A DNA stretch of 64,000 nt from Cytobacillus oceanisediminis 2691 (GTDB taxonomy: Bacteria; Bacillota; Bacilli; Bacillales; Cytobacillaceae), in the NCBI RefSeq assembly GCF_000294775.2, contig NZ_CP015506.1, forward strand, positions 3,199,501 to 3,263,500, given 5' to 3'. Below are positions 1 through 64,000 of this stretch, piece after piece. Position numbers and translations under genes: made by a program. The first letter of the stretch is position 1. Each line of letters opens with the position of its first letter. Under the pieces are notes generated by a model. That model was not told where the DNA came from. It worked only from the letters and a program-made list of their open reading frames with translations, and searched no databases.

Positions 1-456
1 GCGATCGGCATGATAAGCGTTTAACCCTACCATTTCCAATATCTCTATCGCTTTTTCGCTTCGTTCTTTCTTGTTCTTTCCTATATTATGTGTTGACAAT
101 GCTTCCTCTAAAATGGAAGAGATTCGGAGACGGGGATTTAAAGAAGCGAAAGGATCTTGGAAAACAATTTGCATTTGTTTTCGCAGCTTTCTCATCTCAT
201 TCTTTTTCAAGCTTAGTGTATCTCTGCCTTCAAATTTAATTTTGCCGCTAGTTGGTTCAATTAATCTTAGGATGCTTCTTCCAGTTGTGGATTTGCCGCA
301 TCCGCTTTCCCCAACAATTCCTAATGTTTCTCCTTTAAACAAGTTGAATGTTACACCATCAACTGCTTTAACATAGTCCTTTTTTTTAGAAATAAAGCCC
401 TTGCTTATAGGAAAATATGTTTTTAGGTCATGTACCTCAAGCAGTATTTCACTCAT
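1..456 (-). CDS. Oligo/dipeptide ABC transporter ATP-binding protein, DppF/OppF type (partial, C-terminus off the window)
   Basis: Second ATPase of a peptide importer; it would energise the DppB/DppC-like permeases encoded upstream. The first 152 residues are present and read [15 protein letters not shown], then the Walker A segment [17 protein letters not shown] and the Q-loop segment QIVFQDPFASLNPR. The ABC signature and Walker B would lie beyond base 1, so the gene is cut by the window and not truncated biologically. The ATG overlaps the TGA of the preceding ATPase gene (ATGA), which indicates translational coupling at the end of the operon. The F-type assignment rests on gene order (B-C-D-F) and on the typical 'LKTYFPI' opening. 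The substrate cannot be read from the sequence. Confidence 0.9.
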   Translation of the reverse strand, partial: MSEILLEVHDLKTYFPISKGFISKKKDYVKAVDGVTFNLFKGETLGIVGESGCGKSTTGRSILRLIEPTSGKIKFEGRDTLSLKKNEMRKLRKQMQIVFQDPFASLNPRLRISSILEEALSTHNIGKNKKERSEKAIEILEMVGLNAYHADR

Positions 457-1457
457 GCTAATGCCTCCTCTTTAATATATAGCCAACATCTGACTGCCTG
501 CTCATTATTCGCTTTTATTAAAGGCGGGTTTTCTATAGAACATTTAGCATGAGCATGAGTGCATCTGGAATAAAACGGACACCCTTTCGTTACCTCTCCT
601 AAATTAGGTACATTGCCTTCAATTGGCTGAAGGGTATCATGATCCTCTTCCAGACTGGGAATCGAGTTTAATAGACCAATTGTATAAGGGTGTTTTGGAT
701 TTTTGTATATCGTTTTTACATCAGCTTCTTCAACGATTTGTCCATAATACATAACCATAACCCGATCGGCCATTTCTGCCACTACACCTAAATCATGAGT
801 TATTAATAATATGGCTGTATCATAATTAGTTTTGAGGTCATTCATTAAATCCAAAATTTGCGCCTGAATGGTCACATCTAATGCAGTTGTCGGCTCATCC
901 GCAATTAATAGGCTAGGATTACAAGCCATAGCCATTGCAATCATCACCCGCTGTCTCATCCCTCCAGAAAGTTGGTGGGGGAATTCGTTTACAATTTTTT
1001 CCGGACGTGGAATCCCTACCTTTTTTAACATATCAACAGTCTGCTGATGTAGTTCTTCCCCTGTGAGATCTGTATGAAGCTTTAGAACTTCACTAATCTG
1101 TCTTCCAATTCTATGGACAGGATTTAAGGAGGTCATCGGCTCCTGGAAAATCATAGAAATATCTTTCCCGCGAATTGAACGCATTTTTCTTTCTGACAAT
1201 TGATTCAAATCTGTGTCTTTAAATATGATTTTCCCATCAATTTTCCCAACACTATTCGAAATTAGTCTCATGATGGAAAGGGAAGTAACACTTTTACCGC
1301 ACCCTGATTCGCCCACCAAAGCAAGAGTTTCACCTTTATTAATTGTAAAATTCACCTTACTAACTGCATTCACATAATCTTTTTTCCCTGTTTTAAACTT
1401 AATAGAAAGGCTGTCCACTTTTAAAAGTGCTTCTTTTTCTGCAAACTCTGTCACCAT
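453..1457 (-). CDS. Oligo/dipeptide ABC transporter ATP-binding protein, DppD/OppD type
   Basis: ATPase subunit of the peptide importer. Visible motifs are Walker A ([11 protein letters not shown]), Q-loop ([12 protein letters not shown]), signature (LSGGMRQR), Walker B ([12 protein letters not shown]) and the H-loop (LITHDLG). The C-terminal oligopeptide-transporter extension follows, with its cysteine cluster ([15 protein letters not shown]). I chose the ATG at 1457 because GGGAG lies about 7 bases upstream and the gene then starts 19 bases after the dppC-like stop. A longer open frame to 1517 would run into the permease gene and has no better ribosome site. It overlaps the next ATPase gene by four bases. 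About 335 residues is normal for the family. Confidence 0.92.
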
Positions 1458-1476
1458 CCCATTCACTCCCAAGCAG

Positions 1477-2394
1477 TTATTTTTGTCGTGGATCCAGAGC
1501 ATCACGCAGTCCGTCACCTAATAAATTAAATCCAAGTACGACTAACATAATGGCCAGACCAGGGAAAAGTGACATCCACCACGCTTGCCCTAAAAAACCT
1601 TTTCCTACGTACGCCATAGCCCCCCACTCTGGAGTTGGCGGCTGAGCTCCGAGCCCTAAGAAGCTTAAGGCTGCTGCAACAAGAATACTAGTCCCAAATT
1701 GTAAACTGGATAGAACAATAACTGGTGATAATATATTAGGAAAAACATGCTTTACAATGATTTTAAAATCCGATACTCCCAGTGCCTTTACTGCCTCAAT
1801 ATATTCTTTCTCCCGTATGGACAAGACAGTTCCCCGGACCACCCTTACATAGGAAGGAATAACAGAGATTGCAACCGCAATCATGGCATTAGTTAAACCG
1901 ACCCCAAGCACTGCAATAATGGCAATAGCAAGAAGAAGGGAAGGAAACGCCAATAAGATATCCATAACTTGCATAATATAAATATCAATTCGTCGGTAAT
2001 AGCCCGAAATGATGCCTAAAATAACCCCGATTGTTCCTGCAATTAGTACTGCAACAAGCCCCATCATTAAGGAGACCCGGCCTCCATATAACATTCTTGA
2101 AAAAATATCTCTCCCGAATTCATCTGTTCCTAATAAATTTTCTCCCCCTGGAGGCAGGAACCGCTGTTCGAATTTCATTACATCTACTGGGTGTGGGGCA
2201 ATGAGCGGGGCAAGCAAAGATACCGAAACGAAAAACAATAAAATGGACGCGCCGATAACTGCACTCTTGTTCGTGATGATCCTTTTCCCAACTAAAGACC
2301 AGTACGATTTGGATTTTACTTCTTCCTTTCTATTATTCTGAGGAGGAGTTAAATTAGTTTCGGAATTTGTAAGTTTAGGTGCTGTACTATTCAA
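1477..2394 (-). CDS. Peptide ABC transporter permease, DppC type
   Basis: Inner-membrane permease (305 aa). A short hydrophilic N-terminus leads to the first membrane helix (SAVIGASILLFFVSVSLLAPLI), then the typical DppC periplasmic signature (LLGTDEFGRDIFSRMLYGGR), several more helices and the EAA loop that contacts the ATPase (EAVKALGVSDFKIIVKHVFPN). The frame opens with TTG at 2394, preceded by AAGGGGTG about 9 bases upstream. It sits 17 bases after the DppB-like permease gene and pairs with it as a heterodimer in this importer family. Confidence 0.92.
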   Translation of the reverse strand: MNSTAPKLTNSETNLTPPQNNRKEEVKSKSYWSLVGKRIITNKSAVIGASILLFFVSVSLLAPLIAPHPVDVMKFEQRFLPPGGENLLGTDEFGRDIFSRMLYGGRVSLMMGLVAVLIAGTIGVILGIISGYYRRIDIYIMQVMDILLAFPSLLLAIAIIAVLGVGLTNAMIAVAISVIPSYVRVVRGTVLSIREKEYIEAVKALGVSDFKIIVKHVFPNILSPVIVLSSLQFGTSILVAAALSFLGLGAQPPTPEWGAMAYVGKGFLGQAWWMSLFPGLAIMLVVLGFNLLGDGLRDALDPRQK

Positions 2395-2411
2395 AAAGCC
2401 TGCACCCCTTT

Positions 2412-3329
2412 CTAATATTTAATACGTGGATCCACCATACTATAAACAAGATCCACTATTAGGTTAGTTATGATAAAAAGAAATGCCATAAATAGAACCA
2501 GCCCTTGTACGGTTGGCAAATCCCTCTTCGAAATGGCTTCTATTGAAAAACTGCCTAATCCCGGGAGTGAAAATACGGTTTCAATGACCACGGCACCTGC
2601 TAATAAAAAACCAAACTGCAGACCAATTAAAGTAATAACCGGTATCATGGCATTTTGGAGAGCATGCTGAAAAATCATATTTATCAGGGCAAGCCCTTTA
2701 GCTTGAGCTGTTCTCATAAAATCCTGTTTAATGACTTCAAGCATACTTGACCTTGTCATTCTGGCTATATTTCCGGCTGATCCTAAACCCAGAGTAATGG
2801 AAGGCAGAATTAATGAATGAAAGCCTTCGTATCCTGAAATAGGAAAAAGGTTAAGCTGATAGGAAAAAATCCAAATCAAGAATAGGGCAATCCAAAATCC
2901 TGGTGCAGAGATTCCTATTAAAGAAATGACCATGGCTAATTGGTCAAAAATTGTATTTTGTTTAACAGCAGCTAAAATCCCCATTAAGATTCCAAATAAA
3001 GATCCAATAATCAAACTATAGACCGCTAATTGAAATGTTATGGGAAATCGGGCATAAATTTCTTCTCCAACTGTCAGTCCTGTTATATACGAGGTTCCCA
3101 GGTCCCCTTGCAGCACATTCCTTATATAATCGAAATATTGAATATACAGCGGCTGATCCAGTCCTAGAGTACTTCTCAGTTCAACTATTGATTCTTCTGA
3201 GGCAAAATCCCCCAGAATATAGGTTACTGGATCACCAGGGATAAGATGCATCATCAAAAAGACTAAAAAAGACACCCCAATAAGAGTAACAATCATTGAT
3301 AGGATACGTTTCACAATATATTTAGACAT
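2412..3329 (-). CDS. Peptide ABC transporter permease, DppB type
   Basis: Inner-membrane permease (305 aa), about six hydrophobic helices. It starts MSKYIVKRILSMIVTLIGVS and has the family segment FLMMHLIPGDPV near residue 30. The EAA-type loop (SSMLEVIKQDFMRTAQAKGL) lies near residue 190, and the protein ends VDLVYSMVDPRIKY as DppB proteins do. The ATG has a clear AGGAGG site upstream. The gap to the binding-protein gene holds a perfect hairpin (3361-3386) that may set the ratio of binding protein to permease. Substrate is inferred only as short peptides or a nickel/peptide-like ligand. Confidence 0.92.
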   Translation of the reverse strand: MSKYIVKRILSMIVTLIGVSFLVFLMMHLIPGDPVTYILGDFASEESIVELRSTLGLDQPLYIQYFDYIRNVLQGDLGTSYITGLTVGEEIYARFPITFQLAVYSLIIGSLFGILMGILAAVKQNTIFDQLAMVISLIGISAPGFWIALFLIWIFSYQLNLFPISGYEGFHSLILPSITLGLGSAGNIARMTRSSMLEVIKQDFMRTAQAKGLALINMIFQHALQNAMIPVITLIGLQFGFLLAGAVVIETVFSLPGLGSFSIEAISKRDLPTVQGLVLFMAFLFIITNLIVDLVYSMVDPRIKY

Positions 3330-3360
3330 ATTTCAGATCCCTCCTTTTATTAATAGGATT

Positions 3361-3386
3361 GTTAGGGATGACTGAACATCCCTAAC
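3361..3386 (-). promoter_or_regulatory. Intercistronic hairpin between binding-protein and permease genes
   Basis: GTTAGGGATG and CATCCCTAAC form a perfect 10 bp stem with a 6-base loop, on the operon strand just after the binding-protein stop. No T-run follows it on the minus strand, so it is more likely an mRNA-stabilising or processing hairpin, or a weak partial terminator, than a full stop. Such elements commonly keep the binding protein in excess over the permeases. Confidence 0.6.
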
Positions 3387-3399
3387 TTTCTCTGTGGTT

Positions 3400-4998
3400 T
3401 TATTTCGGAGTGATATCATTAAATATAATGTTTTGTGAATATGGATTTTGTTTGAATCCATCAATATCACGGTAAGCCGTTATACTCTCACGAACAAATA
3501 GTGGAACCCACGGAGATTCTTCCACAATAAATTGCTGTGCTTCTTCATAGATTTTCATGCGCTCTTCAGGATTCATCGTTTGTCGGCCTTTAGTAAGCAT
3601 CTCTTGTAATTGGTCAGATTCGTAATGCAATCTGGTTGAATTTCCTTTGGTCATAAGCATGTATAAGATATCTGGATCAGACCATCCGTACATGTTAAGG
3701 ATGGCATCATGCAGGCCTTTTGGTGTATTTGCAGCAATGGACGCTGCTTCTTGAACTGAAATTTTTACATCAATTCCGATTTCCTTTAACTGGCCTTGAA
3801 TAATTTGGACAACTCTTTGCATAACAGGTTCATCCGATAACCATAATTCAAAGGAGAAAGGCTTTCCGTCCTTATCTACAATTCCATCTCCATCTGTATC
3901 ATTCCACCCGGCTTCTGCCAGCAGCGACTTAGCCTTATCAATATTCTGGCTATATTTTTGTTTTGCTTCTGCTTCAACTTTTTCACTATAACCAGGTATT
4001 GTATGAGGAAGCGGACCAAAGAGCGGCTTGGCATATCCTTCCAAAGCAAACTCAACAATTGGCTCCCTATCAATCCCAAGTGCAATTGCTTGTCTGACAC
4101 GTTTGTCCTGGAATATTGGTTTCTTATTATTGAAGCCTAAGTATGTTATGCCTTGTTCGTACATGCTATTAAGCTCTACACCTTCTGTTTCTTTAAGATC
4201 TTGAATATAGTTTGGCGGTACCTTTGTCATTATTTGTGTGGTACCTTTCTTAAATTCAAGCACCCTAGTATCATCATCAGTAATAAAGCGGAACTCAAAT
4301 TTGTCATAAGCCGGTTCACCCTTGTTGTCCACAAAAGAAGGGCCCCAGCTATAATCGCCATTTTTCATGTAAGTAATGGAGGATCCTCGTTTATGTTCTC
4401 CAAATTTAAATAATCCCGCTGCAGCCGGCTGTTCTCCAAAGTCATCTCCATACTCATCAAGTGCTTTAGGATCCATCGGTGCTAAATAGGCAGTAGTTAA
4501 TCCACTGGCAAAAGGGGCAAAAGGCTCAGTGAAATAAATCTTTAATGTTTGTTCGTCCACAGCGTCAATTTTGTCCAGTGGCCCTGCTATGAATTTAACT
4601 GCAGAATGCTGCAGAAATCTTTCAAATGTTTTCTTAACTGCTTCAGCAGTAACCGGTTCTCCGGAATGGAATTTGGCCGTTTTATTTAATACGATTGTCC
4701 AAACTTTCCCGTCATCTGAAACCTCATACTTTTCAGCAAGTCCAGGAACCAAATTTCCATCTAAATCCCTTTTGAGTAAAGTGTCATATATATGGGCATT
4801 GGTATCATCAACCCATGTTGTTTTATGAACATCAATGCTGTCAGGCTCACGAACAGAGGATATTACCAGCGTGTCCCGTGGTGCAGAACCCGTTGTGTCA
4901 GATCCAGCAGTTTTTTCGGAAGCTGGATTACAGCCTGTTAAAATGACTGCGAAACTTATCAAAGTGATGGATAACATGTTTAATACTTTCTTTTTCAC
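3400..4998 (-). CDS. Peptide ABC transporter substrate-binding lipoprotein (SBP family 5)
   Basis: Extracellular binding protein of the importer (about 532 aa). It has a lipoprotein signal: positively charged start, hydrophobic stretch, then lipobox ILTGC followed by NPASEK. The mature part carries SBP-5 features, such as an early 'VREPDSIDVHKTTW' segment, 'YEVSDDGKVWTIVLNKTAKFHSGEPVTAEAVK' split across residues 90-125, and a C-terminal 'EESPWVPLF' region. The GTG at 4998 follows GGGGGAAAG at good spacing and gives a standard signal peptide; an upstream in-frame GTG at 5019 would overlap the previous stop and add seven odd residues. Ligand class (peptide, nickel, other) cannot be fixed from sequence alone. 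Confidence 0.9.
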   Translation of the reverse strand: MKKKVLNMLSITLISFAVILTGCNPASEKTAGSDTTGSAPRDTLVISSVREPDSIDVHKTTWVDDTNAHIYDTLLKRDLDGNLVPGLAEKYEVSDDGKVWTIVLNKTAKFHSGEPVTAEAVKKTFERFLQHSAVKFIAGPLDKIDAVDEQTLKIYFTEPFAPFASGLTTAYLAPMDPKALDEYGDDFGEQPAAAGLFKFGEHKRGSSITYMKNGDYSWGPSFVDNKGEPAYDKFEFRFITDDDTRVLEFKKGTTQIMTKVPPNYIQDLKETEGVELNSMYEQGITYLGFNNKKPIFQDKRVRQAIALGIDREPIVEFALEGYAKPLFGPLPHTIPGYSEKVEAEAKQKYSQNIDKAKSLLAEAGWNDTDGDGIVDKDGKPFSFELWLSDEPVMQRVVQIIQGQLKEIGIDVKISVQEAASIAANTPKGLHDAILNMYGWSDPDILYMLMTKGNSTRLHYESDQLQEMLTKGRQTMNPEERMKIYEEAQQFIVEESPWVPLFVRESITAYRDIDGFKQNPYSQNIIFNDITPK

Positions 4999-5015
4999 TT
5001 TCTTTCCCCCATTTT

Positions 5016-6506
5016 TCACTTGAATTTTTCTTTTTGAAACAGCGTTATTTCCTTATAAAATGGATATACTTTTTTTCTGAGTCTTGTATGATTAAAGGAT
5101 ATTAGATTAAAGCTGCTTAATCCTGGAGAGTCAACTGAAATGATTTCCTTTGCAAGCGGTTCAAAACCTGCCCTGAAATGCTGGCTTGATTTTAAGGCCA
5201 CGATTTTATAGGATTTTATATCAATCCCATGCAGCAAAAAGATTTGTTCATCCAGTGTCTGTGACCTTTTAGAACAAATTATAATATCGATCCCATCAAC
5301 TATGACTCTCGCAGACTTGCCATAATTGATGCTTGCACCTCTTCCCATCGGCGAAGATTGGATAAACTGCCCATCAGTGAGAGTTTTTACGTATGCTTTA
5401 ACATGTATAGGCTCCCCATGCATATCGTCCGTTTTTCCGCCGAGCAGTACTTCGATTACCGTCCCCACTCCACTTTCATGTGCAATATCCACTACTTCTG
5501 GATCATATATAAAGCCGAAACAAGCATTTTCAAGCTTTGCTTTTAACATAGCTGAGAGCAAGTGAGTTCCATCACCTGGTGTACCGCCCCCAGGATTATC
5601 GGAGGTTTCGTTAATTATGATTGGCTTGCCTTCCATCCTCAACGCTTTATTTATACCTTCCTCAGGAGTATCGATATCTGGAAAAAAGTCCTCTCTAGTA
5701 TTCCAAATTTCTATTGCAATTTCTTCTGCTGTTTGATCTGCCAGCTCCTGGTCATTATTAGTAATAGCTACAACCGTTACACCGACTTCAGGAATATTGG
5801 TGTAAGGAAATCCATGAAAGAATGTACAATCAATAATTTTTTCGTTTTTTTCGCGTGTCCAGCATAATTCATTAATGTGCTTCGCAGGAGGTAAATTCGT
5901 GGTGGAAGTGGGAATCATAAGTGGCAGTTTTTTGAGGCTCATCTTTGGATGTATTTCTTCTAAAAGAATTTGCTTCGTAATATCAATGGCTTCTTTTCCT
6001 CTTTCATAACAATCGACATGAGGGTAGAAATTAACACCTAATAGGACATCAGCTTCTTTAACCATCTGGTCAGTTATATTGCCATGAAGATCCAGTGTGA
6101 CAACAACAGGGATTTTATATCCGATAATTTCTCTAACAGCAGATAATATACCACCTTCAAGATCATCAGCATCCTCCGCAACTCCAGCACCATGAAGTGC
6201 CAGACAAACAGCCTCAAATTCACCCGCTGCTTTAATAGAATCCGTTAATTCATAAATCAGCCTCTCGTAGGTTTCCTTCGTTATTAACCCTGAGGGCATG
6301 GCAAAAGCTGAAAAACTCGGAATAATTTCCACCCCAATTTCTTCAGCCCGATCAATCATACCACCTAAGTAATTTCTTACTTTTCGATGTTTCTGTATGA
6401 TTGTATCTCCGTGTATCCATTCCCATTGCTTAAACGATTCAACTGTTGTTTTCACATTGGAAAATGTGTTGGTCTCGTGTGCAATTCCACCTATCAAGAT
6501 TCTCAT
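5016..6506 (-). CDS. M81 family metallopeptidase (MlrC / microcystinase-C-like)
   Basis: Predicted cytoplasmic zinc hydrolase of 496 aa, first gene of the peptide-uptake operon. The N-terminus MRILIGGIAHETNTFS is the hallmark of the family. Other conserved blocks are TLDLHGN near residue 140, GVNFYPHVDCYERG near 165, and SDNPGGGTPGDGTHLL near 300. The C-terminal MlrC_C domain follows (GGKTDDMHGEPI, ICSKRSQTLDEQIF). Family members cut small peptides or peptide-like amides, and many sit beside Dpp-type importers, as here. The inferred job is to hydrolyse what the importer brings in. The gene ends 17 bases before the binding-protein start. Confidence 0.9.
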   Translation of the reverse strand: MRILIGGIAHETNTFSNVKTTVESFKQWEWIHGDTIIQKHRKVRNYLGGMIDRAEEIGVEIIPSFSAFAMPSGLITKETYERLIYELTDSIKAAGEFEAVCLALHGAGVAEDADDLEGGILSAVREIIGYKIPVVVTLDLHGNITDQMVKEADVLLGVNFYPHVDCYERGKEAIDITKQILLEEIHPKMSLKKLPLMIPTSTTNLPPAKHINELCWTREKNEKIIDCTFFHGFPYTNIPEVGVTVVAITNNDQELADQTAEEIAIEIWNTREDFFPDIDTPEEGINKALRMEGKPIIINETSDNPGGGTPGDGTHLLSAMLKAKLENACFGFIYDPEVVDIAHESGVGTVIEVLLGGKTDDMHGEPIHVKAYVKTLTDGQFIQSSPMGRGASINYGKSARVIVDGIDIIICSKRSQTLDEQIFLLHGIDIKSYKIVALKSSQHFRAGFEPLAKEIISVDSPGLSSFNLISFNHTRLRKKVYPFYKEITLFQKEKFK

Positions 6507-6691
6507 TGTTATCCCGCCTTTTTTGAAGTAGATACTTTAATTTTTTTCAAAAATGAAGTAAACGTTTTATTGTTTGTAATTATATTACTAATTTGTTACC
6601 TTTTCAATACATAAATTTATATTTTTATAAATTTTCAGAATTAATTTTACAGCCCTAGGTTTTTCTAGCATTTCGGTTTAGCGATGAATAG

Positions 6692-6835
6692 AAAAAATTC
6701 GGCACTGAATCCAAGGGAAACAGTCCCGAATTTTATCTGGCACATATCAATCAAAACAAGGAGGGCGCACAAATAATCGAGTGGGTAGGAAAAAAAGCAG
6801 CATACGCATACTTATTGCATACTGCAGAAAGCTAA
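6692..6835 (+). pseudogene. Short coding-like remnant of an unidentified gene
   Basis: Within the 520-base gap left of the hsp20 locus, a 47-codon frame lies between TAG (6689-6691) and TAA (6833-6835). It has no start codon, and its translation looks protein-like (FYLAHINQNKEGAQIIEW, GKKAAYAYLLH). I do not recognise the family. It may be the 3' end of a dead gene next to repeat copy 1, or chance. Apart from AT-rich promoter-like DNA for the peptide operon (6510-6650), I see nothing else in 6507-6864. Confidence 0.25.
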
Positions 6836-6864
6836 ATTATATTTTATGAAGACTGTTTTCTGAG

Positions 6865-7009
6865 GGATTAGTGCTTTTGATTATTTGGCAAACAACATCT
6901 TAACAGGCCAGTTCTCAACAAAAAGAGGGTTAGTGGGTAACAGCTATCATAATGAATTGATGGATACATAGCAGATATTTTTTCCTCCTCGTGCATAAAC
7001 ATCAGTATC
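6865..7009. repeat. Direct repeat, copy 1 (145 bp), left of hsp20
   Basis: From GGATTAGTGCTTTTGATTA to CATCAGTATC. The same sequence recurs at 7931-8070 in the same orientation, with about 90 percent identity by eye and a 5-base gap after TTGGCA. There are no terminal inverted repeats and no convincing gene inside. The two copies bracket hsp20, a small ORF and a methyltransferase scrap. Confidence 0.85.
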
Positions 7010-7030
7010 TTACAAAAGAAAAGCATTACC

Positions 7031-7216
7031 TCAAAGGAAGTAATGCTGGTAGGAATTCTTAATATTATTAGTCAGCTCATTTAAAATAATTTTTTTCTTT
7101 GCCTGAGGTAAATGGCAGCTTAAAATTAGCAAATCAACTAGGTCAGGTTGTTCCTCAGCAATTTCCTGCAAGTAATCCCTGCCAAACTCTTTCATAACAG
7201 GTAGCAAACTGTTCAT
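7031..7216 (-). CDS. Hypothetical 61-aa protein downstream of hsp20
   Basis: Small frame starting two bases after the hsp20 stop and on the same strand, so it could be cotranscribed. Its translation (MNSLLPVMKEFGRDYL...) is mixed alpha-helical, with no membrane segment or signal peptide and no recognised domain. The ribosome site is weak, which lowers confidence. It ends 21 bases from repeat copy 1. Confidence 0.4.
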   Translation of the reverse strand: MNSLLPVMKEFGRDYLQEIAEEQPDLVDLLILSCHLPQAKKKIILNELTNNIKNSYQHYFL

Positions 7217-7218
7217 TT

Positions 7219-7659
7219 TTAATGGAAATCCACATCAATTTTCTTTTTATTTGTTTGAGTTTGTTTAGGCATGATAACTTCTAGTACACCATTCTTATAA
7301 GAAGCCTTTATACCTTCCTCAGAAACAGGAGTTGGTAGTGTAATAGCTCTCTGAAAGCTACCTGTGTATCTTTCTCTCCTATGCAAATTCTCTTCTTTAA
7401 TCTCATTAGTTCTGTTAATTGAGCCACTAATTCTCAATACATTATTTTCAATATCAATGTTTACATCTTCTTTACTCTGTAAGCCTGGAATGTCACAAGT
7501 TGCTACTACCTCTTTATCTGTTTCATGAACATCCACTCTTATATTCCCCAATTGATTCATTTCATTGTCTAAATGAAAAGGGAAATCATTGAATAATCTG
7601 TCAAAATCTCTCCTAATGTTAGTTAATTGTCTAAATGGATCATAAGGTATCAATGCCAT
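7219..7659 (-). CDS. Hsp20 / alpha-crystallin family small heat-shock protein
   Basis: ATP-independent chaperone that holds unfolded proteins. The sequence has a short N-terminal arm (MALIPYDPFRQLTNIRRDFDRLF), the alpha-crystallin domain from about residue 40 (IRVDVHETDKEVVATCDIPG), the conserved A-x-x-x-n-G-V-L motif (ASYKNGVLEVIMPK) near residue 125, and a lysine-rich tail. The ATG at 7659 has AAGGAG nine bases upstream; an ATG three codons earlier touches the ribosome site and is less likely. 146 aa is normal. The gene lies between two direct repeats and scraps of other genes, so it may be an inserted or rearranged copy. Confidence 0.9.
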   Translation of the reverse strand: MALIPYDPFRQLTNIRRDFDRLFNDFPFHLDNEMNQLGNIRVDVHETDKEVVATCDIPGLQSKEDVNIDIENNVLRISGSINRTNEIKEENLHRRERYTGSFQRAITLPTPVSEEGIKASYKNGVLEVIMPKQTQTNKKKIDVDFH

Positions 7660-7719
7660 TTGTATCATCTCCTTAGTTATTTATTTTTAACAAATATATT
7701 TTTTACATTTACGATGTAA

Positions 7720-7935
7720 TTATTCATTTAAGGGATAAGGTTTGATTGAGTCGGAATCATAGAAAAACATTTTTACTCCTTCCATGATCTCAAAATAGTC
7801 TTTGCCCAATTGTTTACCCTTTCCATACATGGGGGCTTCTTTTGAAACCGCAGTAAAAATCATATATCCGTTTGGCTTTAACTGATTATAGCTAGCTTCA
7901 TGGTTAAACCTATTTTTAATGTTTTTTAACGGATT
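7720..7935 (-). pseudogene. Fragment of a SAM-dependent methyltransferase gene
   Basis: In-frame translation on the minus strand reads NQLKPNGYMIFTAVSKEAP, then KGKQLGKDYFEIMEGVKMFF and YDSDSIK before a stop. This is the usual post-motif-III stretch of a class I methyltransferase (LKPNGY, then EIMEGVKMFFYD). The N-terminal SAM-binding half is missing: the frame breaks off at the edge of repeat copy 2. The last residues (YPLNE) also depart from the expected continuation, so both ends are broken. Confidence 0.65.
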
Positions 7936-8070
7936 GGTGCTTTTGATTAGTTGGCAACTCTTAACAGGCCAGTTCTCAACAAAAAGAGGGTTCGTGAGTA
8001 ACAGCTATCATAATGAATTGATGGATACATAGCAGATATTTTTTCTTCCTCGAGCATAAACATCAGTATC
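7931..8070. repeat. Direct repeat, copy 2 (140 bp), right of hsp20
   Basis: Second copy of the 6865-7009 sequence, same orientation, lacking five bases near its left part. Its left end coincides with the break of the methyltransferase fragment. Its right end (CATCAGTATC at 8070) lies 24 bases before the start of the next ORF, so both edges coincide with sequence junctions. Confidence 0.85.
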
Positions 8071-8094
8071 GAGCAGCAGGAAAGAGGGATAGCC

Positions 8095-8559
8095 ATGTCC
8101 TTTATCGGATTTGAACTGATAGCCAAGAGAGCATGGACGATTTTGCCTGGCAACACTTTTTCGATGTCCATTTTATGGAACAAAAAAAAGATCCCTTCCT
8201 CCATCGGAAGAGATATCTATCATGAATCTGGACTGATCCTCCCTGATAAAAGAATTGCAGCTACCGGGAGGATCCACTATCTGTCTGATCATACAATAAA
8301 TCACTATGAACCCTTACAAACAACACCTTGTAAGCTTATTTGCCGGCCTGACTTTCCCCTGGATGATCTTAAAATTGAACTTCTTGCGCCGATGAAAGGG
8401 ATTATGGAACCCATTCATCAAACGGCCGTACTTTTCTTATGGAACGAGGAAAACAATCTTATAAGAAAAACAGAGCTCCACCTGGATCCCCAATCATTTG
8501 AAAGGATCCCACCAAATCAATATTTGATCAATCTTTCTTTTTTACTGGGAAAAATTTAG
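8095..8559 (+). CDS. Hypothetical protein, 154 aa (possibly 5'-truncated)
   Basis: Soluble-looking protein starting MSFIGFELIAKRAWTILP, with no signal peptide or membrane helix and no domain I recognise. AAGAGGG lies about 7 bases before the ATG. The reading frame stays open upstream into repeat copy 2 for about 35 codons (reading ISIEQQERGIA just before the ATG) until a TGA, with no other start codon. The original 5' end may therefore have been replaced by the repeat. It is the only rightward gene in this part of the window. Confidence 0.5.
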   Translation: MSFIGFELIAKRAWTILPGNTFSMSILWNKKKIPSSIGRDIYHESGLILPDKRIAATGRIHYLSDHTINHYEPLQTTPCKLICRPDFPLDDLKIELLAPMKGIMEPIHQTAVLFLWNEENNLIRKTELHLDPQSFERIPPNQYLINLSFLLGKI

Positions 8560-8604
8560 ATCTTATACCAAGCAAAAATTGTTTCTTTACCTTAGCTCTG
8601 AGCA

Positions 8605-9726
8605 TTAAACTAATATCGGCGTTAAGAAATAAACAATCAAAAAGGCTGTCAAAATACGCATGATGATACCTAATACAGCAGCTCCCATTGCTTCCTTTTC
8701 ACTTAGATCAGAATTAGCTGCCCATATAACCGGAATTTGACCAAAGACAGTAGACAAAGGCAAGCCGGATGAAGCTAATACGAATGATCCGATGACCAAA
8801 CGCGGATCCAAAGAACCCGCTACTTCCGATAACTGGGCCATCGCCAGCGCCGGGCTAGCCAATATGGAGAGAATTCCGGTCTCCGGATGAATATTTAGAG
8901 CTAACAAAACGGCTGATAAGCCGGATTCAAATTTTGACCATATGCCGATATAATCGAGAACGCCAATAGCAGCAAACACGACGGCGGCAGCCGGTATAAT
9001 GAGAAGGAATAAAAGCTCTGCTCCCTCCCTGGCTCCATTAAACAAAGTGGGCAAAAAGCCAGTCTTCGGCGTAAATTGAGGCAGCTTTGCAATTTGGACA
9101 GCTTTCGTATCCCGGTAAATGGTTTTAGAAAGCAGGAACGGGACAACAATGACAGGCATGAAAACAGCCAGCACGACCACGACAAAGGCATTGGCCCCTA
9201 CAGCCGTTAATGCAACCATGCCTAACATAAAGGTAGCAAAAGACTGCTGGGATTGTACCATGGTGGCTACCGCTATTTTCTGCTCTGCTTTTGTTGCTCC
9301 TGAACGGATTAAGATTGGTCCGGCAATTTTTCCGGCAGCATTAATGTCACCAAGAATATTATATATACTTGGAATGATAACAGCTGAATTCACTTTCATC
9401 AGCTTTGTAACAGGAATGAATATCCGGATTAACGCATCCGTAAACCCCAGCCGTTCCAGTACCCGGCCTATAATGACACTAACAATTATGGATACCCCTA
9501 CCGTGCCGGTTAAGAATATCTCTACGATAACCGGGAAAACCTGATCGACAATGGAAGTAAATAACCCGGCTAATGTACCTGGCGTGATTAACAATACCAG
9601 CAGTGAGAGGATGACTAAACCGAGACCGACTGCTTCAATTCGTGTCCATTTTCTCGTTAAAGGAATCGGGACACTATTCTCTTCTATTTCTATATTTTCT
9701 TGTACTAAAGATTTAACCTCGCTCAT
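8605..9726 (-). CDS. Nucleoside-recognition (Gate) domain membrane protein
   Basis: Polytopic membrane protein of 373 aa with about 9-10 hydrophobic segments. It has two related halves with the Gate-type pattern of small and charged residues in helices: NSAVIIPSIYNILGDINAAG near 115-135 and QLSEVAGSLDPRLVIGSFVL near 295. The Gate domain is named for its resemblance to nucleoside transporter cores, but most relatives have no proven substrate. The start follows AGGAGT. It is 18 bases downstream of the Nif3-like gene and probably cotranscribed. Export or uptake of a small metabolite is inferred only. Confidence 0.75.
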   Translation of the reverse strand: MSEVKSLVQENIEIEENSVPIPLTRKWTRIEAVGLGLVILSLLVLLITPGTLAGLFTSIVDQVFPVIVEIFLTGTVGVSIIVSVIIGRVLERLGFTDALIRIFIPVTKLMKVNSAVIIPSIYNILGDINAAGKIAGPILIRSGATKAEQKIAVATMVQSQQSFATFMLGMVALTAVGANAFVVVVLAVFMPVIVVPFLLSKTIYRDTKAVQIAKLPQFTPKTGFLPTLFNGAREGAELLFLLIIPAAAVVFAAIGVLDYIGIWSKFESGLSAVLLALNIHPETGILSILASPALAMAQLSEVAGSLDPRLVIGSFVLASSGLPLSTVFGQIPVIWAANSDLSEKEAMGAAVLGIIMRILTAFLIVYFLTPILV

Positions 9727-9744
9727 CTACCTGCACTCCTTTTT

Positions 9745-10767
9745 TTATACTGTTTGGACAACCTTTTTTTTCAATAGATAACCCTCAGCCATTTCTTCTG
9801 CATATTTCTTTAACTGAGTAGATCCCATTTCATTTAGGGATATGCTTGTCACGCGTTCCCGAAAAACAACAACTTCAACATCAGGCAGCAGTCTGTCCAA
9901 GGCGTAAGCTAAAGGTAAACCATTTTCAAGTATTTCTAACACATGGCAGTTTCCAATAATAAAATTAAGGCCTAACTCCTTAGCTGTTTCAATAAGCGGA
10001 TGTCCATCATAAACCCGGCTAATGCTAGCGAGAACTGTGTCAGCTTCCGGGTGTTCCTGGATGGCTTGACGCAAATGTTCAGGAGAAAATCCCGTATGCG
10101 GGAAAATGTGCACAATATTGTTCACGGGGCTTGTCTCTTCTCCATGAACAATTCTCCCGCGTGTCACTATACTTGTTTCTGACAGAGATGAACTATTGCG
10201 TATTTCCTTTTCAGTATGTAACAATTCCTCTTCATCTCTCAGACCCATGAAATTGTCCAGCCGTGTTAAAATATCCCCCAGCGTTTTCACCTCAGGGAGT
10301 ACCTTCCCTGCATATAAAATATTTCCGTGTACTCCTCCATAAGAAACCTCTGTACGGTATACCTGATGGCCGTGCAAAAAAGGAATGCCAGGATGTAATC
10401 CATGGAAGGCTTCATGCAATTCAAATGCAGCTACATTATACAAATCCAGATAATTTTTCAAGATAACTCCGCCCGAATTTGCCGCTTCGGCTATCGGATG
10501 ATGAGCAACAATGGCATCGACACCAGTAGCGCCGGCAAGTTCGATACTTCCTTCTGTCATTGTCATGGCAACTGCTACTTTTTTTACTTCTTTATTCATA
10601 TCGCCATAAACAAGACCAGGCGTTTCAATGATCTCTTTCCCGGGAATGTTGGAAGACTTCATGATGACAAAGGGATGCTCACCTCTCGTAATGTCATTTA
10701 GAGATTTAATCACTCTTCCTCCTGTCAGTTCATCCAGCGCAATCAATACATCTTCTATTGTTTTCAT
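9745..10767 (-). CDS. Nif3-like dinuclear-metal-centre family protein
   Basis: 340 aa. The N-terminal half carries the family metal ligands in VDAIVAHHPIAEAA (near residue 87) with a preceding acidic LAGATGVDA. The C-terminal half carries the partner motif FIIGNCHVLEILENG (near residue 285), where Nif3 proteins have a His/Glu pair. A middle insert (about 150-230) is unlike the standard short Nif3 and places it with the longer peripheral branch. The family is implicated in hydrolysis of cyclic or phosphate-like substrates, but the function is unsettled. Strong AGAGGAGG site. A terminator from the upstream gene lies just before it, so it begins its own unit with the Gate-domain protein. Confidence 0.75.
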   Translation of the reverse strand: MKTIEDVLIALDELTGGRVIKSLNDITRGEHPFVIMKSSNIPGKEIIETPGLVYGDMNKEVKKVAVAMTMTEGSIELAGATGVDAIVAHHPIAEAANSGGVILKNYLDLYNVAAFELHEAFHGLHPGIPFLHGHQVYRTEVSYGGVHGNILYAGKVLPEVKTLGDILTRLDNFMGLRDEEELLHTEKEIRNSSSLSETSIVTRGRIVHGEETSPVNNIVHIFPHTGFSPEHLRQAIQEHPEADTVLASISRVYDGHPLIETAKELGLNFIIGNCHVLEILENGLPLAYALDRLLPDVEVVVFRERVTSISLNEMGSTQLKKYAEEMAEGYLLKKKVVQTV

Positions 10768-10795
10768 AATGTTGCTGCCTCCTCTATTTTTTTAT

Positions 10796-10858
10796 AAAAA
10801 AAACCGTCAGCACAAAACAAACAGACGCTAGTCTGAAAGCTTGTACTGACGGTTTTTA
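10796..10858 (-). terminator. Rho-independent terminator after the DUF2294 gene
   Basis: On the minus strand AAAACCGTCAGTACAA pairs with TTGTGCTGACGGTTTT (one mismatch), enclosing a small inner CAGAC/GTCTG hairpin, and is followed by eight T. It lies between the DUF2294 stop and the Nif3-like start. It could also act as a leader for the Nif3-like gene, but terminator is the simplest reading. Confidence 0.8.
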
Positions 10859-10899
10859 TGCACTCTTAAGAGTTCATTGGACCAGTCACGATTATTTAG

Positions 10900-11262
10900 T
10901 TACCTGGAAATATAGGCACTTGTATCCTGATCCAGGGTAATGATCGTTCCTGAGAGTTCAGTTACGGGATCATAGTCCTTTAAAATAGAAAGTACCTTCA
11001 TCCCATATTTTTCTTCCAGGACATTCCTTAAATGTTCCTTATAACTATCTATGATGGCAATGTCAGTCATTCGGGTTACAAAGCGATTAATCTCGTCCAA
11101 ATGTTTAAGAGATGGAATTCTCTTATGATTGGCGAAAATTAATATCTTATCCCCCAAAAACTCGACTCTTTGACTTTTGACACCAATGTTAAACAAAAGA
11201 AGGTTGATATTGTTATAATCCTTGATCAGTTCCTGTTTAAATGGGCCAGCAGTCCAACTCAT
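10900..11262 (-). CDS. DUF2294 family protein
   Basis: 120 aa, cytoplasmic. It follows the DUF2294 plan: an N-terminal helix and strand (GPFKQELIKDYNNINLLLFNIG), 'SQRVEFLGDKILIFANHKR', then 'LDEINRFVTRMTDIAIID' and the C-terminal 'RNVLEEKYGMKVLSILKDYDP' where many members have an E-x-x-x-G-x-K-V segment. The function of the family is not known to me. It is monocistronic, with a strong terminator downstream. The ribosome site is poor (GTGAGTGA just before the ATG). Confidence 0.7.
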   Translation of the reverse strand: MSWTAGPFKQELIKDYNNINLLLFNIGVKSQRVEFLGDKILIFANHKRIPSLKHLDEINRFVTRMTDIAIIDSYKEHLRNVLEEKYGMKVLSILKDYDPVTELSGTIITLDQDTSAYISR

Positions 11263-11436
11263 TCACTCACACCATCTTTTTGAAATTTCAGAATCCTTTG
11301 ATAAGTAGAATTTAACACAGTTAATTCTATCTGTAAAGTGTTTATATTAAAAATATATTTTGCTAGATAAAATTATCCTTCAGACACTAGTCACCTGGAC
11401 ACTGCTTATTTCGCCTGCTTATCAAGGCTCTTATTG

Positions 11437-12612
11437 TTATGCTTCATAAGCGGCTTCTCCCCTGATTACAACCATCTTTATACTTTCTAAATTACTCAGG
11501 CACTCAAGCGGATTTCCCTTAAGCAAAATAAGATTTGCCCTGTAGCCCTCTTTTATTTGCCCAACGTCACGTCCTAAGATTTTCCCGGCATTTACTGTAG
11601 CTGTTTTAAGCACTTTTTTCGCATCAGGAACAATCTCATTCATGGTATACAATTCTTCCAGCAGCCCCCGGTGAGGAGTGCATGGTGAACCCGCATCTGA
11701 ACCTGCCCCAATTAAAATATTCCGGTTAAAATAGGTTTCAAATGCATTCCGGTGAATGCTGACGATTTCTTCTGCTTTATTTCGTGCATAAGAAGGAATT
11801 CCTTCCTGTGTGGCAATTTGCTTATAGACGAACAAGGTTGGAATCCAAGCGGTATTCCGTTCTTCCATTAAGGCAGCCAGTTCATCATCCAGAAAGTGAC
11901 CATGCTCAATTGTATCCACACCTGCAAGAATCGAATTAAGTATTCCATCACGGCCAATCGCATGGGACGCCACTTTGAGTCCAAAACGGTGTGCCTCTTT
12001 ACAGATGACTTCCTGCTCTTCCAGACTTAGCTCCGCATGGCCGACCTGTTCCCCTTCTATTCTTCCATAGACCCCGCCAGTTGCACTTACTTTAATTACT
12101 TCAGCACCCTTAAAAATTTGTTCGCGTACTCCTTTTAATGCCTCATCCTTCCCATCGACAAATCTTGCCCAGAACGGATCATGCCCGCCTGTCATGGTTA
12201 AGGTTTTTCCGCTGGCAATGACATCAGGACCTGGAATAAGCCCCCTTTTGATCCCTTTTGCAACGTGCAGCGCAATGTCATCGATGGAGCCAATGTCCCT
12301 CACAGTCGTTATTCCATGCTGAAGATAGGTTTGACAATTGGCAACGGCCCTTATCAGCATCTGCTCATAGCCTTCAGTTTCAGAGGTATGAACTGGATTT
12401 AATGAACCGTCCCACATCATATGAATATGTAAATCTATTAAGCCTGGAGCGAGAAAGCCTCCATTTCCATCAATGACCTTTACGCCGGCTGGCAGTTTGG
12501 GTTCAGGGATAATTTCCTTGATCAAACCATCTTTTATCCAAAGAGCTAACCCCTTCTTACAATCCAACTCTTCCCCATACAATAGCTGCACATTCGATAT
12601 CACAAACTCCAT
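11437..12612 (-). CDS. Amidohydrolase, imidazolonepropionase/prolidase-like subfamily
   Basis: Metal-dependent TIM-barrel hydrolase (391 aa). Metal-binding motifs: APGLIDLHIHMMWDG near residue 58, a lysine candidate bridging ligand in VIKVSATGGVYG near 175, histidines in KVASHAIGRDG near 217 and DTIEHGHFLDD near 237, and the catalytic Asp in GAGSDAGSPCTPHRG near 308. A small beta-sandwich is formed by the N- and C-termini. The ATG at 12612 has AGGAGG eight bases before it; a GTG one codon earlier is possible. It is a paralogue of the enzyme at 15407-16591 in the same cluster, with an M24 peptidase and a symporter between. Substrate (dipeptide, hydantoin-like or other amide) is inferred only. 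Confidence 0.85.
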   Translation of the reverse strand: MEFVISNVQLLYGEELDCKKGLALWIKDGLIKEIIPEPKLPAGVKVIDGNGGFLAPGLIDLHIHMMWDGSLNPVHTSETEGYEQMLIRAVANCQTYLQHGITTVRDIGSIDDIALHVAKGIKRGLIPGPDVIASGKTLTMTGGHDPFWARFVDGKDEALKGVREQIFKGAEVIKVSATGGVYGRIEGEQVGHAELSLEEQEVICKEAHRFGLKVASHAIGRDGILNSILAGVDTIEHGHFLDDELAALMEERNTAWIPTLFVYKQIATQEGIPSYARNKAEEIVSIHRNAFETYFNRNILIGAGSDAGSPCTPHRGLLEELYTMNEIVPDAKKVLKTATVNAGKILGRDVGQIKEGYRANLILLKGNPLECLSNLESIKMVVIRGEAAYEA

Positions 12613-12681
12613 CACATGTTCCTCCTAACATTTTAAAAGGAAGAAGTGTAAAACTTCTCCCTTTCAAGTTTGATATTTAAC

Positions 12682-13812
12682 TTAATAAAGCAGTGACTCC
12701 ATATCACGCGGATATTCTGTGATTAATCGGCATCCATCAGATGTAATCAGAACAGTATCAGAGTGTCTGAAACCGCCAACCCCAGGTATATAAATGCCAG
12801 GTTCAATCGAGAATGCCATTCCTTCTTCTACCACATCATGATGGTCATAACGCAAAAATGGCTGCTCATGCGCTGATACACCTATTCCATGTCCAGTGCG
12901 GTGAATCGCATATTTTTCAAGTCCCGCCTTTTCAAACACTTCACGGGCAACACCATCTACCTCTGAAAATTTCACACCTGGCTTAATAAAATCAATCGCA
13001 CGCTGCTGCGCTTCTATAGCAGCTTGAAACGCCTTTTCCTGTTCTGATGTTGGCTTCCCGACAATGACGGTTCTCTCTAATTCAGCACGATACCCATTTA
13101 GCCCGACCTGCCTGCTGTGAATAATGACATCTCCAGCTTCAACTTTTCTTGTGTTGGAAAAGACATGCGGCATAATGCTTCTTTTTAACCCGGAAGGCGA
13201 CATAACCACAATATCAATCACCGAATCCGGATATTGTGCCGCAGTTGCTTCAAACAGTGCCGCATTTCCCGCAGCATCTATTTCCATTTCTGTTATTCCC
13301 GCTTGAATTTGCGCTAAAGACTTGCTTACTGCCAGGTTCACTAATTGTCCGGCCTGCTCGAGCATGTGAATTTCTTCTTCATCCTTGATAAATCGCATTT
13401 GATAAATGAACTGCCCGATGTCAACCACCTGATAGCCTGATTCCTGAAGATAGAGTAGAACCTCACCAGGAATGAAGGCTAAATCCACACCAATTTTTGA
13501 TGAGTCAGGACTTTGTTTTACCAATGCACGTATATGCTCCATATGCGAAGTCTCATCCCTACCGGCCCCAGGATGCTCATAATAGACGAGTACTTCATCT
13601 GCGTGTGAATGTTCCAGTGCATGGGTCTCTTCAAGGCCAGGAACAATCATGGCTGTCTTTTCCTGTAAATGAAAGATGATGGGCCGTGAATAAATTAAAG
13701 CTTTAAAATTCGTTAAATAAAATTGATGGTCAGGATTGAATACAAACACGGCAGATATTGCTTGTTCTTTCATATACTCTTTTAATCGATGGATTCGTTT
13801 CGCTGAATTCAC
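12682..13812 (-). CDS. M24 family peptidase (Xaa-Pro aminopeptidase / creatinase-like)
   Basis: 376 aa. N-terminal creatinase-like domain (residues 1-130, with FNPDHQFYLTNF) and a C-terminal pita-bread domain. The His-containing C-terminal motif is RTGHGIGVSAHEQP, and EEGMAFSIEPGIYIPGVGG carries a metal-binding Glu; the usual first Asp ligand position reads ADVIIHSRQVGLNGY, where prolidases have D-x-G...D. The Asp pair is therefore not obvious, which leaves room for a non-peptidase, creatinase-type or altered activity. The GTG at 13812 follows AAAAGGAG; a TTG at 13821 overlaps that site. It lies 26 bases after the symporter gene, forming an operon with it. Confidence 0.85.
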   Translation of the reverse strand: MNSAKRIHRLKEYMKEQAISAVFVFNPDHQFYLTNFKALIYSRPIIFHLQEKTAMIVPGLEETHALEHSHADEVLVYYEHPGAGRDETSHMEHIRALVKQSPDSSKIGVDLAFIPGEVLLYLQESGYQVVDIGQFIYQMRFIKDEEEIHMLEQAGQLVNLAVSKSLAQIQAGITEMEIDAAGNAALFEATAAQYPDSVIDIVVMSPSGLKRSIMPHVFSNTRKVEAGDVIIHSRQVGLNGYRAELERTVIVGKPTSEQEKAFQAAIEAQQRAIDFIKPGVKFSEVDGVAREVFEKAGLEKYAIHRTGHGIGVSAHEQPFLRYDHHDVVEEGMAFSIEPGIYIPGVGGFRHSDTVLITSDGCRLITEYPRDMESLLY

Positions 13813-13838
13813 GCTTTCCAACTCCTTTTAAAGTCATA

Positions 13839-15245
13839 TTAGCTTGTATGATCAGTAGTGAGGTCTGTTGTGACGCTTTTGTTTCTCGTTGCCAAACTGA
13901 CAATGATGAGTGTTAAAACTGATAATGGAAGGGCAAACAGCACACTATTCCAATCTAAAGGACGGTCAAGACCGATTTCCCAGATCATCGTTGCAGAACC
14001 ACCCACAATCATGGAGCTGATCACGCCTGCTTTTGTTGCATTCTTCCATAATACGGTTGCAAGAATGGCTGGAGTTAAGGACGCGCCATACATTGTATAG
14101 GAATACATTTGGATGGCCAGGACGCTTGGGAAGAATTGTCCTAACACATACGCAAGGACTCCTAATATCACGACAATCACGCGGTTATACCAAAGAAGTT
14201 TACTTTCTGACAGCTTGCTCTTACTTGAACGCTGGATTAGGTCACTGACAATATTTCCTGATGCTGATAGAAGATAAGAGGTAGCTGTTGTGATAATAAA
14301 GGCAACGGCTGAACAGAGAATAAGCAACCCGACTACAAGGGGTACTCCATCTATCGCAAGTGATAAAATGGCTGTATCGGGCTTGATTTCCGGGAAAAGT
14401 ACAATGGAGGTAGTTGCTAAGATGATCGTTAAACTAATGACAAAAATATTCCCAACAAAAAATCCAATAGTTGATTTCCGGGCTACGTCCGGATCTTTCG
14501 CTGCGGAGAATCGCTGATACATGTTTTGATCACCGAGAACAAGTAAAAACAATGGCAGGAAGAAACCGAGAAGCTGAGGGAATGATAGGCCGCCATTCCA
14601 GGTTTTATTTACCTCCGGCAAAGATAGAGCTAATCCTTCAAAGCCTCCGACAGCATTCAATGCAAAGGGAACCCCGAATAGAAAGCCAATGATAATCAGG
14701 ACGGCACTCAGTGCATCTGAATAAGCAACCGAAAATAGCCCGCCGCTTACGGTTAAGAAGATAACTAAGGCACACATAATGATGGCGCCAACTTCCAATG
14801 GAATCCCAGTCGTTAATTGCAGCACATAGGCTCCGCCTGTAAACTGATAGGCTGTTATTCCGACAAAGGCAAAGATGATAATAACGGATGATATATAAAG
14901 AGCTGTTTTTCCAAAGCGCCGTTCCAAAAGATCTGGCACTGTATAGATCTCAATCTTTCGAATCTTAGAAGCTATAAAATACAAAATGATCGCTCCAACA
15001 ATTCCGCCAGAAAGATTAAAAATAGCGGCAAACGGTCCGTATTGGTAAATAAAGCTCGCTCCGCCGACTACAGTTCCAGAACCTACAAACGTTGCCAGAA
15101 GGGTTCCCATTACGACGAATAGAGGCAGGCTTCGTCCTGCAACCATGAAATCATCACTGTTTTTCACCGATTTTTTTGCGAAATACACACCAATCAACGC
15201 CATGAAAACCAGGTAAATAACAACTGCAACTAAATAAATGTTCAA
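13839..15245 (-). CDS. Sodium:solute symporter (SSS family)
   Basis: Membrane transporter, about 468 aa, with about 13 hydrophobic helices. The family motifs are NSDDFMVAGRSLP near residue 30 and a core GGLFSVAYSDALSAVLIIIG near 170, plus the GDQNMYQRFSAAKD block near 240. The TTG at 15245 has GGGAG eight bases before it; a GTG three codons earlier overlaps the ribosome site. It lies between two amidohydrolases and directly upstream of the M24 peptidase gene, so it is probably the uptake system for the substrate of this cluster. Ion and substrate specificity cannot be read. Confidence 0.9.
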   Translation of the reverse strand: MNIYLVAVVIYLVFMALIGVYFAKKSVKNSDDFMVAGRSLPLFVVMGTLLATFVGSGTVVGGASFIYQYGPFAAIFNLSGGIVGAIILYFIASKIRKIEIYTVPDLLERRFGKTALYISSVIIIFAFVGITAYQFTGGAYVLQLTTGIPLEVGAIIMCALVIFLTVSGGLFSVAYSDALSAVLIIIGFLFGVPFALNAVGGFEGLALSLPEVNKTWNGGLSFPQLLGFFLPLFLLVLGDQNMYQRFSAAKDPDVARKSTIGFFVGNIFVISLTIILATTSIVLFPEIKPDTAILSLAIDGVPLVVGLLILCSAVAFIITTATSYLLSASGNIVSDLIQRSSKSKLSESKLLWYNRVIVVILGVLAYVLGQFFPSVLAIQMYSYTMYGASLTPAILATVLWKNATKAGVISSMIVGGSATMIWEIGLDRPLDWNSVLFALPLSVLTLIIVSLATRNKSVTTDLTTDHTS

Positions 15246-15406
15246 TAAGCTCACTCCCTTTTACTATTTTTATATAAGGCTGTGTGGAAGCTTAAGGCAG
15301 ATTTAATCTTGGAACAGTGATCCATGTTTCCTATTTAATGGTATCCAAGGGAGACCCCGTACTTGCAGAGCCCCGTTGCAGTTTCCGTTTCAGCATCGTG
15401 AAGACT

Positions 15407-16591
15407 TCAGCTGACCAAAACACCATTTTTCATAACCAGCTTATCTTCCCGCAAACTATTTAAATCATTTAAAGGATTGCTGTCTACAATCAGCAGATCG
15501 GCAAATTTTCCTGGAGAAATACTGCCGCGCTGATCTTCAATCCCAAGGCATTCAGCGGCAACATTCGTAGATGCTTTGATGACTTCCATTTCCGACATTC
15601 CCGCTTCATGCATAATCGCTAATTCATCATAATAATAGCGAGGCGGGGTTAATGGAGAGCCACAGTCAGTACCTGTCGCAATCTTCACTCCGATTTGAAC
15701 AGCCTCCTGCAGCATCGAGAAATGCGGTCCCACTACCTGCTTCGCTTTCTCAAGAGCATATGCCGGAATGTCCGGGCTGCTAATAAGCTGTCTCATGACA
15801 GCCATTGTCGGCACTAAAAAGGTTCCCTGATTTTTCATGATTTCAAGAGCCTGACGATCTGCGTAAATTCCATGTTCAATTGTGTCAATCCCGACCTCTA
15901 AACAATTCATGATTCCTTCAATTCCATCTGCATGGGCGGAGACCTTCTTATTTTTCTTAAGTGCCTCTTCTTTTGCAGCACTCAGTTCTTCAATTGTTAA
16001 TTGGACGGAACCAGGTTCTTCCCCTTTGGTATAAATACCGCCCGTTGCCATCACCTTCACCAGGTCCGCCCCTTCTTTAAGCACCCTTCTAGTATTCTTG
16101 CGGACTTCGTCCGGCCCGTCCGATTCATAGCCTAAATAATAAACATGTCCGCCTGTCATACAAATAGGTGCTCCAGAAGCAATAATGGTAGGTCCTGCAA
16201 GCAAGCCGGAATCAATGACATTCCTTACATGTAATACAGTGCGATCCGGTGCACCCAAATCTCTTACCGTAGTGACTCCTAATTTCAGTGTATCTAATGC
16301 ATGCTTGTAGGCTTCTAAAGCGATTCTGTCATTTTCTTCGTTTTTTATGACAGATTGCGGGTCTGCACTGCCATTCCAAACGAGATGTACATGACAGTCA
16401 ATCAGGCCGGGAAGTATATGTTTTCCGGTACAATCAATGACTTCAAACCCTTCTTTTTCACCTGGCTCCCCTCGCTGCACCTCTGTAATTTTCCCATTTT
16501 CAACCTTAATGTATGAATTCTCCACCACCTCATCATTTAGCCCGTCAATAATGCTGCCATTTATTAAGATCCATTTCGTGTTTGCCGGCAT
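15407..16591 (-). CDS. Amidohydrolase, imidazolonepropionase/prolidase-like subfamily (second copy)
   Basis: 394 aa, paralogue of 11437-12612. Motifs: LPGLIDCHVHLVWNG near residue 57, LVKVMATGGIYTKG near 178, VSAHADGIEGI near 218, IDTIEHGIYADRQ near 238, and IATGTDCGSPLTPPRYY with the catalytic Asp near 309. AGGAGG precedes the ATG. It is the first structural gene downstream of the pucR-type regulator gene on the same strand, with about 110 bases between its start and the regulator's terminator. Two parallel enzymes around one symporter suggest successive steps or two related substrates. Confidence 0.85.
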   Translation of the reverse strand: MPANTKWILINGSIIDGLNDEVVENSYIKVENGKITEVQRGEPGEKEGFEVIDCTGKHILPGLIDCHVHLVWNGSADPQSVIKNEENDRIALEAYKHALDTLKLGVTTVRDLGAPDRTVLHVRNVIDSGLLAGPTIIASGAPICMTGGHVYYLGYESDGPDEVRKNTRRVLKEGADLVKVMATGGIYTKGEEPGSVQLTIEELSAAKEEALKKNKKVSAHADGIEGIMNCLEVGIDTIEHGIYADRQALEIMKNQGTFLVPTMAVMRQLISSPDIPAYALEKAKQVVGPHFSMLQEAVQIGVKIATGTDCGSPLTPPRYYYDELAIMHEAGMSEMEVIKASTNVAAECLGIEDQRGSISPGKFADLLIVDSNPLNDLNSLREDKLVMKNGVLVS

Positions 16592-16666
16592 TGTAAAGCC
16601 CTCCTATTGTTTGATTATTCAAAATTATAACAATAGAAAGATTTTTTATCATTGTACACTACAAAC

Positions 16667-16694
16667 AAAAAAGAGACAGTAATTTGTCCCTTTT
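16667..16694 (-). terminator. Probable terminator after the PucR-type regulator
   Basis: On the minus strand AAAAGGGACA, six bases, then TGTCTCTTTTTT: a stem with one mismatch whose right arm runs into a T-run, nine bases past the regulator stop. Confidence 0.6.
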
Positions 16695-16702
16695 AAACAA
16701 TT

Positions 16703-18280
16703 CTATTGAAATGGATCTGCCTTCTGTTTATAGCTGTGTATGGAAAATGCCAGCATCAGCATGGAATAATTGGATGGATTTTGAATATCTACTTGCATTA
16801 TTTCGTTTATTTTCTGCAATCTGTACTTTACCGTATTGGGATGCACAAATAATTCACCGCTCGATTTTTGCAGATTGAAAAAGTGTTTTAAGTATGTATA
16901 CAGCGTTTCAGTTAAGGAAGCATTTTTTTCCTGATCATAGGCAAACAATGGACCCAGTAATTCTTCATCAAAGTTTTGAAACAAATGATGGGATTGTAAG
17001 TTATAGGCGATTTTTTCAATCCCCATCTCATCCCAAAACACCAATTGTTCATCATGGATTTGGCCATGCAGCAATCCAACTGATGATTGGTCATACATCG
17101 CTTTCAATTTACTGCAATGGTTCACCTCGTCTATCGCACTTACACCGATACGGATTCCTGGATAATCTGTCAGCATTTTTGCTAACCTATCTCTGTCTAA
17201 AATCGAATCAATCACCCCGACAATTTTTCTGTTATAAATCCATAATCGGGAGTTTGTTTCATTTTCTATTAAACTCTCAGAGAGCATTTGAAGTTTTGAC
17301 TGAATTGTTTCCGGAGAGGAGGATTGCACCTGGAAAATACATCTTACCTTCTTAAGATCCATATAAAAGTCAGATAGACTCTTATCATCGGACTCACCTT
17401 GAAAAATACTTTCCAGCATTTCGATATCTTTGCTTTTTTGATAATGGAGCAATGTATTTTTATTATAGGCAGCTAAGCTTAAAGCACGAATACCATTCTT
17501 AATGACCTCTTCTGAATACTTATCCACTGTTCCATTTTGACAAATAATCAGATAACCAAGAAAGTTCATCTTAGAAAACAACGGGGCTACCTTGAAAATC
17601 TGTTCAGCAAGACCATCCATTTTCACTGCTATATTGGTTTCACGATTGGTGAAGCGCACTTTTAACACGTTCTCTTTATGCTGGTTTATGATTAAATTAA
17701 TCAGGTGCTTAATCTCATCTCTGGTTTGCTCTTTCGTCTTCCAATACGCCATCAAATCAAAATATGGGTCTAACACACACACAACATTGTTTATATATTC
17801 TCCTATTACTTTTACAATTGAATTTAAATCCTTTTCCAGCAGAACAATTTCCATCAGTTTTTCATTTAATTTATGGATTTTTGAAGCCTGTTCATTTTCC
17901 CTCTGATTGACTAGCTTATTGTATTTTTCGTGGATGACATAGTAAGGGACCTCTTGGGGGATTTCAAAAAGCGGGAAAGAATGGGTATGGGAGTAATCAA
18001 TAACTTCCTTTGGAATTGTTTTCAATGCTGCTGTATGAAAACCAATTGCACTGATTCCGATCTCCTGCATCCATTCTAAATGGCTAATCATTTGCTTCAC
18101 ATCTTTAAATGCATGAAACGTAGTCATAACAAACCCTTTTTCTTTCATACGGGATGTTTTTTCCGTAAGCTCCATGCTGGTTAAGTAAGCAATCTCTTTA
18201 TTCATATTTTGCCTGCCGCCGCTCACCAGCAAAATATGATCCCTTTCTAACACATCAGCAAAGTCTTTGACTGTAATCAT
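16703..18280 (-). CDS. PucR family transcriptional regulator
   Basis: 525 aa. N-terminal PucR domain (residues 1-130; MITVKDFADVLERDHILLVSGG), a middle region likely of GAF/GGDEF-like fold (about 150-420), and a C-terminal PucR helix-turn-helix (ETLYTYLKHFFNLQKSSGEL, then FVHPNTVKYRLQKINEIM) near 460-500. Regulators of this type control catabolic genes for purines, allantoin, amino acids or amides. Its position at the head of the amidohydrolase/symporter/M24 cluster makes it the likely regulator of that cluster. Good AAAGGGGGG ribosome site. Confidence 0.88.
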   Translation of the reverse strand: MITVKDFADVLERDHILLVSGGRQNMNKEIAYLTSMELTEKTSRMKEKGFVMTTFHAFKDVKQMISHLEWMQEIGISAIGFHTAALKTIPKEVIDYSHTHSFPLFEIPQEVPYYVIHEKYNKLVNQRENEQASKIHKLNEKLMEIVLLEKDLNSIVKVIGEYINNVVCVLDPYFDLMAYWKTKEQTRDEIKHLINLIINQHKENVLKVRFTNRETNIAVKMDGLAEQIFKVAPLFSKMNFLGYLIICQNGTVDKYSEEVIKNGIRALSLAAYNKNTLLHYQKSKDIEMLESIFQGESDDKSLSDFYMDLKKVRCIFQVQSSSPETIQSKLQMLSESLIENETNSRLWIYNRKIVGVIDSILDRDRLAKMLTDYPGIRIGVSAIDEVNHCSKLKAMYDQSSVGLLHGQIHDEQLVFWDEMGIEKIAYNLQSHHLFQNFDEELLGPLFAYDQEKNASLTETLYTYLKHFFNLQKSSGELFVHPNTVKYRLQKINEIMQVDIQNPSNYSMLMLAFSIHSYKQKADPFQ

Positions 18281-18397
18281 AAGATTCCCCCCTTTGGATA
18301 AATACTTATCTATGAATTTCTTATTTCTTTCAATAGTTTGTTAATATTATAAAGGCAACTTATGATAAATAAAATGGATAAAACCTACTGAACATGT

Positions 18398-18426
18398 ATG
18401 GGGTACAGCATTTGGCTGTACCCCAT
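18398..18426. terminator. Hairpin downstream of lysE-family gene
   Basis: ATGGGGTACAGC and GCTGTACCCCAT form a perfect 12 bp stem with a 5-base loop, 20 bases after the exporter stop. The T-run is weak on both strands, so it could be a terminator of low efficiency. Confidence 0.55.
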
Positions 18427-18446
18427 TATTAAGACCGCTCAATCAT

Positions 18447-19043
18447 TTACCGAATGAAGTACCCCACAAGAATCGACCAGGCACTATACACCAGCAATAA
18501 AGCCATTATCATATTAAACTGACTTCTATACTTCGCCAGGAAGGATTGAAAAATCGATCCAAAAACACTCCAGCAAAAGGTGCTCAGGAAACCAACAAAT
18601 GCAAGGAAAATGGAAAAGAATATCAGACTCGTATGTGAGGTATGGTATGGAAGGATAAAGGTTGATATCACTGTAACCCCATATAAGATCCCCTTTGGAT
18701 TAATAAATTGTAAAAGCATCCCGATAAAAAAGCCGTTATGCTTATCATCATTATTGTTCTGGTCATCCGATTTACTTGTCATGATTTTATAAGCCAAAAA
18801 CAGCATATAAATGACCCCAATGATGGTCATGATTAATTCAACCCTTGGAATGAATTGATGAAGCAATAGATTAAAATAGCTGCAAAGGATCATTATGACA
18901 AAGAACCCTGCGCTTACGCCCAAACAAAATCGAATCGTATTTCTTAAACCGAACCGGTTAGCGAATACCATGGCCATAATATTGTTTGGACCTGGTGTAA
19001 AGCTGGTAACAAAAACATATAAGAAAAAAGATAATAAAGACAC
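18447..19043 (-). CDS. LysE family amino-acid exporter
   Basis: About 198 aa with 5-6 membrane helices. The family signature is at the N-terminus (FVTSFTPGPNNIMAMVFANR). The middle contains FINPKGILYGVTVIS, also typical. I place the start at the GTG at 19043, which follows a strong AGGAGGAAAGCAGCT spacer; the frame is open back to 19091 but that stretch carries the ribosome site and promoter. It exports an amino acid or derivative, identity unknown. It is divergent from the XRE-cupin regulator, with shared operator repeats between them. Confidence 0.88.
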   Translation of the reverse strand: MSLLSFFLYVFVTSFTPGPNNIMAMVFANRFGLRNTIRFCLGVSAGFFVIMILCSYFNLLLHQFIPRVELIMTIIGVIYMLFLAYKIMTSKSDDQNNNDDKHNGFFIGMLLQFINPKGILYGVTVISTFILPYHTSHTSLIFFSIFLAFVGFLSTFCWSVFGSIFQSFLAKYRSQFNMIMALLLVYSAWSILVGYFIR

Positions 19044-19068
19044 AGCTGCTTTCCTCCTCTGCATGTAT

Positions 19069-19140
19069 GTTATAATGTACAGAAACGACAATATAACGAT
19101 TTACTATATATTGTATATTACGGACGTTATATTGTACAGA
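19069..19140. promoter_or_regulatory. Divergent promoter/operator region with repeated half-sites
   Basis: GTTATAATGTACAGA (19069-19083) recurs as GTTATATTGTACAGA (19126-19140), a 15-mer with one mismatch. ACAATATAACG (19088-19098) is the exact inverse of CGTTATATTGT (19125-19135). These repeats lie between the exporter start and the regulator start, and are good candidates for the binding sites of the XRE-cupin protein. Confidence 0.65.
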
Positions 19141-19156
19141 TGAAAGGAATGCAGAT

Positions 19157-19714
19157 ATGGAGGAAATTCATTTAATTCTGGCTAAAAATTTAAAAGCATT
19201 TCGGGAAAACAAAAAATTAAGTTTAGAGAAGGTGGCCGAATTAACGGGAGTAAGCAAAACGATGATCGGCCAAATTGAACGGGGCGAATCAAGCCCTACG
19301 ATCACAACCATCTGGAAGATTGCAAATGGTCTAAAGATCTCTTTTACCTCCCTGATTAATCATCCTCAGCCGGATACTCAAGTTGTTTTAAAGAAGGAAA
19401 TTCAGACATTATCAGAGGATCATGGCAAGTATCGGGTATATCCTTACTTTCCTTTTGAAAACGATAAGCGATTTGAAGTGTACACCGTCGAAATGGACAA
19501 AGGCGGATACCTTAGCGCTGAACCACATATCGAAGGAACCGAAGAGTTGATTGTGGTCTTTGATGGGAAAATCACCATACGGGTTAATAACGATGAATAT
19601 ACATTAGAAAGCGGTGACTCCATCAGATTCAAAGCGGATCGGCCCCATACCTATCATAATTCAGGGAAATCTTTGGCACGTGTCAGTATGATTTTATTTT
19701 ATCCGGCAGAATAA
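19157..19714 (+). CDS. XRE-family transcriptional regulator with C-terminal cupin
   Basis: 185 aa. N-terminal helix-turn-helix (LSLEKVAELTGVSKTMIGQI, residues 20-42) followed by GESSPTITTIWKIANGLKIS. The C-terminal cupin barrel runs from about 110 to 180, with PHIEGTEELIVVFDGKI and DRPHTYHNSG as the two cupin motifs. Proteins of this build sense a small ligand through the cupin and often control a neighbouring amino-acid exporter, which here is the divergent lysE-type gene. AAAGGAATG precedes the ATG. Confidence 0.9.
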   Translation: MEEIHLILAKNLKAFRENKKLSLEKVAELTGVSKTMIGQIERGESSPTITTIWKIANGLKISFTSLINHPQPDTQVVLKKEIQTLSEDHGKYRVYPYFPFENDKRFEVYTVEMDKGGYLSAEPHIEGTEELIVVFDGKITIRVNNDEYTLESGDSIRFKADRPHTYHNSGKSLARVSMILFYPAE

Positions 19715-19777
19715 ATGCGTTGCTATGATTGGCGTAAATCCAGCTGAAAGCTTAAATTGACAAACCCTTCCGCACAA

Positions 19778-19801
19778 AAAGCAGCCTCCCGGGGCTGCTT
19801 T
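19778..19801. terminator. Bidirectional terminator
   Basis: AAAGCAGCC and GGCTGCTTT form a perfect 9 bp stem around a 6-base loop, with T-rich tails on both strands. It serves the regulator gene (plus) and formerly the decayed thiolase (minus). Confidence 0.75.
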
Positions 19802-19848
19802 CCTTTTGTCTTTCTCATACTGTGTATCTAACCAATAAAGTGTGTAAT

Positions 19849-20130
19849 CTAAGGTTTTTCCAGTAATAGCGCAATTCCTTGCCCACCGCCTATACAAAGT
19901 GACCCAAGCCCATATTTCATATTCCCCTTCATTCATCTCCAGCGCCAGAGAATAACCAATTCGGGCTCCATTCGTTCCAACTGGATGTCCCAGAGCGATT
20001 GCGCCACCATTCGCATAGACGACTTCCTAATCCAATTTCAATTCTTTGATTACGGCTAATGATTGTATATAGGAATCGGTTAATGTTCCCCACAGCATAT
20101 CATCAACCGGTTTGATAAAGAAAAGCTTAC
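19849..20130 (-). pseudogene. Decayed thiolase (acetyl-CoA acetyltransferase) fragment
   Basis: Minus-strand pieces match the thiolase C-terminal domain: QSLAVIKELKLD, then an in-frame TAG (20027-20029), then EVVYANGGAIALGHPVGTNG, a frameshift near 19930, and finally KYGLGSLCIGGGQGIALLLE before the stop at 19849. This contains the two active-site motifs NGGAIALGHP and CIGGGQG. A short VDDMLWGTLT piece upstream resembles the thiolase N-terminal VDDVIWG segment joined directly to the C-terminal part, so a large internal deletion is also likely. No functional product is expected. Confidence 0.8.
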
Positions 20131-20311
20131 TGGTTTGCTTAACGTTGTGTAAGTGACATTATAATTGGTTGGATATAAGGTCCTGCCATTTACTAAACCT
20201 TCGCCGTATATAAAAGAAAACAAAAATCAATTTTTCAGTCCATTAACACTCCTAATCTTTCCGGATTTTTGGTATATTAACAGATGAGAATATTTGGAAG
20301 GGGAGAAAAGA

Positions 20312-20782
20312 ATGAATGAACTAGTGTTTAAACAGTTTGAGAAGACAAGAGGTTATTTTATTAAAAAGATCGAGTCCGTATCAAAGGATGTAGCAAGTAT
20401 ACAGCCAGACGGTTTTAACAACACGATCCATTGGCATATTGGCCATGTATTAACGGTCTGTGAACAGTTTATGTTCGGCTTTCCCCGCAAAACGACCCAT
20501 ATCCCTGCAAACTATATTGAATTATTTGGAAACGGTACTAAGCCAGCTGATTGGAAAGGTGATATACCTGAAGCAGATGAGCTCATTATCCAGCTGAAGG
20601 ATCAATTGGCCCGGATCCAGCAAATTCCAGCTGGACGGTTAAATGAAAAGCTGGATAAACCATTTCTGGGACTTGAAACCTTTGGTGAATTAGCCGAATT
20701 TGCGTTATTTCATGAGGCAAACCATTTGGGGCATATTCAAGCGATGGAACGGGTTATTCATCATACAGGAGTAAAGAACTAA
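20312..20782 (+). CDS. DinB / YfiT-like metalloenzyme-fold protein
   Basis: 156 aa, four-helix-bundle family. Potential metal ligands are the histidines in TIHWHIGHVLT (near 45) and LFHEANHLGHIQAM (near 138), the classic DinB placement. GGAAGGGGAG ends about 8 bases before the ATG at 20312; a TTG at 20294 would place the ribosome site inside the gene. Relatives include damage-induced and thiol-transferase-like proteins, so no exact function is assigned. It is convergent with a second, distantly related DinB gene. Confidence 0.85.
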   Translation: MNELVFKQFEKTRGYFIKKIESVSKDVASIQPDGFNNTIHWHIGHVLTVCEQFMFGFPRKTTHIPANYIELFGNGTKPADWKGDIPEADELIIQLKDQLARIQQIPAGRLNEKLDKPFLGLETFGELAEFALFHEANHLGHIQAMERVIHHTGVKN

Positions 20783-20821
20783 AAAAGGAAAGATCATTTT
20801 AATTTTAGTCTTAAAAGTGAC

Positions 20822-20866
20822 AAAGGGTGCCCATCATATTACGTATATCACCATTGGGCATCCTTT
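20822..20866. terminator. Shared terminator between convergent DinB genes
   Basis: AAAGGGTGCCCA and TGGGCATCCTTT pair with one mismatch around a 21-base loop. It is placed midway between the two convergent stops. Confidence 0.7.
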
Positions 20867-20877
20867 CTTATCTAAAT

Positions 20878-21366
20878 CTACTCTCTCGTCCCCAGAACAT
20901 CTGTATTTGGCGGTTCATACCCTAACTGGCGGGCCATCGCCATTATCTGTCCTTTGTGATGGTATTCGTGAGTGACAGAATGCATGAACAGTTTTCGAGG
21001 AGTCATTGAAATCTCCTCCGTTGATTCTCTCCAAGGAATAGGCTGCACGATTGACTCATCCATTTTTTGAGAAAATGACTCAAGAACTTCATACACATAA
21101 GCATCTGCTTGTTCAAACAGTGTCCTGATTTCCTCGATACCGATTGTCGGAATGTTTTCTCCAGGCGTGATAGGCTCCTTCGTTTTTAATAAAACAAATG
21201 ATCCTAGCCAGCCATGATAACAATTCGCTATATGAACAAGTGTGTCACGCACACTCTGCCAGCCGAATCCCATTTCACACGTAAAATCTTTTGGATCCAT
21301 TTTACTGCAAAAGTCCAAAAGCACTTCTCGATTCTCTTTGACCCATTCATATTCCTTCCGCTCCAT
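20878..21366 (-). CDS. DinB family protein
   Basis: 162 aa. Helical bundle with histidines at expected metal positions: SVRDTLVHIANCYHGWLG (near 40) and SVTHEYHHKGQIMAMARQLG (near 132). The ATG at 21366 follows AGAGG by nine bases; an ATG three codons earlier abuts the ribosome site. A dead relative of the family lies directly upstream on the same strand. Confidence 0.85.
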   Translation of the reverse strand: MERKEYEWVKENREVLLDFCSKMDPKDFTCEMGFGWQSVRDTLVHIANCYHGWLGSFVLLKTKEPITPGENIPTIGIEEIRTLFEQADAYVYEVLESFSQKMDESIVQPIPWRESTEEISMTPRKLFMHSVTHEYHHKGQIMAMARQLGYEPPNTDVLGTRE

Positions 21367-21387
21367 TGTATCCATCCTCTTTTCTTT

Positions 21388-21637
21388 CTACTCTTTACTT
21401 TGCCTGGAACCCTGGACTTTTCGAATATAGATGATCTGTCCAATATGATAAGTGTTATGTGAGCACAAATTTGATAACGCCCCCCACCAAAGCGCGTCTA
21501 CAGGAAAATGGGGGATTTATTCATGCAATTTTGATTCCGTGACTGCCTCAATCTCATTTTGCCACTAAGCTGATCCCTCGTCTAATCGTCGTACAAGATC
21601 TTGCCATTTCATTTCGGTAAAACCTTCAGCAGAAACC
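21388..21637 (-). pseudogene. DinB family pseudogene (C-terminal half, two in-frame stops)
   Basis: The minus-strand frame reads EGFTEMKWQDLVRRLDEGSA, TAG (21565-21567), WQNEIEAVTESKLHE, TAA (21517-21519), IPHFPVDALWWGALSNLC, then SHNTYHIGQIIYIRKVQGSR before the stop at 21388. SHNTYHIGQI is the standard C-terminal metal motif of the family. Only the C-terminal half remains. It is the third DinB locus in 1.3 kb. Confidence 0.8.
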
Positions 21638-21783
21638 AAAAACACTTAAACGGCCTTAGCCCTATGGAATAGAGCTAAAGCTGCCTAAAGCTTTTTTAAT
21701 ATTTCCATGTCTACTTGACAGGGGGGTCACATGAAAATGCATTACTAAACTGAGGGACAGGCACTCATTACTGCTCCTTTTCC

Positions 21784-22683
21784 TTAAAAAACAATTGTTT
21801 TGTTTTCATGAACAATAATCCGGTCTTCTAAATGCCATTTAACCGCTCTGGCAAGAACACTTCGTTCAATAGAACGTCCGCTCTTTTTTAAATCATCTAT
21901 ATGATCCCGGTGGTCAACACGCTTGATATCTTGTTCAATGATTGGTCCTTCGTCAAGATCGTTTGTAACATAATGAGACGTTGCCCCAATTATTTTTACT
22001 CCGCGCTGATGGGCTCGATCATATGGCCTCGCACCAACAAATGCAGGAAGGAAAGAGTGATGAATATTAATAATCTTGAATGGATGAGCCCCAACAAAGG
22101 CTGGCGTCAAAATTTGCATATATCTTGCTAAGATGATTAAGTCAATATCAAATTCTTTTAAAAGCTGCAGCTGTCTTTCTTCAACTTCAACTCTATTTTC
22201 TTTACTTGCTGGTATGCAGAAGAATGGAATATGCAAGGATTCTGCAATCTCTCTTGCTTCCTCGTGATTGCTCACAATAAGAGCGATGTCGGTAAGCAAA
22301 TCACCACTTTGCCATTCCCATAACAGCTCACGTAAACAATGAAGTTCTTTTGATACGAAAATAGCTGTCTTCTTCAATTCATAAACAAATGCTAATTTCC
22401 ATTCCATTGAAAATGTTTCTGCGATTTCCTTAAATTGACTCTTCAACTCTTCTTCCTTCGACTGTAAACCAGGACATTCAAACTCGATTCGTATAAAAAA
22501 GGTGCCACCCTCCGGATTTGTCGAATATTGACTCGATTCAATAATATTAGCATCATGCTGGAACAGAAACTTGGATACAGCAGCCACAATACCCGGTTGA
22601 TCAGGACAATTGATAAGCAGCCGCCCCCTGTTTTTTTGACTTTCTCTAAATACTTGAAGTTGTTCTTGAATAGATGAATTCAT
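21784..22683 (-). CDS. purU: Formyltetrahydrofolate deformylase
   Basis: 299 aa. Hydrolyses 10-formyl-THF to THF and formate, supplying formate for purine synthesis and balancing one-carbon units. N-terminal ACT domain (residues 19-100; GRLLINCPDQPGIVAAVSKF) and C-terminal formyltransferase-fold domain. Catalytic region: ILTPAFVGAHPFKIINIHHS with the key His, then GVKIIGATSHYVTNDLDEGP with the catalytic Asp. Strong AAGGAGA site. It stands alone. Confidence 0.95.
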   Translation of the reverse strand: MNSSIQEQLQVFRESQKNRGRLLINCPDQPGIVAAVSKFLFQHDANIIESSQYSTNPEGGTFFIRIEFECPGLQSKEEELKSQFKEIAETFSMEWKLAFVYELKKTAIFVSKELHCLRELLWEWQSGDLLTDIALIVSNHEEAREIAESLHIPFFCIPASKENRVEVEERQLQLLKEFDIDLIILARYMQILTPAFVGAHPFKIINIHHSFLPAFVGARPYDRAHQRGVKIIGATSHYVTNDLDEGPIIEQDIKRVDHRDHIDDLKKSGRSIERSVLARAVKWHLEDRIIVHENKTIVF

Positions 22684-22845
22684 ATGAATCTCCTTTTTTA
22701 ATTTTAATAACTATAATAGACTTATTGGTTTGGATTTAAAAGCATATTTTTATTTTTTATCAAGTTATTTATTTGGGTTTATGGGATAGTAAACATGGAG
22801 TAAAGCTGACGTCTTGGTGCCAACCCTTTCAATGGAATGTCTACG

Positions 22846-22879
22846 AAAGAGCTACTCGAATAAGCTGCAGCTCTTTTTT
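22846..22879 (+). terminator. Orphan rho-independent hairpin upstream of purU
   Basis: AAAGAGCT and AGCTCTTT around a 15-base loop, followed by TTT on the plus strand. It lies in the purU-acoR gap with no rightward gene upstream of it, so it may end a short RNA or be left from a lost gene. Confidence 0.45.
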
Positions 22880-22950
22880 AAAGTTGGCTCTTTTCTAAAA
22901 GATTGTTGTTTTTTATGATTTTGTGATTAAAAAACAAATAGTGAGGAGAG

Positions 22951-23037
22951 GTTGATTTCCGTTCCAGGATGCTCGGCGAACCACGGGGCGGGCGGTGTGC
23001 CTCCTCGGCTCGCAGCGCCTGTGGGGTCTCACCATTT
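22951..23037. repeat. Bacillaceae GC-rich intergenic repeat, truncated copy
   Basis: Begins GTTGATTTCCGTTCCAGG and continues with a GC-rich GGGGCGGGCGGTG...GCCTCCTCGGCTCGCAGCGCC...GGGGTCTCACC pattern, then breaks off. It is related to the fuller copy at 36271-36397, which shares the opening GTTGATTTCCG and the CCTCCTCG...GGGGTCTC core. It is much more GC-rich than its surroundings and carries no gene. I recognise it as a repeat type common in Bacillaceae genomes. Confidence 0.7.
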
Positions 23038-23216
23038 TGCGAAAACAGCCTTAAGATTAAATAGGTTAATGATTGGATTCGACCTTACAGAGAAGGGACC
23101 GTGTCTATCCTAAATAATAAATGTGCCCTACTACGGTGAGTGAATTCTTAAACACACCGAGAGTTTTGCACCTCTTGGGCAGTCCAATGGAATCTTCCAT
23201 CATACAGATACATGTC

Positions 23217-23259
23217 AAAAACGGTTCCCTAGCTTTCTTCCCGAAAGCAAAAGAACCGT
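23217..23259 (-). terminator. acoR terminator
   Basis: On the minus strand ACGGTTC...GAACCGT with an inner GCTTTC/GAAAGC stem, followed by TTTT. It lies about 17 bases after the acoR stop. Confidence 0.75.
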
Positions 23260-23275
23260 CCTTAGTTTCTCAAAA

Positions 23276-25159
23276 TCACATTCCAAACTTCTTCAGCCTT
23301 TTATAAAAAGTACTTCGTGGGATGCCAAGGAATTTTGCTGCTGCTGTTACATTTCCATTTGTCCGTTTTAAAGCGTCCAGCATTAAATCCCTTTGGATTT
23401 TCTCACGTGTGTTTAAGCTTGTTTCTTCCACTTTGTCTTCTTCAAACGGATTCGCTGAAGCGGAAGAATAATTTAAGTTTAATAGCTCTGAAGGCTGTTC
23501 TAAAATGGTGTAGTCTGACTGTTGTTCCGGGAGCATGATGTGCAGCCGTTCGATCAAATTGGTCAATTCCCTTATATTTCCTGGCCAGTCATAGTCACTT
23601 AATCTGGTAATCAGATCTTGTATGTCTAAGCTGCCTATGCTCCAATTGTTCTTTTGGCAAATATGCTTAATGAGATGCGGGATATCTTCTTTTCTATTTC
23701 TTAGAGGCGGAACATCAATTGGATATACATTTAACCGGTAGTAGAGGTCCTCACGGAATTCTCTCCGTTTTACAAGGTCAGTAATGTCACGATGTGTCGC
23801 CGTTATGATCCGGACATCCAAAGGAACTTCTTTGGTTCCGCCAATAGGGGTGACTTTCCTTTCCTGAAGGACACGCAGTAAAGCTACCTGCATCGTGTGA
23901 GGAATTTCACCAATTTCATCAAGAAAAATCGTCCCCCTTTGAGCCTGTTCAAATTTCCCTTTATTTCCTTGACGTTTTGCCCCGGTAAAAGCCCCTTCTG
24001 CATACCCAAAGAGTTCACTTTCCATCAGGTCTTTAGGAATAGCGCCGCAATTCAACGAGATAAAAGGGCCGTTTTTGCGAGGGCTGTTATCGTGAATGGC
24101 CCTTGCAATCAACTCTTTGCCTGTACCCGTTTCCCCTGAGATAAATACGGTAGCATCTGTTGGAGCAACGAGTTTTACTTTCTTTAAAGTGTTCTGGAAA
24201 ATCTCACTTACTCCACATTCCCCATTAAATACAAAGGAGTCTTCTGGTCTTGAGGGGAGGAAGCAAGCTTTTTGATGAGGCACATTCACTTCTGACAGGA
24301 AAAGGCAGATTCCATTCATACAGTTGTCTTCCTTTGTATAGAAAGGCATTTCAGACTTGATCCGGTATCTGTTATGCAGTAATTCCTGCAGATTCATTCC
24401 AATGACCTGCGGTATTTTCTCACGGACGGGTTTACTCGCGGATATGATTTGTTTGTGCTGATTACATACAATGAAGAGCTGGCTGTGATGGGACTCAGCT
24501 AATTGAGATGCTTGCCGGACCATTGTGATTTCTTTTCTGTGGGATCTCTTAATTAATTCTTTTTCAATCGCATAAGCAATGGAAGTAACCATGCCAATCA
24601 TAAAAGGGTGAGATTGCTCTACGGGACATGAAACATCGATGAGTCCAAGTAATCTTCCATGGTCGTCCATAATGGGAGTGGCAGAGCAGCTCCATTGATG
24701 AGAAGCTACAGAATAATGCTCAGGGCCCTGAATCATGACTGCTTCTTTTGTTGCCAATGCCGTTCCGATTGCATTGGTCCCGACAGCGCCCTCAGTCCAG
24801 CTTACGCCTTCCATAAAGTTAATTCTGCTGGCATCCATTAAGGTTTTTTCATTCCCTAATAGGGATAATACATATCCATCAGGATCGACCAATAATGCCA
24901 TCATGCCAGAACTTTTTATCATCGGTTCCATCTTTTTTAAATACGGGTCAGTCATTTCAATAAGCAGTGAATTTTGAGCTTTCTTATTATGTAATTCCTC
25001 TTCAGTTAATAAATGCATGCCTTTATTCAAATATGGGTTTACTCTTTCTTTTTTACATCGGTACCAGGATTCCAAAATTCGTTTGTCTAATCGTGATTGG
25101 TCAAGAACACCTTCATGAACAAATCGCTTCCAAGTATCAAAATAAAAAGTAGTATCCAT
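23276..25159 (-). CDS. acoR: Sigma-54-dependent activator of acetoin catabolism
   Basis: 627 aa. N-terminal sensory region with a GAF-like domain (about 60-200, SWTEGAVGTNAIGTALATKE), a central AAA+ domain with Walker A GETGTGKELIARAIH, the sigma-54-contacting loop GYAEGAFTGAKRQG, and Walker B GTIFLDEIGEIPH. The C-terminal Fis-type helix-turn-helix reads NVTAAAKFLGIPRSTFYKRL. It directly follows the acetoin dehydrogenase operon, whose promoter carries a perfect -24/-12 element, so it is assigned as AcoR. It should activate E-sigma-54 at that promoter in response to acetoin. Confidence 0.93.
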   Translation of the reverse strand: MDTTFYFDTWKRFVHEGVLDQSRLDKRILESWYRCKKERVNPYLNKGMHLLTEEELHNKKAQNSLLIEMTDPYLKKMEPMIKSSGMMALLVDPDGYVLSLLGNEKTLMDASRINFMEGVSWTEGAVGTNAIGTALATKEAVMIQGPEHYSVASHQWSCSATPIMDDHGRLLGLIDVSCPVEQSHPFMIGMVTSIAYAIEKELIKRSHRKEITMVRQASQLAESHHSQLFIVCNQHKQIISASKPVREKIPQVIGMNLQELLHNRYRIKSEMPFYTKEDNCMNGICLFLSEVNVPHQKACFLPSRPEDSFVFNGECGVSEIFQNTLKKVKLVAPTDATVFISGETGTGKELIARAIHDNSPRKNGPFISLNCGAIPKDLMESELFGYAEGAFTGAKRQGNKGKFEQAQRGTIFLDEIGEIPHTMQVALLRVLQERKVTPIGGTKEVPLDVRIITATHRDITDLVKRREFREDLYYRLNVYPIDVPPLRNRKEDIPHLIKHICQKNNWSIGSLDIQDLITRLSDYDWPGNIRELTNLIERLHIMLPEQQSDYTILEQPSELLNLNYSSASANPFEEDKVEETSLNTREKIQRDLMLDALKRTNGNVTAAAKFLGIPRSTFYKRLKKFGM

Positions 25160-25304
25160 GGAGCCCCCTCTATTCAGAAAAATTTTCCGGCATACATTTA
25201 TTTCATTTGAACATGAGTCTCTGAGTGTTAATAGGCATTTTTCAAGTTTATTATATTAAATTATGTATCCGCTTTCAATAAGCAGCGGTTCATTATTATG
25301 AATA

Positions 25305-25337
25305 TTCAAAAAATAAACTTCGCGCATTAGCACGAAG
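25305..25337 (-). terminator. Terminator of the acetoin operon
   Basis: On the minus strand CTTCGTGC, a short loop, GCGCGAAG, then a T-rich tail (TTTATTTTTT). It lies just past the last operon gene. Confidence 0.75.
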
Positions 25338-25349
25338 CCTGAAATGATC

Positions 25350-26408
25350 TTATAATGATGGATCTACCAATATTTTAATTTGGTTTTTATTTTTCGTGAG
25401 TGCTTCAAACCCTTCAGTAACGATTTGATCAAGGGAAATTTTTTTCGTGATGAACTCTGTTGCTTTCATTTGCCCATTCGCAAGCAATTGAATAACTTGC
25501 GGGAAGATGTTTCGATAAGCTATGATACTAGTCATCTTTCTCTCTGTTAAAATAAATTGGTTTACCGGAATGCTGGCAGGTTTTTCCCATATACTGATAT
25601 TCACTACATTCCCTTCCGGTTTTGTCGATTCAATTGCGGTATGAATAGCAGCCTCGATGCCAGCTGCCTCAAATGCAACATCAACTCCAAGCCCATCAGT
25701 AAATTCTTTTATGGCTTGAATGGGGTCACTTTCTAAAGGATCCATGACAAGGTCTGCTCCAGCCTGTTTTGCAAAATCCCTTCGTTCCGGGGAAACCTCG
25801 ACTGCAACGATTTTACTTGCACCCGCTGCCTTAGCTGCTTGAATAACCAATAAACCGATTGGCCCTGTTCCAATAACTGCGACTGAATCCCCAATCTTCA
25901 TGTCACTTTGGCGGACAGCGTGAACGGCAACAGCTGCCGGCTCAACTAGAGCTGCCTGTTCCCATGTCATATGGTCCGGAATTTTATGAATCATCTTAGA
26001 TGGCACCACACTGTATTCTGAAAAGCCGCCTAATCCGCCGGAAAGACCGATAAAACCTAAATGTTCACAAACATTATAGTGTCCTTTCCGGCAAGAGCGG
26101 CATGTTCCGCAGCTGTAAATCGGTTCTACGCACACGCGGTCCCCCACTTCTATTCCAGTTACATCTTCCCCAACGGCAGCGACCACCCCGGCAAACTCAT
26201 GACCCATGACAATCGGCGCCTTGTCCTTCGATATGGGGTGGGGTTCTTCTACTGGGATAAAAATGGGACCGGCCAAATATTCGTGCAAATCTGACCCGCA
26301 TATGCCACAATAAGAAACCTTTATTTTCACCTGATCCTTTTCAAGAGAAGGCTCAGGAATTGTTTCCAAACGGATATCTTTTGTGTTATACCAAAGAGCA
26401 GCTTTCAA
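25350..26408 (-). CDS. Zinc-dependent 2,3-butanediol (acetoin reductase type) dehydrogenase
   Basis: 352 aa medium-chain dehydrogenase. Catalytic zinc ligands in SYCGICGSDLHEY and GHEFAGVVAAVGEDV; structural zinc cysteines in CGTCRSCRKGHYNVC (near 97-111); NAD-binding GTGPIGLLVIQAAKAAG near 182. Relatives interconvert acetoin and 2,3-butanediol. It is last in the acetoin dehydrogenase operon, 14 bases after the E3 gene, which favours a role in feeding butanediol into acetoin breakdown. Starts with TTG after AAAGGGGGGA. Confidence 0.88.
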   Translation of the reverse strand: MKAALWYNTKDIRLETIPEPSLEKDQVKIKVSYCGICGSDLHEYLAGPIFIPVEEPHPISKDKAPIVMGHEFAGVVAAVGEDVTGIEVGDRVCVEPIYSCGTCRSCRKGHYNVCEHLGFIGLSGGLGGFSEYSVVPSKMIHKIPDHMTWEQAALVEPAAVAVHAVRQSDMKIGDSVAVIGTGPIGLLVIQAAKAAGASKIVAVEVSPERRDFAKQAGADLVMDPLESDPIQAIKEFTDGLGVDVAFEAAGIEAAIHTAIESTKPEGNVVNISIWEKPASIPVNQFILTERKMTSIIAYRNIFPQVIQLLANGQMKATEFITKKISLDQIVTEGFEALTKNKNQIKILVDPSL

Positions 26409-26422
26409 TCAAATCCCCCCTT

Positions 26423-27802
26423 TTATACATGAACAGCATGACCAACAGCACTTAGCAGCGCTTCATGAACGGCTTCAGAAAGGGTTGGATGGGCGGCGAT
26501 GAAATTTTCCATCAGGTCTGCTGTCAATTCTGCATGAAGCATGACAGCTCCTTGCCCAATAAGCTCTGTTGCATGAGCTCCCACGATGGAAATTCCGACG
26601 ATTTCCCCGAATTCCGGATCGATCATAACCTTTACTTTTCCAGCCTGTTCATTGGCGATTAGCGCCTTGCCATTTGCCGAGAATGGAAACTCACCCATTC
26701 TGATATCACCATATTTTTCTCTCGCCTGCTTTTCTGTTAAGCCAACACTTGCGATTTCAGGTGATGTGTAAATACAGCGGGGAACAGCGCTGGCATGAAC
26801 TACAGCATCCATCCCACAGGCATTTAAAGCCGCCACTTTTCCTTCATGGAAAGCCATATGGGCAAGCTGAATTCCACCGACTACGTCACCGCATGCATAA
26901 ATGGAAGGGATGTTTGTTTGCATATGGTCATTAACATGGATCCCCTGATTGGAAAAGTCAACCCCTGCACCTTCTAAACCCAAGTGATTGACTCTAGGCT
27001 TGCGGCCAACGGAAACGAGAACCCGGTCTGCCTGAATTTCATGGAGTCCCTTATCGTCTTCAATGAACGCTTTCTTCCGGGCTGCTTCCAAATGCTTGAG
27101 AGCAGCAGAAGTGTAAATCGCTGCGCCGTCTTCTTCAAGCTGTTTATGTAAGACCCTAGCGATATCCTCATCTTCGCCTGGAAGGAGCTGACCCGCCATC
27201 TCGACAATGGTCACTTTTGTGCCCATTCTGCTGAAAATACTGGCAAACTCACAGCCTATTACACCACCGCCGACAATCAGCAGCGAGGATGGAATCGACT
27301 GAAGCGACATTGCCTGGCCGCTATGAATCACCCATTCCCCATCAAAGGGGGCGAAGGGCAATGGGGCAGGTTCGGAACCTGCCGCTATGATTATGTTATC
27401 GGCCTTCATTTCTTGCTGATTTCCATTGCTCACAACTTGCAGAACCTGACTTGTCTTGAAAGAGGCCGTTCCTTTAATTACCTTCACTTTATTTTTCTTC
27501 ATTAAATATTGAATCCCTTGAACAAGAGTTGAAACGATCCTGTTTTTACGATCCTGGACCGCATTCCAATCAATTTCTATTAGCCCAGATGGCAGACGAA
27601 TCCCAAACTTATTGGCATGATATAGCTGGCTGTACACTTCAGCACTTTCTAACAGAGATTTTGTAGGCATACAGCCCTCATTTAAACATGTTCCTCCAAG
27701 AGGCCCTTGGTCAATAATGGTCACTTCCTGTCCCTGCTGGGCAGCCGTAATGGCAGCTACATATCCAGCAGGTCCACCTCCAATAATGGCGATCGATCCC
27801 AA
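26423..27802 (-). CDS. acoL: Dihydrolipoyl dehydrogenase (E3) of the acetoin dehydrogenase complex
   Basis: 459 aa flavoprotein. FAD-binding IIGGGPAGYVAAITAAQQG, redox-active disulfide GGTCLNEGCMPTKSLL (C-x4-C), NAD-binding LLIVGGGVIGCEFASIFSR, and the C-terminal HPTLSEAVHEALLS with the catalytic His-Glu pair. It reoxidises the lipoamide of the E2 subunit encoded 15 bases upstream. TTG start after GAAGGGA. Confidence 0.92.
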   Translation of the reverse strand: MGSIAIIGGGPAGYVAAITAAQQGQEVTIIDQGPLGGTCLNEGCMPTKSLLESAEVYSQLYHANKFGIRLPSGLIEIDWNAVQDRKNRIVSTLVQGIQYLMKKNKVKVIKGTASFKTSQVLQVVSNGNQQEMKADNIIIAAGSEPAPLPFAPFDGEWVIHSGQAMSLQSIPSSLLIVGGGVIGCEFASIFSRMGTKVTIVEMAGQLLPGEDEDIARVLHKQLEEDGAAIYTSAALKHLEAARKKAFIEDDKGLHEIQADRVLVSVGRKPRVNHLGLEGAGVDFSNQGIHVNDHMQTNIPSIYACGDVVGGIQLAHMAFHEGKVAALNACGMDAVVHASAVPRCIYTSPEIASVGLTEKQAREKYGDIRMGEFPFSANGKALIANEQAGKVKVMIDPEFGEIVGISIVGAHATELIGQGAVMLHAELTADLMENFIAAHPTLSEAVHEALLSAVGHAVHV

Positions 27803-27817
27803 AGCATTCCCTTCTTT

Positions 27818-29047
27818 CTATAAAAGCATCGTAACCGGCTCTTCCAAAAACTGTTTGACTGTTTGTAAAAACGCTGCTGCCGGTGCTCCATCAAGGACAC
27901 GGTGGTCAAACGTCAGACTGAGAGGCAGGATGCTTCTTTTTTCTATTGTTTCCCCCTTAAAAACCGGCGTATCATAGACAGCTCCGACCCCAAGGATCCC
28001 TGATTCCGGCGGATTTAAGATTGGGGTAAAATGTTCCACACCGTAAGAGCCAAGATTACTGATCGTAAAGGTAGATCCCTGCATCTCCTCGCTGCTCAGC
28101 TGCCCAACTCTTGCCTTCTGTGCCAACGTTTTAATGCTACTTGACAATTCAATGAGTGAACACTTTTCAGAATGGCGAATAACTGGAACAACTAAGCCCT
28201 TATCAATAGCAACTGCCATTCCAAGATGCACATGCTTAAATAAATGGATTGTTTCATCGATATAGGCACTATTCATTTGCGGATGCTGCTGAAGCGAAAG
28301 CACCACTGCCCGAGCGATAAAGTCAGTCACCGTCAGTTTATTCTCATAACGGTTTTGGACCGTTTCGGCTGTTTGCTTCTGCAATGAGATTAATTCCGTC
28401 ACATCCACCTTCATGTTTATCGTCAGCTGTGCGGTCTGCTGCAGGCTATCATGCATTCTGCCTGCAATAACCTTTCGAATGCCAGAAACCTTCATTTCCT
28501 GGGCCTTTTCAGCTGTTTCCAAGGCGGGTTTGTCCATTTGCTTCTCTTCTACCTTTTGCACACGGGATTGTTTCAAAGCTTCCTGGACATCTTCCTTTGT
28601 AATTCTTCCTCCAGGTCCTGTGCCCTGGATTTCACTAATATTGATGCCGCCCGCTTCTGCCATTTTTCTGGCTACTGGAGAGATTTTTACGCGGTCTCCA
28701 CCGGTTTTCACCTGCTTGCTCTTCTCTGGTGTTTCTTTTACTGGAGATTCGGCAGCTGCTTTAGTCTCCTCAGTTTGTACAGAGGCACTCACCGGAGCAA
28801 TTTTTTCACCAGGATGGCCGATATAACAAATAACAGCTCCCGGCGGGACTCCTTCCCCTTCAGGAACGGCAATTTCCAATAATGTTCCTTCTGCTGGAGA
28901 TTCTACATCAATTTCAATTTTTTCCGAGCTGACACTTGCAATCGGTTCTCCTTTTCCAACCCGATCCCCGACCTGCTTGTTCCATATGGATACCGTTCCT
29001 TCCTTCATAGCCATTCCCAATTTTGGCATTACAACTTCTACTGACAT
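27818..29047 (-). CDS. acoC: Dihydrolipoamide acetyltransferase (E2) of the acetoin dehydrogenase complex
   Basis: 409 aa. Lipoyl domain (residues 1-80) with the modified lysine in SVSSEKIEIDVESP; a Glu/Pro/Lys-rich linker; the E1/E3-binding domain near 115-155 (SPVARKMAEAGGINISEIQG); and the catalytic acyltransferase domain from about 190, ending with the active-site motif LTFDHRVLDGAPAA. It transfers the acetyl group from acetoin cleavage to CoA. 18 bases separate it from the E1 beta gene. Confidence 0.92.
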   Translation of the reverse strand: MSVEVVMPKLGMAMKEGTVSIWNKQVGDRVGKGEPIASVSSEKIEIDVESPAEGTLLEIAVPEGEGVPPGAVICYIGHPGEKIAPVSASVQTEETKAAAESPVKETPEKSKQVKTGGDRVKISPVARKMAEAGGINISEIQGTGPGGRITKEDVQEALKQSRVQKVEEKQMDKPALETAEKAQEMKVSGIRKVIAGRMHDSLQQTAQLTINMKVDVTELISLQKQTAETVQNRYENKLTVTDFIARAVVLSLQQHPQMNSAYIDETIHLFKHVHLGMAVAIDKGLVVPVIRHSEKCSLIELSSSIKTLAQKARVGQLSSEEMQGSTFTISNLGSYGVEHFTPILNPPESGILGVGAVYDTPVFKGETIEKRSILPLSLTFDHRVLDGAPAAAFLQTVKQFLEEPVTMLL

Positions 29048-29065
29048 GGTTATCCCGCCTTCCCA

Positions 29066-30094
29066 TTACACTTCAAGAGGTGTTCCTAATAACTCCGATA
29101 CCACTTTCACCACTCGTTCTGCTTTTGGCAGATAAATATCCTCAAGCGGCGGAGAGAATGGTACGGGAGTATGAGGAGCTGTGATCCGTTTGATTGGTGC
29201 ATCAAGGTAATCGAATCCTTTGTCAGCCACCAGTGCGGCTATATCTGTCGCTATACTGCACCTAGGATTCGCTTCATCAATCACAATGAGTCTATTTGTC
29301 TTTTCTACTGATGAAAGAATCGCTTCTTCATCCAATGGCGAAAGGCTCCGCGGATCGACAACTTCAATTTCAATTCCTTTTTGAGAAAGCTGTTCCGCAG
29401 CCTCCAATGCGGTATGAACCTGCTTCCCTATGGCTACAACCGTCACGTCTGAACCTTCCCTTTTAATATCTGCTTTGCCGATTGGAATCGTATAATAGCC
29501 TTCCGGGACATCACCTGTCATGTTATAGAGGGTCTTGTCTTCAAAAAAGATGACAGGGTCATTATCTTCGATTGCAGCAAGCAATAAACCCTTTGCTTCA
29601 TATGGGGTTGATGGAACGACCACTTTCACACCAGGGATTGCAGTAAATAGTGCATATAAACTTTGAGAATGCTGGGCAGCGGCTCTAAATCCGGCGCCAT
29701 GCATCGTTCTGATCGTGACCGGAACCTGGGCCTTTCCGCCAAACATGTAACGGAATTTTGCCCCCTGATTTAAAACCTCGTCCAAGCAGCTGCCGATAAA
29801 ATCATTAAACATTAATTCGGCAATGGGACGCAGTCCGGTAGATGCAGCAGCCATCGCTGCTCCCATATATCCCGCTTCCGTAATCGGTGTATCTAAAATC
29901 CGCTCCCGCCCAAATTCCTGGACAAGACCTTTCGTAACCCCAAGCACACCGCCCCATGCATCTTCATCCTGCAAATGGTCCACCTGAGCTCCGCCGGCAA
30001 CATCCTCACCCATTAGAATGACATTCTCATCCTTGCGCATCGCCAGTTTCATAGCCTCATTGATGGCCCCTGACATACTTACCTTTCTTGTCAT
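29066..30094 (-). CDS. acoB: Acetoin dehydrogenase E1 component, beta subunit
   Basis: 342 aa transketolase-like subunit. Typical segments are NEAMKLAMRKDENVILMGED, then a GCR-like FGRERILDTPITEAGYMGAA, RTMHGAGFRAAAQHSQS near 125-145, and VVDPRSLSPLDEEAI in the C-terminal domain. With the alpha subunit it forms the TPP enzyme that splits acetoin. Strong AAGGAGGAG site, 64 bases after the alpha subunit. Confidence 0.92.
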   Translation of the reverse strand: MTRKVSMSGAINEAMKLAMRKDENVILMGEDVAGGAQVDHLQDEDAWGGVLGVTKGLVQEFGRERILDTPITEAGYMGAAMAAASTGLRPIAELMFNDFIGSCLDEVLNQGAKFRYMFGGKAQVPVTIRTMHGAGFRAAAQHSQSLYALFTAIPGVKVVVPSTPYEAKGLLLAAIEDNDPVIFFEDKTLYNMTGDVPEGYYTIPIGKADIKREGSDVTVVAIGKQVHTALEAAEQLSQKGIEIEVVDPRSLSPLDEEAILSSVEKTNRLIVIDEANPRCSIATDIAALVADKGFDYLDAPIKRITAPHTPVPFSPPLEDIYLPKAERVVKVVSELLGTPLEV

Positions 30095-30158
30095 GAAAGA
30101 CTCCTCCTTTTATTTAAAGTGTCCTTTAGTCAAAACATTGTCTTGTATACTCTTAAAA

Positions 30159-31154
30159 CTAATAAGAGACATATACGTCCGTTAGCAGCTCGGATGCATT
30201 CGGATATGGACTTTCTTCACTGAACTTTACAGCCTGATTCACTGCTGCCTCAACAGATTTTTCAATTGCCTCAACTTCCCTTTCAGCAAGCAGCTGCTCA
30301 TTCAACAAATGATTTCTAAAGAGGAGAATGGCATCTTTATCCTGCTTGTGCTCTGCTTTTTCCTGATCTGCTTTGTAGGTTTGGGCGTCTCCCTCAAAAT
30401 GGCCATAATTCCGGTATGTCACACATTCAATAAGTGTAGGACCTTCCCCGCGTCTTGCCCGCTGAACAGCTTCTTCAGCAGCCTGGTAAACAGCCAGAAC
30501 ATCCTTCCCATCCACCTTGATGCCAGGAATATTGTAGGCAATTGCCCGGTCCACAATGGACTTACAGCTCGATGCATACGAAAATGGCGTCGCTTCCGCA
30601 TATCCATTGTTTTCAGCAACAAAAACAACCGGAAGCTTCCAGATCGCAGCCAGATTAATTCCCTCATGGAAAGTCCCATGGTTCTGGGCACCGTCACCAA
30701 AGAAGCAAACGCTTACATTATCAGTCTTTTTAAACTTGGCTGTTAGTGCTGAACCACAGGCGAGCGGAAATCCTCCACCTACAATTCCATTGGCTCCAAG
30801 CATGCCTTTATCAAAGTCGGCAATATGCATGGAACCTCCCTTGCCTTTACATAGCCCTGTGACTTTTCCATAAATTTCAGCCATCATGCCATCCAAATCA
30901 CAGCCTTTCGCAATACAGTGCCCATGTCCGCGATGGGTGCTTGTTATGCTGTCCTTGTCATTTAAATGCGCACAAACCCCAACAGCGACCGCTTCCTCAC
31001 CTGCGTATAAATGAACAAATCCCGGCAGGATTCCTTTTGCAAACAGCTCATGAACTCGATCCTCAAACTGACGGATCTCAACCATTTTTTGATACATCCA
31101 CTGGGCTTTCTCCTTTGATAAAGCTACATCTTTACTGCTTTCCAATGCTTTCAT
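30159..31154 (-). CDS. acoA: Acetoin dehydrogenase E1 component, alpha subunit
   Basis: 331 aa. The TPP-binding motif is GDGAQNHGTFHEGINLAA (GDG...N); substrate-side blocks include STHRGHGHCIAKGCDL and GKVTGLCKGKGGSMHIAD. I place the start at the ATG at 31154, which follows AAGGAGG. The frame is open for 28 further codons upstream, but that stretch contains the sigma-54 promoter and cannot be translated from that mRNA. It is first in the operon E1 alpha, E1 beta, E2, E3, butanediol dehydrogenase. Acetoin dehydrogenase is preferred to pyruvate dehydrogenase because of AcoR and the promoter. Confidence 0.93.
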   Translation of the reverse strand: MKALESSKDVALSKEKAQWMYQKMVEIRQFEDRVHELFAKGILPGFVHLYAGEEAVAVGVCAHLNDKDSITSTHRGHGHCIAKGCDLDGMMAEIYGKVTGLCKGKGGSMHIADFDKGMLGANGIVGGGFPLACGSALTAKFKKTDNVSVCFFGDGAQNHGTFHEGINLAAIWKLPVVFVAENNGYAEATPFSYASSCKSIVDRAIAYNIPGIKVDGKDVLAVYQAAEEAVQRARRGEGPTLIECVTYRNYGHFEGDAQTYKADQEKAEHKQDKDAILLFRNHLLNEQLLAEREVEAIEKSVEAAVNQAVKFSEESPYPNASELLTDVYVSY

Positions 31155-31195
31155 TCTTTCAGCCTCCTTGGAAAAATAGATTTCAACTAAATTAA

Positions 31196-31213
31196 TTGCA
31201 AGAACCGTGCCAA
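31196..31213 (-). promoter_or_regulatory. Sigma-54 (-24/-12) promoter of the acetoin operon
   Basis: On the minus strand TTGGCACGGTTCTTGCAA. This matches every fixed position of the consensus TGGCACGRNNNTTGCW. It lies 42 bases before the acoA start. Together with a downstream acoR gene it shows acetoin-inducible, AcoR-dependent transcription. Confidence 0.92.
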
Positions 31214-31265
31214 GATAGCAAGCCGCTAAATTCAGCAATTTTTGTATAATTTTGCTCGAAAAAAA

Positions 31266-31298
31266 TAGACAAAACGAGACAGTGTCTCGATTTGTCTA
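31266..31298. promoter_or_regulatory. Near-perfect 33-bp palindrome upstream of the acetoin promoter
   Basis: TAGACAAAACGAGACA facing TGTCTCGATTTGTCTA, one mismatch, with a T-run on the minus strand. It lies 53 bases upstream of the -24 box, a distance suited to an activator site, but a near copy at 32070-32102 sits behind an ABC transporter gene as a terminator. The remnant beside it (31324-31389) is from the same permease family, so its origin as a duplicated terminator is more likely. Confidence 0.6.
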
Positions 31299-31323
31299 CT
31301 TATGTTCCTACTAAAAAGGATTT

Positions 31324-31389
31324 CTATTTTGCAGACGGAAGAATCCAGCCAGCACCAAAGAGAGCAGCATCCATCATGGTTTCGAGTTC
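31324..31389 (-). pseudogene. 3' scrap of an ABC-2 permease gene
   Basis: Minus-strand translation ELETMMDAALFGAGW followed by a stop resembles LEAMMDAALFDAGW in the permease encoded at 32163-33266. With the palindrome that follows it, this is a degraded second copy of the end of that gene or a paralogue. Confidence 0.65.
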
Positions 31390-31537
31390 TTATTTCTCTT
31401 TGGCTTTAGCAGTTGCTTTTTGCTTATAGAGCTGAGAAAAAAAAGTAAATGAAATTGCTTAAAATATTTACTAAAATAAAACATTTCGCCTTTGGTGTTT
31501 TTGGTATAATTTAGTAATAAATTCAAAGGTGGTTACT

Positions 31538-31885
31538 ATGAACTATTTTTTAAGTTTTGTTCTAGCTGTATCTCTTACTTCATTGTCTTATTTTTTCGGC
31601 AGTATCCTTACAAAGAATGCTATTTCTGTTCTAGCAGCATTCATAATCGGTACTTCAGTAGTGTCTTTAGGATCCATTACGGAAGCATTAGGTGCCCCCA
31701 TCTGGTTAATTGTTTTAATACCTTTTCCTGTTGGGATGTTTCTGCTCTATCTTTTTATGAAAAAACCTTTGCCTATTTGGTTTCTTACCTATATAACAAT
31801 ATTAGCTTTGTATTCTGTCATTCACGTCATAATGAGTTACTTTTTTAACTTCCACTCATTAATTCCTGCTTGGAAATTGTCGTAA
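31538..31885 (+). CDS. Hypothetical small integral membrane protein
   Basis: About 115 aa with four hydrophobic segments (near residues 3-22, 28-45, 52-72 and 80-105) and almost no charged residues. No domain recognised. AAAGGTGG precedes the ATG at 31538; the frame is open from a GTG at 31529 that overlaps this site. A TATAAT at 31505-31510 could be its -10 box. It stands alone, between the acetoin promoter region and the exporter locus. Confidence 0.65.
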   Translation: MNYFLSFVLAVSLTSLSYFFGSILTKNAISVLAAFIIGTSVVSLGSITEALGAPIWLIVLIPFPVGMFLLYLFMKKPLPIWFLTYITILALYSVIHVIMSYFFNFHSLIPAWKLS

Positions 31886-32069
31886 TTTAATTTAACGGTA
31901 ATCCTCTTGGATTCCCTGAAACCAGGCCCCTCTGTCATTGAAGTTATGAATTAGTGCAAAGGGAAAGCTAAGATGCAGACTCCTTGGAAAATTTATTTCA
32001 TCTCCTTTATTCGTGCCAAAAAAAGAAGTCAATAATACTAGCAATTCTGTGAAAAAAACGTTCAAAAAA

Positions 32070-32102
32070 TAGACAAAACGAGACAATGTCCCGATTTGTC
32101 TA
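32070..32102 (-). terminator. Terminator behind the LnrN-like gene (copy of the palindrome at 31266)
   Basis: On the minus strand TAGACAAATCGGGACATTG pairs with its inverse ending TTTTGTCTA, followed by TTTTTT. It is about 60 bases past the permease stop. It differs from the 31266-31298 element at only two positions by eye. Confidence 0.75.
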
Positions 32103-32162
32103 TTTTAATTTCTATTCATAAGGAAGAGAGCTAAAGGGTTAGCGAAAGAACCCATCCCATGC

Positions 32163-33266
32163 TTACCTCCTGCCCCGTTCCCCTAAATTAATCCCAATCC
32201 CCATATAGATAACGGCAATCAGCAGCATAAACGAAACCGGCAGCAGAATATCACTCCAGCCTGCATCAAAAAGAGCAGCATCCATCATCGCCTCAAGCGC
32301 ATAACCCATAGGGAAAAGGTCAGCAATAAAGGTGAATACCGGATTATCCATTACACCCGGCGGCACATACACACCGCTGATAATCGGGATAATCGGAATA
32401 ACAGATGGATAAACCATGTTGAACTTTTCCGGCGTTTTGGTCAAGCCGGCAACCAGCATAGCCAAGCTTACACTGCTAAATGTAAACACGGCGGCAATCG
32501 TCAGAATAAGGGAAAGCGGCCCTATTTCATAGTTCATGACATATTCGAATACCAGAAAAACAGCGGCCATTTGAAAAAAACCAATGAAAAAGCTATACAG
32601 CAGATGACCGGTATACATATTGGTTTTACTTACTGGTGAAAGGTTCAGACGGTTCCATACCCCGCTGACTTTATCCGCATTTATGCCATTAACCTTAAAT
32701 CCAATGGTGAACATGGCAATAAACAGGGTAAAGCCAAACAGCAGCTGGGTCCCCATATTATGGCTAGTCAATTCTCCGCCATTCACGCTTTCGGTGTTAA
32801 CGGTCAGGGGCGGTTTTTCCAGGTAGCGATCGATTTCTTCTCTTAATTCAGCTGTATCAGCAGAGCCTGCAATCGCCTGAAGCTGTGCTTCCTCCATAAA
32901 TACTTTATGGACCTCCTGCTCGATCAGCTGGATATTGGGCATATCAGAGGCGGTTATTAAGCGATAATCCTCTTCCATCAATAGAATGGCAACATCCCTT
33001 TTTCCCTCTCTAACCTGTTCACGTGCTTCCTCTTCTTCTGATATAACATATTCGGTATTTTCATTATCCTTATTTAATAACTTTACCCATTTTTGTTCAA
33101 TCTCCTCTGCATTTGGCCCGGAGGCAAACACAGAAACAGTGGTATTCGTCTGCCAGGCTGAGTTTCCAAAAATGAGGGTAGCTAAGATGCTCAGGCCAAT
33201 AAATGTCAGGATTAGGAGCGGTTTTCGTTTGTCCTTTAGAAATTGCGCGTAAAACACTGGATACAT
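32163..33266 (-). CDS. ABC-2 type permease, LnrN-like
   Basis: About 367 aa. N-terminal helix (residues 15-35), a long extracytoplasmic region (about 40-175), then five helices (from about 185) ending GINLGERGRR. The start is the ATG at 33266, overlapping the TGA of the upstream permease gene (TGATG). The frame is open 16 codons further but would lie inside the other gene. Partner of the next permease and ATPase in an efflux complex. Confidence 0.85.
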   Translation of the reverse strand: MYPVFYAQFLKDKRKPLLILTFIGLSILATLIFGNSAWQTNTTVSVFASGPNAEEIEQKWVKLLNKDNENTEYVISEEEEAREQVREGKRDVAILLMEEDYRLITASDMPNIQLIEQEVHKVFMEEAQLQAIAGSADTAELREEIDRYLEKPPLTVNTESVNGGELTSHNMGTQLLFGFTLFIAMFTIGFKVNGINADKVSGVWNRLNLSPVSKTNMYTGHLLYSFFIGFFQMAAVFLVFEYVMNYEIGPLSLILTIAAVFTFSSVSLAMLVAGLTKTPEKFNMVYPSVIPIIPIISGVYVPPGVMDNPVFTFIADLFPMGYALEAMMDAALFDAGWSDILLPVSFMLLIAVIYMGIGINLGERGRR

Positions 33267-34531
33267 CAGCTTCGCCCCCTTTTTGGAAAGATTGACACAC
33301 TGATGGCAAAACAAATGATAAATACACCCATTAGAAAAATAATCGGGAAAAGCAAGTCATTGAAATGACTATATTGAACCCATTCAATAAGGGCTGTCTG
33401 TGTCAGGCCATTCGGTGTCCATTCGCCGATTTTTTGAATCGGGTCCGGAAGTCCTTCCAGCGGGAAGAAGCTTCCGCCCAGAACGCCAAACCCCATAATG
33501 ACCAGGGTAGATATACCACTTGCTGCGTTGGTGTCGCTTAGATGGAGTGTTAGAGCCGTAAATAAAGCGGAAAGTCCCCCTACCGTTAAGGCAAATGCGA
33601 TCAGGACAACCATTAATCCCGCCCAAAACGTGAATGATTTATCCGGAAATACATCTAACAGCAATTGAACAACCGTCAGGGTAATCGCGATTTGCAGAAT
33701 GGCGAGAATAAAAGCGGATACCGTTTTCCCAATTAAGAAGGACAGCGGATGGCTATTCGTTAATAAAATCCGATTGAACACCTGCTCCCGCTTTTCTGTC
33801 ATCGTTTTTAACGAAACCGTTTGAGCCATAAATAAGGCAAAAAGGGTACCAATTGCGATTGAGAAATATTGGGAAATCGTATACGCATCCGCACCATCAT
33901 CGCCTTCAACCACTTCCTTGCCTCCCTTTGGCAAAATGGGTTCTCCCGTAGCCTGGACTCCTTTACTCCCAAGGGCAAACTGCGTATTTACCGTATTTAC
34001 AAAGGTATGGACAACTTCTTGAAGCGTGCTGACTTCTGACGATTCCTCCTCGGATAAAATCGTTACGGACCCTTGAGATGTTTCCCCTAATAGAACACCG
34101 GATAACGATTCAAACGTAAACCCTTCTGGAATTTTAATAATCGCATCCAGATCCCCGTTTTTCACTTGTTCCGCCGCTTCCTGTTCACTGAAGTTTTTTA
34201 CAGTCACCCAATCCTTCAAATCAGAGCTGTTCAGAAAATCATGAATAAGCTTTACAGGATCAAGCTTATCTGCTTCTGCAAGTAGTACACTTTTTTCTTC
34301 GGAGGATAATCCCTTCGCTTCCACAGCAGCTGCAAATTGTTCCTTCCCCTTCTTCACATTATCTTCCTGCACCACTGAAATATCTATTTGCATCGCTTTT
34401 TCATCCTTAAAAAGGCCAGAAAAGGCAAAATTCAAGATCACAATGATCAGGATGGGGAGCAATAATGCCATTAAGATCTCTTTGCGGTCTCTCCAGAAAA
34501 CCAGAAGATCTTTTTTAATAAAAGCGCCCAT
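33266..34531 (-). CDS. ABC-2 type permease, LnrM-like
   Basis: 421 aa. N-terminal helix after MGAFIKKDLLVFWRDRKEIL, a long extracytoplasmic domain (about 45-225), then the ABC-2 membrane core with five to six helices and the usual FPLEGLPDPIQKIGEWTPNGL loop before the last helices. The loop FFPLEGLPDP is a hallmark of this exporter group. It is 13 bases after the ATPase gene. The five-gene order (kinase, regulator, ATPase, permease, permease) matches the linearmycin-resistance locus of Bacillus. Confidence 0.87.
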   Translation of the reverse strand: MGAFIKKDLLVFWRDRKEILMALLLPILIIVILNFAFSGLFKDEKAMQIDISVVQEDNVKKGKEQFAAAVEAKGLSSEEKSVLLAEADKLDPVKLIHDFLNSSDLKDWVTVKNFSEQEAAEQVKNGDLDAIIKIPEGFTFESLSGVLLGETSQGSVTILSEEESSEVSTLQEVVHTFVNTVNTQFALGSKGVQATGEPILPKGGKEVVEGDDGADAYTISQYFSIAIGTLFALFMAQTVSLKTMTEKREQVFNRILLTNSHPLSFLIGKTVSAFILAILQIAITLTVVQLLLDVFPDKSFTFWAGLMVVLIAFALTVGGLSALFTALTLHLSDTNAASGISTLVIMGFGVLGGSFFPLEGLPDPIQKIGEWTPNGLTQTALIEWVQYSHFNDLLFPIIFLMGVFIICFAISVSIFPKRGRS

Positions 34532-34544
34532 TTTTCACCTCTCC

Positions 34545-35477
34545 TTAATCCCGCAATGTTTTACCTGTCAGGTGCAGAAAGACGTCCTCCAGGCTTGGAA
34601 TTTCGACTTGATAGTTCATAATTTGAATGCCTTCTTTTTCAGCAGTGTGCACAAGGCTGCTCAAAAGATGATGATTCTTTTTTGCCAGAATGCGAAGGCC
34701 CTCACTCGTTTGTTCTACTTGAAGGACATCTGGCAGTGTTTTAATTTTGTCCGTGAATGCTTCACTTCTCTTGCTGAGCTGAACCCCGATGGTATCTTCA
34801 CTGGATAAAATACTCAGCAATTCTTCCTTGCTGCCAGTTGCGATAATTTTTCCGTGATCCATAATGTAGACCCGATTGCATAATTGCTCGACTTCCTCCA
34901 TGTAATGGCTCGTATACAGGACGGTAGTGCCCTCGGTTTGATTTAATTCCCGAACCGTTTCTAATATATGGTTTCGTGACTGGGGGTCAATGCCGACAGT
35001 CGGTTCGTCGAGTATGAGGATTTTCGGATTATGAAGCAGTGCAGCAGCGATGTTGATTCTTCGTTTCATTCCGCCGGAAAAGGTTTTAATCAGTTCCTTT
35101 TGGCGATCCTTTAAGCCAACCATGTCCAGCACTTCCTGAATTCGGACTTCTAAGGTCTCTTTCTCCACCCGGTAGGCTTTTCCGAAAAACTTCAGATTTT
35201 CATAGGCTGATAGCTCCTCGTATAATGCGATTTCCTGCGGGACTACCCCCAGCACTTTTCTGAGATCAGAAGGGTTTTGAATCGTGCTTTTTCCGTCAAG
35301 CTTCACATCCCCGGAAGTCGGCTTAATGAGGGATGCAATCATGGAAATCGTCGTTGATTTACCTGCGCCGTTCGGCCCGAGCAAACCGACTGATTCGCCT
35401 GTATGCAGGTATAGGTTAATTTCATCCACCACTTTTTTATCTTTAAAACTTTTCGTCAGTTTTACTGTTTCGAGCAT
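34545..35477 (-). CDS. ABC transporter ATP-binding protein, LnrL-like
   Basis: 310 aa. Walker A GLLGPNGAGKSTTISM, Q-loop region LGVVPQEIALYEELSA, signature TFSGGMKRRINIAAALLHNP, Walker B LILDEPTVGIDPQSRN, H-loop TSHYMEE. The C-terminal extension (about 220-310) is typical of drug/antibiotic efflux ATPases. Likely energises export of lipid-active antibiotics, by analogy to LnrLMN. Confidence 0.9.
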   Translation of the reverse strand: MLETVKLTKSFKDKKVVDEINLYLHTGESVGLLGPNGAGKSTTISMIASLIKPTSGDVKLDGKSTIQNPSDLRKVLGVVPQEIALYEELSAYENLKFFGKAYRVEKETLEVRIQEVLDMVGLKDRQKELIKTFSGGMKRRINIAAALLHNPKILILDEPTVGIDPQSRNHILETVRELNQTEGTTVLYTSHYMEEVEQLCNRVYIMDHGKIIATGSKEELLSILSSEDTIGVQLSKRSEAFTDKIKTLPDVLQVEQTSEGLRILAKKNHHLLSSLVHTAEKEGIQIMNYQVEIPSLEDVFLHLTGKTLRD

Positions 35478-35594
35478 GGTTCCACACTCCTTTATTTAGT
35501 TGATACATTTAAGATATAAAAAAGGAAACAGCATCACTACTGTCTCCCGTCACGAGTTATGTATTTCACCATTACTTTCATCATTTTATCTGAA

Positions 35595-36227
35595 TTAGAC
35601 AAGGTTATGGCGGATGGCATAGATGGCGAGCTGTGTCCGGTCTCTTAAATCCAGTTTCGTCAAAATCTGGCTTGTATTATTTTTTACGGTGCCTGTGGAA
35701 ATGGCGAGCCGTTCTGCGATTTCGTTATTGCTGAGCCCTTCTCCAATGCATTTTAGGATGGCACGTTCCCTGGGTGTTAGAGAAGGATCTGGTTCCTTTG
35801 TGTCCTGCTGTTTCATTAATTGAGGGACGACCTTTGCAGCCACCCCTTCTTCTATGGATAATCCGCCCTTTAGTGCACTGCGGATCGAACGGAGCAGTGA
35901 ATCCGTGTCACCGTTTTTTAGGATGTAGCCGCTCACGCCTATTCGAAGGGCCTCCATGACATAATTATCGTCATCGAAGGTTGTTAGCATTAGGATTTTG
36001 GTATGGGGCCAGCGTGATTGGATGATCTTTGCCGCTTTTAGTCCATCCATTACAGGCATGCGGATATCAAGAATGGCAATGTCAAATTGCCTTTTTTCAC
36101 AAAGGGCGATGGCTTCTTTGCCGTTATCTGTTTCGCCTGTGACTTTGTACTCCGGTTCGGTTTCAATCATCATTTTTAAGCCTTGTCTTACCATTACCTG
36201 GTCTTCTGCCAGGAGTATTCGAATCAT
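35595..36227 (-). CDS. NarL/LuxR-type response regulator, LnrK-like
   Basis: 210 aa. Receiver domain with phospho-acceptor Asp in FDIAILDIRMPVMDGLKA, acidic pocket LLAEDQVMV, and Lys in YILKNGDTDSL. The LuxR helix-turn-helix is at 145-205 (LTPRERAILKCIGEGLSNNE). The start is the ATG at 36227, six bases after AGAGGTG. The frame runs open to 36392 only because it crosses a GC-rich intergenic repeat, so the longer version is an artefact. It presumably activates the adjacent exporter genes. Confidence 0.9.
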   Translation of the reverse strand: MIRILLAEDQVMVRQGLKMMIETEPEYKVTGETDNGKEAIALCEKRQFDIAILDIRMPVMDGLKAAKIIQSRWPHTKILMLTTFDDDNYVMEALRIGVSGYILKNGDTDSLLRSIRSALKGGLSIEEGVAAKVVPQLMKQQDTKEPDPSLTPRERAILKCIGEGLSNNEIAERLAISTGTVKNNTSQILTKLDLRDRTQLAIYAIRHNLV

Positions 36228-36270
36228 GGTTTTCACCTCTATTCTCATAGATTTTCTTTGAATTTTGCCC

Positions 36271-36397
36271 GTTGATTTCCGCTGCAGGCACTCGCTTTCC
36301 GTGGGGCTACCGGGAGCCTCCTCGCCGCTGCGCGTCTGCGGGGTCTCCCCTGGTTCGCTACTCCCACAGGAGTCTCGCACCTTCCGCTTCAATCAAC
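36271..36397. repeat. Bacillaceae GC-rich intergenic repeat, full copy (127 bp)
   Basis: Runs from GTTGATTTCCGCTGCAGG to CCGCTTCAATCAAC, with imperfect inverted ends (GTTGATT...AATCAAC) and internal CCTCCTCGCCGCTGCGCG / GGGGTCTCCCC segments. It lies between the regulator and kinase genes and keeps a reading frame open by chance. A truncated relative is at 22951-23037. Confidence 0.8.
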
Positions 36398-36441
36398 TCA
36401 GAGATTATACTTAAATAAGCGTTCAAAAGCCTTTACGAGAA

Positions 36442-37563
36442 CTACCTTATTTTAATGAATCCGGTAACTATGAAATGTCCTTCAGTTTGGTACACCTTCA
36501 AACCACCATTATGCTTCTCTAAACGCTGCCTCATTTGGCTTAGTCCGAATCCTTCCTGATAGCCCTCCATTCCAGTGGCTGGGTTCCGAATTTCGAATCG
36601 GAATATGCTGCCGCCTGGTGCTTCGAAGGTGATTTCTGCTTCTTTTGCATCACTATGCTTCATGATATTGGTTAATGCTTCTTGGACTGATCTGTAGATC
36701 ACAAAGGATTGTTCACCAGTCAACGGGGCAGAAAAGGCACCGTATTTGACGGAGAAATGAATGTGCATCATATTTTCCAATTCGAGCCTGCGAATTAACC
36801 GCAGGATGCCAGGAAGCCCGCCGGTGTCATTTGCCTTAAGAGATTTTACGGCCCTGCGTGTTTCGTTGAGGCTTTCATTAGCCAGTTCCTTTAATGATTC
36901 CACTCTTTCCTTTTCGTCCGTAGAGGTTTGCAGACGAAACATTTCGAGCTGCATGATAAGGGCGGTCAGCTTATGACCAACTGAATCATGGATTTCATGG
37001 GCAATCAGGACCCGCTCCTCTTGCCTGGCAACCTCCTCCTCTGAGACAGCTCTCCGTTTTAAATCGCGAAATTCACTGAAAATAGCCTCATGGCGTGCTT
37101 CCAGATCCATGAGATGATCCTTGTTTTTTTTATAATGGATGAGAGCAATCAAAAGGAAAAGGATAAATACAGTTATGAAAGTCTGAAGGAACCAGCCCAG
37201 ATTACTATGTAAAGTGGTGAACCCTAATGCGATTGCAGCAATTGCCCCATTCACTATACTGTATCGAAACGGTAGCCGATAAAAGCCCTCAGCGATTAGA
37301 AGGGAAAGGATGAGAATTAGAAAGGGATTAAAATGATCATTGTAGGGAAACAGGGTTGCTACTGCAATAATCGTATTAGTACCTAATATGAAAAATAAAA
37401 CAATGGGCTTTTTCTCGATCAAAGGAACGAGAAAAAATAGCAGGAAATAAAATGCCACTCCAAATATGTAAACTGGCAATTTATTTATAGGAAGGTTAAG
37501 ATAAGCAATCGCAAAAGGCCAAACAACCATATTTAATAGGATCCATAGCCAGTAGGATTTCAT
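36442..37563 (-). CDS. Sensor histidine kinase (HisKA_3), LnrJ-like
   Basis: 373 aa. Five to six N-terminal membrane helices with almost no extracellular domain (residues 1-140), a coiled-coil linker, then HisKA_3 with the phospho-His in VLIAHEIHDSVGHKLTALIM. The HATPase domain follows, with VQEALTNIMKHSDAKEAEIT and EGFGLSQMRQRLEKHNGGLK. This is the intramembrane-sensing plan used for cell-envelope antibiotics. It is separated from the regulator gene by the intergenic repeat but on the same strand. Confidence 0.9.
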   Translation of the reverse strand: MKSYWLWILLNMVVWPFAIAYLNLPINKLPVYIFGVAFYFLLFFLVPLIEKKPIVLFFILGTNTIIAVATLFPYNDHFNPFLILILSLLIAEGFYRLPFRYSIVNGAIAAIALGFTTLHSNLGWFLQTFITVFILFLLIALIHYKKNKDHLMDLEARHEAIFSEFRDLKRRAVSEEEVARQEERVLIAHEIHDSVGHKLTALIMQLEMFRLQTSTDEKERVESLKELANESLNETRRAVKSLKANDTGGLPGILRLIRRLELENMMHIHFSVKYGAFSAPLTGEQSFVIYRSVQEALTNIMKHSDAKEAEITFEAPGGSIFRFEIRNPATGMEGYQEGFGLSQMRQRLEKHNGGLKVYQTEGHFIVTGFIKIR

Positions 37564-37861
37564 ATTATGACCCCATTTCTTAAGGGTTTACAACTGTAAA
37601 TTTTATCATTTAATAACCAAATTAACCATATTTTGTTCTTACAAGCAACGTGGGTCAGATATAATATATATAAAATCCAAGTCTTATAGTAAATTCACCT
37701 GTTTTTGAAAAAGTCGCCCTTCATTTACTGCTATATATTTACTAGAAAGTGGTATTTCAACTCCACAGCCGTTTATAGTTAGTAAAAAAACAAACTCTTC
37801 CTAAGCCATCACATAATAAGTACCACGAGTTATGTACAATTTCAGGAGCAGATCTTCTATT

Positions 37862-37888
37862 TGTCACAAAAACCCTCCTTTACTCGTT
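37862..37888 (+). promoter_or_regulatory. ECF41-type promoter of the sigma factor gene
   Basis: TGTCACA (37862-37868), exactly 16 bases, then CGTT (37885-37888). This is the promoter form known for ECF41 sigma factors, and it indicates autoregulation. It lies about 60 bases before the start. The rest of the gap 37564-37934 is AT-rich and holds nothing else I can support. Confidence 0.8.
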
Positions 37889-37949
37889 TTATTTTTGTAG
37901 CCTTTGCTTAGAATCAGCATTTGGCACAATAAGATTGGAAGTGAAAAAG

Positions 37950-38825
37950 ATGCAAGAAATGTACATGCAATATAAAGGATTGCTGTTTAAGCTCGCCTAT
38001 CAATTGACAGGATCTGTCTCTGATGCAGAGGATGTTGTGCATGATGTTTTTTTGAAATTATATGATGTTCCAAAGGAGAAGCTATCTGAGCCTAAAGCTT
38101 ATCTTTGTAAAATGGTCACAAATCGATGTTATGATTTACAAAAATCGGCGCGCAAAAAACGGGAGCAATATTTGGGGGAATGGCTTCCAGAGCCCCTGTT
38201 TCAATCGAGTTCGAGTGACGATTCTATAGAATCAGTCGAGCGGGGTGATTTATTGTCTTATGCGATGATCGTCCTGCTTGAACGGCTTACACCAGCGGAG
38301 CGTGTTGTTTTTGTCCTGCGTGAGGCACTGGGCTTTGACTATGAAGAAATTGCAGAGCTTACGGAAAAAAGCACGGTGAATTGCCGTAAACTGTTCAGTC
38401 GTGCACGTGCAAAAATGGGGATTACCTCTGAAGAGCTTGTTCATACTGAAACAGCCCCTAATGAACTGATTACTGACTTTCTGGCAGCACTCAAACAGGG
38501 GAACATGAAGCGAATGGTCTCTATGCTTGACCCTAATGTTATACTGGTCTCTGATGGAGGAGGAAAAGCAAAGGCTGCTATTTTTCCAATTAAAACGAGT
38601 GATCGCGTTGTTCGCTTTCTTCTCGGCGTTTTAGGCAAAGCATCAATGGTTGAGGGAACCCTGCAAATGGAAATCAGTCAAATTAACGAACAACCTGCTT
38701 ATATCATAAGAACCCATGACGGCATTCATACAGTAGGAATCATTCATGCAGAGGGAAATTTGATCCGCAACATATACATTATCCGAAACCCCGATAAACT
38801 GAAGCATACAGGAGTATTAAGGTAG
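37950..38825 (+). CDS. ECF41-family RNA polymerase sigma factor (SigJ-like)
   Basis: About 291 aa. Sigma-70 region 2 (residues 8-75; AYQLTGSVSDAEDVVHDVFL) and region 4 (about 105-160; LTPAERVVFVLREALGFDYE). Between them is the group's WLPEP motif (LGEWLPEPLFQ). A long C-terminal SnoaL-like domain carries the other group hallmark, DGGGK (ILVSDGGGKAKA), near residue 195. In ECF41 factors this extension controls activity in place of a classical anti-sigma factor. The ATG at 37950 has GGAAGTG upstream. It is convergent with its typical partner gene (38937-39413). Confidence 0.92.
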   Translation: MQEMYMQYKGLLFKLAYQLTGSVSDAEDVVHDVFLKLYDVPKEKLSEPKAYLCKMVTNRCYDLQKSARKKREQYLGEWLPEPLFQSSSSDDSIESVERGDLLSYAMIVLLERLTPAERVVFVLREALGFDYEEIAELTEKSTVNCRKLFSRARAKMGITSEELVHTETAPNELITDFLAALKQGNMKRMVSMLDPNVILVSDGGGKAKAAIFPIKTSDRVVRFLLGVLGKASMVEGTLQMEISQINEQPAYIIRTHDGIHTVGIIHAEGNLIRNIYIIRNPDKLKHTGVLR

Positions 38826-38846
38826 CATTCAGGTTCTATTTATACA

Positions 38847-38888
38847 GGGACCGGTAAGATGGTTAATTCCATCCTACCGGTCCCTTTT
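38847..38888. terminator. Terminator between the convergent ECF41 and partner genes
   Basis: GGGACCGGTAAGATGG and CCATCCTACCGGTCCC form a 16 bp stem with one mismatch around a 6-base loop, then TTTT on the plus strand. Confidence 0.88.
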
Positions 38889-38936
38889 GTTTGACTCAAT
38901 CTATAAAAGCCCATCATATTCTCAGGTTTATACCAC

Positions 38937-39413
38937 TCATAGTCCAGCTTTAGTCAATCCAAAAGCTGTGTCAGCAGAACCCGGCACTGTTTTGAAAGCT
39001 ATGCTGATACGGTTCCAGGCATTGATTGCCATGATGGAGAAGGTAAGATCTGATAGTTCTTTTTCTGATAGCAGCTCACGAACACTGTCATAAATATCAT
39101 CAGGAACACCGTGTGCAGGCAGCTTAGTCAAAATCTCAGTCCATTCAAGCGCTGCTCGTTCGCGTGGGGTAAACAGAGTGGATTCGCGCCAAATCGGAAT
39201 ATGATAAAGGCGAAGCTCACCCTCGCCATGGATCTTTGCCTGCTTGATATGCATATCCACGCAAAATGCACATCCATTCATTTGTGAAGCTCTAATGTGA
39301 ACGAGATGAATGATTTTCTCCTCAATTGAACTTTCCTTCTCAGTATTGCTTAGTTCCATCATCTTGTTAACAAATTCTGGAGATTGTTGCATGTAGTTAA
39401 TTCGTTGTGTCAT
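38937..39413 (-). CDS. Carboxymuconolactone decarboxylase family (AhpD-like) protein, ECF41 partner
   Basis: 158 aa. The CMD core has the redox-type motif NGCAFCVDMHIKQAK (C-x-x-C-x-x-x-H) near residue 50, and ERAALEWTEILTKLP near 90. ECF41 sigma factors are regularly found next to a carboxymuconolactone decarboxylase, oxidoreductase or epimerase (COE) gene, which is usually their main target. The matching promoter upstream (39585-39611) supports control by the adjacent sigma factor. The physiological substrate is unknown. Confidence 0.9.
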   Translation of the reverse strand: MTQRINYMQQSPEFVNKMMELSNTEKESSIEEKIIHLVHIRASQMNGCAFCVDMHIKQAKIHGEGELRLYHIPIWRESTLFTPRERAALEWTEILTKLPAHGVPDDIYDSVRELLSEKELSDLTFSIMAINAWNRISIAFKTVPGSADTAFGLTKAGL

Positions 39414-39584
39414 TATTGTTTACCCCTTTTCTTTTATAATTTTATTTTCTTATAGCATGTAATCTAGGACTATAACTCTTTGGATCCCCAAACTTAAGCT
39501 TAATGTCCTGACTGTCATCGTTTTTTGTTTAGCATTCTACCTTGATTTGTTTCACCACCCTCTCTTGGTCCTGCTCACAAATAT

Positions 39585-39611
39585 AACGATGCTGGGATTC
39601 CTTTTGTGACA
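39585..39611 (-). promoter_or_regulatory. ECF41-type promoter of the partner gene
   Basis: On the minus strand TGTCACA, 16 bases, CGTT: identical element spacing to the promoter at 37862-37888. The mRNA would carry a leader of about 165 bases before the start codon at 39413. No other gene is seen in this leader. Confidence 0.75.
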
Positions 39612-39770
39612 CATATGATTGTAAAAAAACAGTTTAGTTCATAAAAGGAGAAGAGTAATGGGGTAGATATATATTGAACGAACTTTTTTAAAATAATCCA
39701 AATCTAGTTATGAAGCATGTGGCTCTAATTTGCGTATAAGAAAGAATTCATATTGGAATAGTACCAACAA

Positions 39771-39806
39771 AAAAGAATAGTCGATTTTTCTATCGACTAT
39801 TCTTTA
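39771..39806 (-). terminator. Terminator of the HNH operon
   Basis: On the minus strand AAAGAATAGTCGAT, 5 bases, ATCGACTATTCTTT, then TTTT: a strong perfect stem. It lies about 150 bases after the HNH gene stop; the bases between hold nothing I recognise. Confidence 0.8.
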
Positions 39807-39954
39807 TCTAAATAATAAGTGCGAGTCATTACAAAAATAATTCTATTAAAATCTTCAATGGCACTTACCAAATTAATAATCAGCTAATTTCTCAGGCTAT
39901 ATGTTTACAATATATTCTTTGATGAGTACAATAGCATGAATTGCATAAAATAAA

Positions 39955-40959
39955 TTAATCCCCTGCAAGCTTTTTCCTCGGCACCCATATATCCGTATAT
40001 CCGTTATCAATGGAATATTCATATAGATCCTTCAGTTTTTTGCTTGTGTATACCATCATGTCTTCTCTTATTTTAAGCTCAGGCATAGTAAGGAAGTTTC
40101 CATTTCGATCAATCAGGGTTTCCAAAAATACATCTGTTGCCAGTTTATCATTTTTAGAGAGATTGCAGGCTGTACAGGCAATCACTAAATTCCATAGCTG
40201 ATCCGCTTGAACAAAGCTCCAGGGGATAAAATGATCTACATGGGCTTGTTCCTTCTTCTTGATAGTTTTACCGCAATAAAAGCATTTCCCACCATAGAAA
40301 GAAGCAAGCACTTGATAAAAAGGATCTAATGATGAACGTTTGGAGACATTTTCAACCTTAAGTAAAAGCCGAGAAGTATCTCCTTGTTCATTGAACTTTT
40401 CTAGAAAAATAGCCAATTGATAGTTGGACATATACTTCAACACGCGCTGATAGCGCTGCATAAAAGAAAAGAAAGCAGGATTAAAGCGGAGGACTTCTTG
40501 TTCATTATCAAAATCAAAAATAGTTCCGGAGGTATCTCCATATATCGCTCCCATTACATTGACCTTGCATTTCTTTTTTACCTTATTCACGATAAAGATT
40601 TGCAATTCGTTTGATAGCTTATCGAAAACAAAGGTGTTCGGGATTTTATGCTTTGATTGCACGTTAAGCAAAATGCTCTGAACCTCTGCTTTCTTGCCCA
40701 CCATATTAATTTGGTTAAGATCATGATGAATGACGAGATTCCAATAAATTTTTGAAAAACTGTTAAATAAAGAATCATAATGCAGCTCCAATTTTTCATT
40801 CGCATTGTAGAGATTCTCGATTAAAGACTTAATCAAAACGAATTTATATGTTGTTGAGTTTCTCGATTTTGATGAAAAGATATAATTAAAGTGCCCCCAT
40901 ATTTCTTTGTCGGTTAAATATGAAGCTTCCATTTCACCAACTTGCAGTTTATGACTCAT
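39955..40959 (-). CDS. HNH endonuclease domain protein (left edge of defence island)
   Basis: 334 aa. The C-terminal HNH nuclease (about residues 225-290) has zinc-type cysteines CFYCGKTIKKKEQAHVDHFI with the catalytic D-H pair in HVDHFIPWS, then LWNLVIACTACNLSKND. The N-terminal 200 residues are helical and unrecognised and may bind the target or sense infection. It is the last gene of a NERD / MazG-like / HNH operon, 35 bases after the middle gene. A defence role is inferred from this context. Confidence 0.8.
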   Translation of the reverse strand: MSHKLQVGEMEASYLTDKEIWGHFNYIFSSKSRNSTTYKFVLIKSLIENLYNANEKLELHYDSLFNSFSKIYWNLVIHHDLNQINMVGKKAEVQSILLNVQSKHKIPNTFVFDKLSNELQIFIVNKVKKKCKVNVMGAIYGDTSGTIFDFDNEQEVLRFNPAFFSFMQRYQRVLKYMSNYQLAIFLEKFNEQGDTSRLLLKVENVSKRSSLDPFYQVLASFYGGKCFYCGKTIKKKEQAHVDHFIPWSFVQADQLWNLVIACTACNLSKNDKLATDVFLETLIDRNGNFLTMPELKIREDMMVYTSKKLKDLYEYSIDNGYTDIWVPRKKLAGD

Positions 40960-40994
40960 ACTTTCTCTTTCCCCAATCCATTAAAATTTTATGA

Positions 40995-41318
40995 TTAATC
41001 TTCAACCTCAATTAGGAATACTTTATCTTGAAATCCACCTCTTTTTTCCGCTTTACTTTTACGGATTTCATCCACATCCCGGATTGTAGAACCATGAACT
41101 TTGGCCAATGCATGAAGGATTTCCAGTATATCTGCCAGTTCCTCGATTGCTTCTTCATCAGTTTGTGCTTTAACGTATTCCTCTAGCTCTTCGAAGCTCT
41201 TTTTCTTTAATTCCTCTATGTATTTTTCATTATCTAATATTCTTGTTGAACACTTTTTTCCGTTTCGAGCAATAACCTCTGGGATACGGTCTCGTACAAG
41301 TTTATTGTAGATAGGCAT
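40995..41318 (-). CDS. MazG-like / phosphoribosyl-ATP pyrophosphohydrolase-like protein
   Basis: 107 aa. Starts MPIYNKLVRDRIPEVIARNG, the standard opening of a house-cleaning pyrophosphohydrolase subgroup. Metal-binding acids lie in FEELEEYVKAQTDEEAIEEL (E-x-x-E) and LADILEILHALAKV (E/D pair), and the protein ends RKSKAEKRGGFQDKVFL. These enzymes hydrolyse nucleoside triphosphates to monophosphates. The Lys-Arg-Gly-Gly-Phe end is conserved in the subgroup. It is 20 bases after the NERD gene and 35 before the HNH gene. Confidence 0.85.
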   Translation of the reverse strand: MPIYNKLVRDRIPEVIARNGKKCSTRILDNEKYIEELKKKSFEELEEYVKAQTDEEAIEELADILEILHALAKVHGSTIRDVDEIRKSKAEKRGGFQDKVFLIEVED

Positions 41319-41338
41319 TTTCGACTCCCTTTAAGTAA

Positions 41339-42187
41339 TTATTTGTATAAATCTTTTTGATGCCCAAAACAATAGATCTTCCCATTAAACCTTTTATTCG
41401 ACAAACAAAATGCTTTCACTTTGTCCGAAACAGTTTTGTTACATACGCAACATTTTTCCGGCTGACTTTCCTTCGTAACTGTCTCTTTTTTATTGGACTT
41501 ACTTTCTTTTAGCGTTTGCACATGCTTCTCTCTAATTGATGGATCTGTTATATTTGTTGCATAAATTGCGTCATAAATCATTAAAACCTCACTATCATTA
41601 AGCAAAGGCTCTTTATGCTGCAGTTTTAGAACCGATACTTTCCTATGTATGTAATCGAATAATTCCACGTCATATACAATTAAGTCATTAGAAGCAATTT
41701 TTCTAAGTTCGAGGTCATCAATTTTAAACGTGCAGCGTTTCGTAAAGGAAACCATTGAAATAAATAGATGATGGTATTTTTGATCAAGGAAGTTTTTTAA
41801 TGCTTGTATATGTCCATAATTTTGAATAAATGGATTCATCATTTTAAACTTGCCATTTACGGACCATGTTTTTCTATCTTTTCCTCCATAAATGGTTCCT
41901 TGATAATTTTTAGTTTCTATTACAAAGACACCAAACGGAGTAATCACTATATGATCAAGCTGTGAATAACCTGTCTTTGCTTTTGGGTTTTCAACTAGCA
42001 AATCGCTCAGATGCTTAAAATCTTTCGGAAGCTGATGTAATTGAATATCGATTTTGTATTCTCCTAACTCACCTATACGGGTAGCAACCTTTTCAGTCTT
42101 TTTCTCTTCTATTTGATCTAATGTTATTTTTGGATTTTGCTGTTCTTCATCTTTTCTCTTTTTAAAAAAGCTAATTAATGGTATCAC
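41339..42187 (-). CDS. NERD (nuclease-related) domain protein
   Basis: 282 aa. The NERD domain spans about 35-165: RIGELGEYKIDIQLHQLPKD, then YSQLDHIVITPFGVFVIETK with the D...E-x-K nuclease-type residues, and KNYQGTIYGG. The C-terminal part carries a zinc-finger-like cysteine cluster (EKCCVCNKTVSDKVKAFCLS). GTG start after AAGGAG. First gene of the operon with MazG-like and HNH proteins. Confidence 0.85.
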   Translation of the reverse strand: MIPLISFFKKRKDEEQQNPKITLDQIEEKKTEKVATRIGELGEYKIDIQLHQLPKDFKHLSDLLVENPKAKTGYSQLDHIVITPFGVFVIETKNYQGTIYGGKDRKTWSVNGKFKMMNPFIQNYGHIQALKNFLDQKYHHLFISMVSFTKRCTFKIDDLELRKIASNDLIVYDVELFDYIHRKVSVLKLQHKEPLLNDSEVLMIYDAIYATNITDPSIREKHVQTLKESKSNKKETVTKESQPEKCCVCNKTVSDKVKAFCLSNKRFNGKIYCFGHQKDLYK

Positions 42188-42447
42188 TATGCTCTCCTTA
42201 CTAATTGATAGCTTATTTAGTATAGTATTAATATACCAGTTAGATGGAAGAATTGTACTATTTGGAGAAAATAATTAACTACAATTTTGAAACTAAAGTC
42301 AAATAGTTATTTACGTATAGGAGGACATCCATTGAAAAAAATAATAAAGGCTACGTAGCAATAATTGAAAATAGAATAGGAATATTTTATGACTAAAAAC
42401 AGTAGTGTTTTACCTAATATTGTTTATTTTCATTAAAAAGCATATAT

Positions 42448-42480
42448 AAAAAAGGCCTTGAAATGACTAGCATCTCAAGG
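42448..42480 (-). terminator. Terminator next to the tRNA-like fragment
   Basis: On the minus strand CCTTGAGATG, short loop, CATTTCAAGG, then CCTTTTTT. It lies immediately downstream of the tRNA-like 3' half, as for a real tRNA gene. Between it and the NERD gene (42188-42447) I see only AT-rich DNA. Confidence 0.75.
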
Positions 42481-42491
42481 TCCCTGTATTA

Positions 42492-42541
42492 GTGATTTCG
42501 ACTGGGTTCGAACCAGCGACCTCTACCCTGTCAAGGTAATC
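42492..42541 (-). other. tRNA 3'-half fragment, likely integration (att) scar
   Basis: The minus strand shows a complete anticodon arm (TTACC, loop TTGACAG with GAC at the anticodon place, GGTAG), variable AGGTC, and a complete T-arm (GCTGG, TTCGAAC, CCAGT), then an acceptor-like 3' strand. No D-arm or 5' half is found upstream, so it is not a full tRNA gene. Such 3' halves are what phage or ICE integration at a tRNA leaves behind. GGTCACCTTTTCGGTCAC close upstream (about 42642-42660) resembles the end of some phage-integrase genes, but this is weak. Confidence 0.5.
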
Positions 42542-42696
42542 CTTTAATTAACCTTTGATGTACTATGTTAACTCCAAGGTTAAGATTACTATGAGTTACA
42601 ACAACATTTTTATAGGTACTTTTACCTATAGTATCCCCTAATTAACCTTAAGAATGTGACCGAAAAGGTGACCAATTTAACGTATTGATCAAATAG

Positions 42697-44325
42697 TTAA
42701 TTTACAACTGCAACCACTTCATGACTTACTGGTATCTTATATATTTCGACCTTTATTCCTAATCTCCTTATTAAATTTACATGATGTAACAAGTTTACTT
42801 TACTAAAGAAAGGTAGTACATTCCTAATATCATCGGTTTTAGATGTAGATATGGCATATACTAAAGTACATTCATTGAAAGGAAAATTCTGTTGGTTAAA
42901 ATTTACTCTAGGGAATTTTTCTAAAGCCTTATTTACTAGAGATTGTCTATATTCACTAGATTCTCTCAATAGTTGCATTGAAACTGACCCCTGTGCAAAA
43001 AGATGACTTAATGTAGCTGAACGAGTTTCTTTTTTTACACAAACAAAATGCTTATCCTTGGAGAGTAAATCGCAAACCTCAATCTTACTTCTTGAGTTTC
43101 GAATTTGGAAATTCTGTTTATCCATATTTAAAAAGTAATCTGAATTCTGTCTATCATTATAACTTCCCTCTGATTCATCAATTAGTATAGGTGTAAGAAA
43201 GGTTGGATCCTCAACAAGTGGCACCCTCATTATTTCTTCCTGTATTCTAGAAAAGTAATCATTATCAATCTTATACCAATTGTTTAATGAAAAAATGTAA
43301 GTATTCTCGTTTAATTCAGTTTGGAAAATAATAAAATGATTTAAAGTGACTGGTGAAGTTACTGGATGTTCTGCTTCATCAAACCCAATAATTTTAATTT
43401 TTTTAATATGGTCTGCTGAGTCAAACACTACACCCTCTTTATCTAATAATGAATAGAGATCCATTAAGTTAACTTCTTCAGTTTCCACAGTTTTCGTACC
43501 CTTTTTTATTTTATAACTAGAACACTTTTCATATTCAATCATATCAGGATATGCTAAAGAGATATTATGAGTTTCACGCCTGTTAAGGGCTTGAAATAGA
43601 TTATTATTTAAATCCGAAGTTACATCCCCGTCCTTGACTATTTTAACGTTATCTATAAAGCCAAAGTTTTCTTTGTAATCATCACTGAGAAACAAATCCA
43701 ATAATTGGTTGCATTTTTCTCCTAGTGTGGCAAAGGTTACATCACTGTTTAAACTAAGTGAAGAAGTAGATCCCTTTATAGATGTTCCAATTCCCTCATC
43801 CCTTGATTTTCCTGATACTAAGTTAATAAGATCTTGTTCAAAATTGAGATCAAATTCGCCTAGTTCACTACCCTTATTTATTAGGACTCTTTTTTGCTTT
43901 GTTTTAAGATCAATATTTCTTACGTCAAATGCCTTTAATTCTGTAGAATCAATAGAATTAAGTGCAACTTTTAATCCGAAATTGTTCTCCAAATTGTTCC
44001 TATCAATGGCTGTAAATCCAAAGCCTCCCGTTATAGCAAAAAAATAATCAGTCTGATTCTTATTAACCTTTACTAGAATAACAAATGAATTGACAGTATT
44101 CTTTATGTCGTCCCTGTTAGGAATCTCTAGATCATTTTCTAATAATGTTATCCATTTTGGTTCCTTTGTTCTGTTTCTTTGTATAAATACTTTAAATTCA
44201 AAACCTAATTCTGTATTCCTAGGCTGTAACTCAAAGTAGTTATTCTGTTCGTTAACTTTTTCAGGTAATATTAGCTGATTGAAATTAATAACATTTTCAT
44301 TAAAGAGATAGTATGATAATTTCAA
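42697..44325 (-). CDS. TIGR04141 / DUF6119 family sporadically distributed protein
   Basis: 542 aa, cytoplasmic. It matches the family plan: an N-terminal part with FFAITGGFGFTAIDRNNLEN near 95, a beta-rich middle, and the C-terminal block SATLSHLFAQGSVSMQLLRE near 440 followed by a region ending in a DNA- or nuclease-like fold (YAISTSKTDDIRNVLPFFSK). The family is patchy across bacteria and often lies in defence or mobile regions. Its biochemical role is unknown. TTG start after GGGAGGTG. Codon use is markedly AT-rich. Confidence 0.75.
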   Translation of the reverse strand: MKLSYYLFNENVINFNQLILPEKVNEQNNYFELQPRNTELGFEFKVFIQRNRTKEPKWITLLENDLEIPNRDDIKNTVNSFVILVKVNKNQTDYFFAITGGFGFTAIDRNNLENNFGLKVALNSIDSTELKAFDVRNIDLKTKQKRVLINKGSELGEFDLNFEQDLINLVSGKSRDEGIGTSIKGSTSSLSLNSDVTFATLGEKCNQLLDLFLSDDYKENFGFIDNVKIVKDGDVTSDLNNNLFQALNRRETHNISLAYPDMIEYEKCSSYKIKKGTKTVETEEVNLMDLYSLLDKEGVVFDSADHIKKIKIIGFDEAEHPVTSPVTLNHFIIFQTELNENTYIFSLNNWYKIDNDYFSRIQEEIMRVPLVEDPTFLTPILIDESEGSYNDRQNSDYFLNMDKQNFQIRNSRSKIEVCDLLSKDKHFVCVKKETRSATLSHLFAQGSVSMQLLRESSEYRQSLVNKALEKFPRVNFNQQNFPFNECTLVYAISTSKTDDIRNVLPFFSKVNLLHHVNLIRRLGIKVEIYKIPVSHEVVAVVN

Positions 44326-44585
44326 TAAATAGCACCTCCCTAAGATTCGAGTGAAATCAGTATATTCTCTGAAAATATAATACCATAATTTTCAACTCTC
44401 ACGGCAAAGGTTTTACTTTTTTTTACATAAAGAGGTCTATACTGCAAACACCACTCAAATCTTAAACTCCATGTGTACATTAGCTTTATAAGCTCAATAA
44501 ATTACTGTCTTTCAGTTTCCTTTAACAATCCATTCAAAAATTTAATATTAATATTGGAGTTTAAAAAGACTTTAAGCTCAAGGTT

Positions 44586-44684
44586 CTAATTAATAAACTG
44601 ACCTAAAATTTCTTCTCCATGAAATTCCAAGTAATCTTGAAGATATGATCTAATTTTGTTTCCCTTATCCTTTCTTATTAACTT
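44586..44684 (-). pseudogene. Short coding-like remnant between the TIGR04141 and HNH genes
   Basis: A 32-codon frame without a start codon, overlapping the 3' end of the HNH gene in another phase, reads RSYLQDYLEFHGEEILGQFI before a stop. It looks like the end of a deleted protein gene. I do not recognise the family and the call is weak. The remainder of the gap 44326-44585 holds nothing I can support. Confidence 0.25.
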
Positions 44685-45465
44685 CTATTATTTGTTGTAG
44701 ATCTTCCACTTCCATTACTCTATCTCTTCTGCGGTGTATCATACTATGACAGTTTGAACATAAAGGAACTAAATCTTTTGAAGGATCTATAATTGTTCCC
44801 TCTTTGATATCCGAGAGCGGAATAACGTGATGAACTTCAATAAAATTCTTGGCTAAATCTTTTCCATAGAATTTATCAAAATTGAAATTGCAAGCTTTAC
44901 AGGTTGTTCCATGTATTTCAATCGCTTTGGCCCGATTCTTAAGACTCCGTTCATAACTGACATGAATTTTAACCTTTTTGTCCCCTTCTTTGTCTGCTAT
45001 AAATTCTCTTTCTATTAGGCTCGTTTTATTCTGCTCTGTAGAGAGAGCACTAGCGCTTACAAACAGACTTACAGAAGTGGATAGAATAAAGATACTCGGT
45101 TTATCAGAATTTATTTTAAAATCTACTAAAAATACTCTTCCATAATAAGTAAAATAAGTGTGATGGATATCGCGATAAAAAAGAAAAATTGACTCGTTAT
45201 TTATCTCTGCATTAATTAACCTTTGATCGTTGAAATGACTAATTTCCCCCTCCATATGAAGTAGACCTTCCTCTATGAAGTAATCGTTATACTGAGTATC
45301 TGATTTTTGCTTAATCTTAGTTACAAAAAGGATAATTTTATGATCATTTGCTGGAGTGATAATCCCGCGACTGATTGCTTGTCTCCCTTTATACCCCCAT
45401 ACTAATGATAAAGCATCACGATCATATTTCTTTCCTATTTCTAAACTTTCCATACTAATTGGCAT
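44665..45465 (-). CDS. HNH endonuclease with N-terminal DUF3427-like domain
   Basis: 266 aa. The C-terminal HNH domain (about 195-255) reads CKACNFNFDKFYGKDLAKNF, then IEVHHVIPLSDIKEG with the catalytic HH pair, and LVPLCSNCHSMIHRR. The N-terminal half (KYDRDALSLVWGYKGRQAIS, then FYRDIHHTYFTYYGRVFLVD) resembles DUF3427-type domains found in defence helicases and HNH restriction enzymes; this second match is from memory of the pattern and less certain. It lies upstream of the TIGR04141 gene on the same strand but with a 340-base gap. Likely a modification-dependent or type II-like restriction nuclease. Confidence 0.75.
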   Translation of the reverse strand: MPISMESLEIGKKYDRDALSLVWGYKGRQAISRGIITPANDHKIILFVTKIKQKSDTQYNDYFIEEGLLHMEGEISHFNDQRLINAEINNESIFLFYRDIHHTYFTYYGRVFLVDFKINSDKPSIFILSTSVSLFVSASALSTEQNKTSLIEREFIADKEGDKKVKIHVSYERSLKNRAKAIEIHGTTCKACNFNFDKFYGKDLAKNFIEVHHVIPLSDIKEGTIIDPSKDLVPLCSNCHSMIHRRRDRVMEVEDLQQIIEVNKKG

Positions 45466-45810
45466 AAATTCAATCCTCTCGATTAATATTTCCCGAAATA
45501 TTATTCATAACTACTGAAAACCTTCCTATTATAGTCTTTAAACGTGTTTTGTAAGGACATTATAATTCAAAAAAATACAAATAATCCTTTTATATTGACA
45601 TACACAAAACAATGTACGATCAATAAATGTTAATTAAAATTTCGAATGTCTCCATTCTTTTACAACTAAAAAGCAGCCTGCCTCATAGATGATTGAAAGA
45701 AACTGTGCAACTTATTTTAAAAGAAGAACAACATGTCTTGACAATGAAGGCATCCAATAACTCGCCTAATAGTTACTCTGATTTTTGACTATATTCCAAT
45801 GTCGAATTCA

Positions 45811-45836
45811 AAAAAAAAGCCCCCTATTCAGGGGAC
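45811..45836 (-). terminator. Terminator of the methyltransferase gene
   Basis: On the minus strand GTCCCC, TGAATA, GGGGGC, then nine T. It lies 17 bases after the methyltransferase stop. The remaining gap 45466-45810 is AT-rich with no gene I can support. Confidence 0.85.
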
Positions 45837-45853
45837 TGATGGGATGAAATGTT

Positions 45854-47011
45854 CTAGGCATTCACTTCAACCTTTGTTGTTTCAACATCATCTATTTCGA
45901 CCTTCTTTTTGCCCTTCAAATTCTCTAATTGAAGCTTGGGTGTTGGGCGAACAGCCTTATAGCTCATTCCTGCAAAGGACATTAGGATTGCTTCAAATAC
46001 TATCTGCGCTCCCTGTGGAGGGACGGCCATTCCAATTTGCTTTCGGACTTTCTCTTTGCTTCCACAAAAAATAAAATCATCAGGAAATGTCTGAAGGCGG
46101 GCGCGTTCTCTGTTAGTCAAAGCACGAGGTTCTTCCCAATGATACATATGGGTTCCGCCCCCGCCGCTTCCAGTAACCGTGTATGCTGGTCTGTTAGGAT
46201 CAAGTCTTTTATAAATTGAACTGAGTCGAGCCCCTTTTACGTTCAATCGCAGGTGCTCATCTATGCCAGGGTACCATGCATTTTCTCCGGCAGGAATTTG
46301 CATCAGCATGTCTTTTACCTTTTTTGTATGCTTAGGCATTTCATGATTAGGAGCTCCTTCTGGAATTGCAGGATAAGTAATAGCCTCTAATGAGGTTTTG
46401 TACTTGTCAGGAGTAGTCGGTGCAGGAACTTTAAACTCAACTCCCTCTTTTGATAAATCATTGCGAATACCAACAATTATTATTCTGTGTCTTGCTTGTG
46501 GCACCCCATATTCTTCAAATTTATAAAGATGGGGTGTTAATTTATAGCCGCATTCTTCAAGTTCTGTGAGAATTTGAATAAAGGCTTGTCCCTCATTAGC
46601 GCTTTGAAGGCCACCAACATTCTCTGCAACAAAGAACTTTGGCTGATACTCTTTCAGGACTTTTACTCCGTATGAATAGAGAGGTCCAAAGGTGCCATTA
46701 AGTCCATGTTTTTCTCCCACTTGGCTGTAATCATTGCAGGGAAATCCAAATGCAAAGCAATCAATTTCACCAAGTATCTCTTTATTTCCAATTGGCAGCT
46801 CTTCTACCGAACCATGATGTACAGATGGATCATTTATGTCTCCGCATATATTTAGAGCGAACGTTTCACAAGCACTGCCATCATAATCATTTGACCATAA
46901 GTGCTCTATCTTCCACTCTTCTCCTGTTAACGGATGAATGACTTTAGCATTTTTTGCGCCTAAGCTTAAGCCTCCTGGGCCGTTAAATAGCTCTCCTTTT
47001 TTAAATATCAT
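45854..47011 (-). CDS. DNA (cytosine-5) methyltransferase
   Basis: 385 aa. Motif I is NGPGGLSLGAKNAK near residue 10; motif IV, with the catalytic Cys, is FAFGFPCNDYSQVGEKHG near 90; motif VI is FVAENVGGL near 130; motif VIII is PQARHRIIIVG near 180. The target-recognition region lies about 200-290, motif IX is RERARLQTFPDDF, and motif X is IGMAVPPQGAQIVFEAI. It modifies the carbon-5 of cytosine in DNA. It is upstream of HNH and downstream of the AlwI-type nuclease on the same strand, and a vsr gene lies 4 kb away. The recognition sequence cannot be deduced. Confidence 0.93.
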   Translation of the reverse strand: MIFKKGELFNGPGGLSLGAKNAKVIHPLTGEEWKIEHLWSNDYDGSACETFALNICGDINDPSVHHGSVEELPIGNKEILGEIDCFAFGFPCNDYSQVGEKHGLNGTFGPLYSYGVKVLKEYQPKFFVAENVGGLQSANEGQAFIQILTELEECGYKLTPHLYKFEEYGVPQARHRIIIVGIRNDLSKEGVEFKVPAPTTPDKYKTSLEAITYPAIPEGAPNHEMPKHTKKVKDMLMQIPAGENAWYPGIDEHLRLNVKGARLSSIYKRLDPNRPAYTVTGSGGGGTHMYHWEEPRALTNRERARLQTFPDDFIFCGSKEKVRKQIGMAVPPQGAQIVFEAILMSFAGMSYKAVRPTPKLQLENLKGKKKVEIDDVETTKVEVNA

Positions 47012-47116
47012 TATTATCGCTCCTTATCACTAAATAGGAATATATGTTCTTGCATACTGGTATGCTATTATTCTACCACTAATAACATAAAAAAGCAGCT
47101 CTAAGGCTACTTTTCT

Positions 47117-48715
47117 TTAAATCATTTCTGAAATACTCCTATAACCCTTATTAGTAAATAAAGTCATAAACATTTCTGTTCGCTTTTGTTCAGGTATGTC
47201 ATTATCTAAACAGTAATCTAAGAATCCAAGTAAAGCTTTAGCTGAAAACATTCCACCTGCAACTTCCAAAGCCTGAGAAGTATTAACCTTTTCAGATATC
47301 TTCTTTAGATTACCTTCCCCACTCCATTCGCTAGCTGTTATATAGCCGAAATAAGTAACTTTTTTCCCTTCATAACCATTGTAGTTTGGAATATATTCTG
47401 AAGCCATATGTGAAGCCAGGTGGGCAGACAATGGGAATTTCTTTTTATAGTTTTTGGCATCTATTATACAGATCCTATTATTGTCTACATGTAAAACTAT
47501 TTCAATCTCTGTTTGCACCTTTCTTACAACTGGTTTTGGCCTGAGGTCAATTTTGAAGCCGATTGCTTTTAGAATTTCTGCTGTCTTGTCCTCAAAGACT
47601 AAATCATTTTCTTCAAATAAATATGATTCGACAAAATCCTCATTTAGGGATGTAAATTGGTAGTTGTGAAGTTCATAAGCATAGTTTCGTGCCTCTCTCC
47701 TGGAAAACTCCTGCTCAAGAATTACTGTAATCTCTTCTGCAGAAAGCGACTGCAACACCGGATAATTTGATAATAGCCGATGAACCTTTTTAATACTTTT
47801 ACTTCGATTAGTTGATGGAGAAATTCCTCCATAAGCACTTGCCTTATAACTATCTACATCTAATCCAGCATTTTCTGCAAAGCGTTCTAATGAAATTAGA
47901 TAACGTTTATTGAAAGGATACCTTGTATCAAAATTAATTAGTTTTTCAGCAGTACTGGTGCGCAATTCAGAAGGAATCCTTAGGGCATCCCCTCTTACGT
48001 AGTCAACTAACCCAGTGTAATCACACATCATCATAAAAGTATGTGCGACGTCACCATGAGCTGAAGCAAAATCACGGGCTCCATTATCAGATCGCTCTCT
48101 ATGGTCATAGATACTGGCAACTATTTCTTTCATTTTTTTCTTTTCTGTTTCACCAGCAGAACGATAATTAAGTATTTTTTCTGTGACACTCCACAGCTCA
48201 TCATCCTTTTTTGCAGTCAGTGCAAAGAAAGTAATTTCTTCTTTTGTGACGAAGTAATCCAGCTGGCGCTGATTCACGAGCCGGATTAAGAATCTTGCAG
48301 GACGGATTTGAAAATCATTTTCAAACTTGGGTCTAAATCCGCTTTCCAAAAAGTAAGCGTTAGGAATTTGAAGGGTTAGTATTTGCTTCGATGTATTTTC
48401 ACGTATCTTATTTCCTTCAAGAAGCGCTTTACCTACTTTGGTAAGAGATAGGTTTCCGGAAGGAGTAATGTAAACATATCCAAAAGTACGAAGCATAGCA
48501 GCCCATGTCCTGCCTCCAGATCCATCATGACTGATATTATCCCGTTTAAGTCCTTCCGAGGCCAATACTTCTTCATAAAGTTTATGGGCGCTTCTATTTC
48601 TCGACCAAACAATTTGGAAATCATTTGTTGCTATTTGCAGTGCTCGAAGCGCCTCTACATGAAATTTCGGATCTCGTTCCGGGCGTGTAATAAACCATAC
48701 TTTTCTTTCAGGCAT
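47117..48715 (-). CDS. AlwI-family type II restriction endonuclease
   Basis: 532 aa. Starts KVWFITRPERDPKFHVEALR, the family hallmark, followed by a helical DNA-binding region. The C-terminal nuclease domain (about 405-450) shows the PD-(D/E)XK-type core IEIVLHVDNNRICIIDAKNY with D-A-K. AlwI-family enzymes recognise short asymmetric sites and cut outside them; whether this one does is inferred. The ATG has AAGGAGG nine bases upstream, inside the end of the preceding HTH-like gene (8-base overlap). The methyltransferase gene follows, so the three genes form an R-M unit. Confidence 0.8.
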   Translation of the reverse strand: MPERKVWFITRPERDPKFHVEALRALQIATNDFQIVWSRNRSAHKLYEEVLASEGLKRDNISHDGSGGRTWAAMLRTFGYVYITPSGNLSLTKVGKALLEGNKIRENTSKQILTLQIPNAYFLESGFRPKFENDFQIRPARFLIRLVNQRQLDYFVTKEEITFFALTAKKDDELWSVTEKILNYRSAGETEKKKMKEIVASIYDHRERSDNGARDFASAHGDVAHTFMMMCDYTGLVDYVRGDALRIPSELRTSTAEKLINFDTRYPFNKRYLISLERFAENAGLDVDSYKASAYGGISPSTNRSKSIKKVHRLLSNYPVLQSLSAEEITVILEQEFSRREARNYAYELHNYQFTSLNEDFVESYLFEENDLVFEDKTAEILKAIGFKIDLRPKPVVRKVQTEIEIVLHVDNNRICIIDAKNYKKKFPLSAHLASHMASEYIPNYNGYEGKKVTYFGYITASEWSGEGNLKKISEKVNTSQALEVAGGMFSAKALLGFLDYCLDNDIPEQKRTEMFMTLFTNKGYRSISEMI

Positions 48716-49184
48716 CTGGTGAGTCCTCCTTGCTGGCTTGCTGATTTATTAATTTTTTTATTTCTCGAAAATATGATAATTCTTCTTTATTAAGCTTTCT
48801 TTTTGATTCTAGTGATCCCCAATCTCCTAATAGGTCTATAAGAAGCTCCTCTTCTGAAGAAACGAACTGTGCAATCTGAGCTGAGTTTTCTTCTTCATCA
48901 GATAGGTTTGAAATTACTCGTGCGATGTCTAATACCTTATCATCAAAGACCGCTGACAAAGAATACCCATTAAGGTCTATCTCTGTATTTATAACAGAGA
49001 AAATTTTTGCTAATGAAGAGATTTGAATATCTTCACTTTGATTGTAAGCATCATTAATCCAATTACCTTTCCTTCCTGTTCTAGAGCTTACTTCCTTATG
49101 AGATAGCTTTGCTTTTGAGATTAATACATCTAAATTTGTTAGAAGCCTATATAACAAGGCTCTCTTAAATAAGCCTTTCAACAC
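48708..49184 (-). CDS. Small HTH-like protein upstream of the restriction enzyme (possible controller)
   Basis: 158 aa. The N-terminal part (LLTNLDVLISKAKLSHKEVS, then SRTGRKGNWINDAYNQSEDI) has the layout of an XRE-like helix-turn-helix; the C-terminal part is acidic and helical. It overlaps the restriction gene by eight bases, so translation is coupled, a common layout for R-M controller proteins. The start is uncertain: GTG at 49184 has only a weak ribosome site. DNA binding is inferred. Confidence 0.65.
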   Translation of the reverse strand: MLKGLFKRALLYRLLTNLDVLISKAKLSHKEVSSRTGRKGNWINDAYNQSEDIQISSLAKIFSVINTEIDLNGYSLSAVFDDKVLDIARVISNLSDEEENSAQIAQFVSSEEELLIDLLGDWGSLESKRKLNKEELSYFREIKKLINQQASKEDSPDA

Positions 49185-49339
49185 GTTCGTTTTGATGTAA
49201 ATCTTCCTTTCTCCATTATTTCCCTATAAACTCTAGTATAAATTCAAAACAAAACAAAAATATCACCTTATAAGATGACATTTTTATTTTAACGATGTTT
49301 TATAATTTAGGAAAATATGTAATATGAGGGGGAAATTGT

Positions 49340-49723
49340 ATGCCGCGTTCTGGACAATATTTTGACGTTGAATTAAAGAGAGCACATTTAAATTGGGGAA
49401 CTGAAGGCGCCTCTAGATCAGTTTATCGAAGAAATGAGTATGAAGTCTATATTCCGATTAGCATGGATAACGCCAGGAGATATACTATCAGACCAGGAGA
49501 ATTGTTCCATTGTACTTCAGCTGATGGGTTTTTCCACGGACCGCTCAAAGCAACTGGATCTCAAGGAAAACTTCTAGAATACGGGAAAAACTTTCACAAA
49601 GAAGGTGATTTACGTGCTCTAGGCTATTGGTTGAAAGACCGGCATAATGCAAGAGAAGGGGATATCGTAAGGGTAGAGTTTACAGGGGAAAATTCTATTT
49701 TGTTACAGTTTTTAAGAGCATAA
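49340..49723 (+). CDS. B3-like (EcoRII-N / NgoFVII-type) DNA-recognition domain protein
   Basis: 127 aa. The pattern YEVYIPISMDNARRYTIRPG, FHGPLKATGSQGKLLEYGKN and LKDRHNAREGDIVRVEFTGE is that of the B3-like DNA-binding fold found in EcoRII and NgoFVII-type restriction enzymes and plant B3 factors. There is no nuclease motif in this protein itself. It overlaps the next gene as TAATG, so it is coupled to the adjacent nuclease-like gene. I infer a split restriction enzyme: DNA reader plus separate cutter. GGGGGAAA precedes the ATG. Confidence 0.7.
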   Translation: MPRSGQYFDVELKRAHLNWGTEGASRSVYRRNEYEVYIPISMDNARRYTIRPGELFHCTSADGFFHGPLKATGSQGKLLEYGKNFHKEGDLRALGYWLKDRHNAREGDIVRVEFTGENSILLQFLRA

Positions 49724-50531
49724 TGAACAGCATGCAATATTTGATTAATGTTCCTATAGAAGATGTTAAACAGTGCTTTTCATTTGCTGAACAATTATAT
49801 CAGAAAAAAGCAGCCAGCCTAAAACAATTTGGAAGAAAACAGCTCATTCGAGAAAAAAATGATTATATTGCGGATCATGTCATAGGGAAATCAGTGGAAA
49901 TAGGCTTCAAAAGATTCCTTGAGATAAATTGTGGAATAAGCTTTAAGGTGGACTTCGATATATGGGAGGATCAGCTGATCCATGACAATGGAAATGATTT
50001 AGCAACTGTTTTTTTCAACGGTGAATCTAAGAAATTCACATTCAAAACAGATATTAAAGGAACAAGGAAATCATCTAAATGGCTCCTGGTGGAACGCCAT
50101 AAAATAGTAAACTTTAATAAAAAATCTATGTTGTTGGATTGCTGGACAGCATACCTGAAGGCAAGGCTTTTGAAAATAACCCTTATGGATATTTGAACCA
50201 CAGTTGGAATGTCAGAATACTGGGGTATGCGTTAAATAGGGATATTGTCGATCCGCAAACAAAGCGAGGATGGATTGAATATAAAAAGGGAGACCATCTA
50301 TATAGTCCATCTATCTTAGAAAAATGCAAATCGAGAAACAGAAATTTATCGCATTCTGAATATCAAAAATTACTAAACAATGTTATAAAAAATATCCCTG
50401 AAAATTGGAATAGACATATTGGAGGACCGCTAGATTGCGAAATTAATTATGGGCTTCCAATAAAATGGTTAAGAAATACAAACCTTGACTGGGAAAATTT
50501 TTGCAAAATTATTCATAAATATTCGAGCTAA
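49723..50531 (+). pseudogene. Restriction-endonuclease-like gene with a frameshift near 50135
   Basis: Two frames make one protein of about 265 aa. The first (from 49723) contains a PD-(D/E)XK-like core with GNDLATVFFNGESKKFTFKT followed by DIKGTRKSSKWLLVE, and the second (from about 50139) continues GKAFENNPYGYLNHSWNVRI and ends with an aromatic-rich tail. The switch falls around 50130-50150, where frame 1 runs on only to 50196. The gene is either dead or read by a frameshift. The cutter partner of the B3-like protein is therefore probably inactive. Confidence 0.7.
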
Positions 50532-50762
50532 TCAGGGTTGCTGACACATTCCTTCCTTACTCACATTTAATTCTAGATACCAAAACAAAATACATTCCTC
50601 TTAGAACTAGTTTTCAGTTAATCGCTTGTTTTACTACAAAAAATCAACGTTTAGTTATTGATAATTTTTTTATTTTTATTTTTTCTATTCTATTTATCCT
50701 TTTCTTGTCGCGCATCTACATTTCGTTTTTTGCTAGCATACCCCTATGTTCCTGGCGTCTAT

Positions 50763-50803
50763 AAAGAATCATGGTGGTGTTCTGGCCGCACCGTGATTCT
50801 TTT
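50763..50803 (+). terminator. Terminator after the frameshifted nuclease
   Basis: AAAGAATCATGGTG, loop, CACCGTGATTCTTTT: a long stem with a mismatch and T tail. Nothing else can be supported in the gap 50532-50977. Confidence 0.75.
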
Positions 50804-50977
50804 CCTTTAGATCTATCATAATAAATCAATTCCATATTCGGTTCCAGTATTATCTAATACCGTTAGTAGCACTTCTGTTTGGGTATTCCCCTCCACAGCT
50901 TCAATATACAAACATTTATAGTTATTTACATGGTAAAATATGGTAAAAACCAATAATTTGGAAAGAAGGTTGGCAGA

Positions 50978-51163
50978 ATGAAAATCCGTTGTGGGTCATG
51001 TCACATTCCATTAAAAGATGATGACATGTTAGTATTGGATGAGTTTAATACTTTAAAACATCGAGGATGTTATGAGCTTGATCCGAAATATATAAAAGAT
51101 GTTGATACATTCAAGAATATCAAGGAGAAATATGATTTCTTAAGAGAAGCATTCACCCATTAA
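50978..51163 (+). CDS. Hypothetical 61-aa protein with a CxxC motif
   Basis: MKIRCGSCHIPLKDDDMLVL, then a second Cys/His pair near residue 30 (LKHRGCYELD). The C-x-x-C...H-x-x-C layout suggests a small zinc ribbon. AGAAGG precedes the ATG by a proper distance. Function unknown; it lies between the nuclease pseudogene and vsr. Confidence 0.6.
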   Translation: MKIRCGSCHIPLKDDDMLVLDEFNTLKHRGCYELDPKYIKDVDTFKNIKEKYDFLREAFTH

Positions 51164-51332
51164 AAAACGATTTCTTATTCTAGTAAAGCCACTCCAGTCT
51201 AGATTATAGTCAAAGTTTATTCGCTTTTATCAAATATAACATAATAATTTTTTTTATGAATAATGTCAAAAGTGTAATGTCCGGCTCTTCTGGGTAAGAT
51301 TCCAATATAAACCCTAAATCGGACGTGATTCC

Positions 51333-51779
51333 ATGCCTGAAAAAATAACAAAAGAACAGCGATCCCATAACATGAGAGCTATCAAGTCCCAGTCAATGCT
51401 GGAAAATGACATTACAAAGGCTCTCTGGAGGCAAGGCTTTCGGTTTCGTAAAAATGCAAAAATGTTCGGCAAACCGGACATCTCCATAAAGAAATATAAA
51501 ATCGTTATCTTTATAGACTCTTGTTTCTGGCATTGCTGCCCGATTCACGGAAATATGCCAAAATCCAATCAGGAGTATTGGACAAAAAAGCTGGCTCGCA
51601 ATGTCAGCAGAGATCAGGAAGTGAATCAGTATTATCAGGATAACGGCTGGAAAGTGTTGCGCATCTGGGAGCATGAGTTCAAGCAGGACTTTGATGCTGC
51701 AGTTGACTCCATCGCGATTTTTATTAAAACCTATGCAGTTTTAAAGGAAAAACACCCTGAATCTTTATCAGAAGATTAG
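51333..51779 (+). CDS. vsr: Very-short-patch repair endonuclease
   Basis: 148 aa. Family blocks: RSHNMRAIKSQSMLENDI, LWRQGFRFRKNAKMFGKPDI with the catalytic Asp in GKPDIS, VIFIDSCFWHCCPIHGNMPK with the zinc and catalytic residues, and NGWKVLRIWEHEF at the end. Vsr nicks T:G mismatches left by deamination of 5-methylcytosine. It fits the C5 methyltransferase at 45.9-47.0 kb. The stop codon is followed closely by a shared terminator with the AIPR operon. Confidence 0.92.
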   Translation: MPEKITKEQRSHNMRAIKSQSMLENDITKALWRQGFRFRKNAKMFGKPDISIKKYKIVIFIDSCFWHCCPIHGNMPKSNQEYWTKKLARNVSRDQEVNQYYQDNGWKVLRIWEHEFKQDFDAAVDSIAIFIKTYAVLKEKHPESLSED

Positions 51780-51788
51780 GGTGTTTTT
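51749..51788. terminator. Bidirectional terminator between vsr and the AIPR gene
   Basis: AACACCCTGAATCTT pairs with AAGATTAGGGTGTT with one bulged base; T-runs follow on both strands. It overlaps the last codons of vsr. Confidence 0.85.
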
Positions 51789-51791
51789 CTG

Positions 51792-53603
51792 TTAAATTAA
51801 GTTTTTCAGTTCCTGGGAGCAGGTTTCTTTAAACTGTATCCAGCAAGCTTCCTGTTTCGCCCATTGCGTAACGTTCCGCTCACCAGCAGATTCTTTCAGA
51901 TAGAACAAAGTCTTATCTGCAATCGTACGTACGATATCATCCCATTTATCTGAAAGTGCCTGTTCTTCCCATACACCAACCAAATCAATTTGCTCGCTGT
52001 AGAGGTGGTGAAGCATTGCCACTGTATAGTAAATGACGTTTGCCTTGTAGCCTCTCAGCTTCATTTCATCAACGATTTCTTTGACGCGCTGATTAATGAT
52101 GGCTCTCGCAATTAATTTCTGATAGACGGATAGAGTAATCTTATCCTGTGTGCTGCCGCTCCAGAAGCTCTTGTTCAGATCCATGAACTTCTTGAATGCT
52201 TCCTCTCCGCCCTTACTGGAAACATGAGGGTAGCCTTCCCATGACATGAAATATTTGGCCAAATCGACTTTTGTAAGGACCTTATCTTTCGGATACTGCT
52301 TCTTGAAATCGGTCTGTTCTTTTCCTCGCTTGCGTCGGTTGATATCCACCATATACTGGCCTCTGGCACGTTCGAAGTACCATTTGCTTTCTGGTCTTCT
52401 TCCGTCTTTTGCGGGAATCCAGATATTGCGCGAGAATTTTTCCAGGTCGGACATGAAGCGTGTATTGGCCAATAGATCCGATTTATTGATCTTGTTTTGC
52501 GTATTGGCATATTGTGAGATGCGGGAAATCATTTCATCTTCCAGCAGGTGCTGGTCTTTTGAAACAAATTCGTTTACCTGAAGGATTGTCAGTTTTGCCT
52601 GGACGTATACATCCTTTAGGCTGATTCCCTCTTTATAAGCCTTATGGATGGAAGCTGTCGTTTGGCCGCCGTTGACAATTTGCCATCCGCTTAGACCTTT
52701 TATTTTATATTGATTGACTCCATCTTTTACAGGCTCAAAGTCGCCTGTACGGGCTACAGTTGAAATGCCGTTGTTATAGGCAACAAACATTTTCCGCTGG
52801 AATGGATCTTTTAGCGTGTCACGAATGCCTTTGTTGGTTCCGCCCCTTGCCTGAAGGAATGAACGGACATTTCGCTCAACAAGCTTTTGGCCCCATTCGT
52901 CATAGGCTTTAGCAAGAAGCTCAGCTGAAATATAGCCTACATAACAGTCAAATTCCTTTACACCGCTTGAAGGGTCAGGAACAAACATCATTTCAAATGT
53001 TTCACCGTAATCTCTCTCAAAATCAATGTAGTCTGTCTCAATAGCCTGCTCAGATGTGATCAGCTGCTGAACACGGTCAATATCCCATACTTGGACATTT
53101 ACGGTTTCAATGCCCGGAATTGTCAATTCTACCGGCTTGTTTGAAGCATAGTACATGTTTGTCACTACAAAAATATTAATCTCGTTTAAGCTGTCCATCT
53201 CTTCATCAATGACTTTAGCAAGATCGTAAGCTTCTAAAGAATGGTCAATTGTCTGAAGAAGGGACTTGGCATTTGTGACAAAACGTTTTGCCCGATTGGC
53301 GATTTCTGCAACAGCAGTCATGTTGATTGAAAGCAGATCTTCCTCATTCTGCTCAAAATTATAATCAGCCACAAACAAATCTAATACATGATTTTCGTCA
53401 TCAAAAGAATAGGCATTTACGGCAATGTTTTTTCCCGTATCTTTATAGGGAGGGATCAGGATTTCCGGATCATCCGGCCTGTCCATAAAGGAAATCATTT
53501 TTTCCAGGAATGGAACCTGATAGCTGCCTGTTTTTATCGCTTTTTCTTCCAGCTCTTCCATGAAATCGAGGAGAAATTCTTTTCTTTGTCTAGTTTCTAT
53601 CAT
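51792..53603 (-). CDS. AIPR family (abortive-infection phage resistance) protein, Mza-like system
   Basis: 603 aa. AIPR proteins carry a core with FLQARGGTNKGIRDTLKDPF (residues 245-265), then FVAYNNGISTVA, and GLSGWQIVNGGQTTASIHKA (near 310-330), all visible here. The family is tied to phage resistance. It is last of four coupled genes (MutL-like, Z1, DUF4420, AIPR). A predicted nuclease or effector role is inferred from the family, not from a clear catalytic motif. Confidence 0.9.
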   Translation of the reverse strand: MIETRQRKEFLLDFMEELEEKAIKTGSYQVPFLEKMISFMDRPDDPEILIPPYKDTGKNIAVNAYSFDDENHVLDLFVADYNFEQNEEDLLSINMTAVAEIANRAKRFVTNAKSLLQTIDHSLEAYDLAKVIDEEMDSLNEINIFVVTNMYYASNKPVELTIPGIETVNVQVWDIDRVQQLITSEQAIETDYIDFERDYGETFEMMFVPDPSSGVKEFDCYVGYISAELLAKAYDEWGQKLVERNVRSFLQARGGTNKGIRDTLKDPFQRKMFVAYNNGISTVARTGDFEPVKDGVNQYKIKGLSGWQIVNGGQTTASIHKAYKEGISLKDVYVQAKLTILQVNEFVSKDQHLLEDEMISRISQYANTQNKINKSDLLANTRFMSDLEKFSRNIWIPAKDGRRPESKWYFERARGQYMVDINRRKRGKEQTDFKKQYPKDKVLTKVDLAKYFMSWEGYPHVSSKGGEEAFKKFMDLNKSFWSGSTQDKITLSVYQKLIARAIINQRVKEIVDEMKLRGYKANVIYYTVAMLHHLYSEQIDLVGVWEEQALSDKWDDIVRTIADKTLFYLKESAGERNVTQWAKQEACWIQFKETCSQELKNLI

Positions 53604-53606
53604 CTT

Positions 53607-54629
53607 TTATCCTTCCACTCTAAACATTTGGTATATGGTTTCTGGATCTTTCTCATATTCGGAACAATGAGTCAGATCAATATTATAACTTACATGGGAA
53701 ATTCCCTTCGGCAGATTTTCCTTTAAAAGACGAGGGAAATCATCCCCAGCTTTGTAAACCTCTGTTTTTTCCACGAAAAACAAGGTATCGGCATATTCTT
53801 CTTCTCTAAAACCAAGATCAGTCATCAAATCACTATAAATAAGGGCGATTCGTTCAGACCTTTCCGCAAGCTTGGCCCGGACCTGTCCGGCCAGCTCTTG
53901 GAGGCTCATGCCATGTGTCCGGCTTTGTTCAAGGAAGCAGACATATAGATAAATAGAAGATACAGCTTCACTGAGCTTCAGCTGGTTCTCATTAGATATT
54001 TTAATGGTTTTTGATAATTTATCAATGACGGTTTTGATTTCAAGCCCGCATCTGGTGCCTTTGAAGTCAATTCTTCCCTTTGTCGGACCCTCCCACTGTT
54101 CAATAATGAGAGGAGGCTGGCCAGGGTGCTTGTCGAGCCATTCATTGATAAACCATAACTCTCCAAAGAGCCCCCGCTGCTGTTCTTCAGAAAGACGCTT
54201 AAAACCTCCGCGCTGGAAGAAAGTCCTCCATCGATCAAGTACTTTATAGACAGTTGAAAACAGAGATTCTTCCTTTCCAGCTACTAAATGTTCAGCTAGA
54301 TTCTGGAGAACAACATCAAAAATTTCGGAGCTTTGTTCGTCCTCCTGTCTGATCACGAGGAAGTAATGCTGCTTAAGAAGGAAAAGCTTCTCAAAATATT
54401 CTACTTTGACTGACATGCCCCGCCATTTCGGGAGTGCTTTTTCCTGATTATCGTCCCATGCTTCCGTTCCCAGATCAATGTACAGCTGGCGGTGATGATT
54501 CGCAGGATCAATTCCTGCAAACATGACAGGGCTCTCGTATGTCAGGACATTCAGCTTATACACTTCACTGTCATCCTGGCTTTTAAGCTCTTGGATCATT
54601 TGTTCAAACTCTATTTTTAGGTTCAACAC
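53607..54629 (-). CDS. PD-(D/E)XK nuclease family protein (DUF4420), Mza-like system
   Basis: 340 aa. Central segments LFGELWFINEWLDKHPG near 168, then WEGPTKGRIDFKGTRCGLEI followed by KTVIDK, which gives the D...E-x-K set (RIDF, LEIKT) expected of a PD-(D/E)XK nuclease. Starts GTG after AAGGAGAG, 24 bases after the Z1 gene and three bases before the AIPR gene. Expected to be the DNA-cutting subunit. Confidence 0.85.
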   Translation of the reverse strand: MLNLKIEFEQMIQELKSQDDSEVYKLNVLTYESPVMFAGIDPANHHRQLYIDLGTEAWDDNQEKALPKWRGMSVKVEYFEKLFLLKQHYFLVIRQEDEQSSEIFDVVLQNLAEHLVAGKEESLFSTVYKVLDRWRTFFQRGGFKRLSEEQQRGLFGELWFINEWLDKHPGQPPLIIEQWEGPTKGRIDFKGTRCGLEIKTVIDKLSKTIKISNENQLKLSEAVSSIYLYVCFLEQSRTHGMSLQELAGQVRAKLAERSERIALIYSDLMTDLGFREEEYADTLFFVEKTEVYKAGDDFPRLLKENLPKGISHVSYNIDLTHCSEYEKDPETIYQMFRVEG

Positions 54630-54653
54630 AGCTACTCTCCTTAAATAAAGTTA

Positions 54654-57299
54654 TTAGACCGTTTTATTAGTCTGGTAGACATTTGTATCGTCAATTTCAG
54701 TCCCCGGGAAAGAGAATGCAATTCCAATAGGAACCAGTTTTGACGAGAATCTAACATCCAGACTGTTAAAGATCGGCACTTCTGGATGCAGAGGATAAAT
54801 TAGCATTAGCCCCTTTTCCTTGTCACGTATTCTGCGTTTCTCTGTACGGTCTTTGATTCCTTTAATTTCTTCATAATCAAGATCCATATATTCGTGGTTA
54901 GGAGACACAATGGCCCCAATGTCTCTGATTTGATCCTTGCTCTCAGGCGCTCTCACTTTCTTACCAAGAGCGGCTGCCGATTTCAAATGGATCTTCCCTA
55001 ATTCAACAGGATAATCTGACAGTCCAGAAGATGCTGAAGGATCCCCTTCAACTACTGCCACTGTCCAATCCGTCAGCTCTCCCTCTTTATTCACACGGTC
55101 AATATAATCGGCTATTAAAACGGAATTAACGATATTGCTGTCAGCAGTCTGATATTCTGACAGGTATTCTTTAATCATGTCTGAATTCACGCCAGATGCA
55201 GCATAAAAGTTGGTTCTTCTGTAAGTTGTCTTTTCTAAAGGAAGCTTATTTGCCAGCTTGACAGTGGCCTCCATATTTCCTTTAATGACTTCTTCACTTG
55301 GATCAAAAAGCCTTGTCTGCTGCAGGGTACCTGCATAAATGACATTAGAAGATACTGCATTTCTCATTTTCAGCGGGCTTGTCAGCTTCATCGTCGGATG
55401 GCTCAGCATCTTAACGGCATATTCAGAAGGTGTTTTTTTCATTGCAGCAAGACGGTCGAATTCCTGGCGCAGCTGAATCATCGCAATGGCCAGATGTTTA
55501 AAATTTGAAGCTATCTCATCAGATGTATAGATGCGGCAAAGATCCATGTAGCCCTTTCTGTATCCAAACCAGCGCCCCATCTGCATGAGCGCGTCATACA
55601 TAAGCGAGTTCCGGAAGTAATAGGTGATGCTTAAGCCTTCCAGTGTTAGACCGCGGGATAATTTGTCTCCGCCTACGGCTATTACATTCAGGCCATCTTC
55701 TTTATATTGGTGGTAATCCAAAGCATCCCGGCTGTTGCCGTTAATTTCGAAAACCTGAATTGTCTCACAGCATTTTCTCAGTTCTTCATATACTTCATCC
55801 CAGCTGAATTCTGGATGATTTTCATTTGGCCAATCCCTGCTAGTTGGAAGGATATCATTTTCATAAAGCTCCTGAAGCTCTGCAATCACACTGCTTTCAG
55901 GATTATACTGAAGCTGTTTTGAGATGGCATCAAAGGTACGCGATACTTCATCTTTTACGCTTGACTGAACGTCCTTGAAGCGTGATGTATGAATGAGCAT
56001 CGAATTATGCTTCTTTCTTTGCCCTCTCAGATTTCTGACTGCAATTACAAGAAGGAATTCCAGCATCGCTTCACGCATTTGCGGAGGCACCTCTTCGAAC
56101 TTATCTGCATCAGATTTCTTTTTAATTGTCGTAAATACTTCAAGGTCTTCCTGGCGCAAATGGCGGATCAGACTTGGGCGAGTATCTTCAGCATCCTCTT
56201 CCACATTGAAGTATTCTTCAGGTCCGCAATATTCCTTCGGCTTTGGCAGGCCGACAAGGAAATCTTTCGGATATAGGTCATCCCCTTCTTCCTCTGTTCT
56301 TCCTTCTTTGCTGATTAGAAGGTTAGCGAAAGGAGTTGCTGTATAGCCAACAAAAGCTTTTCGCTTAAATACCTCAAGGATTTGCCTGATCAGACGATTG
56401 ATAGTTTTCGGGTCTTCACTTTTATCCGGATTGGAAGTGTCAACAGATGCCTGGTCAGCCTCATCATCAACAATTAAAACTGGGATATCCAGATTATATA
56501 AATCTCGGTGGTTGATTAACTGGTCTCTGAGGGATTCCAGAACCGTTTTATTTTTCTTTACAACCATCAAGGTTGGCGAGTTCAGGTTGCTGGTTCCTCT
56601 CTGGCTGGACTTAATATCATTTACTTCTGTTGTCCAGGATGAAATGATATGCTCTGCTGTATTCGCATAAATCTGTGCAACTCCGATTGGATTTCCATCC
56701 TTATCTGTCCGGTTCCCGATTACCTCTTCATTCAAGCGGATCTGTGTCTGGGCTCTTAAGTCATTATGTATTCCAGACAGAACGATGATTAGTTTATAGC
56801 CAACATCGTAAGCTTTGTTGATCAAACCAGTGAAATTGGCTGTTTTACCAGACTGGACATAACCCAATACAAGGCCGCGCTTATCGAATGGCTCCATGGA
56901 CTTTGGATTTCCAATCGAAGCCATAATCTGATTGGTTGTTTCATCAATGGCAGTAACGGCCTCAAGCGGCCAATTTTTTGTTTCGGACAGATATCTGCGG
57001 TACCTGGTCCAGAAAAATCCGCTTGCTGCCATTTTAGGCTCAAACCAGCTTTTTTCTTTCGAGTTCCTCATGACATAATCCTTGGGAACCTCCAAGCCAA
57101 TTTTGTATTTCATGAACATTTCAAGAGACCATTTCTGAAATTGTGCATCATCAATTGGACCAAACCCGGATGCCAATACTCTCGCTAATTCGAGTGCTTT
57201 TTCTGCTGCTTCCTCAGAATTTGCAGAGTGGGCTTTTAACATATAATAGTTATTCGTAAAGGCCTGTTCGAACAGGCTCTTATTATCAATTGCTGACAA
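54654..57299 (-). CDS. Z1-domain superfamily II helicase-like protein, Mza-like system
   Basis: 881 aa. P-loop GLVLGYVQSGKTANFTGL near residue 165, Walker B VPVLIVDDEADQASVD near 275, motif III VGYTATPFANLLIS near 315, the Z1 block AVGGDKLSRGLTLEGLSITY near 545, and the arginine-bearing MQMGRWFGYR near 575. These are the diagnostic elements of Z1 proteins, the ATP-dependent motor of MutL/MORC-linked restriction systems. TTG start after GGAGG; it overlaps the MutL-like gene by 14 bases, so the two are translationally coupled. Confidence 0.92.
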   Translation of the reverse strand: MSAIDNKSLFEQAFTNNYYMLKAHSANSEEAAEKALELARVLASGFGPIDDAQFQKWSLEMFMKYKIGLEVPKDYVMRNSKEKSWFEPKMAASGFFWTRYRRYLSETKNWPLEAVTAIDETTNQIMASIGNPKSMEPFDKRGLVLGYVQSGKTANFTGLINKAYDVGYKLIIVLSGIHNDLRAQTQIRLNEEVIGNRTDKDGNPIGVAQIYANTAEHIISSWTTEVNDIKSSQRGTSNLNSPTLMVVKKNKTVLESLRDQLINHRDLYNLDIPVLIVDDEADQASVDTSNPDKSEDPKTINRLIRQILEVFKRKAFVGYTATPFANLLISKEGRTEEEGDDLYPKDFLVGLPKPKEYCGPEEYFNVEEDAEDTRPSLIRHLRQEDLEVFTTIKKKSDADKFEEVPPQMREAMLEFLLVIAVRNLRGQRKKHNSMLIHTSRFKDVQSSVKDEVSRTFDAISKQLQYNPESSVIAELQELYENDILPTSRDWPNENHPEFSWDEVYEELRKCCETIQVFEINGNSRDALDYHQYKEDGLNVIAVGGDKLSRGLTLEGLSITYYFRNSLMYDALMQMGRWFGYRKGYMDLCRIYTSDEIASNFKHLAIAMIQLRQEFDRLAAMKKTPSEYAVKMLSHPTMKLTSPLKMRNAVSSNVIYAGTLQQTRLFDPSEEVIKGNMEATVKLANKLPLEKTTYRRTNFYAASGVNSDMIKEYLSEYQTADSNIVNSVLIADYIDRVNKEGELTDWTVAVVEGDPSASSGLSDYPVELGKIHLKSAAALGKKVRAPESKDQIRDIGAIVSPNHEYMDLDYEEIKGIKDRTEKRRIRDKEKGLMLIYPLHPEVPIFNSLDVRFSSKLVPIGIAFSFPGTEIDDTNVYQTNKTV

Positions 57300-58764
57300 T
57301 CAAATTCGCCTCCGTTGTGATTGCTTTTAAGGTTGCCCGGTTCAGGCCGTCAAAGGCCGGCTGGGTTAAAAGAATGTTAAACAGCTGTTCTTCATTATCC
57401 GCCACATTAAGGTTCAGCATGGAAGAAGCAAATTGGATAACCAGCTCTTTCTGACTGTCCGGCACTTCCTGCACTTCCTCTTCCGGTACCTTTGGAGAAT
57501 CTATAATATTGCTTGGCGAGCCAAGCTGAATAAATTTTAGATACAAGTTTAATAGCTTTGCATTTTCATCATCCAGGTTTTTAAGCAGTTCAGAAAGGAT
57601 CGGATGATTTCGGTTCAATATAAATTGCGGCCCATCTTCGCTTCCCGACTGCTCCCATGTATTCAGGCTGCCTTTTACAGAAGGATTCCTTGGCCCTGGC
57701 TGGGTGCGGAAATAGAAAATATCTCTTGAGACTTTACGTGCAATGGATGAAATGGCCTCAAGCCTTCTTTTTGCATCTTCCGGCAGGTTGATGCCCGACT
57801 TTTTAATATCCACCTGCCAGTCAGAGTCCGCAGCATTCGGAAGATCAATGCGCACCCTGGCAAGCTGTGAAGCTGCATCCTTCGGGAATAGACCCATCCA
57901 ATCTCCGAAGTATAGAAGTCGATTTTCACGGTAAATATATAATCCCTGGTGATCACGCCAGCCTTTATACCCGCCCGCCTTCTTATATTCCGGCTCTGTT
58001 AAATGAGACGCATGCGGCAGTATAAAGTACTGTACCTTAATTCGGTTCTCATTGATCCTAAGTATTTGCATTTCGCCTTCCATAGTATTTGGATGATACC
58101 GCATGAAAGGATCCCATGGCACAATTTCCTTTCCGTTAATGAACATCTCGACTTCACTCTTTTCGAGAATAGAATGGAATACGAATTCGAGATGTCTATT
58201 AATCCGGGCCACTTTATTATAGAAGCTGGTTTCTTTCAGCTTGCGCTTGCCTCCATAACCCATAAAGCGGTCAAGCTTATCAATGCAGACTATTGTTCCG
58301 CTTTCGGATTCAATTTCACCCATTTTTTCTTTTACTTCTTCCGGTATCCTGGTGAAAAGCTGCCATTCATTGCATTCTGATACATGATCCAGGTCCCAGC
58401 ATCTTTCGTTATAAACTCCATCCTTTTTGGAAAGAACACTTAACCGTTTCCCCAGCGAAAAGGATGCAGTCTTTAAACCCATTCCAAATCGTCCGAGTTC
58501 ATTCGCACCCCTTTTTGCTCTCGGATCCTTAGAGCCAATATTCATGGCTGTCTGGAGCATCTCTTCATCCATGCCCGAGCCATTATCAGAAATTGTAATC
58601 ATTCCATCACTTTCGCCATAGGCGAAATTAATATGTATTTTAACTGCCCTGGCATCCAGGCTGTTGTCAACTAAATCAGCAATCGCTGTATTAGCGTTAT
58701 ATCCAATCGAACGAAGCGCTTGAATAACAGGCGCTGCAGAAGGTCTCGTCAGTACTGTTTCCAT
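57286..58764 (-). CDS. MutL/MORC-like GHKL ATPase, Mza-like system
   Basis: 492 aa. GHKL motifs: N-box IADLVDNSLDARAVKI (where MutL has E-x-x-x-N), G1 ISDNGSGMDEEML, G2 ELGRFGMGLKTASFSLGKRL, then a transducer-like domain (about 200-340). Proteins of this type act as an ATP-driven clamp in the restriction systems that gave rise to eukaryotic MORC proteins. It is the first gene of the operon, ATG after CGGAG. There is no sign of a MutL-type nuclease C-terminus, so it is unlikely to be a mismatch repair MutL. Confidence 0.9.
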   Translation of the reverse strand: METVLTRPSAAPVIQALRSIGYNANTAIADLVDNSLDARAVKIHINFAYGESDGMITISDNGSGMDEEMLQTAMNIGSKDPRAKRGANELGRFGMGLKTASFSLGKRLSVLSKKDGVYNERCWDLDHVSECNEWQLFTRIPEEVKEKMGEIESESGTIVCIDKLDRFMGYGGKRKLKETSFYNKVARINRHLEFVFHSILEKSEVEMFINGKEIVPWDPFMRYHPNTMEGEMQILRINENRIKVQYFILPHASHLTEPEYKKAGGYKGWRDHQGLYIYRENRLLYFGDWMGLFPKDAASQLARVRIDLPNAADSDWQVDIKKSGINLPEDAKRRLEAISSIARKVSRDIFYFRTQPGPRNPSVKGSLNTWEQSGSEDGPQFILNRNHPILSELLKNLDDENAKLLNLYLKFIQLGSPSNIIDSPKVPEEEVQEVPDSQKELVIQFASSMLNLNVADNEEQLFNILLTQPAFDGLNRATLKAITTEANLIVSN

Positions 58765-59231
58765 TCGAATAACTCCGTTTCATTACTAGGTTTGTAACAA
58801 TTATAACAAAAATTTAATATATAAATAGGTAGAGATGGGGATTTACTTATATTTACATATAGAAAATAAATTTAAGACAAAATCTTAACAGAATGGAGTC
58901 CTACTACTATATAAATACCATATCAGATAACCCTATCAAAAAATAAAAATGGTCTAAGAAAATAGAAATAGAAAATGAAAAATCTGACACGGATATTGAA
59001 ATGCCTTACTTTACTATGGAAATGACACCAACATCAACAATCACGCAACTAATTGATGGAGTTAACATACTGCCACTTTAATGGTCTCCAACTTCCATAA
59101 TGGTTGTACCCTAAAGACAAATATGAATACTGCCTACCAGTGGATTGCCGGCACTAAATGAATCATACAAACCAGCTATAAAATCCCATCCCATGATAAA
59201 ATACTAAATATATACTCTAGTAAAGGAATGA
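58765..59231. other. Intergenic gap at the right edge of the defence island
   Basis: AT-rich DNA holding the promoter of the leftward Mza-like operon and that of the rightward UvrC-like gene. A short coding-like run (about 58957-59082, ending ITQLIDGVNILPL before a stop) has no start codon and no recognised family. I see no repeats or att-like sequence that would mark the island end. Confidence 0.4.
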
Positions 59232-60251
59232 ATGTCCATTAATCTCCCAGACAAGGTGAAAAACCTGCCCTTAACTCCAGGCGTATACCTGATGAAGGAT
59301 TCGCAGGGTCAAATTCTGTATGTGGGGAAGGCGAAAAATCTAAAGAATCGGGTTCAGTCTTATTTCCGGAACTCTAATAATCATTCACCAAAGATTAAAA
59401 AGCTGGTCAAACACTTAAGGGATTTTGACTATATCCTGACAGATACTGAATTCGAGGCTTTTATGCTTGAATGCCAATTAATTAAAAGCATTAAGCCGCT
59501 ATATAATCGAATGATGAAGAGTCCGCAGTCATTCATTTATATTTCGATCAGCCTTACCGGCAAGCACCGTAAGATTGATATTGCCTATAATCCCATTGAA
59601 TATGACGGCAAGGTTTATTTTGGCCCTTATACAAGCCGAAGCAATGTTGAGAGAGCTCTCCGGGGGTTAAAGGAATGCTTTAAATTGGATTGCAGCAATC
59701 CCAATGGGACGAACTCTGCCTGCCTGAATTATTCCTTAGGCTCATGCCTAGGCCGGTGCCTTGGGGGGCCTGCGGAACAAACGTACAATGACATCCTGGA
59801 CAGGTTTATCGGTTTTCTGAAAGGCACAGACATGAGTATTTTTGAGGACTTGAATCAAATGATGTTGAATGCATCTGAAACCTTTGATTTTGAAGCGGCG
59901 TCAGCCTATCGGGATCACACACAAGCAGTAAGCTCCCTGTTAAAAAAAGAAAAAGTGATCGGATTCACCGAAGAAAATCATAATATCGTCGCTATCGAAA
60001 GATTAACAGATTCTACTATTAAACTTTTCCTTATTAAAAGGACGGATATTCTGTACAGCGACAACTATGCAGCAGCAGGCAACATTGAGGAGAAAATAAA
60101 AACGGACATTTCAGCTTATTTTAAAAAAGATGAAGCAAATGCAGCTGGTGACATTAGCAGACATGAAATCGATGCAGCGCATATTATTTACCGCTATTTA
60201 CATAGCGGCATCTGCTCTTATCTTCATTCCAGAAAACTGGCTGGACCCTGA
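59232..60251 (+). CDS. Short UvrC-like GIY-YIG endonuclease (Cho-like)
   Basis: 339 aa. N-terminal GIY-YIG nuclease: LTPGVYLMKDSQGQILYVGK, then AKNLKNRVQSYF, with the catalytic Arg in the latter and Glu in the following FEAFMLECQLIKS. A cysteine-rich segment follows (CFKLDCSNPNGTNSACLNYS, then CLGRCLGG), which may bind a metal cluster, and a UVR-like motif (ASETFDFEAASAYRDHTQAV) near 215-235. It lacks the UvrC C-terminal endonuclease and HhH domains, so it is about half of UvrC and resembles Cho. Probably 3'-side incision in DNA repair. Confidence 0.85.
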   Translation: MSINLPDKVKNLPLTPGVYLMKDSQGQILYVGKAKNLKNRVQSYFRNSNNHSPKIKKLVKHLRDFDYILTDTEFEAFMLECQLIKSIKPLYNRMMKSPQSFIYISISLTGKHRKIDIAYNPIEYDGKVYFGPYTSRSNVERALRGLKECFKLDCSNPNGTNSACLNYSLGSCLGRCLGGPAEQTYNDILDRFIGFLKGTDMSIFEDLNQMMLNASETFDFEAASAYRDHTQAVSSLLKKEKVIGFTEENHNIVAIERLTDSTIKLFLIKRTDILYSDNYAAAGNIEEKIKTDISAYFKKDEANAAGDISRHEIDAAHIIYRYLHSGICSYLHSRKLAGP

Positions 60252-60309
60252 GAATCATTCCACCTTGGATCTGGAACTAAAGAATTTATTAAATAACCCT
60301 CAACACTTA

Positions 60310-60347
60310 CAGCCCCCTATTTATAATGAATAAGGGGCTGTTCTTAT
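60310..60347 (+). terminator. Terminator of the UvrC-like gene
   Basis: CAGCCCC, 17-base loop, GGGGCTG, then TTCTTATT. About 60 bases past the stop. Confidence 0.7.
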
Positions 60348-60400
60348 TACTCTTCTCTTCAGGTAAGACCGATCTGTAACAGGCATTCCATGCAAATGAG

Positions 60401-60430
60401 CCTAATCAGCTAAAAAAACCGCTGATTAGG
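60401..60430. other. Perfect 10 bp hairpin
   Basis: CCTAATCAGC, TAAAAAAACC, GCTGATTAGG. It lies between two convergent genes and may help to end transcription of the TPR gene, though no T-run follows on the minus strand. Confidence 0.5.
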
Positions 60431-60447
60431 ATCCTCATTCGTGATTT

Positions 60448-61512
60448 TCAGTTCACATACTCAATCCCAAAAGCCTCATCCACCCTAAACAAAACAGTAA
60501 AAGGAACCGACTCATTAAAATAATAAGCAGTCTCCCCCCTATACTGAGTAACATCAATAATTTCAGGTATATCGATTGATCTAAGAGTAACTCTCACTCT
60601 TTCAATAGATTTAATAAAGGTGTTCTTCTTCACCTCTCCATCATTGCCAGTCCTTCCAAAGAAATCACGCATGGTGATTCTCGTACAAGGATTCTCCTTG
60701 CTGGAGGACAGCAGGAAGTGTCTGATCATATGGGCCTGGGTTGGGGTGATGATAGCTTCCTCCCCATTGAATAAGAGAATATTTTCGCGGTCATTAAAGT
60801 ACAGGACCAGTTCATTAGGTTCACTGTTTTCGTAAAGGTCTTCACATGCTTCCTTTGAACAGGTTTCGGTATTATTTTTTGTGATTTTGTAGAACGCGTG
60901 GTTCTGTAAGTATTTTTCATTCGATGACAATGTTTCAAATAATGGTGACAGCTCTGGATTCGGCAGCTGCTCCTCCGGCAAATATGGGAGTTTTTCCATC
61001 GTTTCATAGGTCTGGCTGGCAACGTATAAAGCGCTGTTGGCCAGATACATGTGGGCATGGAGTTCCTGCTGCTGATTAAGGGCGTATCTTGGATCATTCA
61101 TCAGCTGCTTGTTCAGGGCTTGCTGAAAATAGCGTACGGCTGAGCCATACTTGCCATGTTTATAAGCCAGAAAACCAAGTCGATAATAGGCAATGGGAAG
61201 TTTTTGCTCTAAACCGATGGCCCTGATCAGCGATTCTACAGCATCACCGTCATTCTTGAAGTGATTCATTTTTATGTAGGGACCGAATTTAATAAGATGG
61301 GATATAAAAACATTTTTAGTATGCTGAAGGGAATGATCATATTGTGGTCCATTATTTCTCGCTAAACTTTTAAGCTTTTTATACATTGTTTCATAGACGA
61401 TCACCAGCTGCATGTAATAGCCATAATCGCTTTTTTCTCCGTTTTCGTGAAGATCCTGTTCAAGCAGCCCCAGCTCGTCCAGGGTTAAGTCTTTTATCTT
61501 TAAAGTCCTCAT
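60448..61512 (-). CDS. TPR-repeat protein with C-terminal winged-helix-like domain
   Basis: 354 aa, cytoplasmic. TPR-type helices lie near residues 95-150 (LPIAYYRLGFLAYKHGKYGS, then AVRYFQQALNK) and 160-200. The C-terminal third (about 245-340) reads ILLFNGEEAIITPTQAHMIR, KNTFIKSIERVRVTLRSIDI and ends with beta strands, which resembles the winged-helix layout of transcription factors. No family name can be given. GGGGTG precedes the ATG. Regulation or protein-binding role inferred only. Confidence 0.6.
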   Translation of the reverse strand: MRTLKIKDLTLDELGLLEQDLHENGEKSDYGYYMQLVIVYETMYKKLKSLARNNGPQYDHSLQHTKNVFISHLIKFGPYIKMNHFKNDGDAVESLIRAIGLEQKLPIAYYRLGFLAYKHGKYGSAVRYFQQALNKQLMNDPRYALNQQQELHAHMYLANSALYVASQTYETMEKLPYLPEEQLPNPELSPLFETLSSNEKYLQNHAFYKITKNNTETCSKEACEDLYENSEPNELVLYFNDRENILLFNGEEAIITPTQAHMIRHFLLSSSKENPCTRITMRDFFGRTGNDGEVKKNTFIKSIERVRVTLRSIDIPEIIDVTQYRGETAYYFNESVPFTVLFRVDEAFGIEYVN

Positions 61513-61773
61513 CCCTACACCCCATTTCTATTAAAAAGTGCCAGGCATTGACACCGCATCTATTACGAATTAAGAACACTTTCAACTATATAGAAATCAT
61601 TCCTCCGTTGCGCGCGAATATTGTCGAATGAAATATGAATTTTTTGTTGCGAATCTCATACATTATAGGTGGCTTAGATCTTTTAACTTCTCCTATATTT
61701 ACTTGAGCTTGAAAAACAAGAACAAATGTTTTATGATTTATCTATAATATCCAACGAACGGAGGAAACGATTG

Positions 61774-62277
61774 ATGTACGTAACCATTTCAGACTTTATT
61801 AATGAATGGAATCGAGAGGCAATGCTGACGCAAAAGGTTTTGGACGGATTAACAGATGACTCTTTAAAGCAGCAGGTTTACCCAGAAGGACGCACATTAG
61901 GGAGAATTGCCTGGCATTTAACAGCAAGTATTCCAGATTATTTAGCTCATTTCGGGTTAAAAATCGAAAAGGCTGTAAATGAAGAAAATGTCCCCGCTTC
62001 GGCAAAAGAAATTGCGGATACATTTAAAAAGCTGAGTGAGGAAGCAGCTCTGGCGATTGAGCAGCAGTGGTCAGATGACTCATTGAGCCAGACACAGAAT
62101 GCATTTGGAAGAGAAGAAACCAATGCTCAAATTATGATGGGATTGATCAAACACATTGTGCATCACCGGGGGCAATTGACCATTCTCATCCGTCAGGCAG
62201 GATTAAAGCCTTTTGGGGTGTATGGTCCGCCAAAAGAAGATTGGGTTAATTTAGGTGTCACTAATCCCCCCCTATAA
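61774..62277 (+). CDS. DinB family protein
   Basis: 167 aa. Four-helix bundle with metal-type histidines in LGRIAWHLTASIPDYL (near 46) and LIKHIVHHRGQLTILIRQAG (near 130). The ATG at 61774 follows GGAGG; the frame is open upstream to 61726 without a site. About 40 kb away from the other DinB group and not closely alike. Function unknown. Confidence 0.88.
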   Translation: MYVTISDFINEWNREAMLTQKVLDGLTDDSLKQQVYPEGRTLGRIAWHLTASIPDYLAHFGLKIEKAVNEENVPASAKEIADTFKKLSEEAALAIEQQWSDDSLSQTQNAFGREETNAQIMMGLIKHIVHHRGQLTILIRQAGLKPFGVYGPPKEDWVNLGVTNPPL

Positions 62278-62289
62278 AAGGAAAAGAGG

Positions 62290-62317
62290 AAACGCTCGGA
62301 GATGGCCGGGCGTTTTT
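62290..62317 (+). terminator. Terminator of the DinB gene
   Basis: AAACGCTCGG, 6-base loop, CCGGGCGTTTTT: a 10 bp stem with one mismatch (T:G) and T tail. From here to 62593 I see nothing else. Confidence 0.8.
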
Positions 62318-62593
62318 CTTCGTTTCTAGATAAAGAACTATCCTAACCAGCTCTCTCTATTTCCCTGTTCTTCTTCTCCTTCCTCCCCTTTTTTCAAATG
62401 ACCTTATTAATAAAGTCTGTTAAACCAGAAGAAAATCCAAGCAGCGCAACAATATATAAGAAACCGAGATAATGGTCCATCTTACAAAATGGTATAAGTC
62501 CTTTAGGGCAGCTGCCATCAATAGGAACAAAAAAAGAGCCTAGCCTCCACAGTACGCTAATACTTCAACGAACCGAAGGACAGGCCCACATGT

Positions 62594-64000
62594 TTATAAA
62601 AAGATTATACTTAAAGCTATCTCCTTCAAATGCGGTTGATCTGCCCATAAGATGAAGTAATTGTAAGTTTCTCCTTGGATTGTAATCGGAGTTGGATACC
62701 TTACGATTAAAGCGGATTGATTCAGCATTTCTGCTGGCTGGTCCGCAGAGGGAAAAATGTAGCAGGCTTCCTGGTTTTGAATTCGAGCCTTCAAGATGCT
62801 TGGCCTGGATCCATAGGGCATTAATGGATGGAAAGCTTCTCCATGGCACACCTCATCTAAGTTTTTACCTGCTGAAATCGCTGATATTTGAAAAAAGCCG
62901 TCAGCACCTTCGTATCTTTCCTCGTTCACTTTTCGCCAGTTCGCCGGATATTGGAAAATAACCTTGTAGGTCGTGTTCGTATATGTCTTTTGGGTAACAT
63001 CCATAATGGCAGTTGGAGACCATTGAAGTGACTGAATGTTAACTCCTGCAATTAGCCGTATCGGGACGGGGTGACGGAGGTCGATAGCCCACATTTCACT
63101 TGCAAATTCCTGTTCCGTGCATCCACTAAGATAGGCTATTTTTGTTCCGTCTGTTGACCATGTGACAGGCGATGCAAAACAATTGGAAATAGCCCAGATT
63201 CGATCCTCTTCTCCTCGCCTCCCCACCGTTCGAACTTGTGAAAAATACCCGCGATCTTCAAAGGCGGTAGAGCTATAGGCAATTTTCAAAGAATCAGGTG
63301 ACCATGTCGGATAATAATTTTTTGCAAGGGGCCCGCCTTTTACTTCAACCACATTGCCTGTTGAAAGCTCCACTGTGTGAATGATGGAGATACTGACGCC
63401 TGGTGTTGTATAAAGTGCAAATCTTCCATTAGGGGATAGCTGGGCATTATTAAGCCGCCCTTCTGTGTTCCTTGTAATTTGCTGTTTCCCAGTTCCGTCG
63501 GTTTGAATTCGGAAAAGCTGACTAATTCCTGATGCATCTGGTGCTTGAAAAAGCAGTTCCCTGCCGCTCGGAAACCATTGAAAATCTGTTGAGTCAGGTT
63601 GTTGAATGCTTTCCGCTTGATGAGACAGGACGTTGTACAAGATAATATGACCTTGCTTTGTATAAGCAATTTGGCTGCTGTCAGGCGACCAATCCAATTT
63701 GAATTCAGCACCTTCTTCCATCTGGTCGATTTGAGCGATCGCACCAGATGCCACATCCACAACATATATAATTCTGTTCTTTCCAATAAATGCAATTCTC
63801 CTACTGTTAGGTGACCATTCTGGACTTGAAAACGAGTCACCCAATCCACTGGTGAGCTGCACGTTCTCTCCTGTCCGGGGATTATATAACCAAATATCAT
63901 ATTGGCCACCTCGATCAGCAGTATAGGCAATCAGGCCTTGGCCACCAGGAGGGGCGTATGGAATCCTTAATTTCATTCCGGGAAATAGCTGTGAGGATGA
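62594..64000 (-). CDS. TolB-like beta-propeller protein with a preceding LysM-like end (partial, N-terminus off the window)
   Basis: At least 469 aa; the frame remains open to the window end. An ATG at 63976 exists, but the residues before it (SQLFPGMKLRIPYAPPG) look like the end of a LysM domain, so the gene likely begins further right. WD40-like PD40 repeats follow: EWSPNSRRIAFIG, DWSPDSSQIAYT, QLSPNGRFALYT, TWSPDSLKIAYS and TWSTDGTKIAYLS. The last 130 residues form a separate domain (YKVIFQYPANWRKVNEERYE) of the kind that follows propellers. LysM plus propeller suggests a cell-wall or spore-associated surface protein. Confidence 0.75.
   Translation of the reverse strand, partial: SSSQLFPGMKLRIPYAPPGGQGLIAYTADRGGQYDIWLYNPRTGENVQLTSGLGDSFSSPEWSPNSRRIAFIGKNRIIYVVDVASGAIAQIDQMEEGAEFKLDWSPDSSQIAYTKQGHIILYNVLSHQAESIQQPDSTDFQWFPSGRELLFQAPDASGISQLFRIQTDGTGKQQITRNTEGRLNNAQLSPNGRFALYTTPGVSISIIHTVELSTGNVVEVKGGPLAKNYYPTWSPDSLKIAYSSTAFEDRGYFSQVRTVGRRGEEDRIWAISNCFASPVTWSTDGTKIAYLSGCTEQEFASEMWAIDLRHPVPIRLIAGVNIQSLQWSPTAIMDVTQKTYTNTTYKVIFQYPANWRKVNEERYEGADGFFQISAISAGKNLDEVCHGEAFHPLMPYGSRPSILKARIQNQEACYIFPSADQPAEMLNQSALIVRYPTPITIQGETYNYFILWADQPHLKEIALSIIFL

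Follow-up and report, generated by a model that had tools for sequence, protein, structure and literature searches.

The gene core and its relatives

The question raised by this locus is whether a predicted anti-virus operon of Cytobacillus oceanisediminis 2691 still stands with the DNA methyltransferase that accompanies its closest relatives. The operon lies in the window analysed here, a stretch of 64,000 nucleotides (Table 1).

Table 1. Features of the island, with positions in the window.
Feature	Position	Strand	Evidence
C5 methyltransferase, 385 aa, CglI recognition class	45854..47011	-	Pfam DNA_methylase 5.1e-71; tree, recognition segment
AlwI-family restriction endonuclease, 532 aa	47117..48715	-	PADLOC REase_II 1.6e-226; Pfam RE_AlwI 5.1e-7
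158-aa protein, coupled to AlwI-family enzyme	48708..49184	-	homologue in same position on Priestia plasmid, 41% identity
Stand-alone B3-like DNA-binding protein, NgoFVII_C type	49340..49723	+	
PD-(D/E)XK-like frame (by eye)	49723..50531	+	two overlapping frames, 49723-50196 and 50139-50531
Promoter-like site TTGACA-17-TATTAT	51241..51269	-	consensus scan; best site of the region, 11/12
Vsr mismatch endonuclease	51333..51779	+	Vsr 7.8e-23; TIGR00632 7.9e-40
AIPR protein (MzaE-like)	51792..53603	-	Pfam AIPR 2e-80, AIPR_N 2e-24; PADLOC MzaE 3.6e-75
DUF4420 PD-(D/E)XK protein (MzaD-like)	53607..54629	-	PADLOC MzaD 5.9e-16
MORC-family GHKL ATPase (MzaB-like), first core gene	57286..58764	-	Pfam HATPase_c_3 3.8e-34; PADLOC MzaB 2.7e-82

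Homologues of MzaB, MzaC, MzaD and MzaE are adjacent and in this order (PADLOC 1.2e-146 for the MzaC-like helicase), and all four reading frames are open. The four-gene core with MORC and Mza relatives proposed by the first-pass annotation is real and its relatives were well named; the AIPR and GHKL profile matches were recovered, and the diagnostic motifs are intact as it had stated, conserved columns being kept in all four proteins (55 of 55 in the MORC-like ATPase). By its gene content, the core is predicted to be an anti-virus operon of a kind already described in bacteria. The closest solved structures to the ATPase are MORC4, MORC3 and MORC2 (E about 1e-6), and in its translated S5 domain the MORC signature GhXhhpXXRhl reads GLYIYRENRLL (residues 274-284). 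The helicase motif DThhQXuRhFG reads DALMQMGRWFG (residues 569-579), with one residue differing (A for T). The DUF4420 protein is probably a nuclease and presents E157, D188 and E197-x-K199, with a fold match that is itself weak. The model of the AIPR protein (pLDDT 84.7) showed a likeness to the restriction-endonuclease fold at residues 1-190, a part where the conserved E-x-K is absent, and a weak ParB-N/SspE likeness at about residues 215-372; possibly, this protein is a reader or switch subunit.

The core resembles the MzaABCDE system, reportedly from Gao et al. in 2020. Four of its five genes have homologues in the window in the same order, but MzaB, MzaC and MzaE, the homologues taken into the NCBIfam equivalog scan, fall far under the cut-offs (304/850, 590.5/1500 and 344/1050 bits). 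No MzaA was found among the matches listed for ten neighbours (for the methyltransferase, 25 of 61). Miller et al. (2022, PMC9523054) give MzaA as a sigma factor, and also describe a putative defence system, Type II, with a cytosine methyltransferase among its core genes; the window's C5 methyltransferase is 4.8 kb from the core and of another class than the enzyme of the sister cores. Iyer, Abhiman and Aravind (2008, PMC2292703) place eukaryotic MORC ATPases among the relatives of such bacterial systems, and describe a third type of MORC operon with a MORC ATPase, an SFII helicase with C-terminal DThhQXuRhFG and an RE-fold protein; cytosine methylases and Vsr-type endonucleases are frequent nearby, and AIPR stands in a figure legend. 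The window shares the MORC signature, the helicase motif and an RE-fold gene with E-D-ExK, but its methyltransferase differs from that of its sister cores. No worked-out mechanism for Mza-like systems was found in the open-licence literature searched.

Loss and replacement of the methyltransferase

From 51227 to 61723, right-hand flank included, the window is 96.5% identical to locus L035, a Bacillus MAG as indicated by its twin L127. In L035, L037, L040 and L041, the next gene past Vsr encodes a class-I methyltransferase; the homology of the window stops at 51227, just beyond the promoter-like site and about 85 bases short of the start of this gene. Searched against the window genome, the class-I protein gave a sole match at E 1e-10 or better, of 39%, to part of the 385-aa enzyme. 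Since homology stops before the gene and only this partial match is found, we conclude that this core has lost the methyltransferase still present with its sisters, so that the operon can no longer be called complete and the first-pass interpretation holds in part. The promoter-like site, in a region that holds no more such sites than shuffled sequence does, aligns with the region upstream of the class-I gene in four relatives, and is stranded without this gene to drive.

The Vsr falls in one branch with those of the four class-I loci (99/92), and belongs to the kind found with the lost enzyme. Vsr was rejected as a proxy for target specificity: in Bacillaceae, Vsrs of the class-I, CglI and TANMG classes are intermixed, with mean identities of 61-63% between groups and 66-71% within, and distant Bacillota Vsrs beside class-I enzymes have 36-41% identity to Bacillaceae Vsrs, a level that some Vsrs beside other enzymes equal and one exceeds (50%).

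The 385-aa methyltransferase is a replacement, of another class than the sister cores' enzyme. It shares 67-85% identity with six plasmid methyltransferases adjoining AlwI-family enzymes. The AlwI-family enzyme of the window, its probable partner, matched in 16 plasmid records, and in each of the nine plasmid regions examined its neighbours were a C5 methyltransferase and, upstream, a small protein. The 158-aa protein of the window had no match in family-library searches (Pfam, PADLOC, others). CglI/NgoAVII (PMC4267653) is an ATP-dependent restriction system whose R-protein combines a PLD nuclease and a B3 domain; the window differs in having a B3-only protein, and none of the proteins scanned there gave an RE_NgoFVII PLD match. 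The PD-(D/E)XK-like frame is apparently interrupted near 50150; searched as separate pieces, its first piece had no match in plasmids or viral contigs and no piece matched in family libraries.

Left of the replacement module (41339-45465) lie a NERD protein, a DUF6119 protein (542 aa) and an HNH protein that matches type IV restriction enzymes. A GIY-YIG protein (59232-60251), which we take to resemble the N-terminal half of UvrC, forms the right border of the island; relatives of this protein occupy the corresponding side in L035, L038 (past one more gene) and G048 (as two frames). In G048 (L101, L102), a genome of the same species, the island's site is taken up by BREX and by a type IV restriction enzyme.

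Methyltransferase partners across core loci

With methyltransferases labelled from their motif patterns, and with no fewer than six named loci duplicating family loci, 46 of 55 core loci have only a class I or II methyltransferase, four have one of them and another, and five have neither. In L031 (G070) and L149, the core is near a methyltransferase with the recognition segment SARYYKDG, which presumably resembles that of Dcm.

In ordinary restriction systems, specificity usually drifts. At 45-55% catalytic identity, recognition identity was 37% in the control (27 pairs) versus 65% in class I and 57% in class II, and at 35-45% it was 24% versus 41% in class II; within-class conservation is partly by construction here, as the labels come partly from motif strings in the recognition domain. 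The control comprised 27 enzymes, part phylum draw and part other-class enzymes of this tree, with class-motif bearers removed; 28 enzymes of either kind were unparsable and dropped. Less affected by such selection are the class counts given above and a mirror comparison that kept 71 loci by overall profile score, without two-core loci and loci with low-scoring methyltransferases. In keeping their recognition region conserved, the usual core methyltransferases depart from ordinary restriction systems.

Significance of the exchange

As read from these comparisons, the core's usual methyltransferase has been exchanged for another class in the window and for yet another in G046, where a similar swap brought a TANMG-class enzyme. 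No description of such an exchange was found in the open-licence literature searched. We hold it about equally probable that the new enzyme protects and that the core is silent. That the CglI-class methyltransferase covers the core's target, or one containing it, so that the replacement was harmless and the core restricts as before, is a rather doubtful reading. The recognition regions of the 385-aa enzyme and the class-I enzyme of L035 are 30% identical, so that target overlap is not evident. This speaks for a silent or inactive relic, persisting after the methyltransferase loss only unexpressed or inactive and bound to decay, as do the apparently interrupted nuclease-like frame nearby, the mosaic core locus, and dN/dS values of the window's DUF4420 and AIPR genes slightly above those of L035 in some comparisons. 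Nevertheless, we consider a relic unlikely, given the four open frames with intact conserved columns, the low dN/dS of the core (0.027-0.062 against L037, L038, L040 and L041), and the equally open core of G046. There is a real chance, somewhat short of even, that the replacement module is an unrelated restriction system that arrived by chance in a defence hot spot, with no functional tie to the core.

The exchange of the methyltransferase amounts to a natural experiment on the discrimination between self and foreign DNA by this system. Near-identical cores exist in three methyltransferase situations, namely class I (Bacillus MAG L035, Sporosarcina globispora, of which DSM 4 is a class-I strain), TANMG (G046) and CglI (the window), and whether the core reads the methyl mark, and by which subunit, could be addressed by their direct comparison.
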